A stretch of DNA of 64,000 bases, from assembly GCF_037975245.1 (NCBI RefSeq), contig NC_092567.1, forward strand, positions 26,594,876-26,658,875, in the 5' to 3' direction. The translations under genes were made by a program, and so were the position numbers. Source of the stretch: Apostichopus japonicus. Lineage: Eukaryota; Echinodermata; Holothuroidea; Aspidochirotida; Stichopodidae. Position 1 is the stretch's first letter, and every line of letters starts with the position of its first letter. Below, piece by piece: positions 1-64,000 of this stretch. Under the pieces are notes generated by a model, which was given only the letters and a program-made list of their open reading frames with translations, was not told the DNA's origin and ran no database searches.

Positions 1-980
1 TTTGTTTTAGCTTGTCTGCTTAAGAATCTTTCCATTTGAAGTATACTTGTTTGGGTAATGTATTTTCAAAATTTACAAAAACGGCCTAATAAACCAGGCC
101 TCATTACAATACACATTTCAACCCGAAAAAAAACAAACAATACAGCACCTGTATATCTTGCTGAGTATTCAAGGCTAAACCATCTTCGGTCAACACAACT
201 TGTATTTATTTAAACAAGTCAGTGACCTGGCTATAATCAGATGAATAAATCCCCCCTTCACAATATTCTTCTTTTCTCACTCAATATCAAAGTTAAACGA
301 CCTAGAACAGAACTACGTAATCACATGTGAGAGACAGAAACTAACCTATGGACAGATATGATCACCGTACGAGAAACAACATATATTAGGATAGTGGTTA
401 AAGGTATCAGAACGTTTCTTGGTTTGTTATTTCACACATATACTGTGTGTTTTCAGCCGTATGACATCACTTCATCTAACGGCTTTAGACTTGCCTAACT
501 AGCAGACAATGAAATGCTCATATACGTTTTGTCATGTAAAAACCGATCCATGTTTGAGTGACCTCTTTGATGTTAGGTTCTGGTATGCTGTATCATTAGA
601 TATCATTCTTGATAAGTTGTATAATTGAAAGTCTTGTTGGACAATCAAATCGGTTCACATGAACGTGGAAAACAAATGTTATCGGTGTTTCCTTCTTTAC
701 ACTTATTGTATACTCTACCTTTCCGTATATTATACCTTACCGTTTAGAAAATACGGCCAAAGAGTTTGGGTTAAAACACGGATATTTGTGTCTTCGTGCA
801 TTTCTAATATGTACTGACTTAATTTTCTGTAAGAAACCTGTACGATTGTGTCTGTTTGAGAGATTGAAAAAAAAAATCATCTTTCAAACTCCATTTGTTT
901 TCAATATGTATTTGTGTGTACTGAGCTGAAATAAAATCAGATGAAGCCTTCCTGACGTCTTCATGACGTCACCGGTATAC
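1..980. other. No gene recognised
   Basis: AT-rich sequence without a convincing coding exon, transposon end or RNA gene. It lies just upstream of the duplicated segment (copy A) and has no counterpart next to copy B. Only short chance open frames are present. Confidence 0.5.
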
Positions 981-1574
981 AATGACACCACTACAACCAC
1001 CATCATCACCACTACCACTGCAACCATCCAGACATACTGATATTTTCTCCAAACGATGATGAACAGATGTTGGTCCGCACTACAGCCCTTAGAAGTGATT
1101 GTATTCTTGCTATCTATCCCCACCCACTCATTGATAAATGTGTTTGACTCCATCTACTGTAGTCAGTGAAGGTTCTTCGGCTTAGCGCTCCACCCCACTC
1201 CCATCACTTTACCATGCATCGATCACACAACGAGAAAGAATATTAACATGCCACAATGTCGCAAACTTTGCAACTTACCCATTTCCATGACTACAAAGTT
1301 TGTCCAAGTTAAGACCGAATGATAAATCGATTTCAGGAGACGTTTTTATTTATTCAGAACCTTCGAAAATTGACTAAAAAGTAATGACTATACAACTGAG
1401 CATATACACCGTAAATGACGGAGACTTTTTATACATAGTATTATACTTCCTTATCGGAACACTTGGACAAGTTGACTTTTAGAAAACGAAAATCTGAAAT
1501 TATATGAATGCCCTTTATCGTTCATTTCACTAATATAATGCTATTGAGATAATCTGGAAAAAAGGGGGACGTCT

Positions 1575-1763
1575 TCATTGTATTCTGTCTCTCAGCGGGT
1601 AAAAAAAAACTAGCACGAAATTTGAGTAGTTCCACCTATTTGGAAACCAATAGCGTACATCTACCGTGAGTAATTCGTGGATGCTCTTTGTTTCTGTAGC
1701 ATAGTCTACTGTGATTGTTACGATGCTATACAGTACTGAAAACAGTACCGTGCAACTTGTCAA
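1575..1763 (-). CDS. Unrecognised ORF shared by both copies
   Basis: A short open frame of 62 codons whose protein resembles the longer 100-codon frame at 22795-23097 in copy B. Shared stretches include VLFSVLYSIV, TVDYATET/TVDYATGT and RYWFP. No family is recognised and no splice sites are clear. Because the two copies are similar at DNA level anyway, the shared frame is only weak evidence for a gene. It could be an exon or a chance frame. Confidence 0.2.
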   Translation of the reverse strand: MTSCTVLFSVLYSIVTITVDYATETKSIHELLTVDVRYWFPNRWNYSNFVLVFFYPLRDRIQ

Positions 1764-2013
1764 ACATCTTTGAACACATTTACTTTGAAATTTGCTTAAA
1801 TGAATATCACAATAAAGCTATAACGCTTAATGACAAGTCTCTTCAAATTCAGCCAAAGTGAATCTGCAGAAGCCTGACGAGGGAAATCAGAAGGGGATGC
1901 AGCCATGCGCCAATTTGGGGACCGGTAAAAGATGCAGGATGTAGGTAACTGTGGGAGACAGAACAGTGACCTCCGGTCCCGACATGTCTCTCGACAACTC
2001 TGCAGCCATAGTA

Positions 2014-2280
2014 TCATATATAAATGGTTTGGGACTCGTCCAGATGTTGGGGGTCGTAGTTGGTAGCTAGGTTGAGCGTCTCATCGAGAAGACAGTTAAC
2101 TTCGTCTGCTCTGAACATAAAGGTTAGTATTTGAAGTTGAAATGTCGTGGAGCCAACGTTAGGTGAACAGTAGTCTTGGCCAAGTCGTTTGTAATACTCT
2201 TTTTCTCGCGTTAATTCATACATCAGAGTCGGGAACTTAGAAAGAACCTCTCTTAGCACTTTCGAGTTTTCAAAGAAGAT
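2014..2280 (-). CDS. Unrecognised exon-like ORF (copy A)
   Basis: An open frame of about 88 codons on the minus strand, with balanced amino-acid composition and no low complexity (it contains KFPTLMYELTREKEYYKRLG and FRADEVNCLLDET). It has no obvious start ATG, so it may be an internal exon or an old gene fragment. The copy at 23881-24138 in copy B has the same sequence but lacks two bases near 24060, which shifts the frame. No family is recognised. A chance open frame is possible. Confidence 0.3.
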   Translation of the reverse strand: MFFENSKVLREVLSKFPTLMYELTREKEYYKRLGQDYCSPNVGSTTFQLQILTFMFRADEVNCLLDETLNLATNYDPQHLDESQTIYI

Positions 2281-2299
2281 TCATAAATTAAACGTTTGC

Positions 2300-5200
2300 T
2301 TGTCTCTTATTGTTTCGTAAAATAAGGCAGGACTCCCCCTTAAATGGTTTCATACTACAAGGAATATGCATGCCCACTCTGATTTACATGTACCAATCTG
2401 GGCGAAAGTTCTTATTGTGATTTAGTGAGAAGCCTTAGAGAAGTTGAGTATGGATATTGCGTTAAATACAAAGCATCTTGTAACTTGAGTAACCCCTATC
2501 TCCCGATGAGAAGTGGAAATTTGTTAGTACAGGCTAGCACATCGAATGGATCTTGCGAGCCACAGAATAAATTTTGTACCCAATAAGTGCTTCAGGTTAC
2601 ATAATTGCGTATTATCCATCAGTTATAGTAAAACATCCCATGAAGAAAGTTTGCCCTAAGCATGTTTTCAAACCTACACGATTATATATATATTTCATGA
2701 CATTAAGGGCGTTTGAATAGTCCTTTGAGATTCTCTCGGGTTACACTTAGCCTACTAGTGCAGTGTTAGATAAGTTTATAAAAGAAATGCTATTATTTGT
2801 TTCTGGTAGAACTATGTCACATACCTATCGATAAGTCAACAAAAATATATGGAAGTAGTAAAAAAGTGGCAAAAATGTACATTTAGGCAATACCAGAAGA
2901 AAACACATACATACGATAGACGATTGTTTACTCGATCAAATGCAATCTTGGTGAGTCGACGTATTGGGGTATAGCTTTGGAAAAAATGGCCGAATTAAAA
3001 TTGGACGAACGAAAATTCAAAAACGTGGGTGTAAAGCTCGGTTACAGTTAGGGTTAAATCTTTAGTGAATAAAATTATTGAAAAGTGTAACCAGCCGTTA
3101 TCTCATCTCATACAACAAAAATAATTCAACAGAGCGCCCTCTTTTTAACCAAGTTTTTCCTTGAAATTTATTTCATGATGAAGTTGCACGTTTATTCCGT
3201 CAAAGTAATGTTGAGTCCTTCTTTCGGACAAGTTTTGCTCAACCTTTTTACATTGTATCAGTTTCTTACCAACAAATTGAGTTTTTCACACCAGTTTCAC
3301 CAGCGTATCCATGTTGAATGAATGGTTTTACTAAAGATCATGTAGACGTCTGTGTAATCCACTTGGCTGTTGTATACTGATTTTGCTTGGCTAATAATAA
3401 AAGATGCCTTACAATTGATTTAAGTCCAGGTACATTGCGTAAACTGTGTTATAACCAACGAAACAACAAGGGGAAAAACACTTTAACGATGGCGCTAGTT
3501 TAAAACTGAACACTCATTTTATAGAAAATACTATTATGACCTTTACAAGCATCCGTTCATTCAATTTTAAGGGGAAAGGACATCACCAAGCTACAAATTA
3601 AGTGGATAGTGGAATTTGTGTATGATGGTCCCAAAACAGGGGGGGGGGTTAGACCCATTTGCCGTAGGTTGCCTAACGAGCTTCTGGTCAATTTGACCGA
3701 CCTTCTTCGCATCCTCACGGGTTCATTTTCAACATCAAGGGGAGACATGGACACGGGATCCTAGGCCACAAAAGGTGCCACACCACCAGCGGTGCGTTAT
3801 GAACTCCAGCGAGCCTAGAAATCTAGTAGGTTTTACACAACCGGCAGAATGAGTCTTTCATCTACCTCCATTAACACCTCACCACGTTAGCTCGTGAAAC
3901 ATATGTTTGAATTAATGTATAAGGACTTCACAAAGGAGTATGCGAAGGGAGACACGAGTATTGCATGAACTAAATATAGATGGATTCGACCCCGGAGCTG
4001 CAGGTTAACAGTCACTGAGCAACCTGAAAGTGCATAAGACAATTCCTGTATACGGATTCGTATGACTCATTTTGAGTTTAAATAATCGAATACTTGAGAT
4101 AAAATATTATATTGCTGTAACAAACTATCCACATCATAATAACAGAGGACATAGTGAATTTTTAGGATAAAGTTGTTGTTTATTTGAGAAAAGAAACCAA
4201 TAGCTTGAAAGAAAGTCAAAAATTTGAATAAAATAAGGCGTTCTTGTCTTAACACATATCAAGAAAAATGCAGAAATACTTTTAAAAAAGGCGGCATTTT
4301 GAGCTAAATAGCAGAAATTTGTATATTAAATGTTAACAGTTTTGAGAAAAAAATATAAACTCTGAGGATAAAAATGAAAACTTGAAAGCTGGGAAATATG
4401 TTAACGTATTTCCTTCTCACTCGAGTTTATGAACCTCACTGTCCTTGGTAGTCTAGTTTGAGTTTAATTTCACAGGTAACAAACTTCGAAAAATCTTCAG
4501 CTCAGCCCCCATTCCCTTCCTTTGCCTCTTATTATATGTTACCAGAATAAATAAGTCCATATAAGTTTATGGGAACTACATATTCAGAGGTGTTTCCACT
4601 TTTCTATGTTTCCTTTAACGGTTGATTAAAGCTACATGCGGAGGTCACACTATCAGAAAATACGAATCGATGCGACTCAATTCAAAATCAGTGCCTGAAC
4701 TTTCTTGATTAAGGGGTTAATAAAACTTCAAGAAATTTGTGTAAACTATTTTCCTCGGGGTGTATTCTTATGGATAATTCCGGTTATTAATTAAGTACAT
4801 GGTGACAAGTACAACACATTGCAAAACAAAGAAGGATAGAAAATATTAAAGAAATAAACAACTAAACTAAAATGAAACTAGTTTTCAGAAGGATACCCCC
4901 TACAGCCCCCGCCTCCCCCCCCCCCCCCTCACACACAGACACCTACAAAACTCTGTTCTCAATCAAATGTAACAAATGAATGTGCTCACATTATCCCAAA
5001 GTACAAGAACAAATCAAGAATATGGAGACGATTACACATGATGGATATGCATTTCTTCTCGATCCCGGTTTTGGACACACCCACGATGCATTTCTTTATG
5101 AGTAAGTTGTTTTGAGGACTAAGGAAATGAACTCAAGTCTTCACGGAACTGTTTCGTGTTTTAAATGTTGTCACTAAAAATAGGTCTTCCACTTTCTTGT

Positions 5201-5465
5201 ACAATAGTATCAAGCTAATTAATTCATAAAAACAAATAAAAATAATTTAAATGTCAAATGCCTACTGCGAGCGTTGCCGATCAACAGGGTAGGTTGCCGT
5301 TTTACATACTTTTGGATAATCTATGCAATGGAGAAAATGAATTTATTTTAATGTAAATAACTAATAAACAAGATGGAGGAAAATTAGTTATATTTGTCAC
5401 TACATCTATTAATAATAATAGTCACCGACGATATTTGCAAGAGTGATGACAACCTAACATTTCAC
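2300..5465. other. No gene recognised within copy A
   Basis: Non-coding sequence downstream of the dispanin-like gene (the gene is on the minus strand). It contains C and G homopolymer runs at about 3640 and 4914-4930. It is shared with copy B, where it is broken by an unmatched 2.3-kb stretch and a LINE. No open frame here resembles a known protein. Confidence 0.5.
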
Positions 5466-5672
5466 TTAGTTGAAAAAACTGTCATCAAAAGCATTGTTGA
5501 AAACACTGTAATCAAAACTATCACTGATGGTATCGACGACTGCTTTAGCGGACACAACCAACCAAATAACAAAAACGATAATACTGATCACAAAAGCCAC
5601 GTAGAAGAGCGCTGTGGCAATGAAAGACGCTCGTGTGAAAGTTCTAGCCAAGTCACTGTTGTCGTTATTTGC
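5466..5672 (-). CDS. Dispanin-like gene A, last exon
   Basis: A 68-codon exon plus a TAA stop, after a TTTTCAACAG acceptor. It encodes the polar intracellular loop (ANNDNSDLARTFTRAS), the second membrane segment and a tail containing SFDYSVFN and AFDDSFFN. The tail differs strongly from copy B, whereas the loop and membrane part are close. Confidence 0.75.
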   Translation of the reverse strand, partial: ANNDNSDLARTFTRASFIATALFYVAFVISIIVFVIWLVVSAKAVVDTISDSFDYSVFNNAFDDSFFN

Positions 5673-8600
5673 CTGTTGAAAAGAGAGTGAGAGAGTGAAA
5701 AACAATAAGAAAATAATAACAAGTATATACATTTTGCGGTCATGTTGAACACGTTGAACATTTGTTTTCTCCTGCATGAAATAATGCAGTATTTGATTTA
5801 TGTATTGTAATGCTAACTCAGTCTAAGATTCTGGGGCGTCCAAACATTCCCTGCTGAGGACTGGTGGTGGTATGGAAACAAATGCGGCTTGGATGGTTGT
5901 ATGTTAGTAACGACGAGCCTTAAATCTCGATATTACATGCAAAGAATATAACACAAAGATAAACGAGTAAAGAACAAGCGCTGTGTAGATTTCGCAATCT
6001 ATTACTATAACCAGCCACGGTAAAGACAATACATCGGCACGAAGCCCTCAATAATAAGTAGAAAACATGCACTTAACGATAATGGTTACAAACGAGGTCT
6101 CAATACCGAAGTAGAGTCCTATAACGATACGTACAAAAGTGTATGAAAGACGAATACAAGACAGATACAAGTACGACCACAATGGTCGGAGCCAGGGCTA
6201 CTACCGAACCAAACGATTCAGATCGGGAGCGAAGACTGGCCACAGGTCATGAGGTCTGCTTCAGCTGAGCTGGTGAGCAGACATCACGTGACCTGTAATA
6301 ATACGTAATGTAGCCTACGGGCAATTAGGGGCGACAGATATGATGAGCAACGGCATCACAGTATTTGAAACAATTTTAACGTTTTTAGGTAGTTTAGAAG
6401 GTAAACCTTATAAGTTAATTGATGACTGATGGATGGTAATAAAACCAATGTCATTCGTTTGTTGAAAGTCCAAAAAAGACACAAACCCAACCGTAGTGAT
6501 AAACATAACTGTCGATGTCGACCCCCCCCCCCTCTCCCGCCCCCTTCTCACCTTACCCCATATTCCACAGCCAGAAGACACACATCTAACCAACATGATT
6601 GGTTTACGGGTAAAGATAAATACCATTTACTACTTTTCCCAAACAGCTGTTGAAATTCTTATTCCACATGAATGATATCACTGATTTAATGTTTCGTCAC
6701 ACTCAAGGCTTATGACTTGATCAAGTCTAAATATGACATCATTATCGAGTAACATGTGTTGCAACTTTTTATGTTCTTCTTTATCTATGTGAATGTATAT
6801 TTATGGAGATGAGCTACACAGACGCTGAACCTAACATATTAAACCTCTTAACTTGACCTAATGATGCCATTTGTTGCTTCATTTGTCAAAGCTGTTAACT
6901 TTCTACCTTGACAATATTAAAAGAAAAGAAAGTTTCACATCGTAGATGTACAGCGACATAAAAAAAATCCCAAAAGACAACTGTCAGATACGATTTAAAC
7001 TTGTCTGCGATATCGCCAACGCAAACAAGAGTTATCGTAGCTGTTGGTTCTTCAAAGATGTAGATCTCTACCATATAAGACAAAGTTGATGGTTGCATGG
7101 TTTGCGTCCCTTTAAACGTGAATGTTACCGATGCAGTGGTTAAAAATACTGCACTTATGTGACAATGATCTCGTGTTGTTATGATTTTTATATAACAAAT
7201 GTATGATGTTGTTTTGATTAATAATTAATATTTAATATTATCGATAAAGATTGGAGATTTCCTACCGGTTCATAATTAAAGAAGAACAGTTATTAATAGC
7301 AATCCAAAATAAAGTGAAAATAATTTATGTTAATATCGTTACCATGATGGCACAGATGAGCGCTGGGATGGTAAAAAGGAAAGACCATGGGCAGCAAATC
7401 AGTGTGATGACAGAGAAGACGAGCGCCCCCGTAGCTCCGCCAGAGTTTTGAGGGGCAGGACTTTGTACGACGACCACGTGGGGGTTAGGTTGGTAACCCT
7501 TTGGTGAAAAAAGAGGAAAGAAATATACAAACAATAGGAATGGCATTTTTGCTTTTATTGACCGAGAATTATACAAATCTGAATACCTCGAAATTGTAAC
7601 ATGCATATACCGTAAATCTTCGTATTCTGCTAAAACATTAGTTCGCCTTTCAGATTATTCCCGCATATACGCTACTAGGAGGGGAATTCATATGAGCGTG
7701 GCAGTAAAGCCTAAATATTCCTTCATGTGTGAGTATTACTGAGAATGAAGTGACCTTCTATAGTGGTATTGTAGTCCTAAGTTAGCTCATGCATGATAAC
7801 CATTTATGTTTAGAACACTAAGCTCGTGTTGTAAGTTTGGTTGGTGTTGTTTACTGCTAGAAAGAGAGAAACAATCGACAGCAAAAACCGACATTTTATA
7901 GCAAGTAAAATCATGAAGCATGGTATGATACATTTTGGGAATCTTTACGCAGGACTTCTTGTAATGCGATATTTCTAATTGTATAAATTGAATTCAGATT
8001 CAATACAGAAGTAAGATACAATTCAATATCTTGGTGTTTGCGGTAAGTATGGTTGTGTACTTCGCTTGTCGCTTGTCGCATTAATTCGAGAACTGTGTTA
8101 AACATTTGTAATTGCACTGATAGACACTGTATAGCTGCCGTGTTTGTTAGTCAAATTATAAACACTTTCTCAATTGCAATTTTAATCTATAAAGATTGCG
8201 CAAACGTCCAAATTGCCACAGTGAAACAATGAAACATCATATTTATATTTTGAGACCCTTTAGTGGATAATTCTACCCATTTACCTGGATTACACAGTAA
8301 CTTCAACGCGTGCGCGACATTAGGAAAGTTTTCCCTTACTTCAAGTAGATTGACAACCAACCTTTACAAGCTTTATTCCTTCTGTTTCCTACGGAATGTG
8401 ATTGAACAATTGATGACATCAAATAGCTTAGTAATATAAATAAACCACTGAGTTAAATCAGCGAGATCGTCATCACCGCTAGTTTTTTAAAGATAATTAA
8501 AAGCTCTAATCTATCGAGAATTAATGGTATATCATCATACATTATGTACACTGGTGACCTAAGAGACAACAGACAGAAAAACAGTCACACAGACAAAGAG

Positions 8601-8999
8601 ACAAACAACGCGGACAGGAGAAATGACCGTGACGCAAAGAGACAGACAGAATGGCAAACAGACGGACTCTTAGAAAATTGGAAAAATACAATGAAATCAG
8701 TTCTTATCATACTATAAAAGCTTAGAAAAGGTTACAACATAAAGAAGGTCTTTAACACGATATTAATAGGCAATCTGACACACACACACAACAGTTTTAC
8801 AAGCTGAGAGACAAAAAGGTAAACTGAAAAATAAGGAAAAAGAAATGATCAAGAATATTAAAGGTCATTTACAAAATATAACTAAATCCTATGAAATTGT
8901 GGACATTTTACATATTTAGTTTTATTAAGTAGTAAATGTCAATTCTCACCTGGTTTGGTTGAGTGGTCTGAACGTACTGTTGTTGTGGTGGTTGTTTTT
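5466..8999 (-). CDS. CD225/dispanin (IFITM-like) gene A
   Basis: Three joined minus-strand exons (8950-8999, 7343-7498, 5466-5672) give a partial protein of 136 residues, with the first exon missing. Order: a short Gln/Pro-rich piece (KQPPQQQYVQTTQPNQ), a linker, a first membrane segment with the double cysteine (FSVITLICCPW), a polar loop (NNDNSDLARTF) and a second long membrane segment (ALFYVAFVISIIVFVIW), ending in an Asn/Phe-rich tail. This hydrophobic-CC-loop-hydrophobic layout is the CD225 domain of dispanins, which includes the IFITM proteins. Family members are small membrane proteins, some of which restrict virus entry; that role is not shown here. Intron phases agree at both junctions. 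A second copy lies at 33029-35471. Confidence 0.8.
5673..7342 (-). other. Intron of dispanin-like gene A
   Basis: A 1670-bp intron, against 574 bp for the equivalent intron in copy B. Most of the difference is at about 5800-6365 and 6485-7030, which copy B lacks. A C-rich run sits at about 6520-6545. No coding exon is recognised inside. Confidence 0.6.
7343..7498 (-). CDS. Dispanin-like gene A, first membrane-segment exon
   Basis: A 52-codon exon in phase 0, from a CCAAAG acceptor to a GTAACG donor. It encodes GYQPNPHVVVVQS, a short Gly/Ala stretch, and the first CD225 hydrophobic segment with the paired cysteines of the family (ICCPWSF). In IFITM proteins the equivalent cysteines are palmitoylated; this is inferred here from position only. 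Confidence 0.75.
7499..8949 (-). other. Intron of dispanin-like gene A
   Basis: A 1451-bp intron, matching the 1444-bp intron of copy B at 33978-35421. A conserved open stretch on the minus strand around 8240-8360 includes ENFPNVAHAL. It has no start or clean splice sites and is left unassigned. Confidence 0.55.
8950..8999 (-). CDS. Dispanin-like gene A, Gln/Pro-rich exon
   Basis: A 50-nt exon between a TTTTGTCAG acceptor and a GTGAGA donor on the minus strand. It starts with two bases of a split codon and then reads KQPPQQQYVQTTQPNQ. Pro/Gln-rich N-terminal regions are common in dispanins. The exon that should carry the start codon was not found between here and the end of copy A. Confidence 0.7.
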
Positions 9000-9789
9000 C
9001 TGACAAAATAGAAATAAACATCAAATTATGGATTATAAACCAGCCTATAGATTAACGGGATAGAGCGTCTAAGGGAGTGTTTTGTCATTATTCATGTAAC
9101 TTTAAAGGAGTGTTCCAGACATTAAGAAATGTTAATACCAAAACAATCACTAGTTTTCGTTTGTCACTGTATGTATTCGGTCTTAACTATAAATAATCCT
9201 AATGTATTAAAGTTCAACTGACTGCTGTCTCCCTGAAGTTGCAGTTTTAGGAAGGTGTTGCAACCTGACGTGTCCTTTTTTATATATGGAAATGTATATT
9301 TATGGAGATGAGCTATGCAAATGCTGAACCTTACATATTAAACATCTTAACCCGACCTAATGATCTCATTTGTTGTTTCATTCGTCAATGTATAATGAAC
9401 CAGTTCATTGTTATACTCTCTCTACAAACTTAAAAATAATAACCTTTTTTTCCAAACCTTTATCTACAAAAGTTTCCTTGTTCGCGACAAATTTATCACC
9501 ATTTGCCGTTTGAAAACAGTTTCAATGCAGCTACGTAGTGTCATGAAGTGACATTACACCTACTTTAAATTCCTTTCAAACTCTTGTAAGGTCTTCAACA
9601 CTTTTTTCTTTTGACCTTCAAGTTTTCGGCTGTTAATTCCCACGGTTCCCGAATAAAGAAATACATTAGAAATTGTTCCGTCTTTCTTCAGACTTCTAGT
9701 TTAGGAGCCGTATTTTCCACCCAGTTGGGCCTTTTTTCTTTCTATACTGTAAAGTCATGTCTCGCTTCAGAGGCCTCGTATTGTCAGTA

Positions 9790-10030
9790 CGAGCAATATA
9801 AATACCATGTTTCTATGATAATCGTAACCTATGCCGCGTGCGTGTCTCTCCGCCCACCTCTCTCTCTCTCTCTTTCTCTGTGACACCTTGCTTGTAAACA
9901 CAATATCTCAAAAAGGGAAACTTGGACCAATCTCATGTGTGGTGAGTAGCTTTACAAGTTTATTCAACCTCTGTGCACCTCACTCGTGTGAGGTATGCAG
10001 AGTACAAATATGCTTATAAAGTACATATGA
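9790..10030. repeat. Left part of a GGTCA-type tandem repeat
   Basis: The text at about 9895-9945 (ATATCTCAAAAAGGG, then GGACCAATCTCATG) recurs at 11965-12005 and 12110-12150. These look like pieces of one tandem array into which the LINE at 10030-11870 was inserted. A CT-rich run lies at 9855-9880. Confidence 0.55.
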
Positions 10031-11870
10031 CAACAACGTTGACAAAAAGAATTAAAAGGGGAAAATATATATATATATAATATATAAAAAAAATGTATAC
10101 ATGGAAAATGGTGGCGCCAGGCCCAGTGGTATAATAAGAAAAAAATGTGGACGGAAATGCGAAATGGAAAAGAATATATGGCTTCACATGCATAAGTGGA
10201 TGAAAAATAAAATAGAAAGAAGAAAGAAATATAAAAACTAATTTACAATGCCTATGGCAAGAAACTACTGAAATTTGTAGTAAATTTCTCTGCAAAGCTT
10301 AACAAGGTTGGAAATGGTTGTTCTGTTACTTGATTGAAGCAATTGCTCCAGTTTTAATGTGTTCGGTCTATTCCAAAAATATGACTTCATATAAAGTATA
10401 CGGTAATTTTCAAAGCCTTACACTCAAAAAGATAATGAAACTCGTTTGTTTGTTGCTTGTACATAAATGACAAATTCTATTCTCGATAGAGATGTTGGTA
10501 TACCTTCCAAAGATACTTGGTATTTTAAAATTAGAGCAACGATATTTACAAAGAATTGTACGATCGAATGGCTTGAGTTTTGTCAGATACTTTTCAAAGT
10601 TAAGATTCCTTTTGAATATCCTGTAATTCTTACATTGTGTGTTAACATGGACATCAGCAACCCAGTTCTGCTCATACACGTCATCTAACCTCTGATTAAG
10701 GTTATTCTTAAGCCAATCAATACTAAATGTAGGTCCGTATCTATTGCCGATAAGGTCAATGTTTGGAAAATCATTCCAGATATAAGACATTCCTGATTTG
10801 TCTAACACGCCTTTAACTTTCTTGATCCATGGTAAATGATAAGTATTATTGTCATACAAAACTCTGAAAATCTGATACATCATGCAAGAGCTCTTGTTCT
10901 CCTTACTACAAATTAAGCTGTACCAAAAGGAAACCATTCTAAGTTCTATAGTCTTTATCAATTTGTGCCTATATAGCCATACAATTAGCTGTACTTCTAT
11001 TAAGTTTGAGGATCCCTTTACAGAATTTAAGGTGAAAAGCTTCAATTTGGGAAATATCTTGAAAGCCCCAAATTTCACAACCATATAATAACACAGGGGT
11101 GACAAGGTTGTCAAAAAGTTTCAATTTGAGATCAATGGGTAAATCAAGGTTCTCTGTTTTGGAAAACATACTGAATGAGGCTCCTCTAGCTTGACTGACT
11201 TGCTTATTCATAGCTTTTTTGAAATTGTTATTATAGTTGAAAGTAATTTCCAGATAGGTATAACAGTCTACAACTTCAATATTTACATCACCGTAGGTAA
11301 AAGTTGGTATTTTTCTAAACTTTACCTTTAGAGTAAATTACTACCTTGGTTTTACTGATGTTGACATGGAGGTACCAATCTTCACAATACTTGTTTACCG
11401 CGTTTAGAGCTTTTTGTAAATCATCTTCACTTTCTGCTAAAATCACAGTATCGTCTGCATATAACAATGTGAATAGTGTTAGGTAGACATCAAAATCATC
11501 GTTACTGACGAATTCCTGAATACCATTAAATAGGTTATCAAGACCCTTGTAATGCTGACTAATAAACCGTTCAAAGTCATTCAAATACAATGCGAAAAGA
11601 ATTGGTGACAGGTTTTCACCTTGTCTAACTCATATGGTACAGGCAAAAAGTTCAGACTTATCATTGTTATTCAGTACACATAATTTAGCATTTTGGTACA
11701 TGTTTGAAATGACATTAAAACCTTTACTATTGATGTTATATTTTAATAACTTAGTCCAAAGTGATATCCTATCTACACTATCAAAGGCCTTTCTATAATC
11801 CACAAAAGCACAGTATACCTTTCGTTTTTCCATTTGTAGTATTCGATGACAGAATAAAGACTGAATATAT
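10030..11870 (-). mobile_element. LINE fragment with reverse transcriptase
   Basis: The minus strand encodes pieces of a non-LTR reverse transcriptase in several frames. They include CAFVDYRKAFDSVDR (11833-11770 region), the active-site box LLYADDTVILAES (about 11465-11430), VNISKTKVVIYS, PVLLYGCEIWGF in the thumb region, and a C-terminal cysteine motif (RICHLCTSNK). Frameshifts near 11830, 11620, 11330 and 11000 and the loss of the 5' half show it is dead. The 3' end is AT-rich. It sits inside a tandem repeat whose units flank it on both sides. The clade is not assigned. Confidence 0.85.
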
Positions 11871-11879
11871 GGTCGAGAG

Positions 11880-12330
11880 TGGAATGAACCACATTAAGTA
11901 GAAGAAACTTATTTATTAGTGGAGGTCACAGGTCATTGAGGTCATGTTGTGGAAAACCTTGTAAAAACGATATCTCAAGATGGGAGGCTCGGACCAATCT
12001 CATATTTCGTGTCTACAGAAGAACCACATGTAGGTGAAAAGGCCTGTTTTTATATGAGGTCAAAGGTTATTGGGGTCAAAGGAGTCAAACTGTGAAAACA
12101 TTGTAAACACGATAACTCAAGAAGGGTATAGCTTGGATCAATCTCATATTAAGCAAGTTGTTGTCATATGTTCAGTAGAGATGCCTACTGCTTTTTGTGG
12201 AGGTCATACTCATTTGCAAATTGCAAATCTTTATAATCTCCCATATCTCCCACCGAACAGCCTATCAGATAACATATGCGTTACGCCTGATAAGAAAACG
12301 AGGTTGGCAATTGGAAATTAGCTTATGGGC
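11880..12330 (+). repeat. GGTCA-rich tandem repeat
   Basis: Two or more diverged units of roughly 125-130 bp share GAGGTCA-type words, then a gap, then GATATCTCAAGA/GATAACTCAAGA, then GGACCAATCTCATA/GGATCAATCTCATA. The units continue on the other side of the LINE at 9895-9945. Similar GGTCA-rich text occurs at 46320-46640. Confidence 0.65.
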
Positions 12331-12424
12331 ATCCGTAGAATCGCGTCAAAACTCAACAAACAAGTTCCGTATGCTTCAGTGTGTCGCTTCGTATGGAGGG
12401 CTATCAGTCACAAATCGTGGGGAA

Positions 12425-12915
12425 TCGACTAATACCGATTTAAATCGACATATACCAGTTTCCTTCGACTTACACCAGTTTCCAGCTGAGTTGCTTAAAT
12501 TGACTTCAACCGATTTAAATCGACATATACCAGCCTAATTCTACATATCATCGATTTAAATCGACATATATACCACTTAATTCGACATATCATCGATTTA
12601 AATCGACATAAACCAATTTAAATCGATGATAAGTAAAATAAATCGGTATATGACAATTTAAATCGACATATACCATGTTTAAATCGATGATATGTCGAAT
12701 GAAATTTTTATATGTCAATTTAATTCGACATATACCGATTTAAATCGATGATATGTAAAATAAATCGGTATATGTCAATTTAAATCGACATCTACCAGTT
12801 TAAATCAATGATATGTCGAATTAAATCGGTAGAAGTCAATTTTTTGGACTTATACCAGTTTCTAGCAACTCAAATTGACATATACCTATTTAAATCGACA
12901 TATCATCGATTTAGC
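12425..12915. repeat. Palindromic TTTAAATCGA array
   Basis: About 490 bp made of alternating direct and inverted short blocks around the palindrome TTTAAA: ATTTAAATCGACATATACC, its reverse complement GGTATATGTCAATTTAAAT, and the ATCGATGATATGTCGAA arm. Both orientations alternate, so single strands could fold into many hairpins. Possible weak terminal inverted similarity lies at about 12405-12430 and 12925-12955. It resembles the subterminal arrays of the foldback element at 18481-21484, but the unit sequence is different. Confidence 0.75.
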
Positions 12916-12929
12916 TCATTAACATATTC

Positions 12930-14640
12930 CAAATCCCGATTTCGGTGATGATTGACATGTGGAGATACATCACGTGTAGTCACCTGATAAGGCGCGCGAA
13001 TAATTCGCAATTGTCGAGATTCATTGTAAAAGAAAACCTTCAGGTATGGATGTAGTTACGTTTAGGCTTGGGCGCAGTTTACAAAAATTAACTGTCGCCT
13101 AGTTAGATTTTTATCAATGACCGATCTCAATTCTAGTAAACTGTGTAGAATGGTTCGCTATCTGCACGTACATTATGTACTGGAAGTTTTCATGTACGAA
13201 GATTGTTCACAAACTTCACGGAGCATTTACAAACGTACAGCGATTTAAATCTAACATAACAATTTACTAAAGGGAACGGTTTGAGCTTAGGAAGTACAAT
13301 TTGTTTTAATGGCATTCATAAATATGTTATGTTTATATATTAATTTCTGAACCAATTAAAAAAACTAAACGTCGATATCATGACGGCTTGGACAGTAGAG
13401 TATATGCAGGTAGAATACGAACAATAAGCATTATTAAAATGTTTCCTGTCGGAATACCAATACTTAAGCTGGCCAAACATCTCCTAAATTATTTCTTAAG
13501 GCATTTCCTATACATGCCATTAGTCACAATTCCCCAAAATAAAACAATGTAATGAGTTTTGAGACAAGTTTGTTGTTATTGCTGCTCGGATTTTCACACA
13601 ACACCAGCTGCAAGTGGAAGACACATGCTCTTTCAACCTTAGATTTTCATTACGTAAAATATTGCTATGATTTAGGCAGTTTAATGGAGTATTAGAGATT
13701 TTTCTCGCTCGAATCTGCAGCTTTAAGACAATTTATATAATTGGGAAAATAGAAGCTAAAAGCTATCTTCGTAGGTATTTTTGCAGATGTTTTATTCTAA
13801 TTGTTTGAGACACTGCACAATGCCAAGCTGATTATTTATGTTTCGGTGACATATATTACACTTACTTTTGGGGGAAATAGTTTAAATTTCATACTGCACA
13901 GAAACAAATTTCCAACGTGCAATTTCGGAACACCATGTATCTACTCAAAGTGCTTATAATCTTTGTTTCCAGAAAGTATTGATGTTGTAGATCTGTACTA
14001 TGGAGACTTGAATATCAATCTTAGTGCCGAACTAATTTGTGTTTTCGCGAGTGTATTTTAGTCACGGTCCCAAATAGCGAATACTTTTAAATCAATTTGT
14101 CGAGGCATGAGAAGAAGAAGCCCGTTGTCTTTGGTGGAGATCAATCTTTGTGCTGAATACAAGAAAAATGTCCATCTCGGTTATCAGCTTCTAATGTGAA
14201 TATTGTATATATATCTTAATGCTTGTTACTGTCGGACATCTTTGAAGTATGTTGTTCATCCTAATTGTACGCTACAGCTTAGTGTGTCACATTCATATCA
14301 GATTATTTATGTTGCATTATCGAAAACACACTGTAGTGTTGCTGTCTGGTTATAAAGGCAATTAAGTTCTGGTAAAGGAATCATCCAAGACAGTTTATTA
14401 TGGCCAGATATTTTATACCTATTTCTTGGTTTCCAATCAGTATCTTGAAGTAATATTACAGCAATTGAAAGTGAACTTTTAATTGTATCACGGAGTGAAT
14501 TAATGATTTGGAAATCGGCAGAACGTTTCAATCATATTGGGTGGGGCCACTTGGAGCTAGGCTTCCTAGACCAACCAAATAATTTTCTCCAGAGGGAGCG
14601 ATTGTATCATCTATACCGACCTATATGTGATATTCGCCAA
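12930..14640. other. No gene recognised
   Basis: AT-rich sequence with only short chance open frames. No transposon ends or coding motifs are seen. Confidence 0.5.
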
Positions 14641-14667
14641 ATTAAAGTTGTAACTGGGGCTGATGAG

Positions 14668-14705
14668 GAATATATATATATTTATATATATATAAACATA
14701 TATAA
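14668..14705. repeat. TA microsatellite
   Basis: Short run of alternating T and A. It flanks the Penelope-like fragment. Confidence 0.8.
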
Positions 14706-14779
14706 TCTGCGGGGTATAATATAATTTTTTTCAAAGAAAAGACAACGTTCTTTTTTATATAGCTGATAGCTATAGCTTC

Positions 14780-15475
14780 AAGCTGATAGCTTCAAGTTAT
14801 GCTCCAGGAATATATAGGCTCATCGTCGGGATTACGGGGGATTATAGGGTTATTGGTGTATTGTTCCTTTCTCGATGTATGCTCCTTTGCGTCCGTTTTA
14901 TTGGTGGGGTTTATTGCCTCTCTTCGGTGTTCTCTCCTTTGTCGGTGTTCAGTTGGGAGGGATATCTGTTGTGTATGGTTCCCTTGTCGGTGTTTGGTGG
15001 TTGGGCTGGAGTTGTTTATGTAGAACTTGTTTTCGTGGCGGCACTTCGATATATGTTCCGGACGTTTGTTCTGTTTGTCTGCGTTGGTGATGGTGAGTTT
15101 TTCTGCGAGACAGAGGTTGCATCGCTTCGATTCGTTGCTGTAGGCTTTTGCTCTGCTGGCGATCGATCAATTGATGGTGAATGTATTGTCGTTCTGCTTC
15201 AGCTGCCAGATGTGCTTCGAGAATTCCGTTGCGTTTTGGTGCTTTTGGTGGTTGAACGACATCTTGTGGTTGCCATATCTAAGCTTGAAAGGTGGTTCCG
15301 TTAGACCTATGTTAGTCTTGCAGTTGTCGGTGGTTTTCACTTCGGCCTTGTATATGATGTTTGATGCCTGGCAGTTTCCATTTAGTGGGCATGTGTCCTT
15401 TTTTCGGCAGTTGCAAGCTTCCTTATCTTTCCTTGTGTGGATGGTTGATATGCGTTTGTAAATTTAGAAACACGT
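14780..15475 (-). mobile_element. Penelope-like element, GIY-YIG endonuclease fragment
   Basis: The minus strand reads the C-terminal endonuclease of a Penelope-like retroelement. It has a cysteine cluster (ACNCRKKDTCPLNGNC), IIYKAEVKT, then NIGLTEPPFKLRYGNHK (the GIY-YIG core and its Arg/His helix), FSKHIWQLK, and the end motif AYSNESKRCNLCLAEKL. A TGA stop interrupts the frame at about 15170, where TIN is followed by SIASRAKAYSN; family members normally have Trp at this point, so one base change explains it. The reverse transcriptase part is missing. The fragment is inactive. Confidence 0.85.
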
Positions 15476-15561
15476 GGCTCATTGAGGGAACATAAGACAG
15501 CTGAAGTTGTTTGATGATTGCTCAACGTGCAACTCTGAGGAACAACTACTAGTGTTCCACT

Positions 15562-16415
15562 CAGTGGCGGACTGGGTCTTAAAACCGGCCCGGGCGTTTT
15601 TCACATAGACCGGCCCATTATTCATTGAAATGTTACTTACTAGTGATCGCCGTCCTGGGGGAGGGGTCTAAGGGGAGGGGGCGTCCCCCTCCCCATTAAG
15701 ATTTTTTTGAAGTTAAGGAATGCCTAGATGCAAAATGGTGCTATATATCTCAATTTTGTAGGTTACAATAATCCTTTTGAAAAAGACCCAAACATAATTT
15801 CCAGAAGCAACACTTGATTAAACTGAGGAAACGTTAACAAAATTAGGCAAAAATATATGTTTTAGACTGGATTTTAATTAGTTTTTCAAGCATTTTGTGA
15901 CGACATGCTTGAAAGAATTGAAAAAAAAACCAAAACAAAATCCACTAAAACATATATGTTCAGTAACACGAGCAAATATCATGTCTACGAGAGTAGGAGC
16001 CTACGCAGTTCGCTGCTTCTGGCAGCCACACCATCAATGATATTTTTAGTGTCAAGTTTGGCCAAGATCCTTTTTTTCCACAGACATCAACATGAACGCC
16101 TCATGATGTTCTTGTGTCATTGTACTTCTTCAAACGGTTTTTTTGTCTCTCCAAGCAGAGAAAGAACATTCACATGCCACTTGTGTCACAGGTAGCGTTA
16201 CCAGCAGCTTGTAGGCAAGCTCAATGCTCTCGTAAGTAACGGTGAAAAGGTTCAACTTGAGGAGCTCCTTGTAGCAGCAGAGATCGAGGTCAGTCTTTAC
16301 ATGACTGATTCCCATTTCTACACAGCCCGTCTGTATTCTATTAACTACTGTGAAAGTGGGCTGTAAATTTTACCAGGCTCCCCAGCCCATCGGGCCACCG
16401 GCCCACCGGGCATAT
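15562..16415 (-). mobile_element. hAT transposon remnant
   Basis: The left end starts with CAGTGGCGGACTGGG, a typical hAT terminus. The minus strand at about 16330-16060 encodes the C-terminal dimerisation domain of a hAT transposase: YKELLKLNLFTVTYESIELA, LLVTLPVTQVACE, then after a frameshift RSTMTQE. The Arg of the usual ERSFS box reads Cys (ECSFSA). The right end runs into a TA microsatellite after a GGGCC-rich stretch and no matching terminal repeat is clear. The element is truncated and inactive. Confidence 0.75.
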
Positions 16416-16419
16416 AATA

Positions 16420-16422
16420 TAT

Positions 16423-16494
<72 letters not shown>

Positions 16495-16508
16495 TATATA
16501 CATATATA
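16420..16508. repeat. TA microsatellite
   Basis: About 90 bp of TATA-type repeats with a few interruptions, lying between the hAT remnant and a LINE fragment. Confidence 0.9.
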
Positions 16509-16509
16509 T

Positions 16510-17320
16510 TCAAAGTTAGTTGAACGATCTGTAGTAAATAAGATTGTCTCACATTGTTCATTACATGCTCCTTTTCATGATTGCCAATCTGCGAACAGGC
16601 AAAATCACTCTACAGAAACTGCTCTTATGAAAATACATAGTGATATATTGATGAACATGGACCAACAACAATGCACTCTTTTAATCCTGTTGGATTTGAG
16701 TGCAGCGTTAGATACTGTTAACCATGATATTCTTATGAACATATTGCGTACCCAATTTGGTATTGTTAATAATGCACAAAAATGGATTGGTAATTATCTG
16801 TCTTTCAGAAAACAGCATGTATCTATAGAAAATATCTCATCGAAAGATTTTTCTTTGAATTGTGGTGTATCACAGGGCAGCTGTCTCGGTCCTGTTCTTT
16901 TTCTTTTTATATGTTTCTCAGTTGTTTGCCATTGTCTCTAACCTAACGCACATAGTTATGCTAATGATACACAGTTATATTTATCTTTCAATGCTGGTTC
17001 TCTGTTATCTGAGGAACGGGCTGTTCTGGCAATGCAATCACTTATATTCGAAATAAGACATTGGATGATCAGCAATAGGCTAAAGATCAATGATTCCAAG
17101 ACTGAGTTTCTTTTAATTGGTACTCGCCAACAATTTGCTAAGACTCGGGTTCAGATGATAAAAGTAGGTAACGTGGATATTAAGCCATTTGATAGTGCAA
17201 AAAATCTTGGGGTTCATCTTGACAGCAACATGTCAAAGGACATTCATATTGGAAAAGTTTGCTCAAGGGCATACCATGGACTCTATAATATTCGTCAGAT
17301 CAGAAAACAGATCAGATAAC
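16510..17320 (+). mobile_element. CR1/L2-like LINE fragment, damaged RT
   Basis: The plus strand encodes a reverse transcriptase core: LILLDLSAALDTVNHDIL, GVSQGSCLGPVLFLF, then after a frameshift SYANDTQLYL, and NDSKTEFLLIG with KNLGVHLDS. The catalytic box, normally Y/F-A-D-D, reads YAND at about 16952-16963, so the first Asp is lost. A frameshift lies near 16910. Both ends are missing. The motif series fits CR1/L2-type LINEs. Confidence 0.85.
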
Positions 17321-17429
17321 TAAAGATCAAAATAAAATATCAAAAGACATTGTTTTCTCGGTATTTACTCTTGTACATTTTATTGATTCGCAAAAAGAAA
17401 GACAAACCGCGAAATTTGTGTGCATTTGA

Positions 17430-17770
17430 CTGTTTGTACCATCTTTAAACTACGGTCTAGCTAATGAAATCCATTTGGAATTCAATTTCAGTATTACATA
17501 GCATCAAACATCCCCTTTTGTGAAAATAAATTAGGTCTTACCCATTTCCATAGTGGTGAGTTCAGTATTGTTCTTCAAAAAGTACGAAAATAGGACAAAA
17601 ATAACAATGAATCAAGACCGATTTGAAAGATACGACAATTGTAACAACTACACTGTAACGTGACACGAATGTTATGAAGCTCTGCTGAATGTTACAATGG
17701 ACGTACAGATGTGTGTTCACATTAATAGTCTACAGGAATTACAATGACTGACCAGGGTAACCAGTGACAA
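17430..17770 (+). repeat. Interspersed repeat R1, copy 1
   Basis: This sequence recurs at 18250-18480 (continuing at 21493-21530) and at 45543-45805. Shared words include ACTACGGTCTAGCT, GGTCTTACCCATTTCCATAG and AACAATGAATCAAGACCG. It encodes no recognisable protein. It shows the undisrupted text (GTACAGATGTGTGTTCAC at about 17704) that the foldback element has split in copy 2. Confidence 0.75.
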
Positions 17771-18249
17771 GTGTCATAAAACCCGCTAGATAATGCCGAA
17801 ATAAAACCTAAGAAAACGCTAGAAATCAGTTTTCACTAACTTCAATCTTTGGTAGCTCTGATTCATATGATAGGCAGTACAGTGATCATTTTTAATAACA
17901 ACTTGTAACGGTTTATCACAATCAAGGAATAATGTAAGAAAATTAACTGTGGGTTTTTACAAACGAACTGATTCAGGCCTCCAAGTATGAAAAGTCTCTT
18001 ATGAATAGAGTTTACGCGGTATTATAAAGTAAAAGCCATGGAAACATATAAATGCCATGGAAACCTATGGGTTGCCAAGTGGTAATTTTGTCTCGAAAGT
18101 TTAAGAAAACAATTATCTTGTGAATTACCAAATTTGGGCTAAAAACGCTAGACTCCCCCAAATTTGAAAAAAAGGAAGAAAAGGAAAGTGAAAAATCGCT
18201 AGATCTAATTTAAAAACGCTAACGCTGGTAACCTTGTGGCTGATATTAC

Positions 18250-18480
18250 TTCGTCATGCCATTTGGAATACAATTTCAGTATTAAAAAGCATGAAACAAC
18301 CCCTTTTGTGAAAATGATTTCGGTCTTACCCATTTCCATAGTGGAGTTTAGTATTGTTCTTCCAAAAGTACGAAGGTAGGACAAAAATAACAATGAATGA
18401 AAACCGAATGATAGCAACTACACTGTAACGCGACACGAATGTTATGAAGCTCTGCTGAATGTTACAATGGATGTACAGAT
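18250..18480 (+). repeat. Interspersed repeat R1, copy 2 (left part)
   Basis: Second copy of the R1 repeat. It is cut by the 3.0-kb foldback element after the GTACAGAT target and resumes at about 21485 (TTACAGATGTGTGTTCAC). Confidence 0.75.
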
Positions 18481-18499
18481 ATGCCAAGCCAATTGCTCA

Positions 18500-18900
18500 A
18501 TAAATCGAAAAACATGGATTATCGGTCGAAAAACCATGTTAATCGACCGATAAACCATGTTTTTTTATAAAAAACCATGTTTACCGAACGATAAATATGG
18601 ATTTTCGGTTGATAAACAAGGTTTGTCTGCGAGAATCCATGTTTATCGCTTGAAAAATTTATGTTTATTGCTTGCAAAACATGGATTATCGCTGATAAAC
18701 ATGGTTTTTCGGCAATTAACATGGTTTTACAGTCAAAAAACAAGGTTTATCGGCCACAAACTGTGTTTTCGAGCGATAAACATGGTTTTTCGAGCGATAA
18801 ACATGGTTTATCGCCCATAAACCATGTTTATCCCCGATAAACCATGTTTATCCCCGATAAACCATGTTCATCGCCTGTAAACCATGTTCATCGCGTAAAA
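18500..18900. repeat. Left subterminal ATCG/CATGG array of the foldback element
   Basis: Repeated AAACATGGTTTATCG and CGATAAACCATGTTT blocks of about 20 bp in alternating orientation. The match to 21040-21460 is in inverted orientation. Confidence 0.85.
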
Positions 18901-19439
18901 ACATAGCTTCAGTCCCGCACAATCCGCACATGGACAAGTGCGGAATAACAATCGGCAACGGACAGGCTTAGTACACCGTCATCGATCGGACACCGATCTC
19001 ACGACACAAGCTATATCCGCTAAGTACTTCAGAAATCCGCAACCTCAGAAATAATCATGGAGGTTATATCATCGGTAAGTTCAAGTGTCGATTATTGTAC
19101 AAGTGCATGCAAGAGTTTGTTCTAAATCTTGTTCGCAACAGCGCGGGGCCGTCACGCCCAGTGCCCCATGCATCCCACTGCCCAAAACTTGAGGTAACCA
19201 CTGGCAGTTTTGAACTGTGCGTGGCCAGGGGAAGAGGGGGGTCACTTGCGGCCCAGACGTGGCCTTAAGGGTTGATGACGGCAACTACCGAAAGTACGGC
19301 TACCGCATGAATAACTTGCCGACTAGTCACAGCTGCAACATGAACCATTTGCCCACAGGAGAATTGTTTTATTACCTTTTTGGGGGGAAGGGGGGGGGGG
19401 TTCGCCCGCCCTGCTTTTTTGTTGTTGCTATTATTACTG

Positions 19440-19790
19440 TATGAATACTTGATCTTTTTCCGTTTATGATAAATGGACTTATTTGCTATTATGAACATCG
19501 AACCTTTTTTCCGATTATGAATAACAGACCTTTTTTTGCTAATATGAATATCGAACCTTTTTTCGATTATGAATAACGGACCTTTTTTGCTATTATGAAT
19601 ATCGAACCCTTTTCCTGATTATGAATACCGGACCTTATGAACAATGACCTCTATTTTATGAATAACGAACCTTTTTCCCGATTATGGATAACGAACCTTT
19701 TTTTCGAAAAAATGCACGATATGAAAAACGAACCTTATGAACAATAACACTTATGATTAATTGTCCTTATGAATATCGGGCTGACCCCAT
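19440..19790 (+). repeat. TATGAATAACGAACCTTTTT repeat
   Basis: Roughly seven diverged units of 25-50 bp with the core ATTATGAATA(A/T)CG(A/G)ACC followed by a T-run. It lies inside the foldback element. It is not coding. Confidence 0.75.
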
Positions 19791-20109
19791 GAGTTGAACA
19801 TCAATTGACATGTTTCAAACAATTCTATAGAATGCCAATTGATATCACAGCATATATGCTGTGTCTGGGTAGGCCCGGGCAGGGTGAAATTTTCAGGGCG
19901 GTGAGGGTGAATATTCCCTAAGAAAAAGTGTTGTTATAGAGGGAAAATTTTCTGCAGTGTTACAACTTGAAACCTAGGCATAGGGCTTAGTAGTGGTATT
20001 GCTACTGATCTTTCAGGAGCTCTTGAAAAAGGATCGTCAAAGTTTCCCAATACTGGGTGAATCTTTGATAGTGTATGGGCCTATAGTAACGTATTGTAAC
20101 ATATAGTAA

Positions 20110-20765
20110 GTAATTGCTACAGGCCCCTAGTCTGAACAGTGAAACTTTTACTCAGTCGGAGACAGAACCTATATTGAAGCCACAATATAATTAGCAACAA
20201 TATGATTAACCATAACATGACAGACTTACTCAGCTGTTAGCCTTCAATAGGGATTTAAAGATCTTCTATATTGGTCCCAATTACAGCACACTATAGCTAG
20301 GAAAGTTTTGTGATTACGCAATCGACCTGCCACGGTCGTAAATCAACCTATAAAGTTCTAGACTGTACAATTAGCCCGCGTAGCTTCTTAACATCATTAG
20401 GCTCTTTAAGTAAACACTGTGTGGAATTATGTTCATGTCTACAGTGTAGTTAATCATAAAGCGCCTTCACACAAATACCCTTATACAAGAAAAAGTATGT
20501 GGCAGGCGTTGCAGACTAATTGATAAGAAGAGGTCATTTTACGACCAAGGCTGGGTGATTACGTAATCCCAAGAAACTTTTCCATGATAGCGTGCTACAG
20601 TTAGGGTCTATACAGAAGACCTTTAAAGTCATAGGAAATAGCCACAGAGCATAATAGGAACTCATTTTTACTCTATGGAATAGCCTTATTGCATAATATA
20701 AAGGCTTACAATAGTCCAAGGGCTAAGATAAGTCAAAACTACAGTTGAAAATTCCGCAGTAAGCT
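20110..20765. repeat. Imperfect long inverted repeat
   Basis: The arm at about 20110-20345 is the diverged reverse complement of 20533-20765. For example TTACGACC(G/A).GGC near the loop, GTGCT.(T/C)A.TT.GGG, and AGAAGA(T/C)CTTTAAA are shared in order. About 190 bp separates the arms. It lies inside the foldback element and may be the trace of an older nested foldback copy. Confidence 0.65.
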
Positions 20766-21039
20766 GGAAAGTCTGTGTATGAAATTGTCAACAGAAGGTT
20801 GGGAATTTGATACTCTCTCCTATCTATTCGGCAAAGGCGCCAACGCAGAATTTATAAGGATATACAACCATGAGCACACCATGAACAGTCTCACACCGGT
20901 AACAGGGGCCATATTTCGTTGTTCCTATTATGGATAGGGCTCGCCAACATGCGGCTTCGGAACCAAAAATTTATCACATACTAACATAACATGTACAGTT
21001 TTTGGAAGTAGTTCCGGTAAATTTTCATCAGTCGCCAAA

Positions 21040-21460
21040 TATAAAACCATGATTTATCGCCGAAAAACTATGCTTATCGGTCGATAGACAAGGTTTATTG
21101 CCGATAAACATTGATTTTCTACGAATTACATGGTCTTTCGGTCGAAAAACCATGTTTATCGCCGATAAACATGGTTTATCGCCGATCAACATGGTTTATC
21201 GCCGATCAACATGGTTTATCGCCGATAAACATGGATTTCGAGAGATAAACTTGGATTATCGAAAAAACTTGGAAGATCTAATAAAAATCCATGTTTATCG
21301 TTCGATAAACCATGTTTCTCAGAAAAACCATGATTATCGGCAGATAATTTTTTGGTGACAAACCATGTTTATCGGTCGATAAACATGGTTTTTCGGTCAA
21401 TAAACATGGTTTTTCGAGTGATAAACATGTTTTTTTTGACCGAAAATCCATGTTTTTCGA
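21040..21460. repeat. Right subterminal ATCG/CATGG array of the foldback element
   Basis: Includes four nearly perfect 20-bp units around 21140-21235 (CATGGTTTATCGCCGAT(A/C)AA). These are the least diverged units in the element and suggest recent local tandem expansion. Confidence 0.85.
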
Positions 21461-21529
21461 TTTATTGAGCATTTGGCTTGCCATTTACAGATGTGTGTTC
21501 ACATAACTAGTCTACAGGAATGACAATGA

Positions 21530-22140
21530 AGAACAATAACAATGTCGAGGCAAATATCCAATGAATAGAAAATCGCGGTTTATCGCTTGATACCTCGAAC
21601 ACTCGACCGTAACATGTTTTCGACAGGTTTTTGTCATTTTCTCATTTATTCCGTGGTATTTCGGGGATTTCCTACTACTTAACTTGTTAGTAAAAAACTG
21701 TCATAGAATGTTTGGCATCTGATTTTGTTTGAGTCAAGAAAGAGAATAAGTCTTGTTTCTTATTTCTTGGTAAAATAGTGGTCTAATACACGAGAACTTG
21801 TTCTCAGAAATAAAATGTTAAATAGCTTACATCAATAATGTGAAATAATAAGCTATGGTTGGTTTCACGTTATTTTGTTTTGATAAAGCAGGTGCTTTGC
21901 GCTTTGTCGCCGTTTTCCCAACCTTTTGAAATGTCCGTCGAGTTTTTTACATATTTACAGGCTATTCATCACAAAACCGCAAACTAAGATATGAACCAAG
22001 TTTTTTCCCTGCCAAAATCATTAATTGGCGAGTACTTAAGGACTGTTGCAGATAATGAGCAGAGTGTATTTTGACAAACTTTGACAAAGTTCCGCAAAAA
22101 TACTAGTTTGAATTCAACCAAGCAGTGAATAGATCAAATA
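21530..22140. other. No gene recognised
   Basis: AT-rich spacer between the foldback element and copy B of the segmental duplication. No transposon or coding motif is seen. Confidence 0.5.
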
Positions 22141-22794
22141 TACATCATCACCACTACCACTGCAACCACTCAGACATACTGATATTTTCTCCAAACAATG
22201 ATGAACAGATGCTGGTCCGCACTACATGCCCTTAGAAGTGATTGTATTCTTGCTATCTGTCCCCACCCACTCATTGATAAATGTGTTTGACTCCATCTAC
22301 TGTAGTCAGTGAAGGTTCTTCAGCTTTGCGCTACACCCCACTCCCATCACTTTACCATGCATCGATCACACAACGAGAAAGAATATTAACATGCCACAAT
22401 GTCGCAAACTTTGCAAATTACCCATTTCCATGACTACAAAGTTTGTCCAAGTTAAGACCGAATGATAAATCGATTTCAGGAGACGTTTTTATTTATTCAG
22501 AACCTTCGAGAATTAGCTAAAAAGTATAATGAATCTACAACTGAGCATATACACCTTAAAATGACGGAGACTTTATATACATAGTATTAGACTTCCTTAT
22601 CGAAAGAGTTGGACAAGTTGGCTTTTAGAAAACGTTTGCATATTATTATCTTGCCCTGATAAAAATGACAAGTTCCAAAGCTGTAAATTATAAGCGTTTT
22701 TGCTAGGCGTTAAGAAACAATATGAATGACCTATATCGTTCATTTCACTAATACAAAGCTATTGACATACTCTGGAAAAACAGGGGGGACGTCT

Positions 22795-23097
22795 TCATTG
22801 TATTCTGTCTCTCAGCGCGTCAAAGTAAACTAGCACGACATTTAGTAGTTCCACCCATTTTGGAAACCAATAGCGTATATCTACCGTGAGTAATTTATGG
22901 ATGCTCTGTGTTCCTGTAGCATAGTCTACTGTGATTTTTACGATGCTATACAGTACTGAAAACAGTACTGTGTAACTTGTCAAACATCTTTGAACACATT
23001 TACTTTGAACTTTGCTTTGATAAATGAATATCAAAATAAAGCCATAACGCTTAATGACAAGTCTCTTCAAAGTCAGACTAAGTGAATATACAGACAA
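22795..23097 (-). CDS. Unrecognised ORF shared by both copies
   Basis: A 100-codon open frame whose C-terminal part matches the 62-codon frame at 1575-1763 in copy A. In copy A the upstream part (KRLVIKRYSF, seen at 1796-1860) is in another frame. No family is recognised. It may be a chance frame in duplicated DNA. Confidence 0.2.
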   Translation of the reverse strand: MSVYSLSLTLKRLVIKRYGFILIFIYQSKVQSKCVQRCLTSYTVLFSVLYSIVKITVDYATGTQSIHKLLTVDIRYWFPKWVELLNVVLVYFDALRDRIQ

Positions 23098-23219
23098 TTA
23101 GAAATTAGAAAATTAGAAGGGATACAGAACAGATGCAGGATGTAGGTACTTATGAAAGAAAGAACAGTGACCTCCGGTCCCGACATGTCTCTCTACAACT
23201 CTGTAGCCATAGTATCATG

Positions 23220-23872
23220 CAAAGGCGGCGGAACCGGGGGGGCACAGGGGGCACGTGCCCCCACTTTTCCTCAGGTTAAAATGTGCCCTTTTTCTACATA
23301 ACAAATTGAGGTGTCTCAAGTTAGCAAGAGGCCAGGGAACCAGAATGAACACTCGGGAAAGGCCGTTTCCGGCCATCTGAGGGGTAACTTTGTAAAACCA
23401 AAATTTTCTGGTACGCTCCGCGCCAACCGATGGTGGCGCTCCGCTCAGATAGTTGTGCATATAACTTTGCAAATCCTAGCTACGCCCCTGAATTTTCATG
23501 AATTTCTGTGGGTCAAACTCAAAGCTATTTCGAATGGAAAAAATTTGTTAAGATATTAACAAGAAATAAGCTCTAATTCGGAAAATTCCTACATTAGCAA
23601 CTAGCATGATTTCACCTCATTCAAAAAAAACTTGTTCCTTGTTTCCCAATTTGCACATTGGATATTGCAGTGCTAGTATGCATATTTTCCTTGAAGGGGG
23701 GGGGGGGGGGGGGGGGCGTTGATGGAGTGATGTGTCATGATACGCAAATAAGATAATACAATAAGAGTTATAAAGGGTACTAAATATAAGGCTGCATCAG
23801 TCCAATCGAATTTCTGAAAAGTGCCCTTTGATGTCGGTGCCCCCCAGATTAAAAGTGCTTCCGCCGCCCTTG
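23220..23872. mobile_element. Non-autonomous hAT element with 8-bp target duplication
   Basis: A 653-bp element. The left end is CAAAGGCGGCGGAA and the reverse complement of the right end is CAAGGGCGGCGGAA. GTATCATG flanks it on both sides (23212-23219 and 23873-23880), a perfect 8-bp duplication. Copy A has the uninterrupted site at about 2010. The interior shares about 200 bp, in reverse orientation, with the hAT elements at 42413 and 44014 (CTAACTTGAGACACCTCA, GGAAACGGCC). A G-run of about 20 lies at 23697-23716. No transposase frame is recognised. Confidence 0.9.
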
Positions 23873-23880
23873 GTATCATG

Positions 23881-24138
23881 TATAAATGGTTTGGGACTCG
23901 TCCAGATGTTGGGGGTCGTAGTTGGTAGCTAGCTTGAGCGTCTCATCGAGAAGACAGTTAACTTCGTCTGCTCTGAACATAAAGGTTAGTATTTGAAGTT
24001 GAAATGTCGTGGAGCCAACATTAGTTGAACAGTAGTCTTGGCCAATTCGTTTGTAATACTTTTTCTCGCGTTAATTCATACATCAGAGTCGGGAACTTAG
24101 AAATTACTTCTTTAAGTACTTTCGAATTTTCAAAGAAG
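23881..24138 (-). pseudogene. Frameshifted copy of the ORF at 2014-2280
   Basis: Same sequence as the copy A frame, but two bases are missing near 24060 within the REKEYYK codons. The reading frame is therefore broken. If the copy A frame is a real exon, this copy is not functional in the same form. Confidence 0.35.
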
Positions 24139-24180
24139 ATTCATATATTAAACGTCTGCTTGTCTCTTATTGTTTCGTAA

Positions 24181-25205
24181 GGAACCTTGTCGATTTTATC
24201 GGCTGTATTGTTTTTAAATTGTATTTCTTTATTTTTTTCTAAATTCCATACCAAGGACACATGCGATAAAGTGATGCATACTTTTAAAGGAGTTGGATTC
24301 TTCCTCTGGCAGCTTACATCTCCATTTACTATGAAGAGAGTTATACAAACCACGTCGTTGTTTGTTATGACGTCACAGAAACCACAGACTAACATCCTTT
24401 AGTCGAAGATGACGTCAAAGCTTTCCTTCTAGATTTTTCTTTATACAAGATTCTTTGACGAATTTTTCGATTTATTCAGAATTTAGCTATATTGTGAAGA
24501 AGTATACAATTAAAATACAAACGTGTGTGATTTTCGTTTGTTGAAAAATATAAAACATAAATAAAAAAAAGTTCATTATATGTGTATTGTATGGTGTAAT
24601 ATTTAGGCATCAGTTGTTTCGAATTATAAACCGCTTTGACTTTTACGGATATGCGTTGCGTCTCACAAATTTAATTTTGGTTTGGTTTCATTTGCAAATT
24701 CTATCCTCAATTTCAAATTCTTGTTGATATATTTGATAGTCTACTTAAACCAGAGTATGTTCACAGGTATACCTAGTGTTCCCGTATACCTGGCAATATG
24801 ACATCAACATGTTGTTAGTATAACGGGCCTTTCCATATAGTTCGCAGTATATGCCATGTCTACGGATTATGTACCTGGCTATTCTTAAAAATACTTATTC
24901 TTTTCGATGCCTTTAATTAGGCGTATATTCATTCCATAACGTCACTGGTCTCTTAAGAGGACAAACATCTTATATTGCAGAGGAAATTTCTTTTGTACAT
25001 CAGCATTATTTAGCCTCCACCCACCCCCCCCCCCCCCTAAAGGAGAGAAAGACATAATGGGAGAAAATTATTTCCTTGCTTCCGTTAATTACGAAGTTTA
25101 CTGACAATATGATACTTTCTCTACAAATATTTCACGGAATAAATCGCGAAGGAGACCTAAATTTCTCATTGATAAACTGCACACATCACCTGATTACAAA
25201 ACACC
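24181..25205. other. Copy B-specific stretch
   Basis: About 1 kb present in copy B but missing from copy A at about 2320. The minus strand opens a short frame ending KVPYETIRDKQTFNI at 24141-24395. A C-run lies at 25025-25038. No transposon ends are recognised, so it could be a deletion in copy A or an insertion in copy B. Confidence 0.5.
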
Positions 25206-26089
25206 TCTCCGGCAGGACTTCCCCTTAAATGCTTTCATACTACAATGTATATGCATGCCCACTCTGATTTACATGTACCAATCTGGGCGAAAGTTCTTAT
25301 TTTGGTATGGTGAGAAGCCTTAGAGAAGATGAGTATGGACATTGCGTTTACTACAAAGCACCTTGTAACTTGAATACTCTCCCGATGAGAAGTGGAAAAA
25401 TACCAAAGAGAAAAAAACACACTGACAAAAGACGAAAGAAGGTTTTACTTGGTGAAATTTGAATATGACGAACAAAAATGCAAAAACATGGGTGTAAAGC
25501 TTTGTAAAAACTAGGGTTAAAACTTTAGTGAATAAAATTATTGAAAAGTGTAACCAGCCGTTATCTCATTTACGCATTCTCATACAACAAAAACAAATCA
25601 ACAGAGCGCCCTCTCGTTCATCAATTTTCTCTTTTAAATTTATTGCATGATAAAGTTGCACGTTTATTCCGTCAAAGAAATGTTGAGTCCATATTTCAGA
25701 CAAGATTTGCTCGACATTTTTAAAAATGTATCTCTTTTTAACCAACAAATTGAGCTTTGCACACCTTTAAATTACGCAAGAAATAGTAAGGCAACATCTA
25801 AAAAACTGTTTGTTGGTTTGGTATGAAATACCTCTCAAAACATGTGAAAGTTATTCAGTATCTGTCTAAACACGTTAATGCCCTTTATACTTTTCTCTTA
25901 TTCGCCTATTATTATTATTTGAATGGGACAACTTTATTATATGGATAAGTTGTTGACCTTTGACTTAAGAAGATTTTAATCCCAATATTACCGGACTGAT
26001 TGATCAAAATGATACCGCATTCATGGTTTATTTGGCTCCCTGAAACAATTATGATATAATACAGTACATATACAATTTATTGGTCGTCA

Positions 26090-26965
26090 TCTATATTTTA
26101 CGTTTAGAAAGATGACTAGACACCTGTAACTCGCTCCTCTACGGCCTTCCAGACAAAGACATCTCCAAAGCTCCAACATGTTTTAAACACTGCTGCTCGT
26201 CTCATCTCTCGTGTCCCTCGTTCTCAGCATATATCACCTATTTTAAAATATTTACATTGGCTTCCTGTTAAGATGAGCATCTCTTTCAAGATTCTTCTGA
26301 TGTTATTTAAAGCTATACACGGACACTCTTCAGTCTATCTGTCGGAACTTATTCACCCTTACAGACCGACCAGGATGCTAAGGTCATCCAGCCAGTCTTT
26401 TCTCACCGGCGTCCCAAGGGATATTTCCTTAAATTCATTTTGTCAACGTTTTTTATCTTACGCCTCTGCTTCTCTCTGGAATGTCCTCCCGACTGACATT
26501 CGCCTAAACGACAATTTGAACTCTATTCTTATGAAGTTCTTAAGCGCTTTTGCGCTTTATAAAATTCCTATTATTATAAATATTACTAATTTAATTTTTC
26601 CTAATCCTTTCCTTGATAGGATAACAGTAAGGGGAGTAGGTGGTGTAGTTTATAGGCACTGATCACCCAATCCTTGACCGAGAGGTGTTCATCTGCCATC
26701 TGGATGCCCGAACTGTTCTGAATCTCCGGATGCTTTCAGTTTAGGTCATGTATAGTGCACACCTCCCACCGCACCGCTTAGGTGTGCTTCTGGGGTGAGG
26801 GGGCCAGCAACCCCCCACCCGTCAGTAGTTCCTAAGCTGTTGTGAACCACTGATTGGCCCATGTTGATTTATTTTATAGTGCCTCACAGCCTATATTAGC
26901 TCTTGACTTATGTCAATCTTCATGGGCTATTGTTCACTCTAGCTTTTATAAATGAAATAAAAAGT
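26090..26965 (+). mobile_element. LINE 3' end (CR1/L2-like)
   Basis: The plus strand encodes the C-terminal end of a CR1/L2-type reverse transcriptase protein: CNSLLYGLPDKDISKLQHV, NTAARLISRVPR, LKYLHWLPVKMSISFKIL and SASLWNVLPTDIRLN, with a frame change near 26260. A 3' untranslated region with GGTGTG/GGGGTGAGG words follows and ends near AATGAAATAAAAAG. Everything upstream of the C-terminus is missing. It lies in the 2.3-kb part of copy B that copy A lacks. Confidence 0.85.
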
Positions 26966-26969
26966 ACAT

Positions 26970-28084
26970 GCTCATGATATCAGGAAAATAACCTTTCTTT
27001 CAGAGGTCGAATCTTCATCACTAGATTCCAAAAGTTAAACACAATGACAGTTGTAAGCAAATGGGAAGTAAAATGGAATCGCACACTTACATTACAAGAA
27101 GAACTGAATATGCGCTGAATGTGTTAATGCCTTCTCTTCGTTACATATCCAACATTCAAGTGAAAAGTGTTGACTGAAAGATATTTTCACGTAAATGGCA
27201 CAGTATGAGTTCTGGAGTAATCGTAGCCAAAAAACCTCTGGTCAAACTTGTCTGAGCAATATAACATATATGACAAGCAAAACATCTTGTACGTAAACAT
27301 CTAACAACTTTTGTTATACTTTCTAAGAAATTTCACCCAAGATAGAGTATGGGCACAAAAAGCCAAACAACTTGATCCATTCTCAAACTAACAGTCTTCT
27401 TAACATTGAGAATTTAATCGCATGATCACGTTGGTTATTGTTTGGTTTCTGCAGTTTGAAGTCAAGATGGAATAAAGGTGAATTAAAATACCACTCAGAT
27501 TATCCAACGTGTTCAACAAAGAGCGATAGAGCCCATTGCGTGTTGGTCATAACCTATGTTGTAGTTGCCATTATATATTTGTAAGTAATTGTAGTTTTAA
27601 ATCTGTTAAGTGTTCATCAGACTGTTAGCCAAGTGAATTGCAAAAGTAATACAATGGGTAACCAGAATTCAGACCAATAGGTCGACTACATATTTAGTAA
27701 AACTAAAATGATCAAAAGAGAGTTTTGCTGTTTAAACTAAATTATAGCAATTAAAGATATAGCGGACTCCATTCATTTTGAGGAAAATATCAAGCAAATA
27801 CTTTACCCAATGCAGGTGACTTAATAGAACGTAAAATGACGACATCAGTTTCACACATTTAATCGCCAAAAGTGATATATTGGTCAAGACTGAGTGGATT
27901 TTAAGTTTTTTAAAGTATATACAGACTAAACCCGAATAGTACAGCAGTTTTTAAACGTGATATATATTATGATCGTGAACGAAATTTATCGCTGCCTCCT
28001 TCTTCTTTGGGGGGGGGGGGGGCGGGGTGGTGTCAGGTGCCGTCCGGTTTGGTTGGGTGTTTTCTCTAGTGTATGTTATGTAGT
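26970..28084. other. No gene recognised
   Basis: The remaining part of the 2.3-kb stretch unique to copy B. It is AT-rich with one G-run (about 28009-28022). No coding or terminal repeat signal is seen. Confidence 0.5.
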
Positions 28085-29466
28085 TTTACCAGCGTATCCA
28101 TGTTGAATAAATGATTTTACTAAAGACCCTGGAGACCTCTGTACACCGTGACTGTTGTGCTGATGTTGCTTGCCAACTTTAAAAGATACCTTACAATTGA
28201 ATTTGGTCCAGGTACATTGTGTAAACTGTGCTATGACCAACGTACCAAGAAGGGGGAAAAGCTTAATGCATCGTTAAAATGATGGCACTAGCTTAATACT
28301 GAGCACTAATTTTATAGCAAATACTGTTATGAACTTTACTAGCATCCGTACATTCAATATTACGAGAAAAGGGCATTACCATGCCTCTTATTCAGTGAGA
28401 GGGGTTTGACCCTTTTGCCGTAGGTCGCCTAACAAGCTTCTGGTCAATTTGACCAACCCTCTTCATCCTCACGGGTTCTTTTTCAACATCAAGGGGAGAC
28501 ATGGACACGGGATCCTAGGCCACAAAAGGTGCCACACCACCAGCGGTGCGTTATGAACTCCAGTGAGCCTAGAAATCTAGTAGGGTTTACACAACCGGCA
28601 GAATGAGTCGTTCATCTACCTCCATTAACACCTGTCACCACGTTAGCTAGTGAAACATATGTTTGAATTAATGTATAAGGACTTCACAGAGGAGTATGCG
28701 AAGGGAGACACGAGTATTGCATAAACTAAATATAGATGGATTCGACCCCGGAGCTGCAGGTTAACAGTCACTGAGCAACCTGAAAGTGCATACGACAAAT
28801 CCAGTATACGGATTCGTATGACTCATTTTGAGTTTAAATAATCGAATGCTTGAGATAAAATGTTATCTTGCTGTATCAAACTATCCGCATCATAATAATA
28901 GAGGATATAGTGAATTTTTGGGATAAAGTTGTTGTTTATTTGAGAAAGAAACCAAAAGCTTGAAAGAAAGTCAATGTCTTGATTAAAAAAAACCGTAATT
29001 TTGAGGAACGAGTCGAAATATCATTGTAGAACATTTTCAGATAAAAGTTCAAATCTTTATTTGTCTTAAAATATATCAAGTAAATGCTAAAATATTTATA
29101 ATAAAAGGCAGCATTTTGAGCTAAGAAGCAGAAATTTGTATATTAAATGTTGGCAATTTAGAGAGCAAAAATCTAAACTCTGGGGATAAAATGAAACTTG
29201 AAAGCTGAGATATGTCTTAACGTCTTTCCTCTTCACTCGAGTTTATCTACCTCACTGCCCTTGGTAGTCTAGTTTGAGTTTAATTTCACAGGTTACAAAC
29301 TTCGAAAAATCTTCAGCTCAGCCCCCCACCCCATCCTCCTCCATTCCTTTGCCTCTTATTATGTTACCAGAATTAATATGTCCATATAAGTCTATGAAAA
29401 CTACATATTCAGAGGTGCTTCCACTTTTTTATGTAGTTTAAAGCCACATGCGGAGGTCACACTATC

Positions 29467-32015
29467 ACTGGCATTCTTGTGTCTGATATAAGTGACAATT
29501 TACCCATTATATGCTCAGCTGCGTTCAATTCTTCAAATTGCTCACACGGTACTACCATATATGTCATGAAAAAGGATACGTCGAGGGGTAATTATAAAAG
29601 GTTTTCCTCTGAGCTCAACGACTTCAACTGGCATCAACTGTACACAAAAACAGATGTAAATGATGCATGTAATTTCTTTGATGGTATAATAAGTGAGATC
29701 TACAATAAATATTGTCTCATTAAACGTACTACCGTCAATTGGTCACGCAAACGCAATTATTGGACTACAAGTGGAATTATTTTAATCAATTGCTACTAAG
29801 AAAAGACTTTACAAATCGTACCTCCAAAACAGATCTCCTCGAAATAAGTTTAACTACGTCAATTACAAAAATATCCTTACTTCAAACGCAATTATTGGAC
29901 TACCAATGGAATTATTTAAATCAATTGCTACTAAGAAAAGACTTTACAAATCGTACCTCCAAAACAGATCTCCTCGAAATAAGTTTAACTACGTCAATTA
30001 CAAAAATATCCTTACTTCTACTATTAGGCTTTCAAAAAGTGTTACTATAGCAATTTACCCAATGAAAATAAAATAATCAGAAGGAACCTGAAGAACTATA
30101 ATGAAATAATTAGTCGAAGCAATTCAACCAGAAAGATGCAGTTTAGAATAAATGACAATAGTGAAGAATTGACTTCAGATATAAGGGTTGCTAATTGTTT
30201 TAATGATTATTTGCTAGTATCGGTACGAACCTAGCCGGTCACTTTGAAGAAAGTAATGTCAGCTTCACTAGTTTTCTTAAAACCTCTAATCCTAATACTA
30301 TATTTATTTCTCCAACTAACTGTACGGAAATATCTAAACTCATTAAGAATTTGACAAAAAGGTTCAGCTGCTGGGACTGTCTGTATAACTGCTAACATAC
30401 TTCGTACCTGCAAACTCTTCTTGAACCGCTCACCTATATGTGCAACCCTTCTCTCTATAGTGGTATTGTTCCTTGTAGTATGAAAGTTGCTAGAATAACA
30501 CCTATTTTCATAACTGGTGATCACTCAGTGCTTTCAAACTACCGACCAATCTCGATTCTTTCAACAATTTCTAAAGTTCTCGAGAAAACCATGTATAAGA
30601 AACTCACAGACTTCCTAGACAAGGATGATATCATTTCATAACGTCAATTTGGTTTTCGTGAGAATCTTTCCACGTATATGGCGGCAGCAGTATAGTCCAG
30701 TATATCGATAATGGCTTCAATAACAATGAATTTACTATTGATGTGTTTCTAGATCTTTCTAAAGCATTCGACACTGTCAACCATTACATCTTACTAAAAA
30801 AACTTAGCCATTATGGAATCCGTGGGGTTGCATATGATTGGTTGGAGAGCTATCTTAGCGAGAGAGAACAGGTTGTACGCATTAATGATCCAACTTCTAA
30901 GACCAGTACAGTACGCTGCGGCGTCCCACAGGGATCTGTACTTGGACAACTACTTTATCTTATCTACATAAATGACGTGTGTAACTGTTCTCATATCCTT
31001 AACTTTACACTCTTTGCAGACGACACAAGTATTCTTTTTCAAGCACAGTGATATTCATTGTGCTGGTCGTGTCGTTAACTCTGAACTATATTATGTATCT
31101 AACTGGTTTAAAGCAAATAAGTTGTAAGCAAAACAAATTGTATTATATATCGTCCTGTTCAGCGAAAGGTTGATACAGTTAACGTATTTATTGATGATGG
31201 TGATATTACTCTTTAATGTTTAGGTATTCATCTTGACTCAAATCTCACCTGGAAGTTTCATATTAACAGTCTACGCTCCCATATCCCAAAAATTATTGGA
31301 ATACTTCATAAAATTCGCTATTTTGTACCATTGCATACACTTAAAACACTGTACGACTCCCTCATTAATTCAAAGCTGTCTTACTGCAACATATTTTGGG
31401 GAAACACCTATCCATCTTACCGTAATCGCCTGTTTACTCTCCAGAAGAAAGCCATTAGACTGATTACAAATTTTAGTTATCGTGCTCAGAGTAAAATTAT
31501 ATTTTCTAACTTAAAAATCTTAAATATCTTCGACACATACAAACTCCAAGTCGCTCTATTTATGTATAAATGAGTTAATGGGGTTTTGCCTTATAACATT
31601 GATGATTACTATCTTTTTAACTACAATACACGCGTTTGTCAAAACTTCCGAACAAATGTTATCACTTCCGAGAGGACTCATCGACATTTTATTCATTCTG
31701 GAGTTACAATCTGTAATAGTTTGGAAAACCAAATTAAAAACATTCAAAAGTATTCATTGCTTCAAACAAAACATGAAATCCATTTTACTCAACGATTATT
31801 ATCATTAAGCAGTGATTTTTTCTTTTTTTTTCCTTTTTTCTTTGTTCTTTTCTCTTTTCTTCTTCCTTTTACTTTATCCTTTTTATTCTTTCGTTTATTG
31901 TTTTGTAAATGGGGACTGCTCGTAAAAGCTCTGCTTCTTCAGTCCCCCTCCACCTCCTAACTATTCACCAATGTATTTATATTATGTGGAAAGAAATCAA
32001 ACTCAAACTCAATGA
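29467..32015 (+). mobile_element. LINE with RT, inserted in copy B
   Basis: A 5'-truncated, dead non-LTR element in the plus direction. Recognisable pieces are STISKVLEKTMYKKLTDFL, a stop, FGFREN, FLDLSKAFDTVNHYILLKK, CGVPQGSVLGQLLYL, TLFADDTSILFQ (intact F-A-D-D box), GIHLDSNLTWKFHIN, and the C-terminal LQKKAIRLITNF. Stops and frameshifts interrupt it at least six times. A 136-bp stretch is tandemly duplicated at 29750-30021. The 3' end is AATCAAACTCAAACTCAA. Copy A is continuous across the site (about 4660-4690), so the insertion came after the duplication. Confidence 0.88.
29750..30021 (+). repeat. 136-bp tandem duplication inside the LINE
   Basis: The unit beginning ACGCAATTATTGGACTAC occurs at 29750 and again at 29886, with only a few differences. 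It sits between the endonuclease remnant and the RT region. Confidence 0.9.
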
Positions 32016-33028
32016 CGAATCAGTGCCTGAACTTTCCTGATGACTTTCCTGATGAGAAGTAAAATTATAAATGATTGAATGAAAAATACACGAACAAATT
32101 GACTTCGAACAGGACAACAATGCTTCCTTTAAAATGTAATTCTTGATTACACAGTCCTCTTAATATTCGTCATGAAACAAGTGCAAAAGTTATGTTTTAT
32201 AAAAGATAAGTTAAAGTATAGGAAATGGTGTTACCAATAGCATAAATATATAAATGATAGCTAGAAGCTGTGCTTAAATTGATCTTTATCGCCTAGCCCG
32301 CTAAAACTATTTCTAAATGATTAAAAGGCGTTAATAAAACTTCACGAAAATGTGTGGAAACCATTTTCCTCTGGGGAATTCATGTCAAATGGATAATTCT
32401 GGTTATTAATTAAGTACATGGCGACAAGTACAACACATTGCAAAACAAAGAAGGATAGAAAATATTAAAGAAATAAACAACTAAACAAAAAAAAAGAAAC
32501 TAGTTTTCAAAAGAATACCCCCCCCCCCCACACACACACACACAGACACCTACAAAACTCTGTTCGTAATCAAATATAACACATGAATGTGCTCACATTA
32601 TCCCAAAGTACAAGAACAAATAAAGGAAATAGCAACGATTAGATTTTAGACATGATGAATATGTATTTCTTGAGTGACTAACTCGATCCCGGTTTTGGAC
32701 ACACCCACATGGCATCTCTTTATGATAGTAACTTAAGTCTACCCGGAACTAGCTAATTAATTCATGAAAGCAGTTAAAAGTGTAATTTAAATGTCAAATG
32801 CCGACTGCGAGCGTTGCCAATTTAAATGGTAGGTTTGTGGTTTTTCAAGCTCTTGAATAATCTATGCAATGGAGAAAGAAGAACTTATTTTAATGCAAAT
32901 TACTAATAAACAAGATGAAAAAAATTTAGTTGTTTACTATTTTATTTCATTAATTTTGTCACTACATCTATAAATTATAGTAGTCACCAATTTTTTTTGG
33001 AAGGAGTGATGAAAACCCAACATTTCTT
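32016..33028. other. Shared non-coding part of copy B
   Basis: Matches about 4690-5465 of copy A. It contains a C-run followed by CA repeats at 32518-32545. No gene is seen. Confidence 0.5.
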
Positions 33029-33244
33029 TTAATTGAAAACACTGTAATCAAAAGAATTGTTGTAAACATGATTAAAATTTGCATCAACATAATTATTATA
33101 AGTATAGAGAGCTTCATTAGCGAACATAAACCACCAAATAATAACAATGACAATACTGATCACCAAAGCCACGTAGAAGAGCGCTGTGGCAACGAAAGAC
33201 ACATGTGTCAAAGATCTAGCCGAGTCACTGTTGTCGTTAAGTGC
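33029..33244 (-). CDS. Dispanin-like gene B, last exon
   Basis: A 71-codon exon plus a TAA stop, after a TTTCCGACAG acceptor. It carries the loop, the second membrane segment and a tail with YTYNNYVDANFNHVYNNSFD. The end SFDYSVFN is the only tail block shared with gene A. Confidence 0.75.
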   Translation of the reverse strand, partial: ALNDNSDSARSLTHVSFVATALFYVALVISIVIVIIWWFMFANEALYTYNNYVDANFNHVYNNSFDYSVFN

Positions 33245-35471
33245 CTGTCGGAAAGAGAGTGAATGGGTAAAAAACAATAAGTAAATAATAACAATTATAT
33301 ACATTTTTCGATCATGTTGAACACTTTTAACATTTGCATTCTCCTTCATGGAATAATTCAGTACTTTATATATGTATTTATAACCATTTTAAACGTTTTT
33401 AGGTAGTTTAGAATGTTAACCTGATTAGTATGTCGATGACTGCCGGATGGCAATAAAACCAATGTTTTTCGTTTGTTGAAAGTCCAAAAATAGACCAGTA
33501 CGTATATGCAATATACGTGGTTCTTCAAAAATTTAGATCTCTACAAAATAAGACAAAGTTGATGGATGCATGGTTTGCGTCCCTTTGAACGTGAATGGTA
33601 CCGATGCGATGTTGACGTTCCCTGCACTTACGTGGTAATAATCTCGTGTTGTTTTGATTTTTATATAAAAACTGTATGATGTTGTTTTGATTAATAACAA
33701 ACGTTTGATATTATTATTAAAGATTGGAGATTTCCTATCGGTATATAATTAAAGTAAGAAAAAAAAGATTAAAAACAATCCAGGATAAAGTGAAAATAAT
33801 TTATGTTAATATCGTTACCGCGATGGCACAGATGCACGATGGGATAGTACAAAGAAAAGACCCTGGGCAGCAAATCAGTGTGATGATAGAGAAGACGAGC
33901 GCCCCTATAGCTGCGCCAGAGTTTTGTGGAGGAGCAGGACTTTGTACGACGACCACGTGGGGGTAAGGTTGGTAACCCTATGGTAAACAAAAAGGAAAGA
34001 AATAAACAAACAATAGGAATGGCATTTTTGCTTTTGGCTTTTATTGACCGAGAATTATACAAATCTGAATGCCTCGAAATTGTAACATGCATATACGGAC
34101 CGTAAATCTTCTAAAGTCGTATTCTGCTAAAAAAAATTAACTCGGCTTTCGAATTATTCCCACATATACATCATCGCTACAACAAGGGTAATCAATATGA
34201 GTGTGACAGTAAAGCCTAAATGTTCCTTCATGTGTGAGAATTACTGACAACGAAGTGACCTTCTATAGTGGTATTGTAGTCCTAAGTTAGCTCATGATAA
34301 CCATTTATGTTTAGAACACTAAGCTCGTGTTGTAAGTTTGGTTAGTGATGTTTTATAGCAAGGGAAATAATAAAGCATGGCATGGTACATTTTGGGAAAT
34401 TTCACGCAGGACCTAGTTGTAATGCGATATTTCCAATTGAATAAATTGAATTCAGATACAATACAGAAGTAAGATACAATTCATTAGCTTGGTTTTTGCA
34501 GCAAGTATGGTGGTTTACGGCTATCTTCGCTTGTCGCATTAATTCGAGAACTATGTGTTAAACATATGTAATTGCACTGATATCCATTGTAAAGTTGCCG
34601 TGTTTGTTAGTCAAATTATAAACACTTTCTCAATTTCAATTTAAATCTATAAAGATTGCGCAAACGTCCAAAATTGCCACAGTGAAACAATGAAACATCA
34701 TATTTATATGTTGAGACCCTTTTGTGGATAATTCCACCCATTTACCTGGATTACACAGTAAGTTCAACGCATGCGCGACATTAGGAAAGTTTTCCCTTGC
34801 TTCAGGGAGATTGACTACCAACCTTTACAAGCATTATTCATTCTGTTTCTGACGGAATCTGATTGAACAATTGATGACATCACATAGCTTAGTAATATAA
34901 ATAAACCACTGAGTAAAATCAGCGAGATCGTCATCACCGCTAGTTTTTTAAAGATCATTAAAAGCTCTAATCTATCGAGAATTAATGGTATATCATCATA
35001 CATTATGTACATTGGTGACGTAAGAGACAACAGACAGAAAAGCAGTCACACAGACAGAGAGACAAACAACGCGGACAGGAGAAATGACTGACGCAAAGAG
35101 ACAGACAGATTGGCAAACAGACGGACTCTTAGAAAATTGGAAAAATACAATGAAATCAGTTCTTATCATACTATAAGAGCTTAGAAAAGGTTACAACATA
35201 AAGAAGGTCTTTAGCACGATATTTATAGGCAAACTGACACACACACACACACAAAACAGTTTCACAAGAGCTGAGAGACAAAAAGGTTAACTGAAAAACA
35301 AGGAAAAAGAAATGATCAAGGAGATTAAAGGTCATTTACAAAATATAACTAAATCATATGAAATTGTGGTGAGTACATTTTACATATTTAGTTTTATTAA
35401 GTAGTAAATGTCAATTCTCACCTGGTTTGGTTGTGTGGTCTGAATGTACTGTTGTTGTGGTGGTTGTTTTG
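33029..35471 (-). CDS. CD225/dispanin (IFITM-like) gene B
   Basis: Second copy of the dispanin-like gene: exons 35422-35471, 33819-33977 and 33029-33244 give 140 residues without the first exon. The layout equals gene A: Gln/Pro-rich exon (KQPPQQQYIQTTQPNQ), first membrane segment with paired cysteines (ITLICCPGSFLC), loop (LNDNSDSARSL), second membrane segment (ALFYVALVISIVIVIIWW), Asn/Tyr-rich tail. All splice sites and phases are intact and no stop interrupts it, so both copies may be expressed. The tail after the second membrane segment is almost unrelated to gene A except for SFDYSVFN. Family members are small membrane proteins; antiviral function is known for vertebrate IFITMs only. Confidence 0.8.
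33819..33977 (-). CDS. Dispanin-like gene B, first membrane-segment exon
   Basis: A 53-codon phase-0 exon, one codon longer than in gene A (APPQNSG against APQNSG). The double cysteine is followed by Pro-Gly-Ser, where gene A has Pro-Trp-Ser. Additional cysteines (FLCTIPSCICAI) make this segment more Cys-rich than in gene A. Confidence 0.75.
35422..35471 (-). CDS. Dispanin-like gene B, Gln/Pro-rich exon
   Basis: A 50-nt exon with the same TTTTGTCAG acceptor and GTGAGA donor as in gene A. Two bases of a split codon precede KQPPQQQYIQTTQPNQ. Confidence 0.7.
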
Positions 35472-36243
35472 CTGACAAAATAGAAATAAACATCAAATTA
35501 TGGATTATAAACCAGCCTATAGATTAACGGGATAGAGCGGCTAAGAGAGTGTTTTGTCATTATTCATGACACCTTAAAGGAGTGTTCCAGACATTAAGAA
35601 ACAATTTTCATTTGCCACTGTACCACTGTACCTCATATATTCGGCCATAACTACAAATAACCCTAATGTATTAAAGTTCAACTGAACGCTGTCTCCCTGA
35701 TGTTGTAGGTTGCAGGATGTATGGGGGCGTTTGAACTGAGGGGGACAGTAACGTATCATTTAGTTTGAAACAAATGGTGTCACTCTATAGATCTAAATTA
35801 AGGAGACATTCTTAAGTACGGTATCAGTTGCATCAAGAGTGATTTGCATAATGAACCAGTTCATATTTAGACTTTCTCTACAAACTTATAATCAATCACT
35901 CTTTTCCAAACCTTTCTCTACAAAGGTGTCCTTGCTTGCGACGAATGAATCAACATTTTCCGTTTAAAAACATTTTAAATGCAGCTATAGTGTCATGAAG
36001 TGATATTATAACTAATTTGAATTCCTTTCAAACTCCTGCAAGTTCTTCAACCCTTCGTTTATTTGACCTTCAATTTTCCTTCGTTAACACCAACTGTTTC
36101 CGAATAAAGAAAATCATTAGAAATTGTTCGGTCCATTTTCAGATGCTAGTTTAGGTACCCGTATTTTCCACCCAGTTGGGCCTTTTTGTTGTCTATACTG
36201 TAGTGTCATGTCTCGCTTTTCAGAGCCCTCGTATTGTCAGTAA

Positions 36244-37348
36244 TGCTGGCGTCACACTGTCCCGAAGTTGACATCAGATGGACACACGATAAAGAAAATG
36301 TTCAAATTCGGCTCTGATCGTAAAAACATCGGGCCATTCGTGAGGGCATCTTAAGCCATCGTATGACCTCCGGTGGAGTTTTTCAGGCTCCGGCAGCAAC
36401 TTCGTGAGTGGTGGCAAAATCTTTACATGCCAAAAAATTGCCCGAAGACCTTGCGAAGGTTCATTTTCGTGTTGAATTCGTGTGTCCATTTTGCCCTTCG
36501 TAAGGCCATCGTGAGGGCATCTTATCAAATCGTGTCATCTTCTTTTTTACTTCGTGTGATCATCGGTGCCATCGGGCATTTTCGCCTCACGAAGACAATA
36601 CGAAGGAAACAAGAAGCTGCCCGATTGTCTTATGAAGGCAACACGACTACGTGAAGCCCTCGCAATGCCGTCGAGTAACCATCGTATTATAGTATGCTGA
36701 CATCGAGATGGGACCACGGGGTCGGCGAAGACAGCCGAATTTGTGAACCTCAAGCGTTTCCCAGGTGTCATGGTAACGTGGACATATAAAGGCCAGCCTC
36801 AAAGAATCTTCCTCAGTCAGTCCTAAGCAACTCTACAGAGTAGAGGCGTGTGTAACTCCCAAAGCTACAATCACTATCACAACTAACCACAATTCAGTTC
36901 CTGCAGAATGGCATACTTTGGTGATGAGACAACCAGGAAAAAGAAAGCAGCAGCATTGCTTCTTTTGATGTACCTCAGAGAACATGATGAGCACTTCTTA
37001 CAGGCCCAGCACCTCCTCTTACAATAACAAAGCATTATTTTATTTCACTTTGTCATTTCTTGCTATTTGCCTTTCTAGCATTCGACAATGTACTTATCAA
37101 TACGTCGTCGTGTAGCCATCGTGTGGCCTTCGTGTGGCATTCGTGTGTCCTGCGGGTAAACTACTTAAATAGAAATGCACATCTTCGTGTGTGGTTCGGG
37201 TGCCATCGTGTGACCTTCTGTAGGCATCGTACTTGCTTCGGCTGTTGATTGGCTGTTGACCAAGTTCGGGGCCATCTTCGTGCGAAATTCAAAATTCCAT
37301 ATTCGTATGGCCATCTGGTGTCAATTTCGCGACAGTGTGACGCCTGCA
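36244..37348. mobile_element. PIF/Harbinger-type element
   Basis: A 1105-bp element. The left end TGCTGGCGTCACACTGTC and the reverse complement of the right end TGCAGGCGTCACACTGTC begin a terminal inverted repeat of more than 40 bp. TAA flanks both sides (36241-36243 and 37349-37351), the 3-bp TWA target of this superfamily. A short frame at 36907-37026 starts MAYFGDETTRKKKAAALLLL and ends at a TAA, which resembles the N-terminus of some Harbinger proteins, but the transposase itself is absent. The interior is rich in CTTCGTGTGG/ATCGTGTGG-type words in both orientations. It is non-autonomous. Confidence 0.85.
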
Positions 37349-37351
37349 TAA

Positions 37352-37740
37352 GAGCATTATGAATATCGTGTTTAGTATCATATCAAGGTTAGGAACTGTT
37401 TGTACTGACAATACCAGTGCTTTGAGAGCATGATATTGGGGTACAGTTTAGAGAGGTATTATCATTAGGAATTTGACCAAATTGGCTGTATTTTCAGACA
37501 AGGAAATACATAACCAATAATTAGGACCACGTGTAGTTTTCTTTTTATCATGATTGGTTCATTCATGATAGATTTGATGAATATTAGTTATGTTCCGAAG
37601 TTGGGTCACCGAGGGTCATATTCCCAAAAAATTCCAATATATTTTCTAAAACTTAACTCCTTATTTGTTCATTATGAGTCATATCTTATTCTCTGGGTTT
37701 CTCTAATAATATTTTCTCTTGGAGAAAACGTGGATTTTCG
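37352..37740. other. No gene recognised
   Basis: AT-rich stretch between the Harbinger element and a TA microsatellite. Confidence 0.5.
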
Positions 37741-37741
37741 T

Positions 37742-37744
<3 letters not shown>

Positions 37745-37783
<39 letters not shown>
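37745..37783. repeat. TA microsatellite
   Basis: About 39 bp of TA repeats flanking the tRNA-like element on its low-coordinate side. Confidence 0.9.
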
Positions 37784-37786
<3 letters not shown>

Positions 37787-37872
37787 ATGGAGGTAAACGA
37801 CAAAGGCAAATGAATATATATAAATGAAAATCGTAATGAGTTGGAAAATCAAGAACAGTGAAAAAAATTCCA

Positions 37873-37943
37873 GCCTCCACCGGGATTCGAACCCGGGCCT
37901 TCCGCTCTGTACGCGGACACCCTAACCACTAGGCTATGGAAGC
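37873..37943 (-). tRNA. tRNA-like sequence, anticodon ACA (probably a SINE head)
   Basis: The minus strand folds as a full cloverleaf of 71 nt. The acceptor stem GCTTCCA/TGGAGGC has 7 pairs with one G-T; the D-arm contains the A box TAGCCTAGTGG; the anticodon stem is TCCGC/GCGGA with loop GTACAGA; the T arm is CCGGG-TTCGAAT-CCCGG with a perfect B box GGTTCGAATCC. A T-run follows 6-12 nt downstream as a possible Pol III terminator. The anticodon would be ACA, which would read the Cys codon UGU; this is unusual because Cys UGU is normally read by GCA. The TA microsatellites on both sides and the conserved-looking tail suggest a tRNA-derived SINE head. Confidence 0.6.
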
Positions 37944-38092
37944 TGATTGTAAGTCCAGAGTTTCGAAACCGGTAAGGAAGGTCGTTATTCCACTGTAGGT
38001 CACCTGTATCGAACAATACTAGTTCTGTTTTTGGTGACATATTTTGCCTTACTCTAGAGATCAAACATGATGCTAACCAACTCGAAATCATT

Positions 38093-41400
<3,308 letters not shown>

Positions 41401-41515
41401 ATCCTGGAATTCAAATCAAAATTAAGTTTTTAGAATCCCGTGGTAAATTTTGTATTGACCATGTCAAGTACGAACCAGGTTAAAAATGGATAAGAATCTA
41501 TATAAAATCATTGAT

Positions 41516-41519
<4 letters not shown>

Positions 41520-41610
<91 letters not shown>
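41520..41610. repeat. TA microsatellite
   Basis: About 90 bp of TA repeats; the MITE at 41611-41956 is inserted in it and the run continues at 41959-41985. Confidence 0.95.
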
Positions 41611-41614
<4 letters not shown>

Positions 41615-41956
41615 TATAGCTAGGAGATTGTGAGTGCTGGTTAAATAAATTTGCGAAGCGTAGCGAGCGAAGCTCTCGCATCTCACGGCCGGGGGTCCAG
41701 GGGCCCGCTTAAGGGCCCCTGGTGGGGTCCAGGGCAACGCCCCGGTGGGGGTCGAGGGTATTTTGGTAAATAACAGAAAAAGGTGACGTTATTATCATGT
41801 TTTACGGCAAGGGAAAGATAAATTTGTTACTTTTGTTGTATTTCACAAGCATTTTACTATATTTTTGTGCCGGCCAGTGGACTGTTTATTCACTTCCAAT
41901 GCCGGCCGGCAGGCGTGAGTGGCGGTTACCACCGGCCGCCGCCGTGGCTATAACCC
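41611..41956. mobile_element. MITE inside a TA run
   Basis: 346 bp with perfect 10-bp ends GGGTTATAGC and GCTATAACCC, bordered by TA repeats on both sides. The interior is GC-rich with inverted GGGGCCC/CCCCTGG-type words and GCCGGCCG blocks. It has no coding capacity. The superfamily is not clear because the target duplication cannot be read in a TA run. Confidence 0.75.
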
Positions 41957-42059
41957 TGTATATATATATATATATATATATATATGCATCATTTATAATT
42001 GTAACTTAATTTATTCGAATCTACCTGAGCAGCATCAGATAACATCTGCCTTGTTCTTA

Positions 42060-43782
42060 GTTTATTATTATTATTATTATTTTAGGTTTACAGTCTTGTA
42101 CAGGGTCAAGGCCCTTTTACACGACTTTTACAACTTAACCCTGGTCATTGGTAACTTGTCACACCTACACACCAAAGTGTGCACAATTCAATCAATCTCT
42201 CCTGGGGCACCACAGTGCACCACAACCACGTGTCCCCCGGGTGACTTCCCATAGGGTGCAGCCACAAACCGGCGCACGCAACTATATTTACAAGTTACCT
42301 CGCAAGCCCCCATTTATACACCTGGGTGAAGAAAGGTAATGGAGATAAAGCGCCTTGCCCAAGGCCACAACGCAATGATCTGGCCATGGCTCGAACCTGT
42401 AATCCTTAAACCCAGGGGCGTATCCAGGATTTTCCATTAGGGGGGGCGTCAGGCATGAATGATCGCCGTCCTGGGGATGGGTCTAAGGGGAGGGGTGGAC
42501 AATTTTTGCTTTCGAAGAAGGGCTGAAATGCAAAATGGTGCCATATGCATGGGCGGCGATCCGTACTTCCGAGTGGGGGGGGGGGGGATATGACCTTGTT
42601 GACTATCTAAGCGTAGCGCCACCATGAGTTGGCGCGAAGCGTACAAGAAAATTTTGGGATTAACAAACCCTCTAGATGGCCGGAAACGGCACTTCCCGAG
42701 GTTTCCAAGCGAATATACCCAACTTTAAAATAGGGATGTCATGTCCGAAATATCTCATAATCAGGATCCAAAATACTTTTTTTTTTAATTTCGGGTGTTA
42801 TTTTGGGAAAATTGCCCCTGTCAATCTTGTTTCAGGCGCAACGTTAGAATGTTCGAGAGCTCTTTTATATTATTCGATGAAGAAAATGGCCTCATGCAGG
42901 CTATTATAGGCCTATACACATGCAATACACAATTACACATAGTTACATTCCTAGGTACCGATTGCTAGGGCATCCAGGTGAAACGTGTATTAAGCATTAC
43001 CCTGGTAACATGAGATTCTCAGCTGTTCGAGGGAACATGTACGTGTGTAGGCCTACTATAGGGCCATATGAATACTATGAGGGTGCATATATGTACTATA
43101 TCAATACCGTGGGCGCAATAATACATTTTGTTGTTATAGGGCCAATGAAGCCTACAGTCAACTATTCTTGCTTTATAAAGACGCTTTATTTGAAAAGATC
43201 GCACTGCGTTTATGGTAGGCGAGAAATGAAGCTAAAAAAGAGCCGTACATTAACGATGATGCATAAATGTAGGCATGAAAATATTCTTATCCCTGGCATT
43301 TGGTGGGGGGGATATGGTGTATTACATCCCCTCCACCCATTTTCATGGGGGATATATCCCCCCCCCCCCAGGATCGCCGCCCATGGCCATATGTGATCCA
43401 TTTTTCGACCTTAATAATAAGCAACATTTCCAGTAAATATGGACACAAAATGCACAATTTAGTATGGCTGGAATGTCACTTAGTGTTTATAGTGATAATA
43501 CAAACAAAATTACCATCTATGTTTCTAAAACTATTATGCCGCCGAACTTCGCCAGAACTTTATTTTGGCAAACAAAAAATAAAGCATACGGGAGGGGGGG
43601 GGGGGGGTTGAGCGATCACCGACATCTCACATAAAGGTCGTCATCAATTTTTTTTTTTTTTGCTAAACTTTTTTTTTTTTTGGTGACGGCCAATAGGGGG
43701 GGCGCGCGCCTGTTGCGCCCCCTGGATACGCCCCTGTTAAACCACAAGTCCACTGCCTTAACCACTTGACCACAACGCCCTC
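42060..43782 (-). mobile_element. tRNA-derived SINE split by a hAT element
   Basis: On the minus strand a tRNA-like head starts at about 43782 (A box TGGTCAAGTGG), is interrupted by the hAT at 42413-43736, and resumes with the B box GGTTCGAGCC (about 42390). The body has CCTTGGGCAAGGCGCTTTAT and CCCAGGTGTATAAATGGG, common in SINEs of marine animals, and the end is an (AAT)n tail at 42062-42083. With the hAT removed the SINE is about 400 bp. The insertion separates the two Pol III promoter boxes, so this copy cannot be transcribed from its own promoter. Confidence 0.8.
42413..43736. mobile_element. hAT element inserted in the SINE
   Basis: 1324 bp with ends CAGGGGCGTATCCAGG and CCTGGATACGCCCCTG, a perfect 16-bp inverted repeat. 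TTAAACC is repeated at both flanks (42406-42412 and 43737-43743), 7 bp of the expected 8. Subterminal G and C runs lie at 42577-42586, 43362-43370 and 43596-43607. About 100 bp near 42590-42720 resembles the elements at 23220 and 44014. No transposase frame is recognised. Confidence 0.88.
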
Positions 43783-44013
43783 AATATTTAATGACACCCT
43801 GTAAAGTTAGTGGTTAGTTTCTTCGGTTTTAGAATTTCCTCGCAAAAGAAAGAAACAACTAGAGACTAACAAATTAAATATTAAAAAAATAAACAATTAG
43901 TATGCACTCTTGCAAATTATTATGAATGGCAAATAAAAAATGCAAACCGCGCGGTATTTTTGTGTATTTATGTACACTGGCTAAATATATTGATATTTCT
44001 ATCTCCTTTAAAC

Positions 44014-45542
44014 CAGCGACGTAGCCAGGAATTTGAAAGGGGGGGAGCACTTTTTGCGACTGATATGGATTTTCAAATTGTAGGCACGACTATCTGAGCG
44101 GAGCGCCACCATCGGTTGGCGCGGAGCGTACAAGAAAATTTTGGGTTTTACAAACCCCCCAGGTGGCCGGAAACGGCCCTTCCCGAGTGTTCATTCTGGT
44201 TCCATGGCCTCTTGCTAACTTGAGACACCTCATTCAATATCACTTTTAAACCAAAAAAACAAACGAGTTAAAATAGTACGTAATTCAATACTACATAATG
44301 TTCGGTATTTAAAATTAGCAAAGTACATGTACAGAGTAGTCTTACTTTTCAACTGCTGATACTTGTAGATACATATAAAGATAGGCCAGAAATGTCTTTG
44401 ATACAACTATAGCCAGTAATTGTCTTTGATACAACTGTAAATGTTTAAGTTAGCCTAATATTAGAGAAGGCGAGAGCTATCCGACGATTGCCATCTGATG
44501 CAAATTTCTCAACTGTTTTCTCAACTGAAATATTATCTGCGTAAACGGGTTCTTAACTAGATGTTAAAAAAACTGACAAGATCGGATTCTAGACTTTTTC
44601 GGCGGGTAGAGTGTTGAATGAAACGGCACGCGATAGAAATGACAGCCTAAATTAGAAGACTAGGTCACCTAATTTAGCCATATTCTTGCTACGTTCATTT
44701 CAATAGTTATTCCTGTCTGGACTCTTAAACTCGTCCAGCAAGCTTATGGATTTGAAATATGGGTATTTTTAAAAAAGATAACTTGGCCAAAAAAAGTGTA
44801 GGCCCGGGCCTACAGTTCTACATACTGGCTACGCCCCTGATCATGGATATCATATTATCAGCAGGTTTTGTTTCCTGTTTGAATTCTTTTACATGTTCTT
44901 TTACATAATATATCAGAAAGACAAACATATAGTGCTCTTTTACAATTTTTCCAGTAGGATGATTCTTGTTTATTGTCCAATGTCTGGACTTTAACACATT
45001 TGACGAACTTAACTGATGGACAATATAAACTTTCATACTTTGTAATATAGCCAGATATGCAGTGGCCTAAAAACAAATATCGTTATCGTTAGCAGTGTAA
45101 TAATTATTTAAAGGAAGTGCGTATCACGTACGATTGCTATCTTAGCTTCATAACATGCTGTTCGTGCAACAACTTAGGACGAATCATAGAAAGGATGAGA
45201 ACGAACGTTGTCGACGTTGTTGTGCATACGGTTCGTGACATTCCATAGAGTTCGGTTAGGTAGGCAATATGTATTTTATTACGCAGTGGCCAACTGTAGG
45301 CTTGTAATAGGCTATAGGCTAAATTTAGCTAATTGCATCTTCCAAACTAAGTTAGTAGTTGAATCAGTAGGCGTGAATGTTACTACGATTATAACCGAGT
45401 TAACGGAGCTGACGAGTATTCAAGTTCAAAAGAGCACTGACAAAATACCATGCTAAAAAAACAACAGTTTAAAAAAAAAAAAAATCGACACTGAAAGGGG
45501 GGGAGCGGTCGCTCCCCCTGCTCCCCCCTGGCTACGTCCCTG
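44014..45542. mobile_element. hAT element with perfect 8-bp target duplication
   Basis: 1529 bp with ends CAGCGACGTAGCCAGG and CCTGGCTACGTCCCTG. CTTTAAAC flanks both sides (44006-44013 and 45543-45550). The target site is inside an R1-type repeat, whose undisrupted form reads CTTTAAACTACGGTC at about 17445. The part at 44090-44230 matches 23270-23470 in reverse orientation. Only short frames are present, so it is non-autonomous or decayed. Confidence 0.9.
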
Positions 45543-45805
45543 CTTTAAACTACGGTCTAGCTGATGAATCCATTTGAATATAATTTCAGTATAACATAGC
45601 ACCAAAATCCCCCTTTTGTGAAAATAAATTCGGTCTTACCCATTTCCATAGTGGTGAGTGCAGTATTGTTCTTCTAAAAGTACCAAAATAGGACAAAAAT
45701 AACAATGAATCAAGACCGACTTGAAAGAAACGACAATTGTAATAACTACACTGTAACGTGACACGAATGATACGAAGCACTGCTGAATGTTACAATGGAC
45801 GTACA
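45543..45805 (+). repeat. Interspersed repeat R1, copy 3
   Basis: Third copy of the repeat at 17430-17770, beginning at the target duplication of the hAT element and ending in GTTACAATGGACGTACA. Confidence 0.75.
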
Positions 45806-46690
45806 CTGGTTGATGTCTTCAGTACATGGATTCTTCGAGGGGCTTGTAACTTCCCTTGTCGAACAGAAGCCATTTCCTTATGTCGAGCAAGCTTATAGGT
45901 TAACACTTTTTGTTAATTCGGTGAATATTGTGGAAATTGTACAGATACTTGGCATAGAGACAAGATTTAAAAAACTAAAAGTTAAAATAAAATATTTCTT
46001 TTACTTGAAAGAAATTTATTTTCATCAACAATTATATAACCTACAAGAACTTTTCAATGGGTTTCAAATACTTCAGGCCTGTTGCTAGGAGCTTGGGTGA
46101 AAAGAGAAGATTTTCTGGAAATATCATACACTGGATAATTTGGCATTGCATTCTAATGGCATAATGAATATGTCCCTTACCCATTCAGCCTTCCCCACTA
46201 TGAAATGGCTCAATTAAGTTCAGAAAATCAATCGCAAATACTACCCTTCCTTTATGAATTACAGTATCTGTTGTTTGGTGTATATGAGTACCACATTGAT
46301 TAGATGTGCCAAATTGTTTTTGGTGCCTGTCAAGGTCACCAAAGGTCAGTTAGAGACCATAAACCAAAATATTAAAACAAGCAATAACTCCCATTGACAG
46401 GGTCCAACATGGTTGATATTTTGGGAGCAGTTATGAATGGGGTAAGGGATCGTTTCCAAACATAACGGTCATGTGATCCAAGGTCAACAAAGGTCAATCA
46501 GGGGTCAAAAACTAGTATTTTTGCAATAACTTGAGAACAAAATGTCCGTCAAGGTTGGGAGTTACACTATTGTAATCCAGTAGTGGACCCGCATCTAGGT
46601 GACCTTTGACATCAGGTTGACCTTCGGTGACCTTTATTAGTTTTTTGGGTTATTTGAAATTTCGTGGCCATAATCGGATCTTAAAGGTAC
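45806..46690. other. No gene recognised; GGTCA-rich at 46320-46640
   Basis: The first part is AT-rich without signal. The second part has many GGTCA/GGTCACC/GGTCAAC words, like the repeat at 11880-12330 but without a clear period. Confidence 0.45.
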
Positions 46691-48005
46691 CTTCCGATCA
46701 GATCCGATGACTACCTTGATCCTCAACAATATGCTAATAGGGCCCATCGCAATACAGATGACGCGGTCTTAAATTGCTTGGAGAAATTGTATTCCCACCT
46801 TGAACATTCTAACTCAGGTCATTCTGCCAGAATTATGTTCTTTGATTTTTCATCTGCGTTTAACACAATTCAACCTCATGTTTTGGCCGGCAAGATGTTA
46901 AATATGAATATTTCACATGATCTCATTATTTGGATACTCAACTACCTTACCAATCGTTCTCAATATGTTCACATTAGCTCATCCAACTGTATGTCAGATG
47001 TTAATACTCAAATACTGGTGCTCCACAAGGAACCGTTCTAGCCCCATTTTTATTCACTCTGTACACGTCGGATGTGAGATCCTCGTCTGATAGTTGCCAT
47101 TTATTTAAATTTGCAGATGACACAGCCTTAGTGGGTTTGATTAAAAAGGATGATGAGAGTGAATATCTGGAAGAAATTAATCATTTCGTCGGATATTGTG
47201 ACAAGAACTTCCTGGAGCTTAATGTTAAAAAAAAGGAAATGAATATTGATTTCAGAAGGGTCAAGGGTCAACCGAGAGAGGTTGTGATCAAAGAAAATCC
47301 CGTAGAACAAGTCTCATCCTACAAATATCTTGGTGTTGTTATTGATGATCAACTGGCGTGGCATGAGCATATTGATTATTTGGTGAAGAGAGTAAACCCT
47401 AGATTATACTGTCTCTGTAGAATGAGTGAATTTGACATTGACAGTCGTATCCTCACTATATTTTATAACTCAGTCATTTGTAGCGTGTTGAGATATTGTA
47501 TGACATGCTGGGGTGGTAATGTGACTGCTAATGATAAGAAACGCATTGATTCTGTTATCCGACAGGCTAATCGTATTCTGGGTGGGGAACAGCTCACAAT
47601 GGAGTGTATGTACCATCATGTTATTGAGTCTAAGCTCGACGCCATCCTTGCCGACGAGAATCACCCATTGTTTCTGAATCTCCGCAGTGCAATAATCTCT
47701 CGGAGTGGGCGGATGAGGCTTCCGAATGCAATAACAAATCGTCACATTTCTTCCTTTATCCCCCAGTGCATTAAGCTCTTTAATTGTCGTTTCAATCGAT
47801 AGTAGCCTGCTTTATCTTCCCGTTCTTGTCATCTAAACTGGTGTGACATTTGTTTAATCATCACGCCTTTAAACTTTTATACTTTAATTCTGTGAACTCT
47901 TATGTTTGCCATTCTTATGTCTTTTTACCCTTTATCATCTTGTATTTGTCTTATATCTACATATGCGAGCTTGTAATTTCCCTTTTGGGATGAAATAAAG
48001 TTTTA
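46690..48005 (+). mobile_element. LINE 3' half with (CTCACTCG)n tail
   Basis: The plus strand encodes RT pieces: IMFFDFSSAFNTIQPH, a frameshift near 47010, TGAPQGTVLAPFLFTLY, LFKFADDTALVGL (F-A-D-D box intact), SYKYLGVVIDDQLAWHEHID, and a C-terminal region with CMTCWGGNVTANDKKR and RHISSFIPQCIKLFN that stops at 47800. A 3' untranslated region ends in GGGATGAAATAAAGTTTTACT, followed directly by (CTCACTCG)n. The 5' half is missing. The 242-codon frame at 47074-47802 is uninterrupted, so this is one of the younger LINE copies here. Confidence 0.88.
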
Positions 48006-48085
48006 CTCACTCGCTCACTCGCTCACTCGCTCACTCGCTCACTCGCTCACTCGCTCACTCGCTCACTCGCTCACTCACTCACTTA
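48005..48085. repeat. (CTCACTCG)n tail
   Basis: About nine 8-bp units, continuous with the LINE 3' end, as expected for LINEs that end in short tandem repeats. Confidence 0.9.
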
Positions 48086-48888
48086 CTTACTGACAGTGAG
48101 GAGGAAAGTGATAGTGCCGAAGAAGATGAGGAAGAGGAAGAATGAGTTTGAGTTACAGGAGAAGAGGAAGAAGATGGAGAAGATAGAAGAAAAAGATAAG
48201 AGAAACTTGTATCTACCCAAAGAGGGATGTGAGTTAAATATTAAAGGGGTGTAAACGTTTAGGGTTAACCTGGGAGGGGTGCACAGAGGGTGGGGGTCAT
48301 TGGCATAGGTGAAGAGGGCAAGTACACTAAAGTCTTAGTATATGCCCAACATTTGTGCGTCAAGGCCTGTGATTATCCCAGGAACATTGGTTTTGGGTAA
48401 AAATTCATGATTTTGGCAAACACTGACATAACTTTGCCTAGGTTTTCTCTTTTGTCACATATTGCCACAAGTCCTTCCTGGGGAAAATAGTGTGGAAACC
48501 CCAGGACACACATTGACACAAGAATCTGTGGATGTATGTGACAAGTTCAATGTTTGAAAGGGTAAAAATAGTCCCTGAAGACACAGGGTTTCCTTGTTGG
48601 TGATGTAGAGTTTGCAAAGTTGCAAAGTTAGCTATGTAATGATTTTTATTGTCACAGGCTTACCACAATTAGCAACTCACATTTTCTCACCGTTTCAGCT
48701 ACCTACAAGTGTTTTTACATGTTGCGACCACATATGAAAACATATATAAACAAGCAATTTTACATATCCCCTTTACATATAAAGTACGTCTTTTCTGGTG
48801 TACGTCCTTCTGAATCTTCATATGTTTGCTATTTCATTTTTCCTACTTTTGATGAAGAACGCCTCACATTTCCGTTCTCCATGGTAAG

Positions 48889-49105
48889 TTATTCGACCTG
48901 GCACCGAAGCAGCAGCTGGACTGTCCAAGTCTGACATCGCCAAGAGGTCAAATGTCGAGGCCGTGAAACGGGCCAAGAAAGAGAACATTTACAAATTTGT
49001 TTCAGACTGGTGGTCCATAATCTGCCGATGACCTGCGACGATACCAAGCTTAAGGACTTATTTAGGTCAGCTGTGCAGGCCTAGAATGGCGTTGAGATAA
49101 CCAAG
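48889..49105 (+). pseudogene. RBM28-like exon with frameshift and stop
   Basis: Follows a pyrimidine-rich acceptor ending GGTAAG and joins exon a in phase 1 to give KEGFIRPGTEAA. After KFVS the RRM continues only in the next frame (RLVVHNLPMTCDD). A TAG then interrupts before NGVEITK. The exon ends at AAG|GTTTGC. Confidence 0.7.
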
Positions 49106-49579
49106 GTTTGCGTTCAGTCTTCCCATGGAAAATGTTGTCACCTTTTCAACACCTACTCTTATTTGGTCCTCCCATCTTTATCTTGCATGGAAAATGTGAT
49201 GTCATACCTTCCAGGATTTTTAGTTGACTTACTTTTCATAACAAACCTTGCTGTATTTTTTCTAATGAAAGATGTTAATGAGTCCATGCATCTGTTCATC
49301 CCATCACATCCCATCCCATCCATCTCGTCCCGTCCCATCCCCCATCCTATGCCCTCCCCCCCCCCCCATCCCACTTCATCAAAAATATGTTTGCCTCTCC
49401 TACAATTTTGAGTGTGACATGAATGCAGGAAGAAATCCATAACCGTTTTGTGATGATGACCGGAATGATTTTAAAGATATTGAACAATTTTACTATTTTT
49501 TTGGTCAATTCACACAACTCTAGATAATCTAATTTGTTTATTTTTTTTCTACTGTTTTTATTTTCTTACATACCCCCAG

Positions 49580-49708
49580 TCCAAAGTGATGAGAGACAAG
49601 GACAAACTAAGAGAGGATAAGAAGGGCAAACCCCTCGGTTACGGAATCGTATCCTTCACCGAAGACAGACACGCTCTGGAGGCATTACGGACAGTGAACA
49701 ATAACAGG
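49580..49708 (+). pseudogene. RBM28-like exon, RRM core
   Basis: 43 codons in phase 0 between a CCCCCAG acceptor and a GTGAGT donor, intact. It contains the RNP1-like LGYGIVSF of the last RRM and the helix EDRHALEALRTVNNN. Confidence 0.75.
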
Positions 49709-50428
49709 GTGAGTATGTAATCCGGGATGGTTGAGAAAGACATCCACATAGACTGAGTTGTCCCAAGATATATTGTCCCTTCCCACTCGCCATGCAGGGT
49801 CCCACCCTCACTAATTTACAATTTTATGCTTTGTGGTGCTTTTGTTTTTAGAATTTAAAGAGGACCTAACAAACATGTACAAGGTACAGCTTGGGATGTA
49901 TTTCTGTGTGGTAGAACATGAAGTAGCTCTTTAAAACAGATATTTGTGTTTTTGTCTTTTTTTGTTGTCTGTCAACTCTTAGATGAATCATGCAGTTGTC
50001 TTTGAAACAAACGCTTTGTAACAATCTAGTGAAATGGATGATATGTTTATGAAGGTCAATCACATTTCCTCAGAATATCAGTAAGGACACTTTACAAAAA
50101 TGCAACGTCAAGATTTGACAGGGCCATCGAAAAAAGGCAGATGCCTAGTGCGAGCAGCAAGTTTGCTATCAAGGCTGCTTTGTAATTTTGCTGTCTACTT
50201 TATAGTGTCTACTCGGGTTGAATTGGGAGGGGAGAGTGGATATTGGAGGTAACTGGCTAATTTGGAGGGGTGAAACAACTTCTCATTTTCTCACATAAGC
50301 ACTGTCGGTCAGTCCTATCCTACACACTTGCAGCTTCATTCAATTCCTGTTTAACCTGTATTTGTAGTCTGGTCGGTTTTTCTGATCGATTTAAAAGATT
50401 CTTCTTTAATATTTACCCCTACTTTCAG

Positions 50429-50503
50429 CAGTTAATTGTTGGATTTCCCTTCAAAAACAAGAAAGCCTTGGAGAAGAGGCAGAGACAAGCCGATAAGTCT
50501 AAG
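50429..50503 (+). pseudogene. RBM28-like exon, end of the last RRM
   Basis: 25 codons after a TTTCAG acceptor, ending at AAG|GTGAGG. It encodes the final strand and the basic helix (NKKALEKRQRQADKSK). Confidence 0.7.
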
Positions 50504-50640
50504 GTGAGGGAAAGATGGATCAATTGAATCGTGCCACTGAACAGCACAACCCGTTCTAAATCTATGCATGTGTTCATCGGTTGGCCTGCCATCGGCTAAA
50601 AACTGGGCCTTCGCCCCGTCTCATAGAACTTAATTCGCAC

Positions 50641-51017
50641 CAAGGGCGTAGGAACCGGGGGGCCGGGGGGCGCCAGCCCCCCCTCCCAGTGAAAAATGTG
50701 GAGGGGCGGAAGTATCATTCCGCCCCCCCCCCCCGCTTCGCAAGTCAGAAAACCCCTTTTTCATTTCCAAATGAGAAAAAAATCTCATTTGGAGCACCAA
50801 ATTGCATCTAAGGCCAGGTGAAAATGCAAAATTATATACAAAATGGAGTGGGTGGGTTGAAGTGTGCTATATTGCATCAAATTGCATCTGAGGCCACCTG
50901 GAAATGCAAAAAAAATCCAAAGGGGAGGGGACACCCTCCCCTTAGACCCCTCCCCCGGGCCGGCCATCAGTCTTCAGCCCCCCCCCCCCCACTCAAAAGT
51001 ACCTTCCTACGCCACTG
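50641..51017. mobile_element. Small hAT element with perfect 8-bp target duplication
   Basis: 377 bp with ends CAAGGGCGTAGGAACC and (reverse complement) CAGTGGCGTAGGAAGG. ATTCGCAC flanks both sides (50633-50640 and 51018-51025). C and G runs at 50722-50733 and 50980-50990 are subterminal. An internal AAATTGCATCTRAGGCCA word is repeated in direct orientation (50800 and 50880). It has no coding capacity. Confidence 0.92.
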
Positions 51018-51372
51018 ATTCGCACAACGAAAGCTTTGACGTGTTGTATGTATATATTGACGACTACTCATACTTATTCTCAATTAAACACAATAATGAA
51101 ACTCTTGGCACCCACATGGTCTGGAGAGGAGATCTACATCTATTATTCTTTTTAAGAAAAATAATTTTCAAATCCTTTGCAATTGTTTAGCTTCTGAATT
51201 CGTACAACGAAGGCTTTGACGTGCTTTATATATATGGACGACTACTCATACTAATGCTCAATTATCAACTAAACATAATAATGAAATTCTTGGCACCCAC
51301 GTGGTCTGAAGAGGAGAGCTTCATTTATTATTATTATTCTAAGAAAAAAACTTCTTAGCTTCTGAATTCGTA
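51018..51372 (+). repeat. Two diverged tandem units of about 177 bp
   Basis: The unit starting ATTCGCACAACGAAAGC at 51018 is repeated from 51196 as ATTCGTACAACGAAGGC, with GACGACTACTCATACT and GGCACCCAC(A/G)TGGTCTG shared. A third start (GAATTCGTACACCACG) follows at 51363. The hAT element is inserted exactly at the first unit boundary. Confidence 0.8.
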
Positions 51373-54223
51373 CACCACGTTCCATTATAGTTTTAACATC
51401 ATTAATTTTTTATTAATCCATCTACGAAGGAACCGCAGTTAGACGTCGTATGAGATTTCGTATCTTACTGCCAGTATTCTATCCATTTTTAAATCTTTCA
51501 CGGAGAAGACGAATAACTTCGTTTGGAGTGATGGCAACACCTTTCCAGCTCAATTTGATAACCTTGGACTTCTTCTACTGTATGCCATTTTTCACGGAGA
51601 AGTGTATGACTGAAGAAAAACATGTATGACTGAAAAACATGTATGACTGAAAAACATGTATGACTGAAGAAAAACACGAAAAAGTGAATAAATCAACCAT
51701 TTTTTTCTTCCTTATTTTATTGACAACTTCTGACGTCTACCAGTCACAAACGGACTTTTATTAACTAGTAAAATTCATGTTAAAAAAAAGCCAAATGCAT
51801 GGATTTGTTCATTGGATATCACAAAAACACACAATACAATTTACAAACACATATAATCAGACCTAAAATATAAGAAAAATGACTTGCATAGCATGTATGA
51901 TTTTATGTAATTCTTACACATAGAATTTATGAATAAGGTACCCTAGGCCTCAAGTTAGCGTGCTTAGTTAGCTTATTCGGCAATCGTTATGTAATAGGCT
52001 GTTGTAAAGTTAACGATACATACGTTGCACAAACTCGAGCCTTTACCGGCATATTGTTTGTAGCTGTTGCTAACCCAAGTCGTAGTGATACATAAATCGA
52101 CAGGCTCCCTCGGATCGATAGCATGTGCTGTAACCGAACAGTCATAATGATGCTCAACACAGAAGAAGTTTGTTCTAAATCATCATAATTAAAGTTTGAC
52201 ACACGAAGGTATAAAGAATTGATGATAATGTAAATATGCATGGTTCTGACTTGAATTAATTGTACATTGACTTCTTTAGTGTTTGTATAGCTTTGGTGGG
52301 TAGGACTGTTGTCCTTATTAAATACATAAATGGATGAGGAATGTCAGACAGTGATGGCAGCTTAAAATGTTGCATAGGGGAAAATAATCTCTCACATCAG
52401 GTGAGTGACAGGGGGAGTCTGAGAAAATACTCTTTCATGGACAACTTTGAGAAAAATTCCTTTTTATCTGTTCGGATTATCACCCTCCCACTCCCTTCTA
52501 ACCTTTACACATCACACATTAGCCACACCTGCATCGGTCACGTGGCCTCGGACCAATTTGAAGTGATCTACAGGGATCTGTAAACAGGCTGATTTTAAGA
52601 TCTAAAAATTCAAACATTATGAAAGAAGACATACAAAAAATATATATATAAAATATTATATCATCTCTGTAACTGGCAAGATTAAAAACATTGCAGAGAT
52701 AGCATCAAACATATATCATGATGGCAAGAATTAAAAATAAAATATATCCTTTTGCCAAAAGTTGATTTTATTCACAGATTAGGAGTGGATAAATTGAAGA
52801 ATGCTGACTGTGTGAATGGTCTGAAATTGTATAACCTGTACTTGCTGGGAAGGTCCTGTTGGAAACAGGATCCAGCAAAGCTGACTTTACTATCATTTAG
52901 AATCTAGACAATGTGAATCTCTGATGTCACAAACATGTCTCTCTACCACAAAGAATATACCGTGGTTGGGGTTACACTCAAACACAACTTTCTATCAAGT
53001 TTTAAAGCAGTTAAGCCAACAGTTTGGCAGTCTTGCTGAGTCTTTGGGTATGATCACAGAAAATGTGGAAATATTCTCAACTATTCTTTAAAGTTTGTCA
53101 GAAAAGGGTTTAAAAACCTGATTTATTCAAGGTATATTGTTGCATTAATGTTCCAAAAGAAGCAGATGAAATCGTTTGAATAGAAATTTAGGAAATATAC
53201 ATGCTATGAATTCCAATCTACATGTTTTAATTGTTTCACAAATACTGCACCGGTTGTTGGGTAAAGCATTCTACTATCCTGCACCACTAACCTGAAACAT
53301 TGAAATATTTTATAGTCCATTTAACTACCATGCGATTTGTGAAGTAATGCAAACCATTGCACCACCAAACATGTTTTAGTGAACTCTTAATTACTGCACC
53401 ACTCTTGAAATAAATTTATTTCACAAACTGCACCACTTTTTGTAGGTGAGGTATTCCAAAACACTAGACTGCTCTGTTGAACATATGTAATTAATTAGTT
53501 AAATTTGTTACTACCAGATGATTTGTAAACAAAGCATTTCCACGATGGTGTATGGCTGACTGTGTAGATGAATTAAAGAAACTAACAGGAGTTGTTTCAG
53601 TATTAGACGATTTCAAATATGTACATTCCAACGTATTTTAAAGCTTAACATCCAATATTTTCAAACTGGTTGAAAATGTCTTACAAGCAAGTTAATATAA
53701 CTAATATCCCTTGCCAGTAGTAACCATGTCTGGTTAGAAACTGACGTTGCCTGAAAATAGAAAATACCGTAACAGAGATGGAGAGCGCACTGCACAAAAT
53801 AACTGTGCCAAATTCATAATACACTAGGGAAAATGTTCAAAATAGAGCAAGTAGCTGCAAAAATACTTTCTGACCTCAGCTTCATATTCAACTGACAGAG
53901 AAGCAGGTGTGACTAAAGTGCACGTAAGAGAGAGACAACCATAAACTCATGGATATAACCTTGACATGATAACAACTTAACAAGTTGAACATTGTTAAAT
54001 AAAATGAAGTAAACCAACATGAAAATAAAACTCACCCAAAGTCAATCGGAGGGGGAAAACAAAAGGTTATAAAAAGATAGGAAATTATAAAATATAAATA
54101 GCTGTCATAAAGAAGTTAGCAAACCAAACATAAATCAAACACACAAATGACATTGACGAAATGACTGATTTAAACAAAAGTTAACCTTCTCATAGGATGA
54201 GAGGTCCTTCACCAAATGTCAGA
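51373..54223. other. No gene recognised; probable calumenin 3' flank
   Basis: Includes short GTATGACTGAAAAACAT repeats at 51605-51680 and recurrent CTGCACCAC words at 53240-53450. On the minus strand the part nearest 54223 must contain the calumenin 3' untranslated region; AATAAA-type sites in the minus direction occur near 53416 and 52767, but which is used cannot be told. Confidence 0.45.
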
Positions 54224-54328
54224 TTAAAACTCATCATGATCCTTGATGGCTTGACCAAAATCTGTTGCCTGACTTCCCGCGAATAGATCATACTTATTCA
54301 CGATTTCTTGCTTAGTCAATAATCCGTC
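54224..54328 (-). CDS. Calumenin last exon with HDEF tail
   Basis: 105 nt after a TTTGTTTTCAG acceptor: [18 protein letters not shown], then [16 protein letters not shown] and TAA. It completes EF-hand 6 and gives the ER-retention tail. Confidence 0.95.
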
Positions 54329-57300
54329 CTGAAAACAAAGAAATAAAGAACAGTGTAAATACAGTAATGGAATTAATACTGGTAACGGCAGAGCTGCCAA
54401 ATCCTGGAGAAACAGATTATTTGTGGAACATTTATGTTGATGATACTTTTATGTTGATGATACCTATTTATGTTGATTATACCTATTTATGTTGATGATA
54501 CCTATTTATGTTAATGATACCTATATGTTGATGATACCCTTATATGTTGATGATACCTTTATATGATTTTATATGTTGATGATACATATGTATGTTCATT
54601 ATACCTATATATGTTGATGATACCTATATGTTGATGATACCTAGATATGTTGATGATACCTTTTAGTTGATGATACCAGTTTCGAGTATGTCATTCATCC
54701 TGACAGTCCATTGAAACTGCACAACAACAAAAACTAAAACGAATGCATAAGTCTACATTTCATGCAATGATGTACCACGGACTACCGTCATCCATTAAAC
54801 CAATCCTTTTAAAATTGAAGAAAGCTGATGTGTTTAAAAAAATGTCATTCGAACTGACCATTTTAGAGGTCATTGCAGATGTCACAAACTACTAAAATGA
54901 AAAGATGGATCCTTCTGCCTCAAAAGATGCAACCAATTTGCAAATAAGCAGCAGTTTCAATCAGAGAGAAGTTTTTTAGAAGGAGGACAAGGGGGGGGAG
55001 GGGAGGCAGGCATTCCCTGCGTTCAATCCCATATAGCAAGTTCATTATCCACTTTAAGGCTAACTCTATAGATTCCCTTTACCAAGCTACATGCTGCTTT
55101 CATCTGTCATGTATATAAAGATTTATAAATGCTTAAAACACCAAAACAGTTTGATTCAGCAATTAATTGAATGTATACATTTTGTGTAGAAAGTTGAAAG
55201 TTTATGAAATTTGGGATTCTCAAGAAAGAAAAAAATATAAAGTGGAGTGGAGTATGGTCCAGATAAGTTACATTTTGTACCAGTCACTTCCTGGATTCTG
55301 TCATGGTTCCTATGTCATGTAGTATATAAAGTTCACATGCTACTGTCATGGTTCCTATGTCATGTAGTATATAAAGTTCACACACTACTGTCATGGTTCC
55401 TATGTCATGTAGTATATAAAGTTCACACGCTACTGTCATGGTTCCTATGTCATGTAGTATATAAAGTTCACACACTACTGTCATGGTTCCTATGTCATGT
55501 AGTATATAAAGTTCACACACTACTGTCATGGTTCCTATGTCATGTAGTATATAAAGTTCACACGCTACTGTCATGGTTCCTATGTCATGTAGTATATAAA
55601 GTTCACATGTTACTGTCATGGTTCCTATGTCATGTAGTATATTAAGTTCACACGCTACTGTCATGGTTCCTATGTCATGTAGTATATAAAGTTCACACAC
55701 TACTGTCATGGTTCCTATGTCATGTAGTATATAAAGTTCACACGCTACTGTCATGGTTCCTACAGTATGTCATGTAGTATATAAAGTTCACACGCTACTG
55801 TCATGGTTCCTATGTCATGTAGTATATAAAGTTCACATGCTACTGTCATGGTTCCTATGTCATGTAGTATATAAAGTTCACACACTACTGTCATGGTTCC
55901 TATGTCATGTAGTATATAAAGTTCACACGCTACTGTCATGGTTCCTATGTCATGTAGTATATAAAGTTCACATGCTACTGTCATGGTTCCTATGTCATGT
56001 AGTATATAAAGTTCACATGCTACTGTCATGGTTCCTAGGTCATGTAGCATATAAAGTTCACACCCTACTGTCATGGTTCCTAGGTCATGTGGCATATAAA
56101 GTTCACATGATACTGTCATGGTTCCTATGTCTTGTAGTATATAAAGTTCACACGCTACTGTCATGGTTCCTAGGTCATGTGGCATATAAAGTTCACATGA
56201 TACTGTCATGGTTCCTATGTCATGTAGTATGAAGTTTACACGCTACTGTCATGGTTCCTATGTCATGTAGTATGAAGTTCACACGCTACTGTCATGGTTC
56301 CTATGTCATGTAGTATATAAAGTTCACACGCTACTGTCATGGTTCCTATGTCATGTAGTATATAAAGTTCACACACTACTGTCATGGTTCCTATGTCATG
56401 TAGTATATAAAGTTCACACGCTACTGTCATGGTTCCTATGTCATGTAGTATGAAGTTCACACGCTACTGTCATGGTTCCTATGTCATGTAGTATATAAAG
56501 TTCACACGCTACTGTCATGGTTCCTATGTCATGTAGTATATTAAGTTCACACGCTACTGTCATGGTTCCTATGTCATGTAGTATATAAAGTTCACACGCT
56601 ACTGTCATGGTTCCTATGTCATGTAGTATATAAAGTTCACACGCTACTGTCATGGTTCCTATGTCATGTAGTATATAAAGTTCACACGCTACTGTCATGG
56701 TTCCTATGATTGTAGTATATACAGTTCACACGCTACTGTCATGGTTCCTATGTCATGTAGTATATTAAGTTCACACGCTACTGTCATGGTTCCTATGTCA
56801 TGTAGTATATAAAGTTCACACGCTACTGTCATGGTTCCTATGTCATGTAGTATATAAAGTTCACACGCTACTGTCATGGTCCCTATGTCATGTAGTATAT
56901 AAAGTTCACATGCTACTGTCATGGTTCCTATGTCTTGTAGTATATAAAGTTCACACGCTACTGTCATGGTTCCTAGATCATGTAGCATATAAAGTTCACA
57001 CGCAACTGTCATGGTTCCTATGTCATGTAGTATGAAGTTCACACGCTACTGTCATGGTTCCTATGATTGTAGTATATACAGTTCACACGCTACTGTCATG
57101 GTTCCTATGATTGTAGTATATAAAGTTCACACGCTACTCTCATGGTTCCTATGTCATGTAGTATATAAAGTTCACACGCTACTGTCATGGTTCCTATGTC
57201 ATGTAGTATATAAAGTTCACACGCTACTGTCATGGTTCCTATGTCATGTAGTATATGAAGTTCACATGCTACTGTCATGGTTCCTATGTCATGTAGTATA

Positions 57301-60300
57301 TAAAGTTCACATGCTACTGTCATGGTTCCTATGTCATGTAGTATATAAAGTTCACACCCTACTGTCATGGTTCCTAGGTCATGTAGCATATAAAGTTCAC
57401 ACCCTACTGTCATGGTTCCTAGGTCATGTGGCATATAAAGTTCACACGCTACTGTCATGGTTCCTAGGTCATGTGGCATATAAAGTTCACACACTACTGT
57501 CATGGTTCCTAGATCATGTAGCATATAAAGTTCACACGCAACTGTCATGGTCCCTATGTCATGTAGTATATAAAGTTCACACGCTACTGTCATGGTTCCT
57601 ATGTCATGTAGCATATAAAGTTCACACCCTACTGTCATGGTTCCTAGGTCATGTGGCATATAAAGTTCACACGCTACTGTCATGGTTCCTAGGTCATGTG
57701 GCATATAAAGTTCACACACTACTGTTATGGTTCCTAGATCATGTAGCATATAAAGTTCACACGCAACTGTCATGGTCCCTATGTCATGTAGTATATAAAG
57801 TTCACACGCTACTGTCATGGTTCCTATGTCATGTAGTATATAAAGTTCACACGCTACTGTCATGGTTCCTATGATTGTAGTATATAAAGTTCACATGCTA
57901 CTGTCATGGTTCCTACGTCATGTAGTATATAAAGTTCACACGCTACTGTCATGGTTCCTATGATTGTAGTATATAAAGTTCACATGCTACTGTAATGGTT
58001 TTGTCATGCTTCTGTCATGGTTCCTATGTCATGTAGTATATAAAGTTCACACGCTACTGTCATGGTTCCTATGTCATGTAGTATATAAAGTTCACATGCT
58101 ACTGTCATGGTTCTGTCATTCTTCTGTCATGGTTCCTATGTCATGTAGTATATGAAGTTAACAAGGTTCCTATGTCATGTAGTTTATGATGAAGTTCAAA
58201 CACTTACTTTGTCCTCGTCAGCTTCATACAGAAGATGTTTCATTTCTGCTTCAGCTGGATCGTGGTCTGTCGGGAATATATACTCCCTAACCTCAGAAAG
58301 GTTCAACTTGCCGTCACCGTTCTGGTCCCTGGCTACCATGAAGTAATTTCTTTCATTAGCCAGCCATTCGGGTTCAGGGCCATCTGGATCTTCTCGAGCC
58401 AGTAGATCAGCTGCTGATAAAAGATCAGAAGGCAACCTAATGTGTGTTTCATTCTACTGTGACGTATTATCTTAATTTCAAGCATCTGTGTGAAAGGCTT
58501 CCATGAGATCTCTAGGATCTGACAGGGCTGCAGCGATCAATCAATATTTCAACAGCTGACTGCTAAGACCAGGCCACGTAAGAGATCAAAATATGATTAC
58601 TAAATTTCCTTGTTGACTTAAAATCATTTCACAACTGTAGTAGTGACTTCAACAATTGTTCACTGAGAGTAAAAGTCCACTCAGTGCCTACCATTCAATT
58701 TCTATATTTGTTGTCTTTAACCTGATGTTCTATTGGTTTCGAAACTTTAATTAACATAATTGAAGCAGATCTCTTTTAATTATGGAAGAGATTTTTGATA
58801 TATCATTGCCTGTTTAAAAAAAAAAGAAGAATTATATGCTGCCAGATCAGGTTGTATTTCTACCTCACTTTTATTTGAAGTATTGACAATTAATGTGAGG
58901 CATATCAAATCAAATGGCTGGACTGGTTAGTCTAATATGCAAAAAGTGTTAATTGGATCTTCATATTGCCTTAGAAACGATATATATATTCTGTTTGGTC
59001 TGTAATTTGATCTTTGGCAAGCAATAAATCAGGGGTTCTCAAATAAGTCCCTATAGGGGCCAAATAGATCAATTGGTTGGAGCAAATGGCTGGACAGAAC
59101 CATAAATCTCACTATATAATACACTTTCTCTCCTCAAGCCTCAGACCCACCATATGCATACAAGATTGTGTGTTGTTTCCTTTTTTCCAGACTAGATTTG
59201 GCCTGTAGGTCACCCTTATGAGCAACTCTGCCATAAATGCTTCTCTCTTACTAAAAGCAGTAGAAATAATGAACTAACAAATAAATTCTTCCAGTGAAAC
59301 TAATCCATCTTTATCCTTGTCCATATCCTCCAATGTTTCTTCGGCAACCAAATCCTTCATGTGATCAAAGCCCTCTGGATGCAAGAAAGCTGTGTATTCC
59401 TCCTGGTTGAGATCTCCAGTTCTGTCTATGTCGGCTAACTTCCACCGGGCACGGTCCCTTCTCAGCCTTTTAACAAAGTCTTGTCCAGTGTAAGTCTTAA
59501 CAAGGTCTTCCTCTACAAGGAAGAAAGAAAATTAAGAGGAAAGTATTACAAGAGGGCAAGCAACTGAAATAGTTTATACAGGAATATACAGTAGGATTGG
59601 TGGGGAAGGGCATGTGGAGGGGCTAGAAGAGAGAAAGAAAATAATTCAATGATAGCAGAGATTGTAAATATGTTACCACACTGTTAATGATTCTTAGTCT
59701 CTTTTATAATCTACCATTATAATGCAGTTATCACTATACTCTCTTATCAAACTAATTGTTTTCAAGATTATTAATATTAAATCACAATTAATGCATTTCC
59801 CCTTCCCTTTAATATTTCCTTATCGGTGTGTTGTATGTTACCCAACCGATGACTACCACACAAACAATCATCGCTGATGTTACTTAAAATACCCTCGGAA
59901 CTGAAGCCTACTCCCTGAGTGAGAAAAGACCGTTTAAAGCGAATTCTGACTTACTTTTTAGCTTTGGTATTAAAGTCATATACAATTTCACCAGGGTTTC
60001 TTTGCTAACATTTCTTGAAGCTTTAGCTATTTTGATGGCAGATCCTAAGACCTGGGCAGACAAAAGCAAGCTACAGGGCAAGTCAATTCCAGTGCATCTC
60101 TGCAAACAATAACATACCACTCATGCCACTGTAGGTCGTCTGATTGTATTCATGCCAGGTAATTTTGCTATCTCCATTCTGGTTTTGACCTTTCCATAAT
60201 CTGTCAGCATCTCTGTACATGTAACGATTCTGTTGAGAGGAACACAAACAATCCTGTAAGAATATCTTTTATGCAAAATGGTACGTGGAATTTCTTAAAT

Positions 60301-63146
60301 TGAAACACAGAAACAGGAAACAACATCATTCCTGAAATTTCTTGCATATATAATGTTAAGCACTGCAAGGGCACTACAAAATGTTAGGACAGTCATTGAG
60401 CTTTGGGCCTTTACTTATTGTGTTTGACATTCTTAGAGAAACTTTGGGAAAGGGGTACTTTTACTGGAGTTCAAAGTGCATTCTGACATTACATGGTACT
60501 TCAACATTAGGGAAAAAACTTAATTACTTTGTTCTCCCTAACCTTCCCTTACCTAACACGAATATATTCGATAAGTATTCGATAAGTATTCAAAGATTTC
60601 CTTAGTATTCAGAAAATCTACCGTATAACACACAGTACAAAATAAGTATTCGAATACTTATACGAATAACTATAAGCCTTCGTCAGAGCCGAATTATGTA
60701 AATGAGTTAAGTATTCGAATACCTGTTAGGTATTCGAATAGGTATTCGAATAGCTCTTCGAATAGCTATTCGAATAGGTATTCGAGTAGCTTTTGGAATA
60801 GCTATTTGAATACTTAGCTCATTTACATATAAGTATTCGCTCATTTAAATAATTCGGCTCTGACGAATACTTATAGTTATTCGAATACTTATTCGCTAGT
60901 ATTCGAATACTTGTATGCTAATTAGTTATGTTATGAAGGCTTAACAGGTTTCTGAATACTTACTTGAATACTTATTGAATAGTTGTATGCTAATTAGTTC
61001 CAAGTAAGGAGAGTTAGGAATTTGGCCAGCTTGTTGTCCTAGCTTCTTGATTAAATCTGCTATTAAAAGTTGAATTACATTCACGAGGAATAAATATCTA
61101 TTTGAAATGGAGTATTAAGCACAGAATACTAAAACAGTAGGTCTTATGAATATGATCGATGAAATTTTGGAAACGCTTCAGCTATTAAATCCTCCGCGGT
61201 ATATTTCAAATATTTTTGCGCTGTTCAAAGTGTAAGGGTGTTAGCCACTGAAGAAAAATGTTTGTTCTTGATCAGAGAACTCTGGGTTTGGTTAGAAGAC
61301 CAAACACAGAGCAGACACATCAAAACTGGAAAACTCAACCGGATTGGATCAAAAGAAATTATAATTATGAATAACAAACAATATTCAGCTGATCTGGGCC
61401 CAGTCAAAGAATTAAATAAAATAACTTACAGTCGTGAGGTCACACCCAAATGTTAAAGTAAAATACACTTAATTTAAAAGTCTGTTCTGGTGAGTTGGCC
61501 TGCTGGTGACATCAAGTATTCTACGACATCATATCTTCCACGACATCAGATATTCCACAACATCAGAAATAGTTAAACACAATAAATGGTATTATGAATG
61601 TCCGATCCCAACAAAGTATTATCCTTCAATTTATAAGCAATGGTGTCGCAGGGTATCCTTCAGTAAAATAATGTCAATATCCTCTGTAGTAAAATAATGT
61701 CCTTTATAAGAAATGGTGTCCCGGAATATACTTTATTGTAAAATAATATCCTTTATAATAAAATAGTGTCCCAGACTGTCAGTTGAATATCACAACTTCC
61801 ATAAAATGATAAGGACTACAGTAACTTGAACTATGTAAATTAAGGTTTAAAACAAACTATCCAGCCATTAAAACTATCTTTCTCTTCTTTTGCAACTGCC
61901 TTGCTCAGATACTTATAGCCAACTGCCTAACTCCTTTATACCCCTCACAAAACTCCCTTTGTTACTAAAATATACACACACAGACCCCATTTCCTGTGAG
62001 AGCTAATTTCCAGGAAGAACAAGATAGTTGCCTAGCAACCTAGAAGAGGTAGAAGTGTAGAGGTTTTAATCCACAAGACAACATACAAATATACTGTACA
62101 AATGTATAGCCCCTCTGTTCAGTGCACAATGCACCTAATAAACAAGTAAAACTATGGTACAAAACAAAACTTTATGTAAGAGCTGACCATCTTACAAAGG
62201 AAATAAGTATTCGAATAGGCATTCAATGAAATAGGTGTTCGAATACTTATTGGAATAGCTATATTTAGCATTCTCTAAGCATTCGAAGGAAAGAAGTATT
62301 CGAATACCTATTGGAATAGTTATTTTAAGTATTCAATTAGTTATTCTAAAGTCTGAATGCTTAAATTTTTGAAATACCAACTACATAGCTATTCGAATAC
62401 TTAGCGAATACTTAGCGAATACTTAATAGTTATTCGTGTTGGGTAAGGGTTATTGAGGGACTTGCGATACAATTACACTGTACATTAGTGCACCTTCCAG
62501 GCTTTGAATAGCATTTAATCGAATGATCTACATTCTTCTCCCGTGGTGGTTGTGGTGAATCAAAAGCGCGGAGAAATACAATCCTTTATGTGGAACATAA
62601 TAATCGGTTCCAAATAATCGGTAGCGCAATGGATTTTGCCCATGTCGGTTATTTACCGATCGTCTGATAATCAGCCTGATGCCAATTATCTAACTGATTT
62701 TCGGTCGAACACTACTTTTCAGGCAGGCAGCTATGTTTTTTACCACGCTAGAGTGACTACCAATGTAAGAAAAGCCTGCAAGGGCTTATAGATTACAACT
62801 TTCAGGTTAGGTGGCTTCCATTTCAACATTTTAACTCAAATTTGGAATCTCTTCAATTTTGAAAGTCATTTCAAACCAGAGGTTGCTCTTGGATGACAAG
62901 CGCAACGTACTATGACCCGAGTTGGTATTGAAACCAGAACATTCTGATTGCAAAGCATCATTGTTTCACATTCCATGGCCTTACTACCATGAAAATCTGC
63001 TGAAATGCTGTCAGTTGTCGGGTAACCAAGAATAACTTTCAAAGCAAAAAATTGCTATAATTACCTGATTGTGATGGATTTGGTCTTTCAGTTCCATATC
63101 GGACACAAAGCCATCTCCATTCTTGTCTATCTTATCAACAATTTTG
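54224..63146 (-). CDS. Calumenin (CREC family), partial at the 5' end
   Basis: Five minus-strand exons (63065-63146, 60118-60229, 59279-59512, 58208-58413, 54224-54328) join with matching phases into 246 residues without a stop. Six EF-hand loops follow in order: [72 protein letters not shown]. The protein ends [20 protein letters not shown] is the ER-retention tail of calumenin, so it should be a low-affinity Ca2+-binding protein of the secretory pathway. Loop 2 has Asn instead of Asp at position 1. Calumenins are about 315 residues, so roughly 70 N-terminal residues with the signal peptide are missing. Introns carry foldback clusters and a 45-bp minisatellite. Reticulocalbin is the main alternative, but its tail is HDEL. 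Confidence 0.93.
54427..54680 (-). repeat. TATGTTGATGATACC repeat
   Basis: About a dozen units of 17-21 bp with the core TATGTTGATGATACCTAT and variable spacing. It lies about 100 bp inside the last calumenin intron, on the acceptor side. Confidence 0.9.
55298..58197 (-). repeat. 45-bp minisatellite in the calumenin intron
   Basis: About 64 head-to-tail units of 45 bp (plus strand core CTACTGTCATGGTTCCTATG then TCATGTAGTATATAAAGTTCACACG). Variant units (GGTCATGTGGC, GATCATGTAGC, GATTGTAGTATATA) mark sub-lineages, and a five-unit 225-bp block at 57398-57622 is repeated at 57623-57847. Because 45 is a multiple of three, both strands stay open for long stretches; these frames are not genes. The array runs up to about 10 bp from the 5' splice site of the intron. 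Confidence 0.97.
58208..58413 (-). CDS. Calumenin exon with EF-hand 5 and start of 6
   Basis: 206 nt, from a TTTATCAG acceptor to a GTAAGT donor. It encodes [38 protein letters not shown] and [19 protein letters not shown]. The donor lies about 10 bp from the minisatellite that fills the next intron. Confidence 0.93.
59279..59512 (-). CDS. Calumenin exon with EF-hands 3 and 4
   Basis: 234 nt, from a CCTTGTAG acceptor to a GTTAGT donor. It encodes [38 protein letters not shown] and [18 protein letters not shown]. The phrase EYTAFLHPE is a family hallmark. Confidence 0.93.
60118..60229 (-). CDS. Calumenin exon with EF-hand 2
   Basis: 112 nt, from a CTCAACAG acceptor to a GTATGT donor. It encodes [20 protein letters not shown] and [17 protein letters not shown] plus one base. 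The loop starts with Asn instead of Asp. Confidence 0.92.
60540..61020. mobile_element. Foldback-type TATTCGAATA element, part 1
   Basis: A cluster of palindromic TATTCGAATA units within a calumenin intron. An inverted repeat pairs 60643-60706 with 60816-60895 (shared words ATAACTATAAG, TTCGTCAGAGCCGAATTAT, AAATGAG). The outer left end is CCCTTACCTAACACGAATA (60543). An inverted match to it lies either at 61000-61016 (AGTAAGGAGAGTTAGG) or, better, at about 62434-62452. Confidence 0.7.
61020..62195. other. Calumenin intron, possible foldback interior
   Basis: Sequence between the two TATTCGAATA clusters. It contains CATCAGATATTCCACRACATC-type short repeats at 61505-61570 and AAAATAATRTCCTTTA repeats at 61665-61770. 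No exon is recognised. Confidence 0.5.
62195..62455. mobile_element. Foldback-type TATTCGAATA element, part 2
   Basis: A second cluster of AAGTATTCGAATA units ending TATTCGTGTTGGGTAAGGG, the reverse complement of the left end at 60543. If these are the two ends of one element, it spans about 60543-62452 (1.9 kb) with a non-repetitive middle. No coding capacity is seen. Confidence 0.65.
63065..63146 (-). CDS. Calumenin exon with EF-hand 1
   Basis: 82 nt from a CTTGCAG acceptor to a GTAATT donor. The first base completes a split codon, then [20 protein letters not shown] and DQIHHNQ. It is the most 5' exon recognised. Confidence 0.9.
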
Positions 63147-64000
63147 CTGCAAGGAAAAGGGAACAACAAATAAAGAATTACATAAAAAGTAAACATTCAC
63201 CATCATTGTAAACATATGTCATTCAAACACTGGCTGAAAGATGAATAATGAATACCAGGGGAAACCCTGTATAACTAGTATAAACAGAGAGGAATATTAG
63301 GTGGTAAACCAACACCAGGGAGCAATTAATTTCATCACATTTACAGGTAACATAAATAGCAGTAACATGTAAGTGCTGTGTATGAATAAAAGACTTACTT
63401 TACATTGTCAAGGACAGGAGCATACACTGAATGCAATGGTTTATGATATGTCAGATCAGATAGAAAACTTACCCTCAACATCAGGTGAGAGTAAAGACAT
63501 GTATCAAACCAACTTAGATAAGGGATAGGAAAAATTCAGGGAATACTTTAGTATTAAAATTTTGCATGAAATGATAAGCAACTATATAGTAAACCCCCTG
63601 GTAACAAAGTGTATCAATCCCAAACCACAGTACATAAGATAAGCCCTACCCATTAGATGATGTCATAATGGCTGACTTTGTTCTAGACCCCCTAATTGAC
63701 CAGAAGAGTACTGTGTATTCATTATACAATGCTGTTTATCAGCAGAGTGTTATCTGACTTCATTGAATAGGGATATATATAATTACACTCTCCATCTCTT
63801 TGTACTAGTGATTGTTTCTTGCATTTCAATACACTGTTTGGAGTCAATAACCAAACATTACTGCGTATAACTTTTGAAGTCTCTGAAGTTTTTCTCTTAT
63901 AATGTTCTATGGTTCCTGTTTACAACACTGCTAGTGCTACATACATATATTCGAATCGTATAGCAATTTGCCTATATTGTAGGTCTATGGCATATATGTA
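63147..64000. other. No further calumenin exon recognised
   Basis: The upstream calumenin exon(s) with the signal peptide should lie in or beyond this stretch on the minus strand. A 28-nt candidate (63399-63426) with good splice sites and matching phase was examined but lacks family similarity. Confidence 0.5.

Follow-up and report, generated by a model that had tools for sequence, protein, structure and literature searches.

Foldback elements have so far been grouped largely by their layout, and for some of them, such as Tetris, we know of no enzyme or element that moves them. P/Galileo-type elements make target duplications of 7-8 bp, and IS3EU is a little-studied group. The TU elements of the sea urchin, which Liebermann et al. 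are said to have described in 1983, are reportedly echinoderm transposons with long inverted repeats, 8-bp duplications, and 15-bp subunits. According to a passage of PMC10045372, IS3EU elements have TA..TA termini and usually 6-bp target duplications, and the rust-fungus IS3EU elements treated in a section of PMC12730594 end in TAYGG..CCRTA. For Galileo, a passage of PMC3688188 reports that the THAP domain of the transposase binds several sites in the long repetitive arms, while PMC8268682, in an excerpt, names IS3EU and carries the word "foldback" in a reference title, and among the matches listed it alone combines the two terms. The literature searched, which lay apart from Repbase and its catalogue of IS3EU families, yielded no report of a foldback IS3EU family, and no paper among the matches listed brought Apostichopus and foldback together.

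The window analyzed here is a 64-kb piece of the sea cucumber host genome (C7:26594876-26658875), and the foldback element that it contains is a real transposon copy, one of a large family in that genome. According to our analysis, it is probably a non-autonomous IS3EU-type cut-and-paste DNA transposon with foldback arms, moved by a transposase made elsewhere, a reading to which we assign a probability of roughly three in four. It occupies positions 18480 to 21485 (3,006 bp, no strand assigned), and its tips are flanked by identical TACAGA hexamers. The initial annotation had proposed a foldback element with compound inverted ends at 18481 to 21484; the element and its layout stand, while its limits are corrected here. 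The inverted tips, TATGCCAAGCCAATTGC and AATGGCAAGCCAAATGC, are identical at 49 of 53 positions, in agreement with the end match of about 50 bp noticed at the outset. The left tip, of A type (CCAATTGC; 18480 to 18505, plus strand), comprises 26 bp, after which the first array unit begins, and the right tip, of B type (CCAAATGC; 21460 to 21485, minus strand), was delimited by direct reading and by mapping of the units. The tips of this copy are off by one base on each side, reading TATGC on the left and CCATT on the right, where the final base is T instead of the A found in the family. In the 64 kb, a 25-nt tip pattern at three or fewer mismatches matched the two element ends and nothing else (0.00 matches expected).

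The left array (18506 to 18893, plus strand) consists of 18 near-palindromic 19-bp units lying 20 to 22 bp apart, with one 40-bp step, and the right array (21041 to 21459, minus strand) consists of 19 like units, mostly 20 to 22 bp apart, the other steps being 18, 35, and 39 bp. These 37 units, counted at up to seven mismatches and about 20.5 bp apart, bear out the arrays of palindromic subunits that had first been described. At up to five mismatches to CGATAAACATGGTTTATCG, 36 units lie inside the element, and the 60,000 nt that remain of the window once 18001 to 22000 is set aside contain none. The 2.1-kb interior (18905 to 21035, no strand assigned) has parts in common with other family copies and carries a 26-bp tandem repeat near 19455 to 19704.

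Several other features of the window were observed alongside this element. A second foldback-looking element, at 60550 to 62450, has CCCTTACCYAACACGAATA as its inverted tips and GAATACTTA-type palindromes arrayed at either end; a scan of tips and duplications found no target duplication for it, and for another array of palindromic units of about 20 bp (CGATTTAAATCGACATATACC), at 12421 to 12920, neither ends nor a target duplication. A large diverged tandem duplication (1001 to 9789 versus 22143 to 36242) has aligned pieces that are 78 to 95% identical and several insertion/empty-site differences between its copies. A 654-bp insert at 23219 to 23872, with inverted ends GCAAAGGCGGCGGAACC and CAAGGGCGGCGGAAGC and flanked by GTATCAT, has no counterpart in the second copy of the duplication, near 2017, and an insert of 1.1 kb whose 47-nt ends are inverted (87%), at 36243 to 37349, sits exactly at a duplication breakpoint and is absent from the other copy near 9790. 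The window also harbors a 45-bp tandem repeat of about 60 copies (55298 to 58000) and, on the minus strand at 38726 to 40864, reverse-transcriptase and endonuclease domains spread over several frames, as in a non-LTR retrotransposon.

The foldback element interrupts a host repeat, an uninserted paralogue of which, R1a, is present in the same window (17443 to 17747, plus strand). R1a holds a single TACAGA, at 17704 to 17709, followed by TGTGTGTTCACAT, the same sequence as the right flank of the element, which confirms the empty site that the initial annotation had recognized there. The left part of the interrupted repeat, R1b, runs from 18259 to 18479 (plus strand), and the repeat resumes at 21486 to 21529. 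The two copies of the target, at 18474 to 18479 and at 21486 to 21491 (no strand assigned), were read directly, and their length of 6 bp comes from the comparison of 27 paired copies described below. A third R1 copy lies at 45543 to 45805; its match to R1a ends within the 6-bp target of the foldback element, which may be chance.

When the host genome (671,581,487 bases in 35 contigs) was searched with the 28-nt tip TATGGCAAGCCAAWTGCTCAATAAATCG, allowing up to two mismatches, 99 matches were returned, compared with none for a reversed-pattern control; a shorter, looser tip (up to three mismatches) gave 342, again with none in the control. The tip and unit patterns had no match in the viral contigs. 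Among 40 fetched loci, representing 38 places, 24 showed one clear end pair, one an ambiguous pair (L042), and 14 one end, while L048 had no end in the first end test. The latter was subsequently joined with L049, and the family member extending from position 375 of L048 into L049 (C13:16502274-16512713) measures 10,440 bp and has perfect 6-bp flanks, TACATT/TACATT. The 27 paired copies thus far assembled span 377 to 10,440 bp, 12 of them falling between 2.0 and 2.55 kb. Across 25 oriented copies, one tip is nearer to the A type and the other nearer to the B type, some with one base changed; the exception, L016, has two A-type tips and flanks that agree at three of six positions and is perhaps a rearranged copy. 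A 116-bp miniature relative, L051 (C1:7253080-7253195), has the same 28-bp tip without an array and is part of a wider set with the tip ...ATGCCCAATAA.

The flanks of the 27 paired copies are identical over 6 bp in 20 cases and differ at one position in 6, the remaining copy being L016. The family is therefore neither a single copy nor one whose ends fall away from target duplications, the two outcomes that the initial annotation had named as damaging to it, since 99 tips were found and 20 of 27 pairs have identical flanks. After removal of three copies judged to share flanks with another, 24 non-redundant pairs remain, 19 of which are perfect at 6 bp (mean identity, 0.95), whereas 1000 random pairings gave 1.26 perfect cases on average and never more than 7; with the TAT..ATA boundary, perfect cases were confined to 6 bp among the lengths of 4 to 10 bp. 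In related copies, the left 6-bp core is nearly always followed by T and the right core preceded by A (TAT..ATA); since these adjoining bases recur across copies, they belong to the element and the duplication is 6 bp, TACAGA/TACAGA.

Initially, the flanks had been read as matching at 7 of 8 bases (GTACAGAT/TTACAGAT) and taken as an 8-bp target. The bases are present as read, but an 8-bp duplication is ruled out by the pair comparisons: with the TATGGC..GCCATA boundary, 11 of the first 13 pairs (L016 left out) are perfect 6-bp duplications and the other 2 have one mismatch, whereas the boundary originally drawn makes 2 of the 13 perfect at 8 bp. The same counts bear on whether the element is instead a classical foldback, of FB/MULE or P/Galileo type, that duplicates 8-9 bp of its target. 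Its long inverted arms of tandem subunits have that layout, the window copy has those 7 matching bases, and a passage of PMC4079207 gives 8-10 bp duplications for Tetris, which it assigns to Mutator; however, none of the 24 pairs is perfect at 7, 8, 9, or 10 bp, and we deem this alternative very improbable. The target itself follows a consensus N-ACGT-N, with A, C, G, and T at positions 2 to 5 in 20, 19, 20, and 21 of the 24 pairs, respectively.

An element of hAT6 type (of the hAT superfamily, making 6-bp duplications) that has foldback arms would leave flanks of the same length, but we consider it unlikely, given that the TATGG..CCATA tips fit IS3EU, unlike the CAG..CTG-like tips of hAT elements. 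Neither a hAT domain nor any other transposase came out when three copies and ten further frames were scanned against Pfam. The 6-bp length found in 19 of 24 non-redundant pairs is common to IS3EU and hAT6, for which a passage of PMC12730594 likewise gives 6 bp, so the duplication length alone accommodates both. Here, instead, we rely on the combination: the family tip TATGGC..GCCATA, present in the 99 matches, agrees with the TA..TA and TAYGG..CCRTA termini, and such tips together with 6-bp duplications are the marks published for IS3EU in passages of PMC10045372 and PMC12730594, so that the family, for which the initial annotation had found no name, is read as IS3EU-type.

As had been noticed from the letters of the window, no transposase is recognizable in the element: a six-frame Pfam scan of its interior detected no protein family above the cut-off and one weak match (E = 0.062). 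The same scan found no transposase in the 10,440-bp relative, taken without its arms, or in L014. Eight further loci supplied ten longer open frames, again with no transposase found: two frames matched reverse transcriptase (one below the cut-off), three gave weak matches below the cut-off, and five had no match. In the unique interior of the 10,440-bp member, exon-like frames without a Pfam match (L048 5064 to 5528 and joined position 6682 to 7011) are possibly a captured gene. L028 and L035, as well as L025 and L047, have an interior open frame in common, which matches RVT_1 above the cut-off in L028 (E = 1.8e-7) and weakly, below the cut-off, in L035, so that some copies carry a piece of a retrotransposon. 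An interior frame of L011 and L017 resembles CATSPERB_2nd (E = 0.021 and 0.00062, respectively, both below the cut-off), possibly by chance or as a captured host exon.

The integrase-core family PF24764, which we take to be the IS3EU enzyme family, has at least 143 matches in the host genome, many of them without stops (150 of 224 candidates scored). Among the matches listed, in which 114 tip places were compared with 82 gene places, no PF24764 gene lies between two tips, and only one tip and gene fall within 15 kb of each other, with the gene outside the element. As no integrase-core gene was seen between tips, we infer the link of the family to its transposase. PF24764 matches are concentrated on C17, which holds 36 of the 82 condensed places, 33 of these between 15 and 25.6 Mb. 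In the C16 locus L052, integrase-core exons are accompanied by a helix-turn-helix match that falls just short of the cut-off; a copy of this locus on C1 is 98-99% identical over the two stretches compared (1150 to 2300 and 5250 to 5801). PF24764 copies with equal scores lie on C6, C12, and C3. Two genes were rejected as the autonomous partner. The palindromic array that neighbors the C20 gene (L053, a 431-aa PF24764 frame) proved to be a 105-bp tandem satellite, and the 10 kb joined around this gene yielded no convincing tips; the C17 gene (L054) adjoins a family copy without being inside it, with no matching tips in 4.1 kb.

The arms are built from a unit, CGATAAAC-ATG-GTTTATCG, in which two 8-bp half-sites are inverted and a 3-bp spacer sets the direction. 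In 18 of 25 copies the first unit begins exactly 26 bp from both tips, and of the unit spacings up to 70 bp in the 25 copies, 789 of 874 measure 19-22 bp, with a mean of 20.53 bp, about two helical turns. The first arm holds 12 to 33 units in the 23 of 25 copies with separable arms; arms reach about 700 bp in the family, and the 377-bp copy still carries 15 units. When 835 units of 22 copies are compared, conservation extends to most bases of the half-sites and spacer, whereas unit positions 1, 4, 13, 16, and 19 and the inter-unit bases are looser; the units entering this count were picked by likeness to the consensus, by which all values are raised. The A and B arms are 0.773 identical within a copy and 0.803 between copies, which rules out that they are kept alike by mutual copying, and the foldback shape probably arises because the units are self-complementary and not because the arms copy each other.

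The arrays might also be a nucleosome-positioning or satellite-like by-product, that is, a palindromic 20-21 bp unit tandemly duplicated within a short-tip transposon. Tandem duplication alone could yield a 20-21 bp period, and the period near 10.26 bp per half-site suits nucleosomes as well; the variation in the number of first-arm units and the 116-bp relative with a tip and no array would also be expected in such a case. This explanation accounts less readily for the 26-bp offset at both tips of 18 copies, for the 15 units retained even at 377 bp, and for unevenly distributed conservation that centers on the unit itself, albeit among units selected for consensus likeness, and we regard it as doubtful. 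In our analysis, phased arrays of transposase-binding sites appear to be the best explanation of the arms.

Under our preferred IS3EU-type reading, a transposase encoded elsewhere would recognize the tips and arms and excise the element. This enzyme would plausibly be an IS3-like transposase with an integrase core, cutting at the TA tips and inserting the element at N-ACGT-N by cuts staggered by 6 bp; the insertion step and the stagger are deduced from the duplications and the empty site. The units are predicted to be secondary binding sites, on which many transposase dimers could line up along a single face of the helix, thereby marking the true ends. Galileo, with its several THAP-domain sites in repetitive arms (a passage of PMC3688188), lends this picture support by analogy. 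We propose, tentatively and short of even odds, that a foldback IS3EU lineage uses helically phased 19-bp dyad operators in each arm to load rows of transposase dimers for end recognition, whereby elements of 377 bp to 10.4 kb would be mobilized with a preference for N-ACGT-N. If this operator-array proposal is true, an integrase-like superfamily would have acquired the foldback layout independently. The 26-bp offset seen in most copies and the 20.5-bp period provide a concrete, testable model for why foldback arms exist. Being variable in length and common, the family could also feed structural variation in its host.

Compared by description alone, the sea urchin TU elements share with the sea cucumber family an echinoderm host and long inverted repeats, and they differ from it in the sizes of duplication and subunit. 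Galileo, an element of the P superfamily in Drosophila, is similar in its long, internally repetitive inverted arms, as a section of PMC3688188 describes them, and differs in superfamily, tips, units, and duplication length. Tetris and the FB foldback elements have in common with the sea cucumber family the foldback layout, the tandem subunits, and the lack of coding capacity, according to part of PMC4079207, which for Tetris gives 8-10 bp duplications instead of 6 bp and a place in Mutator. The phased arms of palindromic units set the sea cucumber family apart from IS3EU and GingerRoot, being absent from the passages of PMC10045372 and PMC12730594 compared, and so does the lack of a transposase in the copies scanned. 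Conversely, IS3EU and GingerRoot share with it the TA..TA (TAYGG..CCRTA) tips and 6-bp duplications given in those passages, and the rust-fungus IS3EU elements, in a section of PMC12730594, share a tip inverted repeat of more than 30 bp. Exact 6-bp duplications and TATGG..CCATA tips would tie the foldback layout to an integrase-like superfamily.
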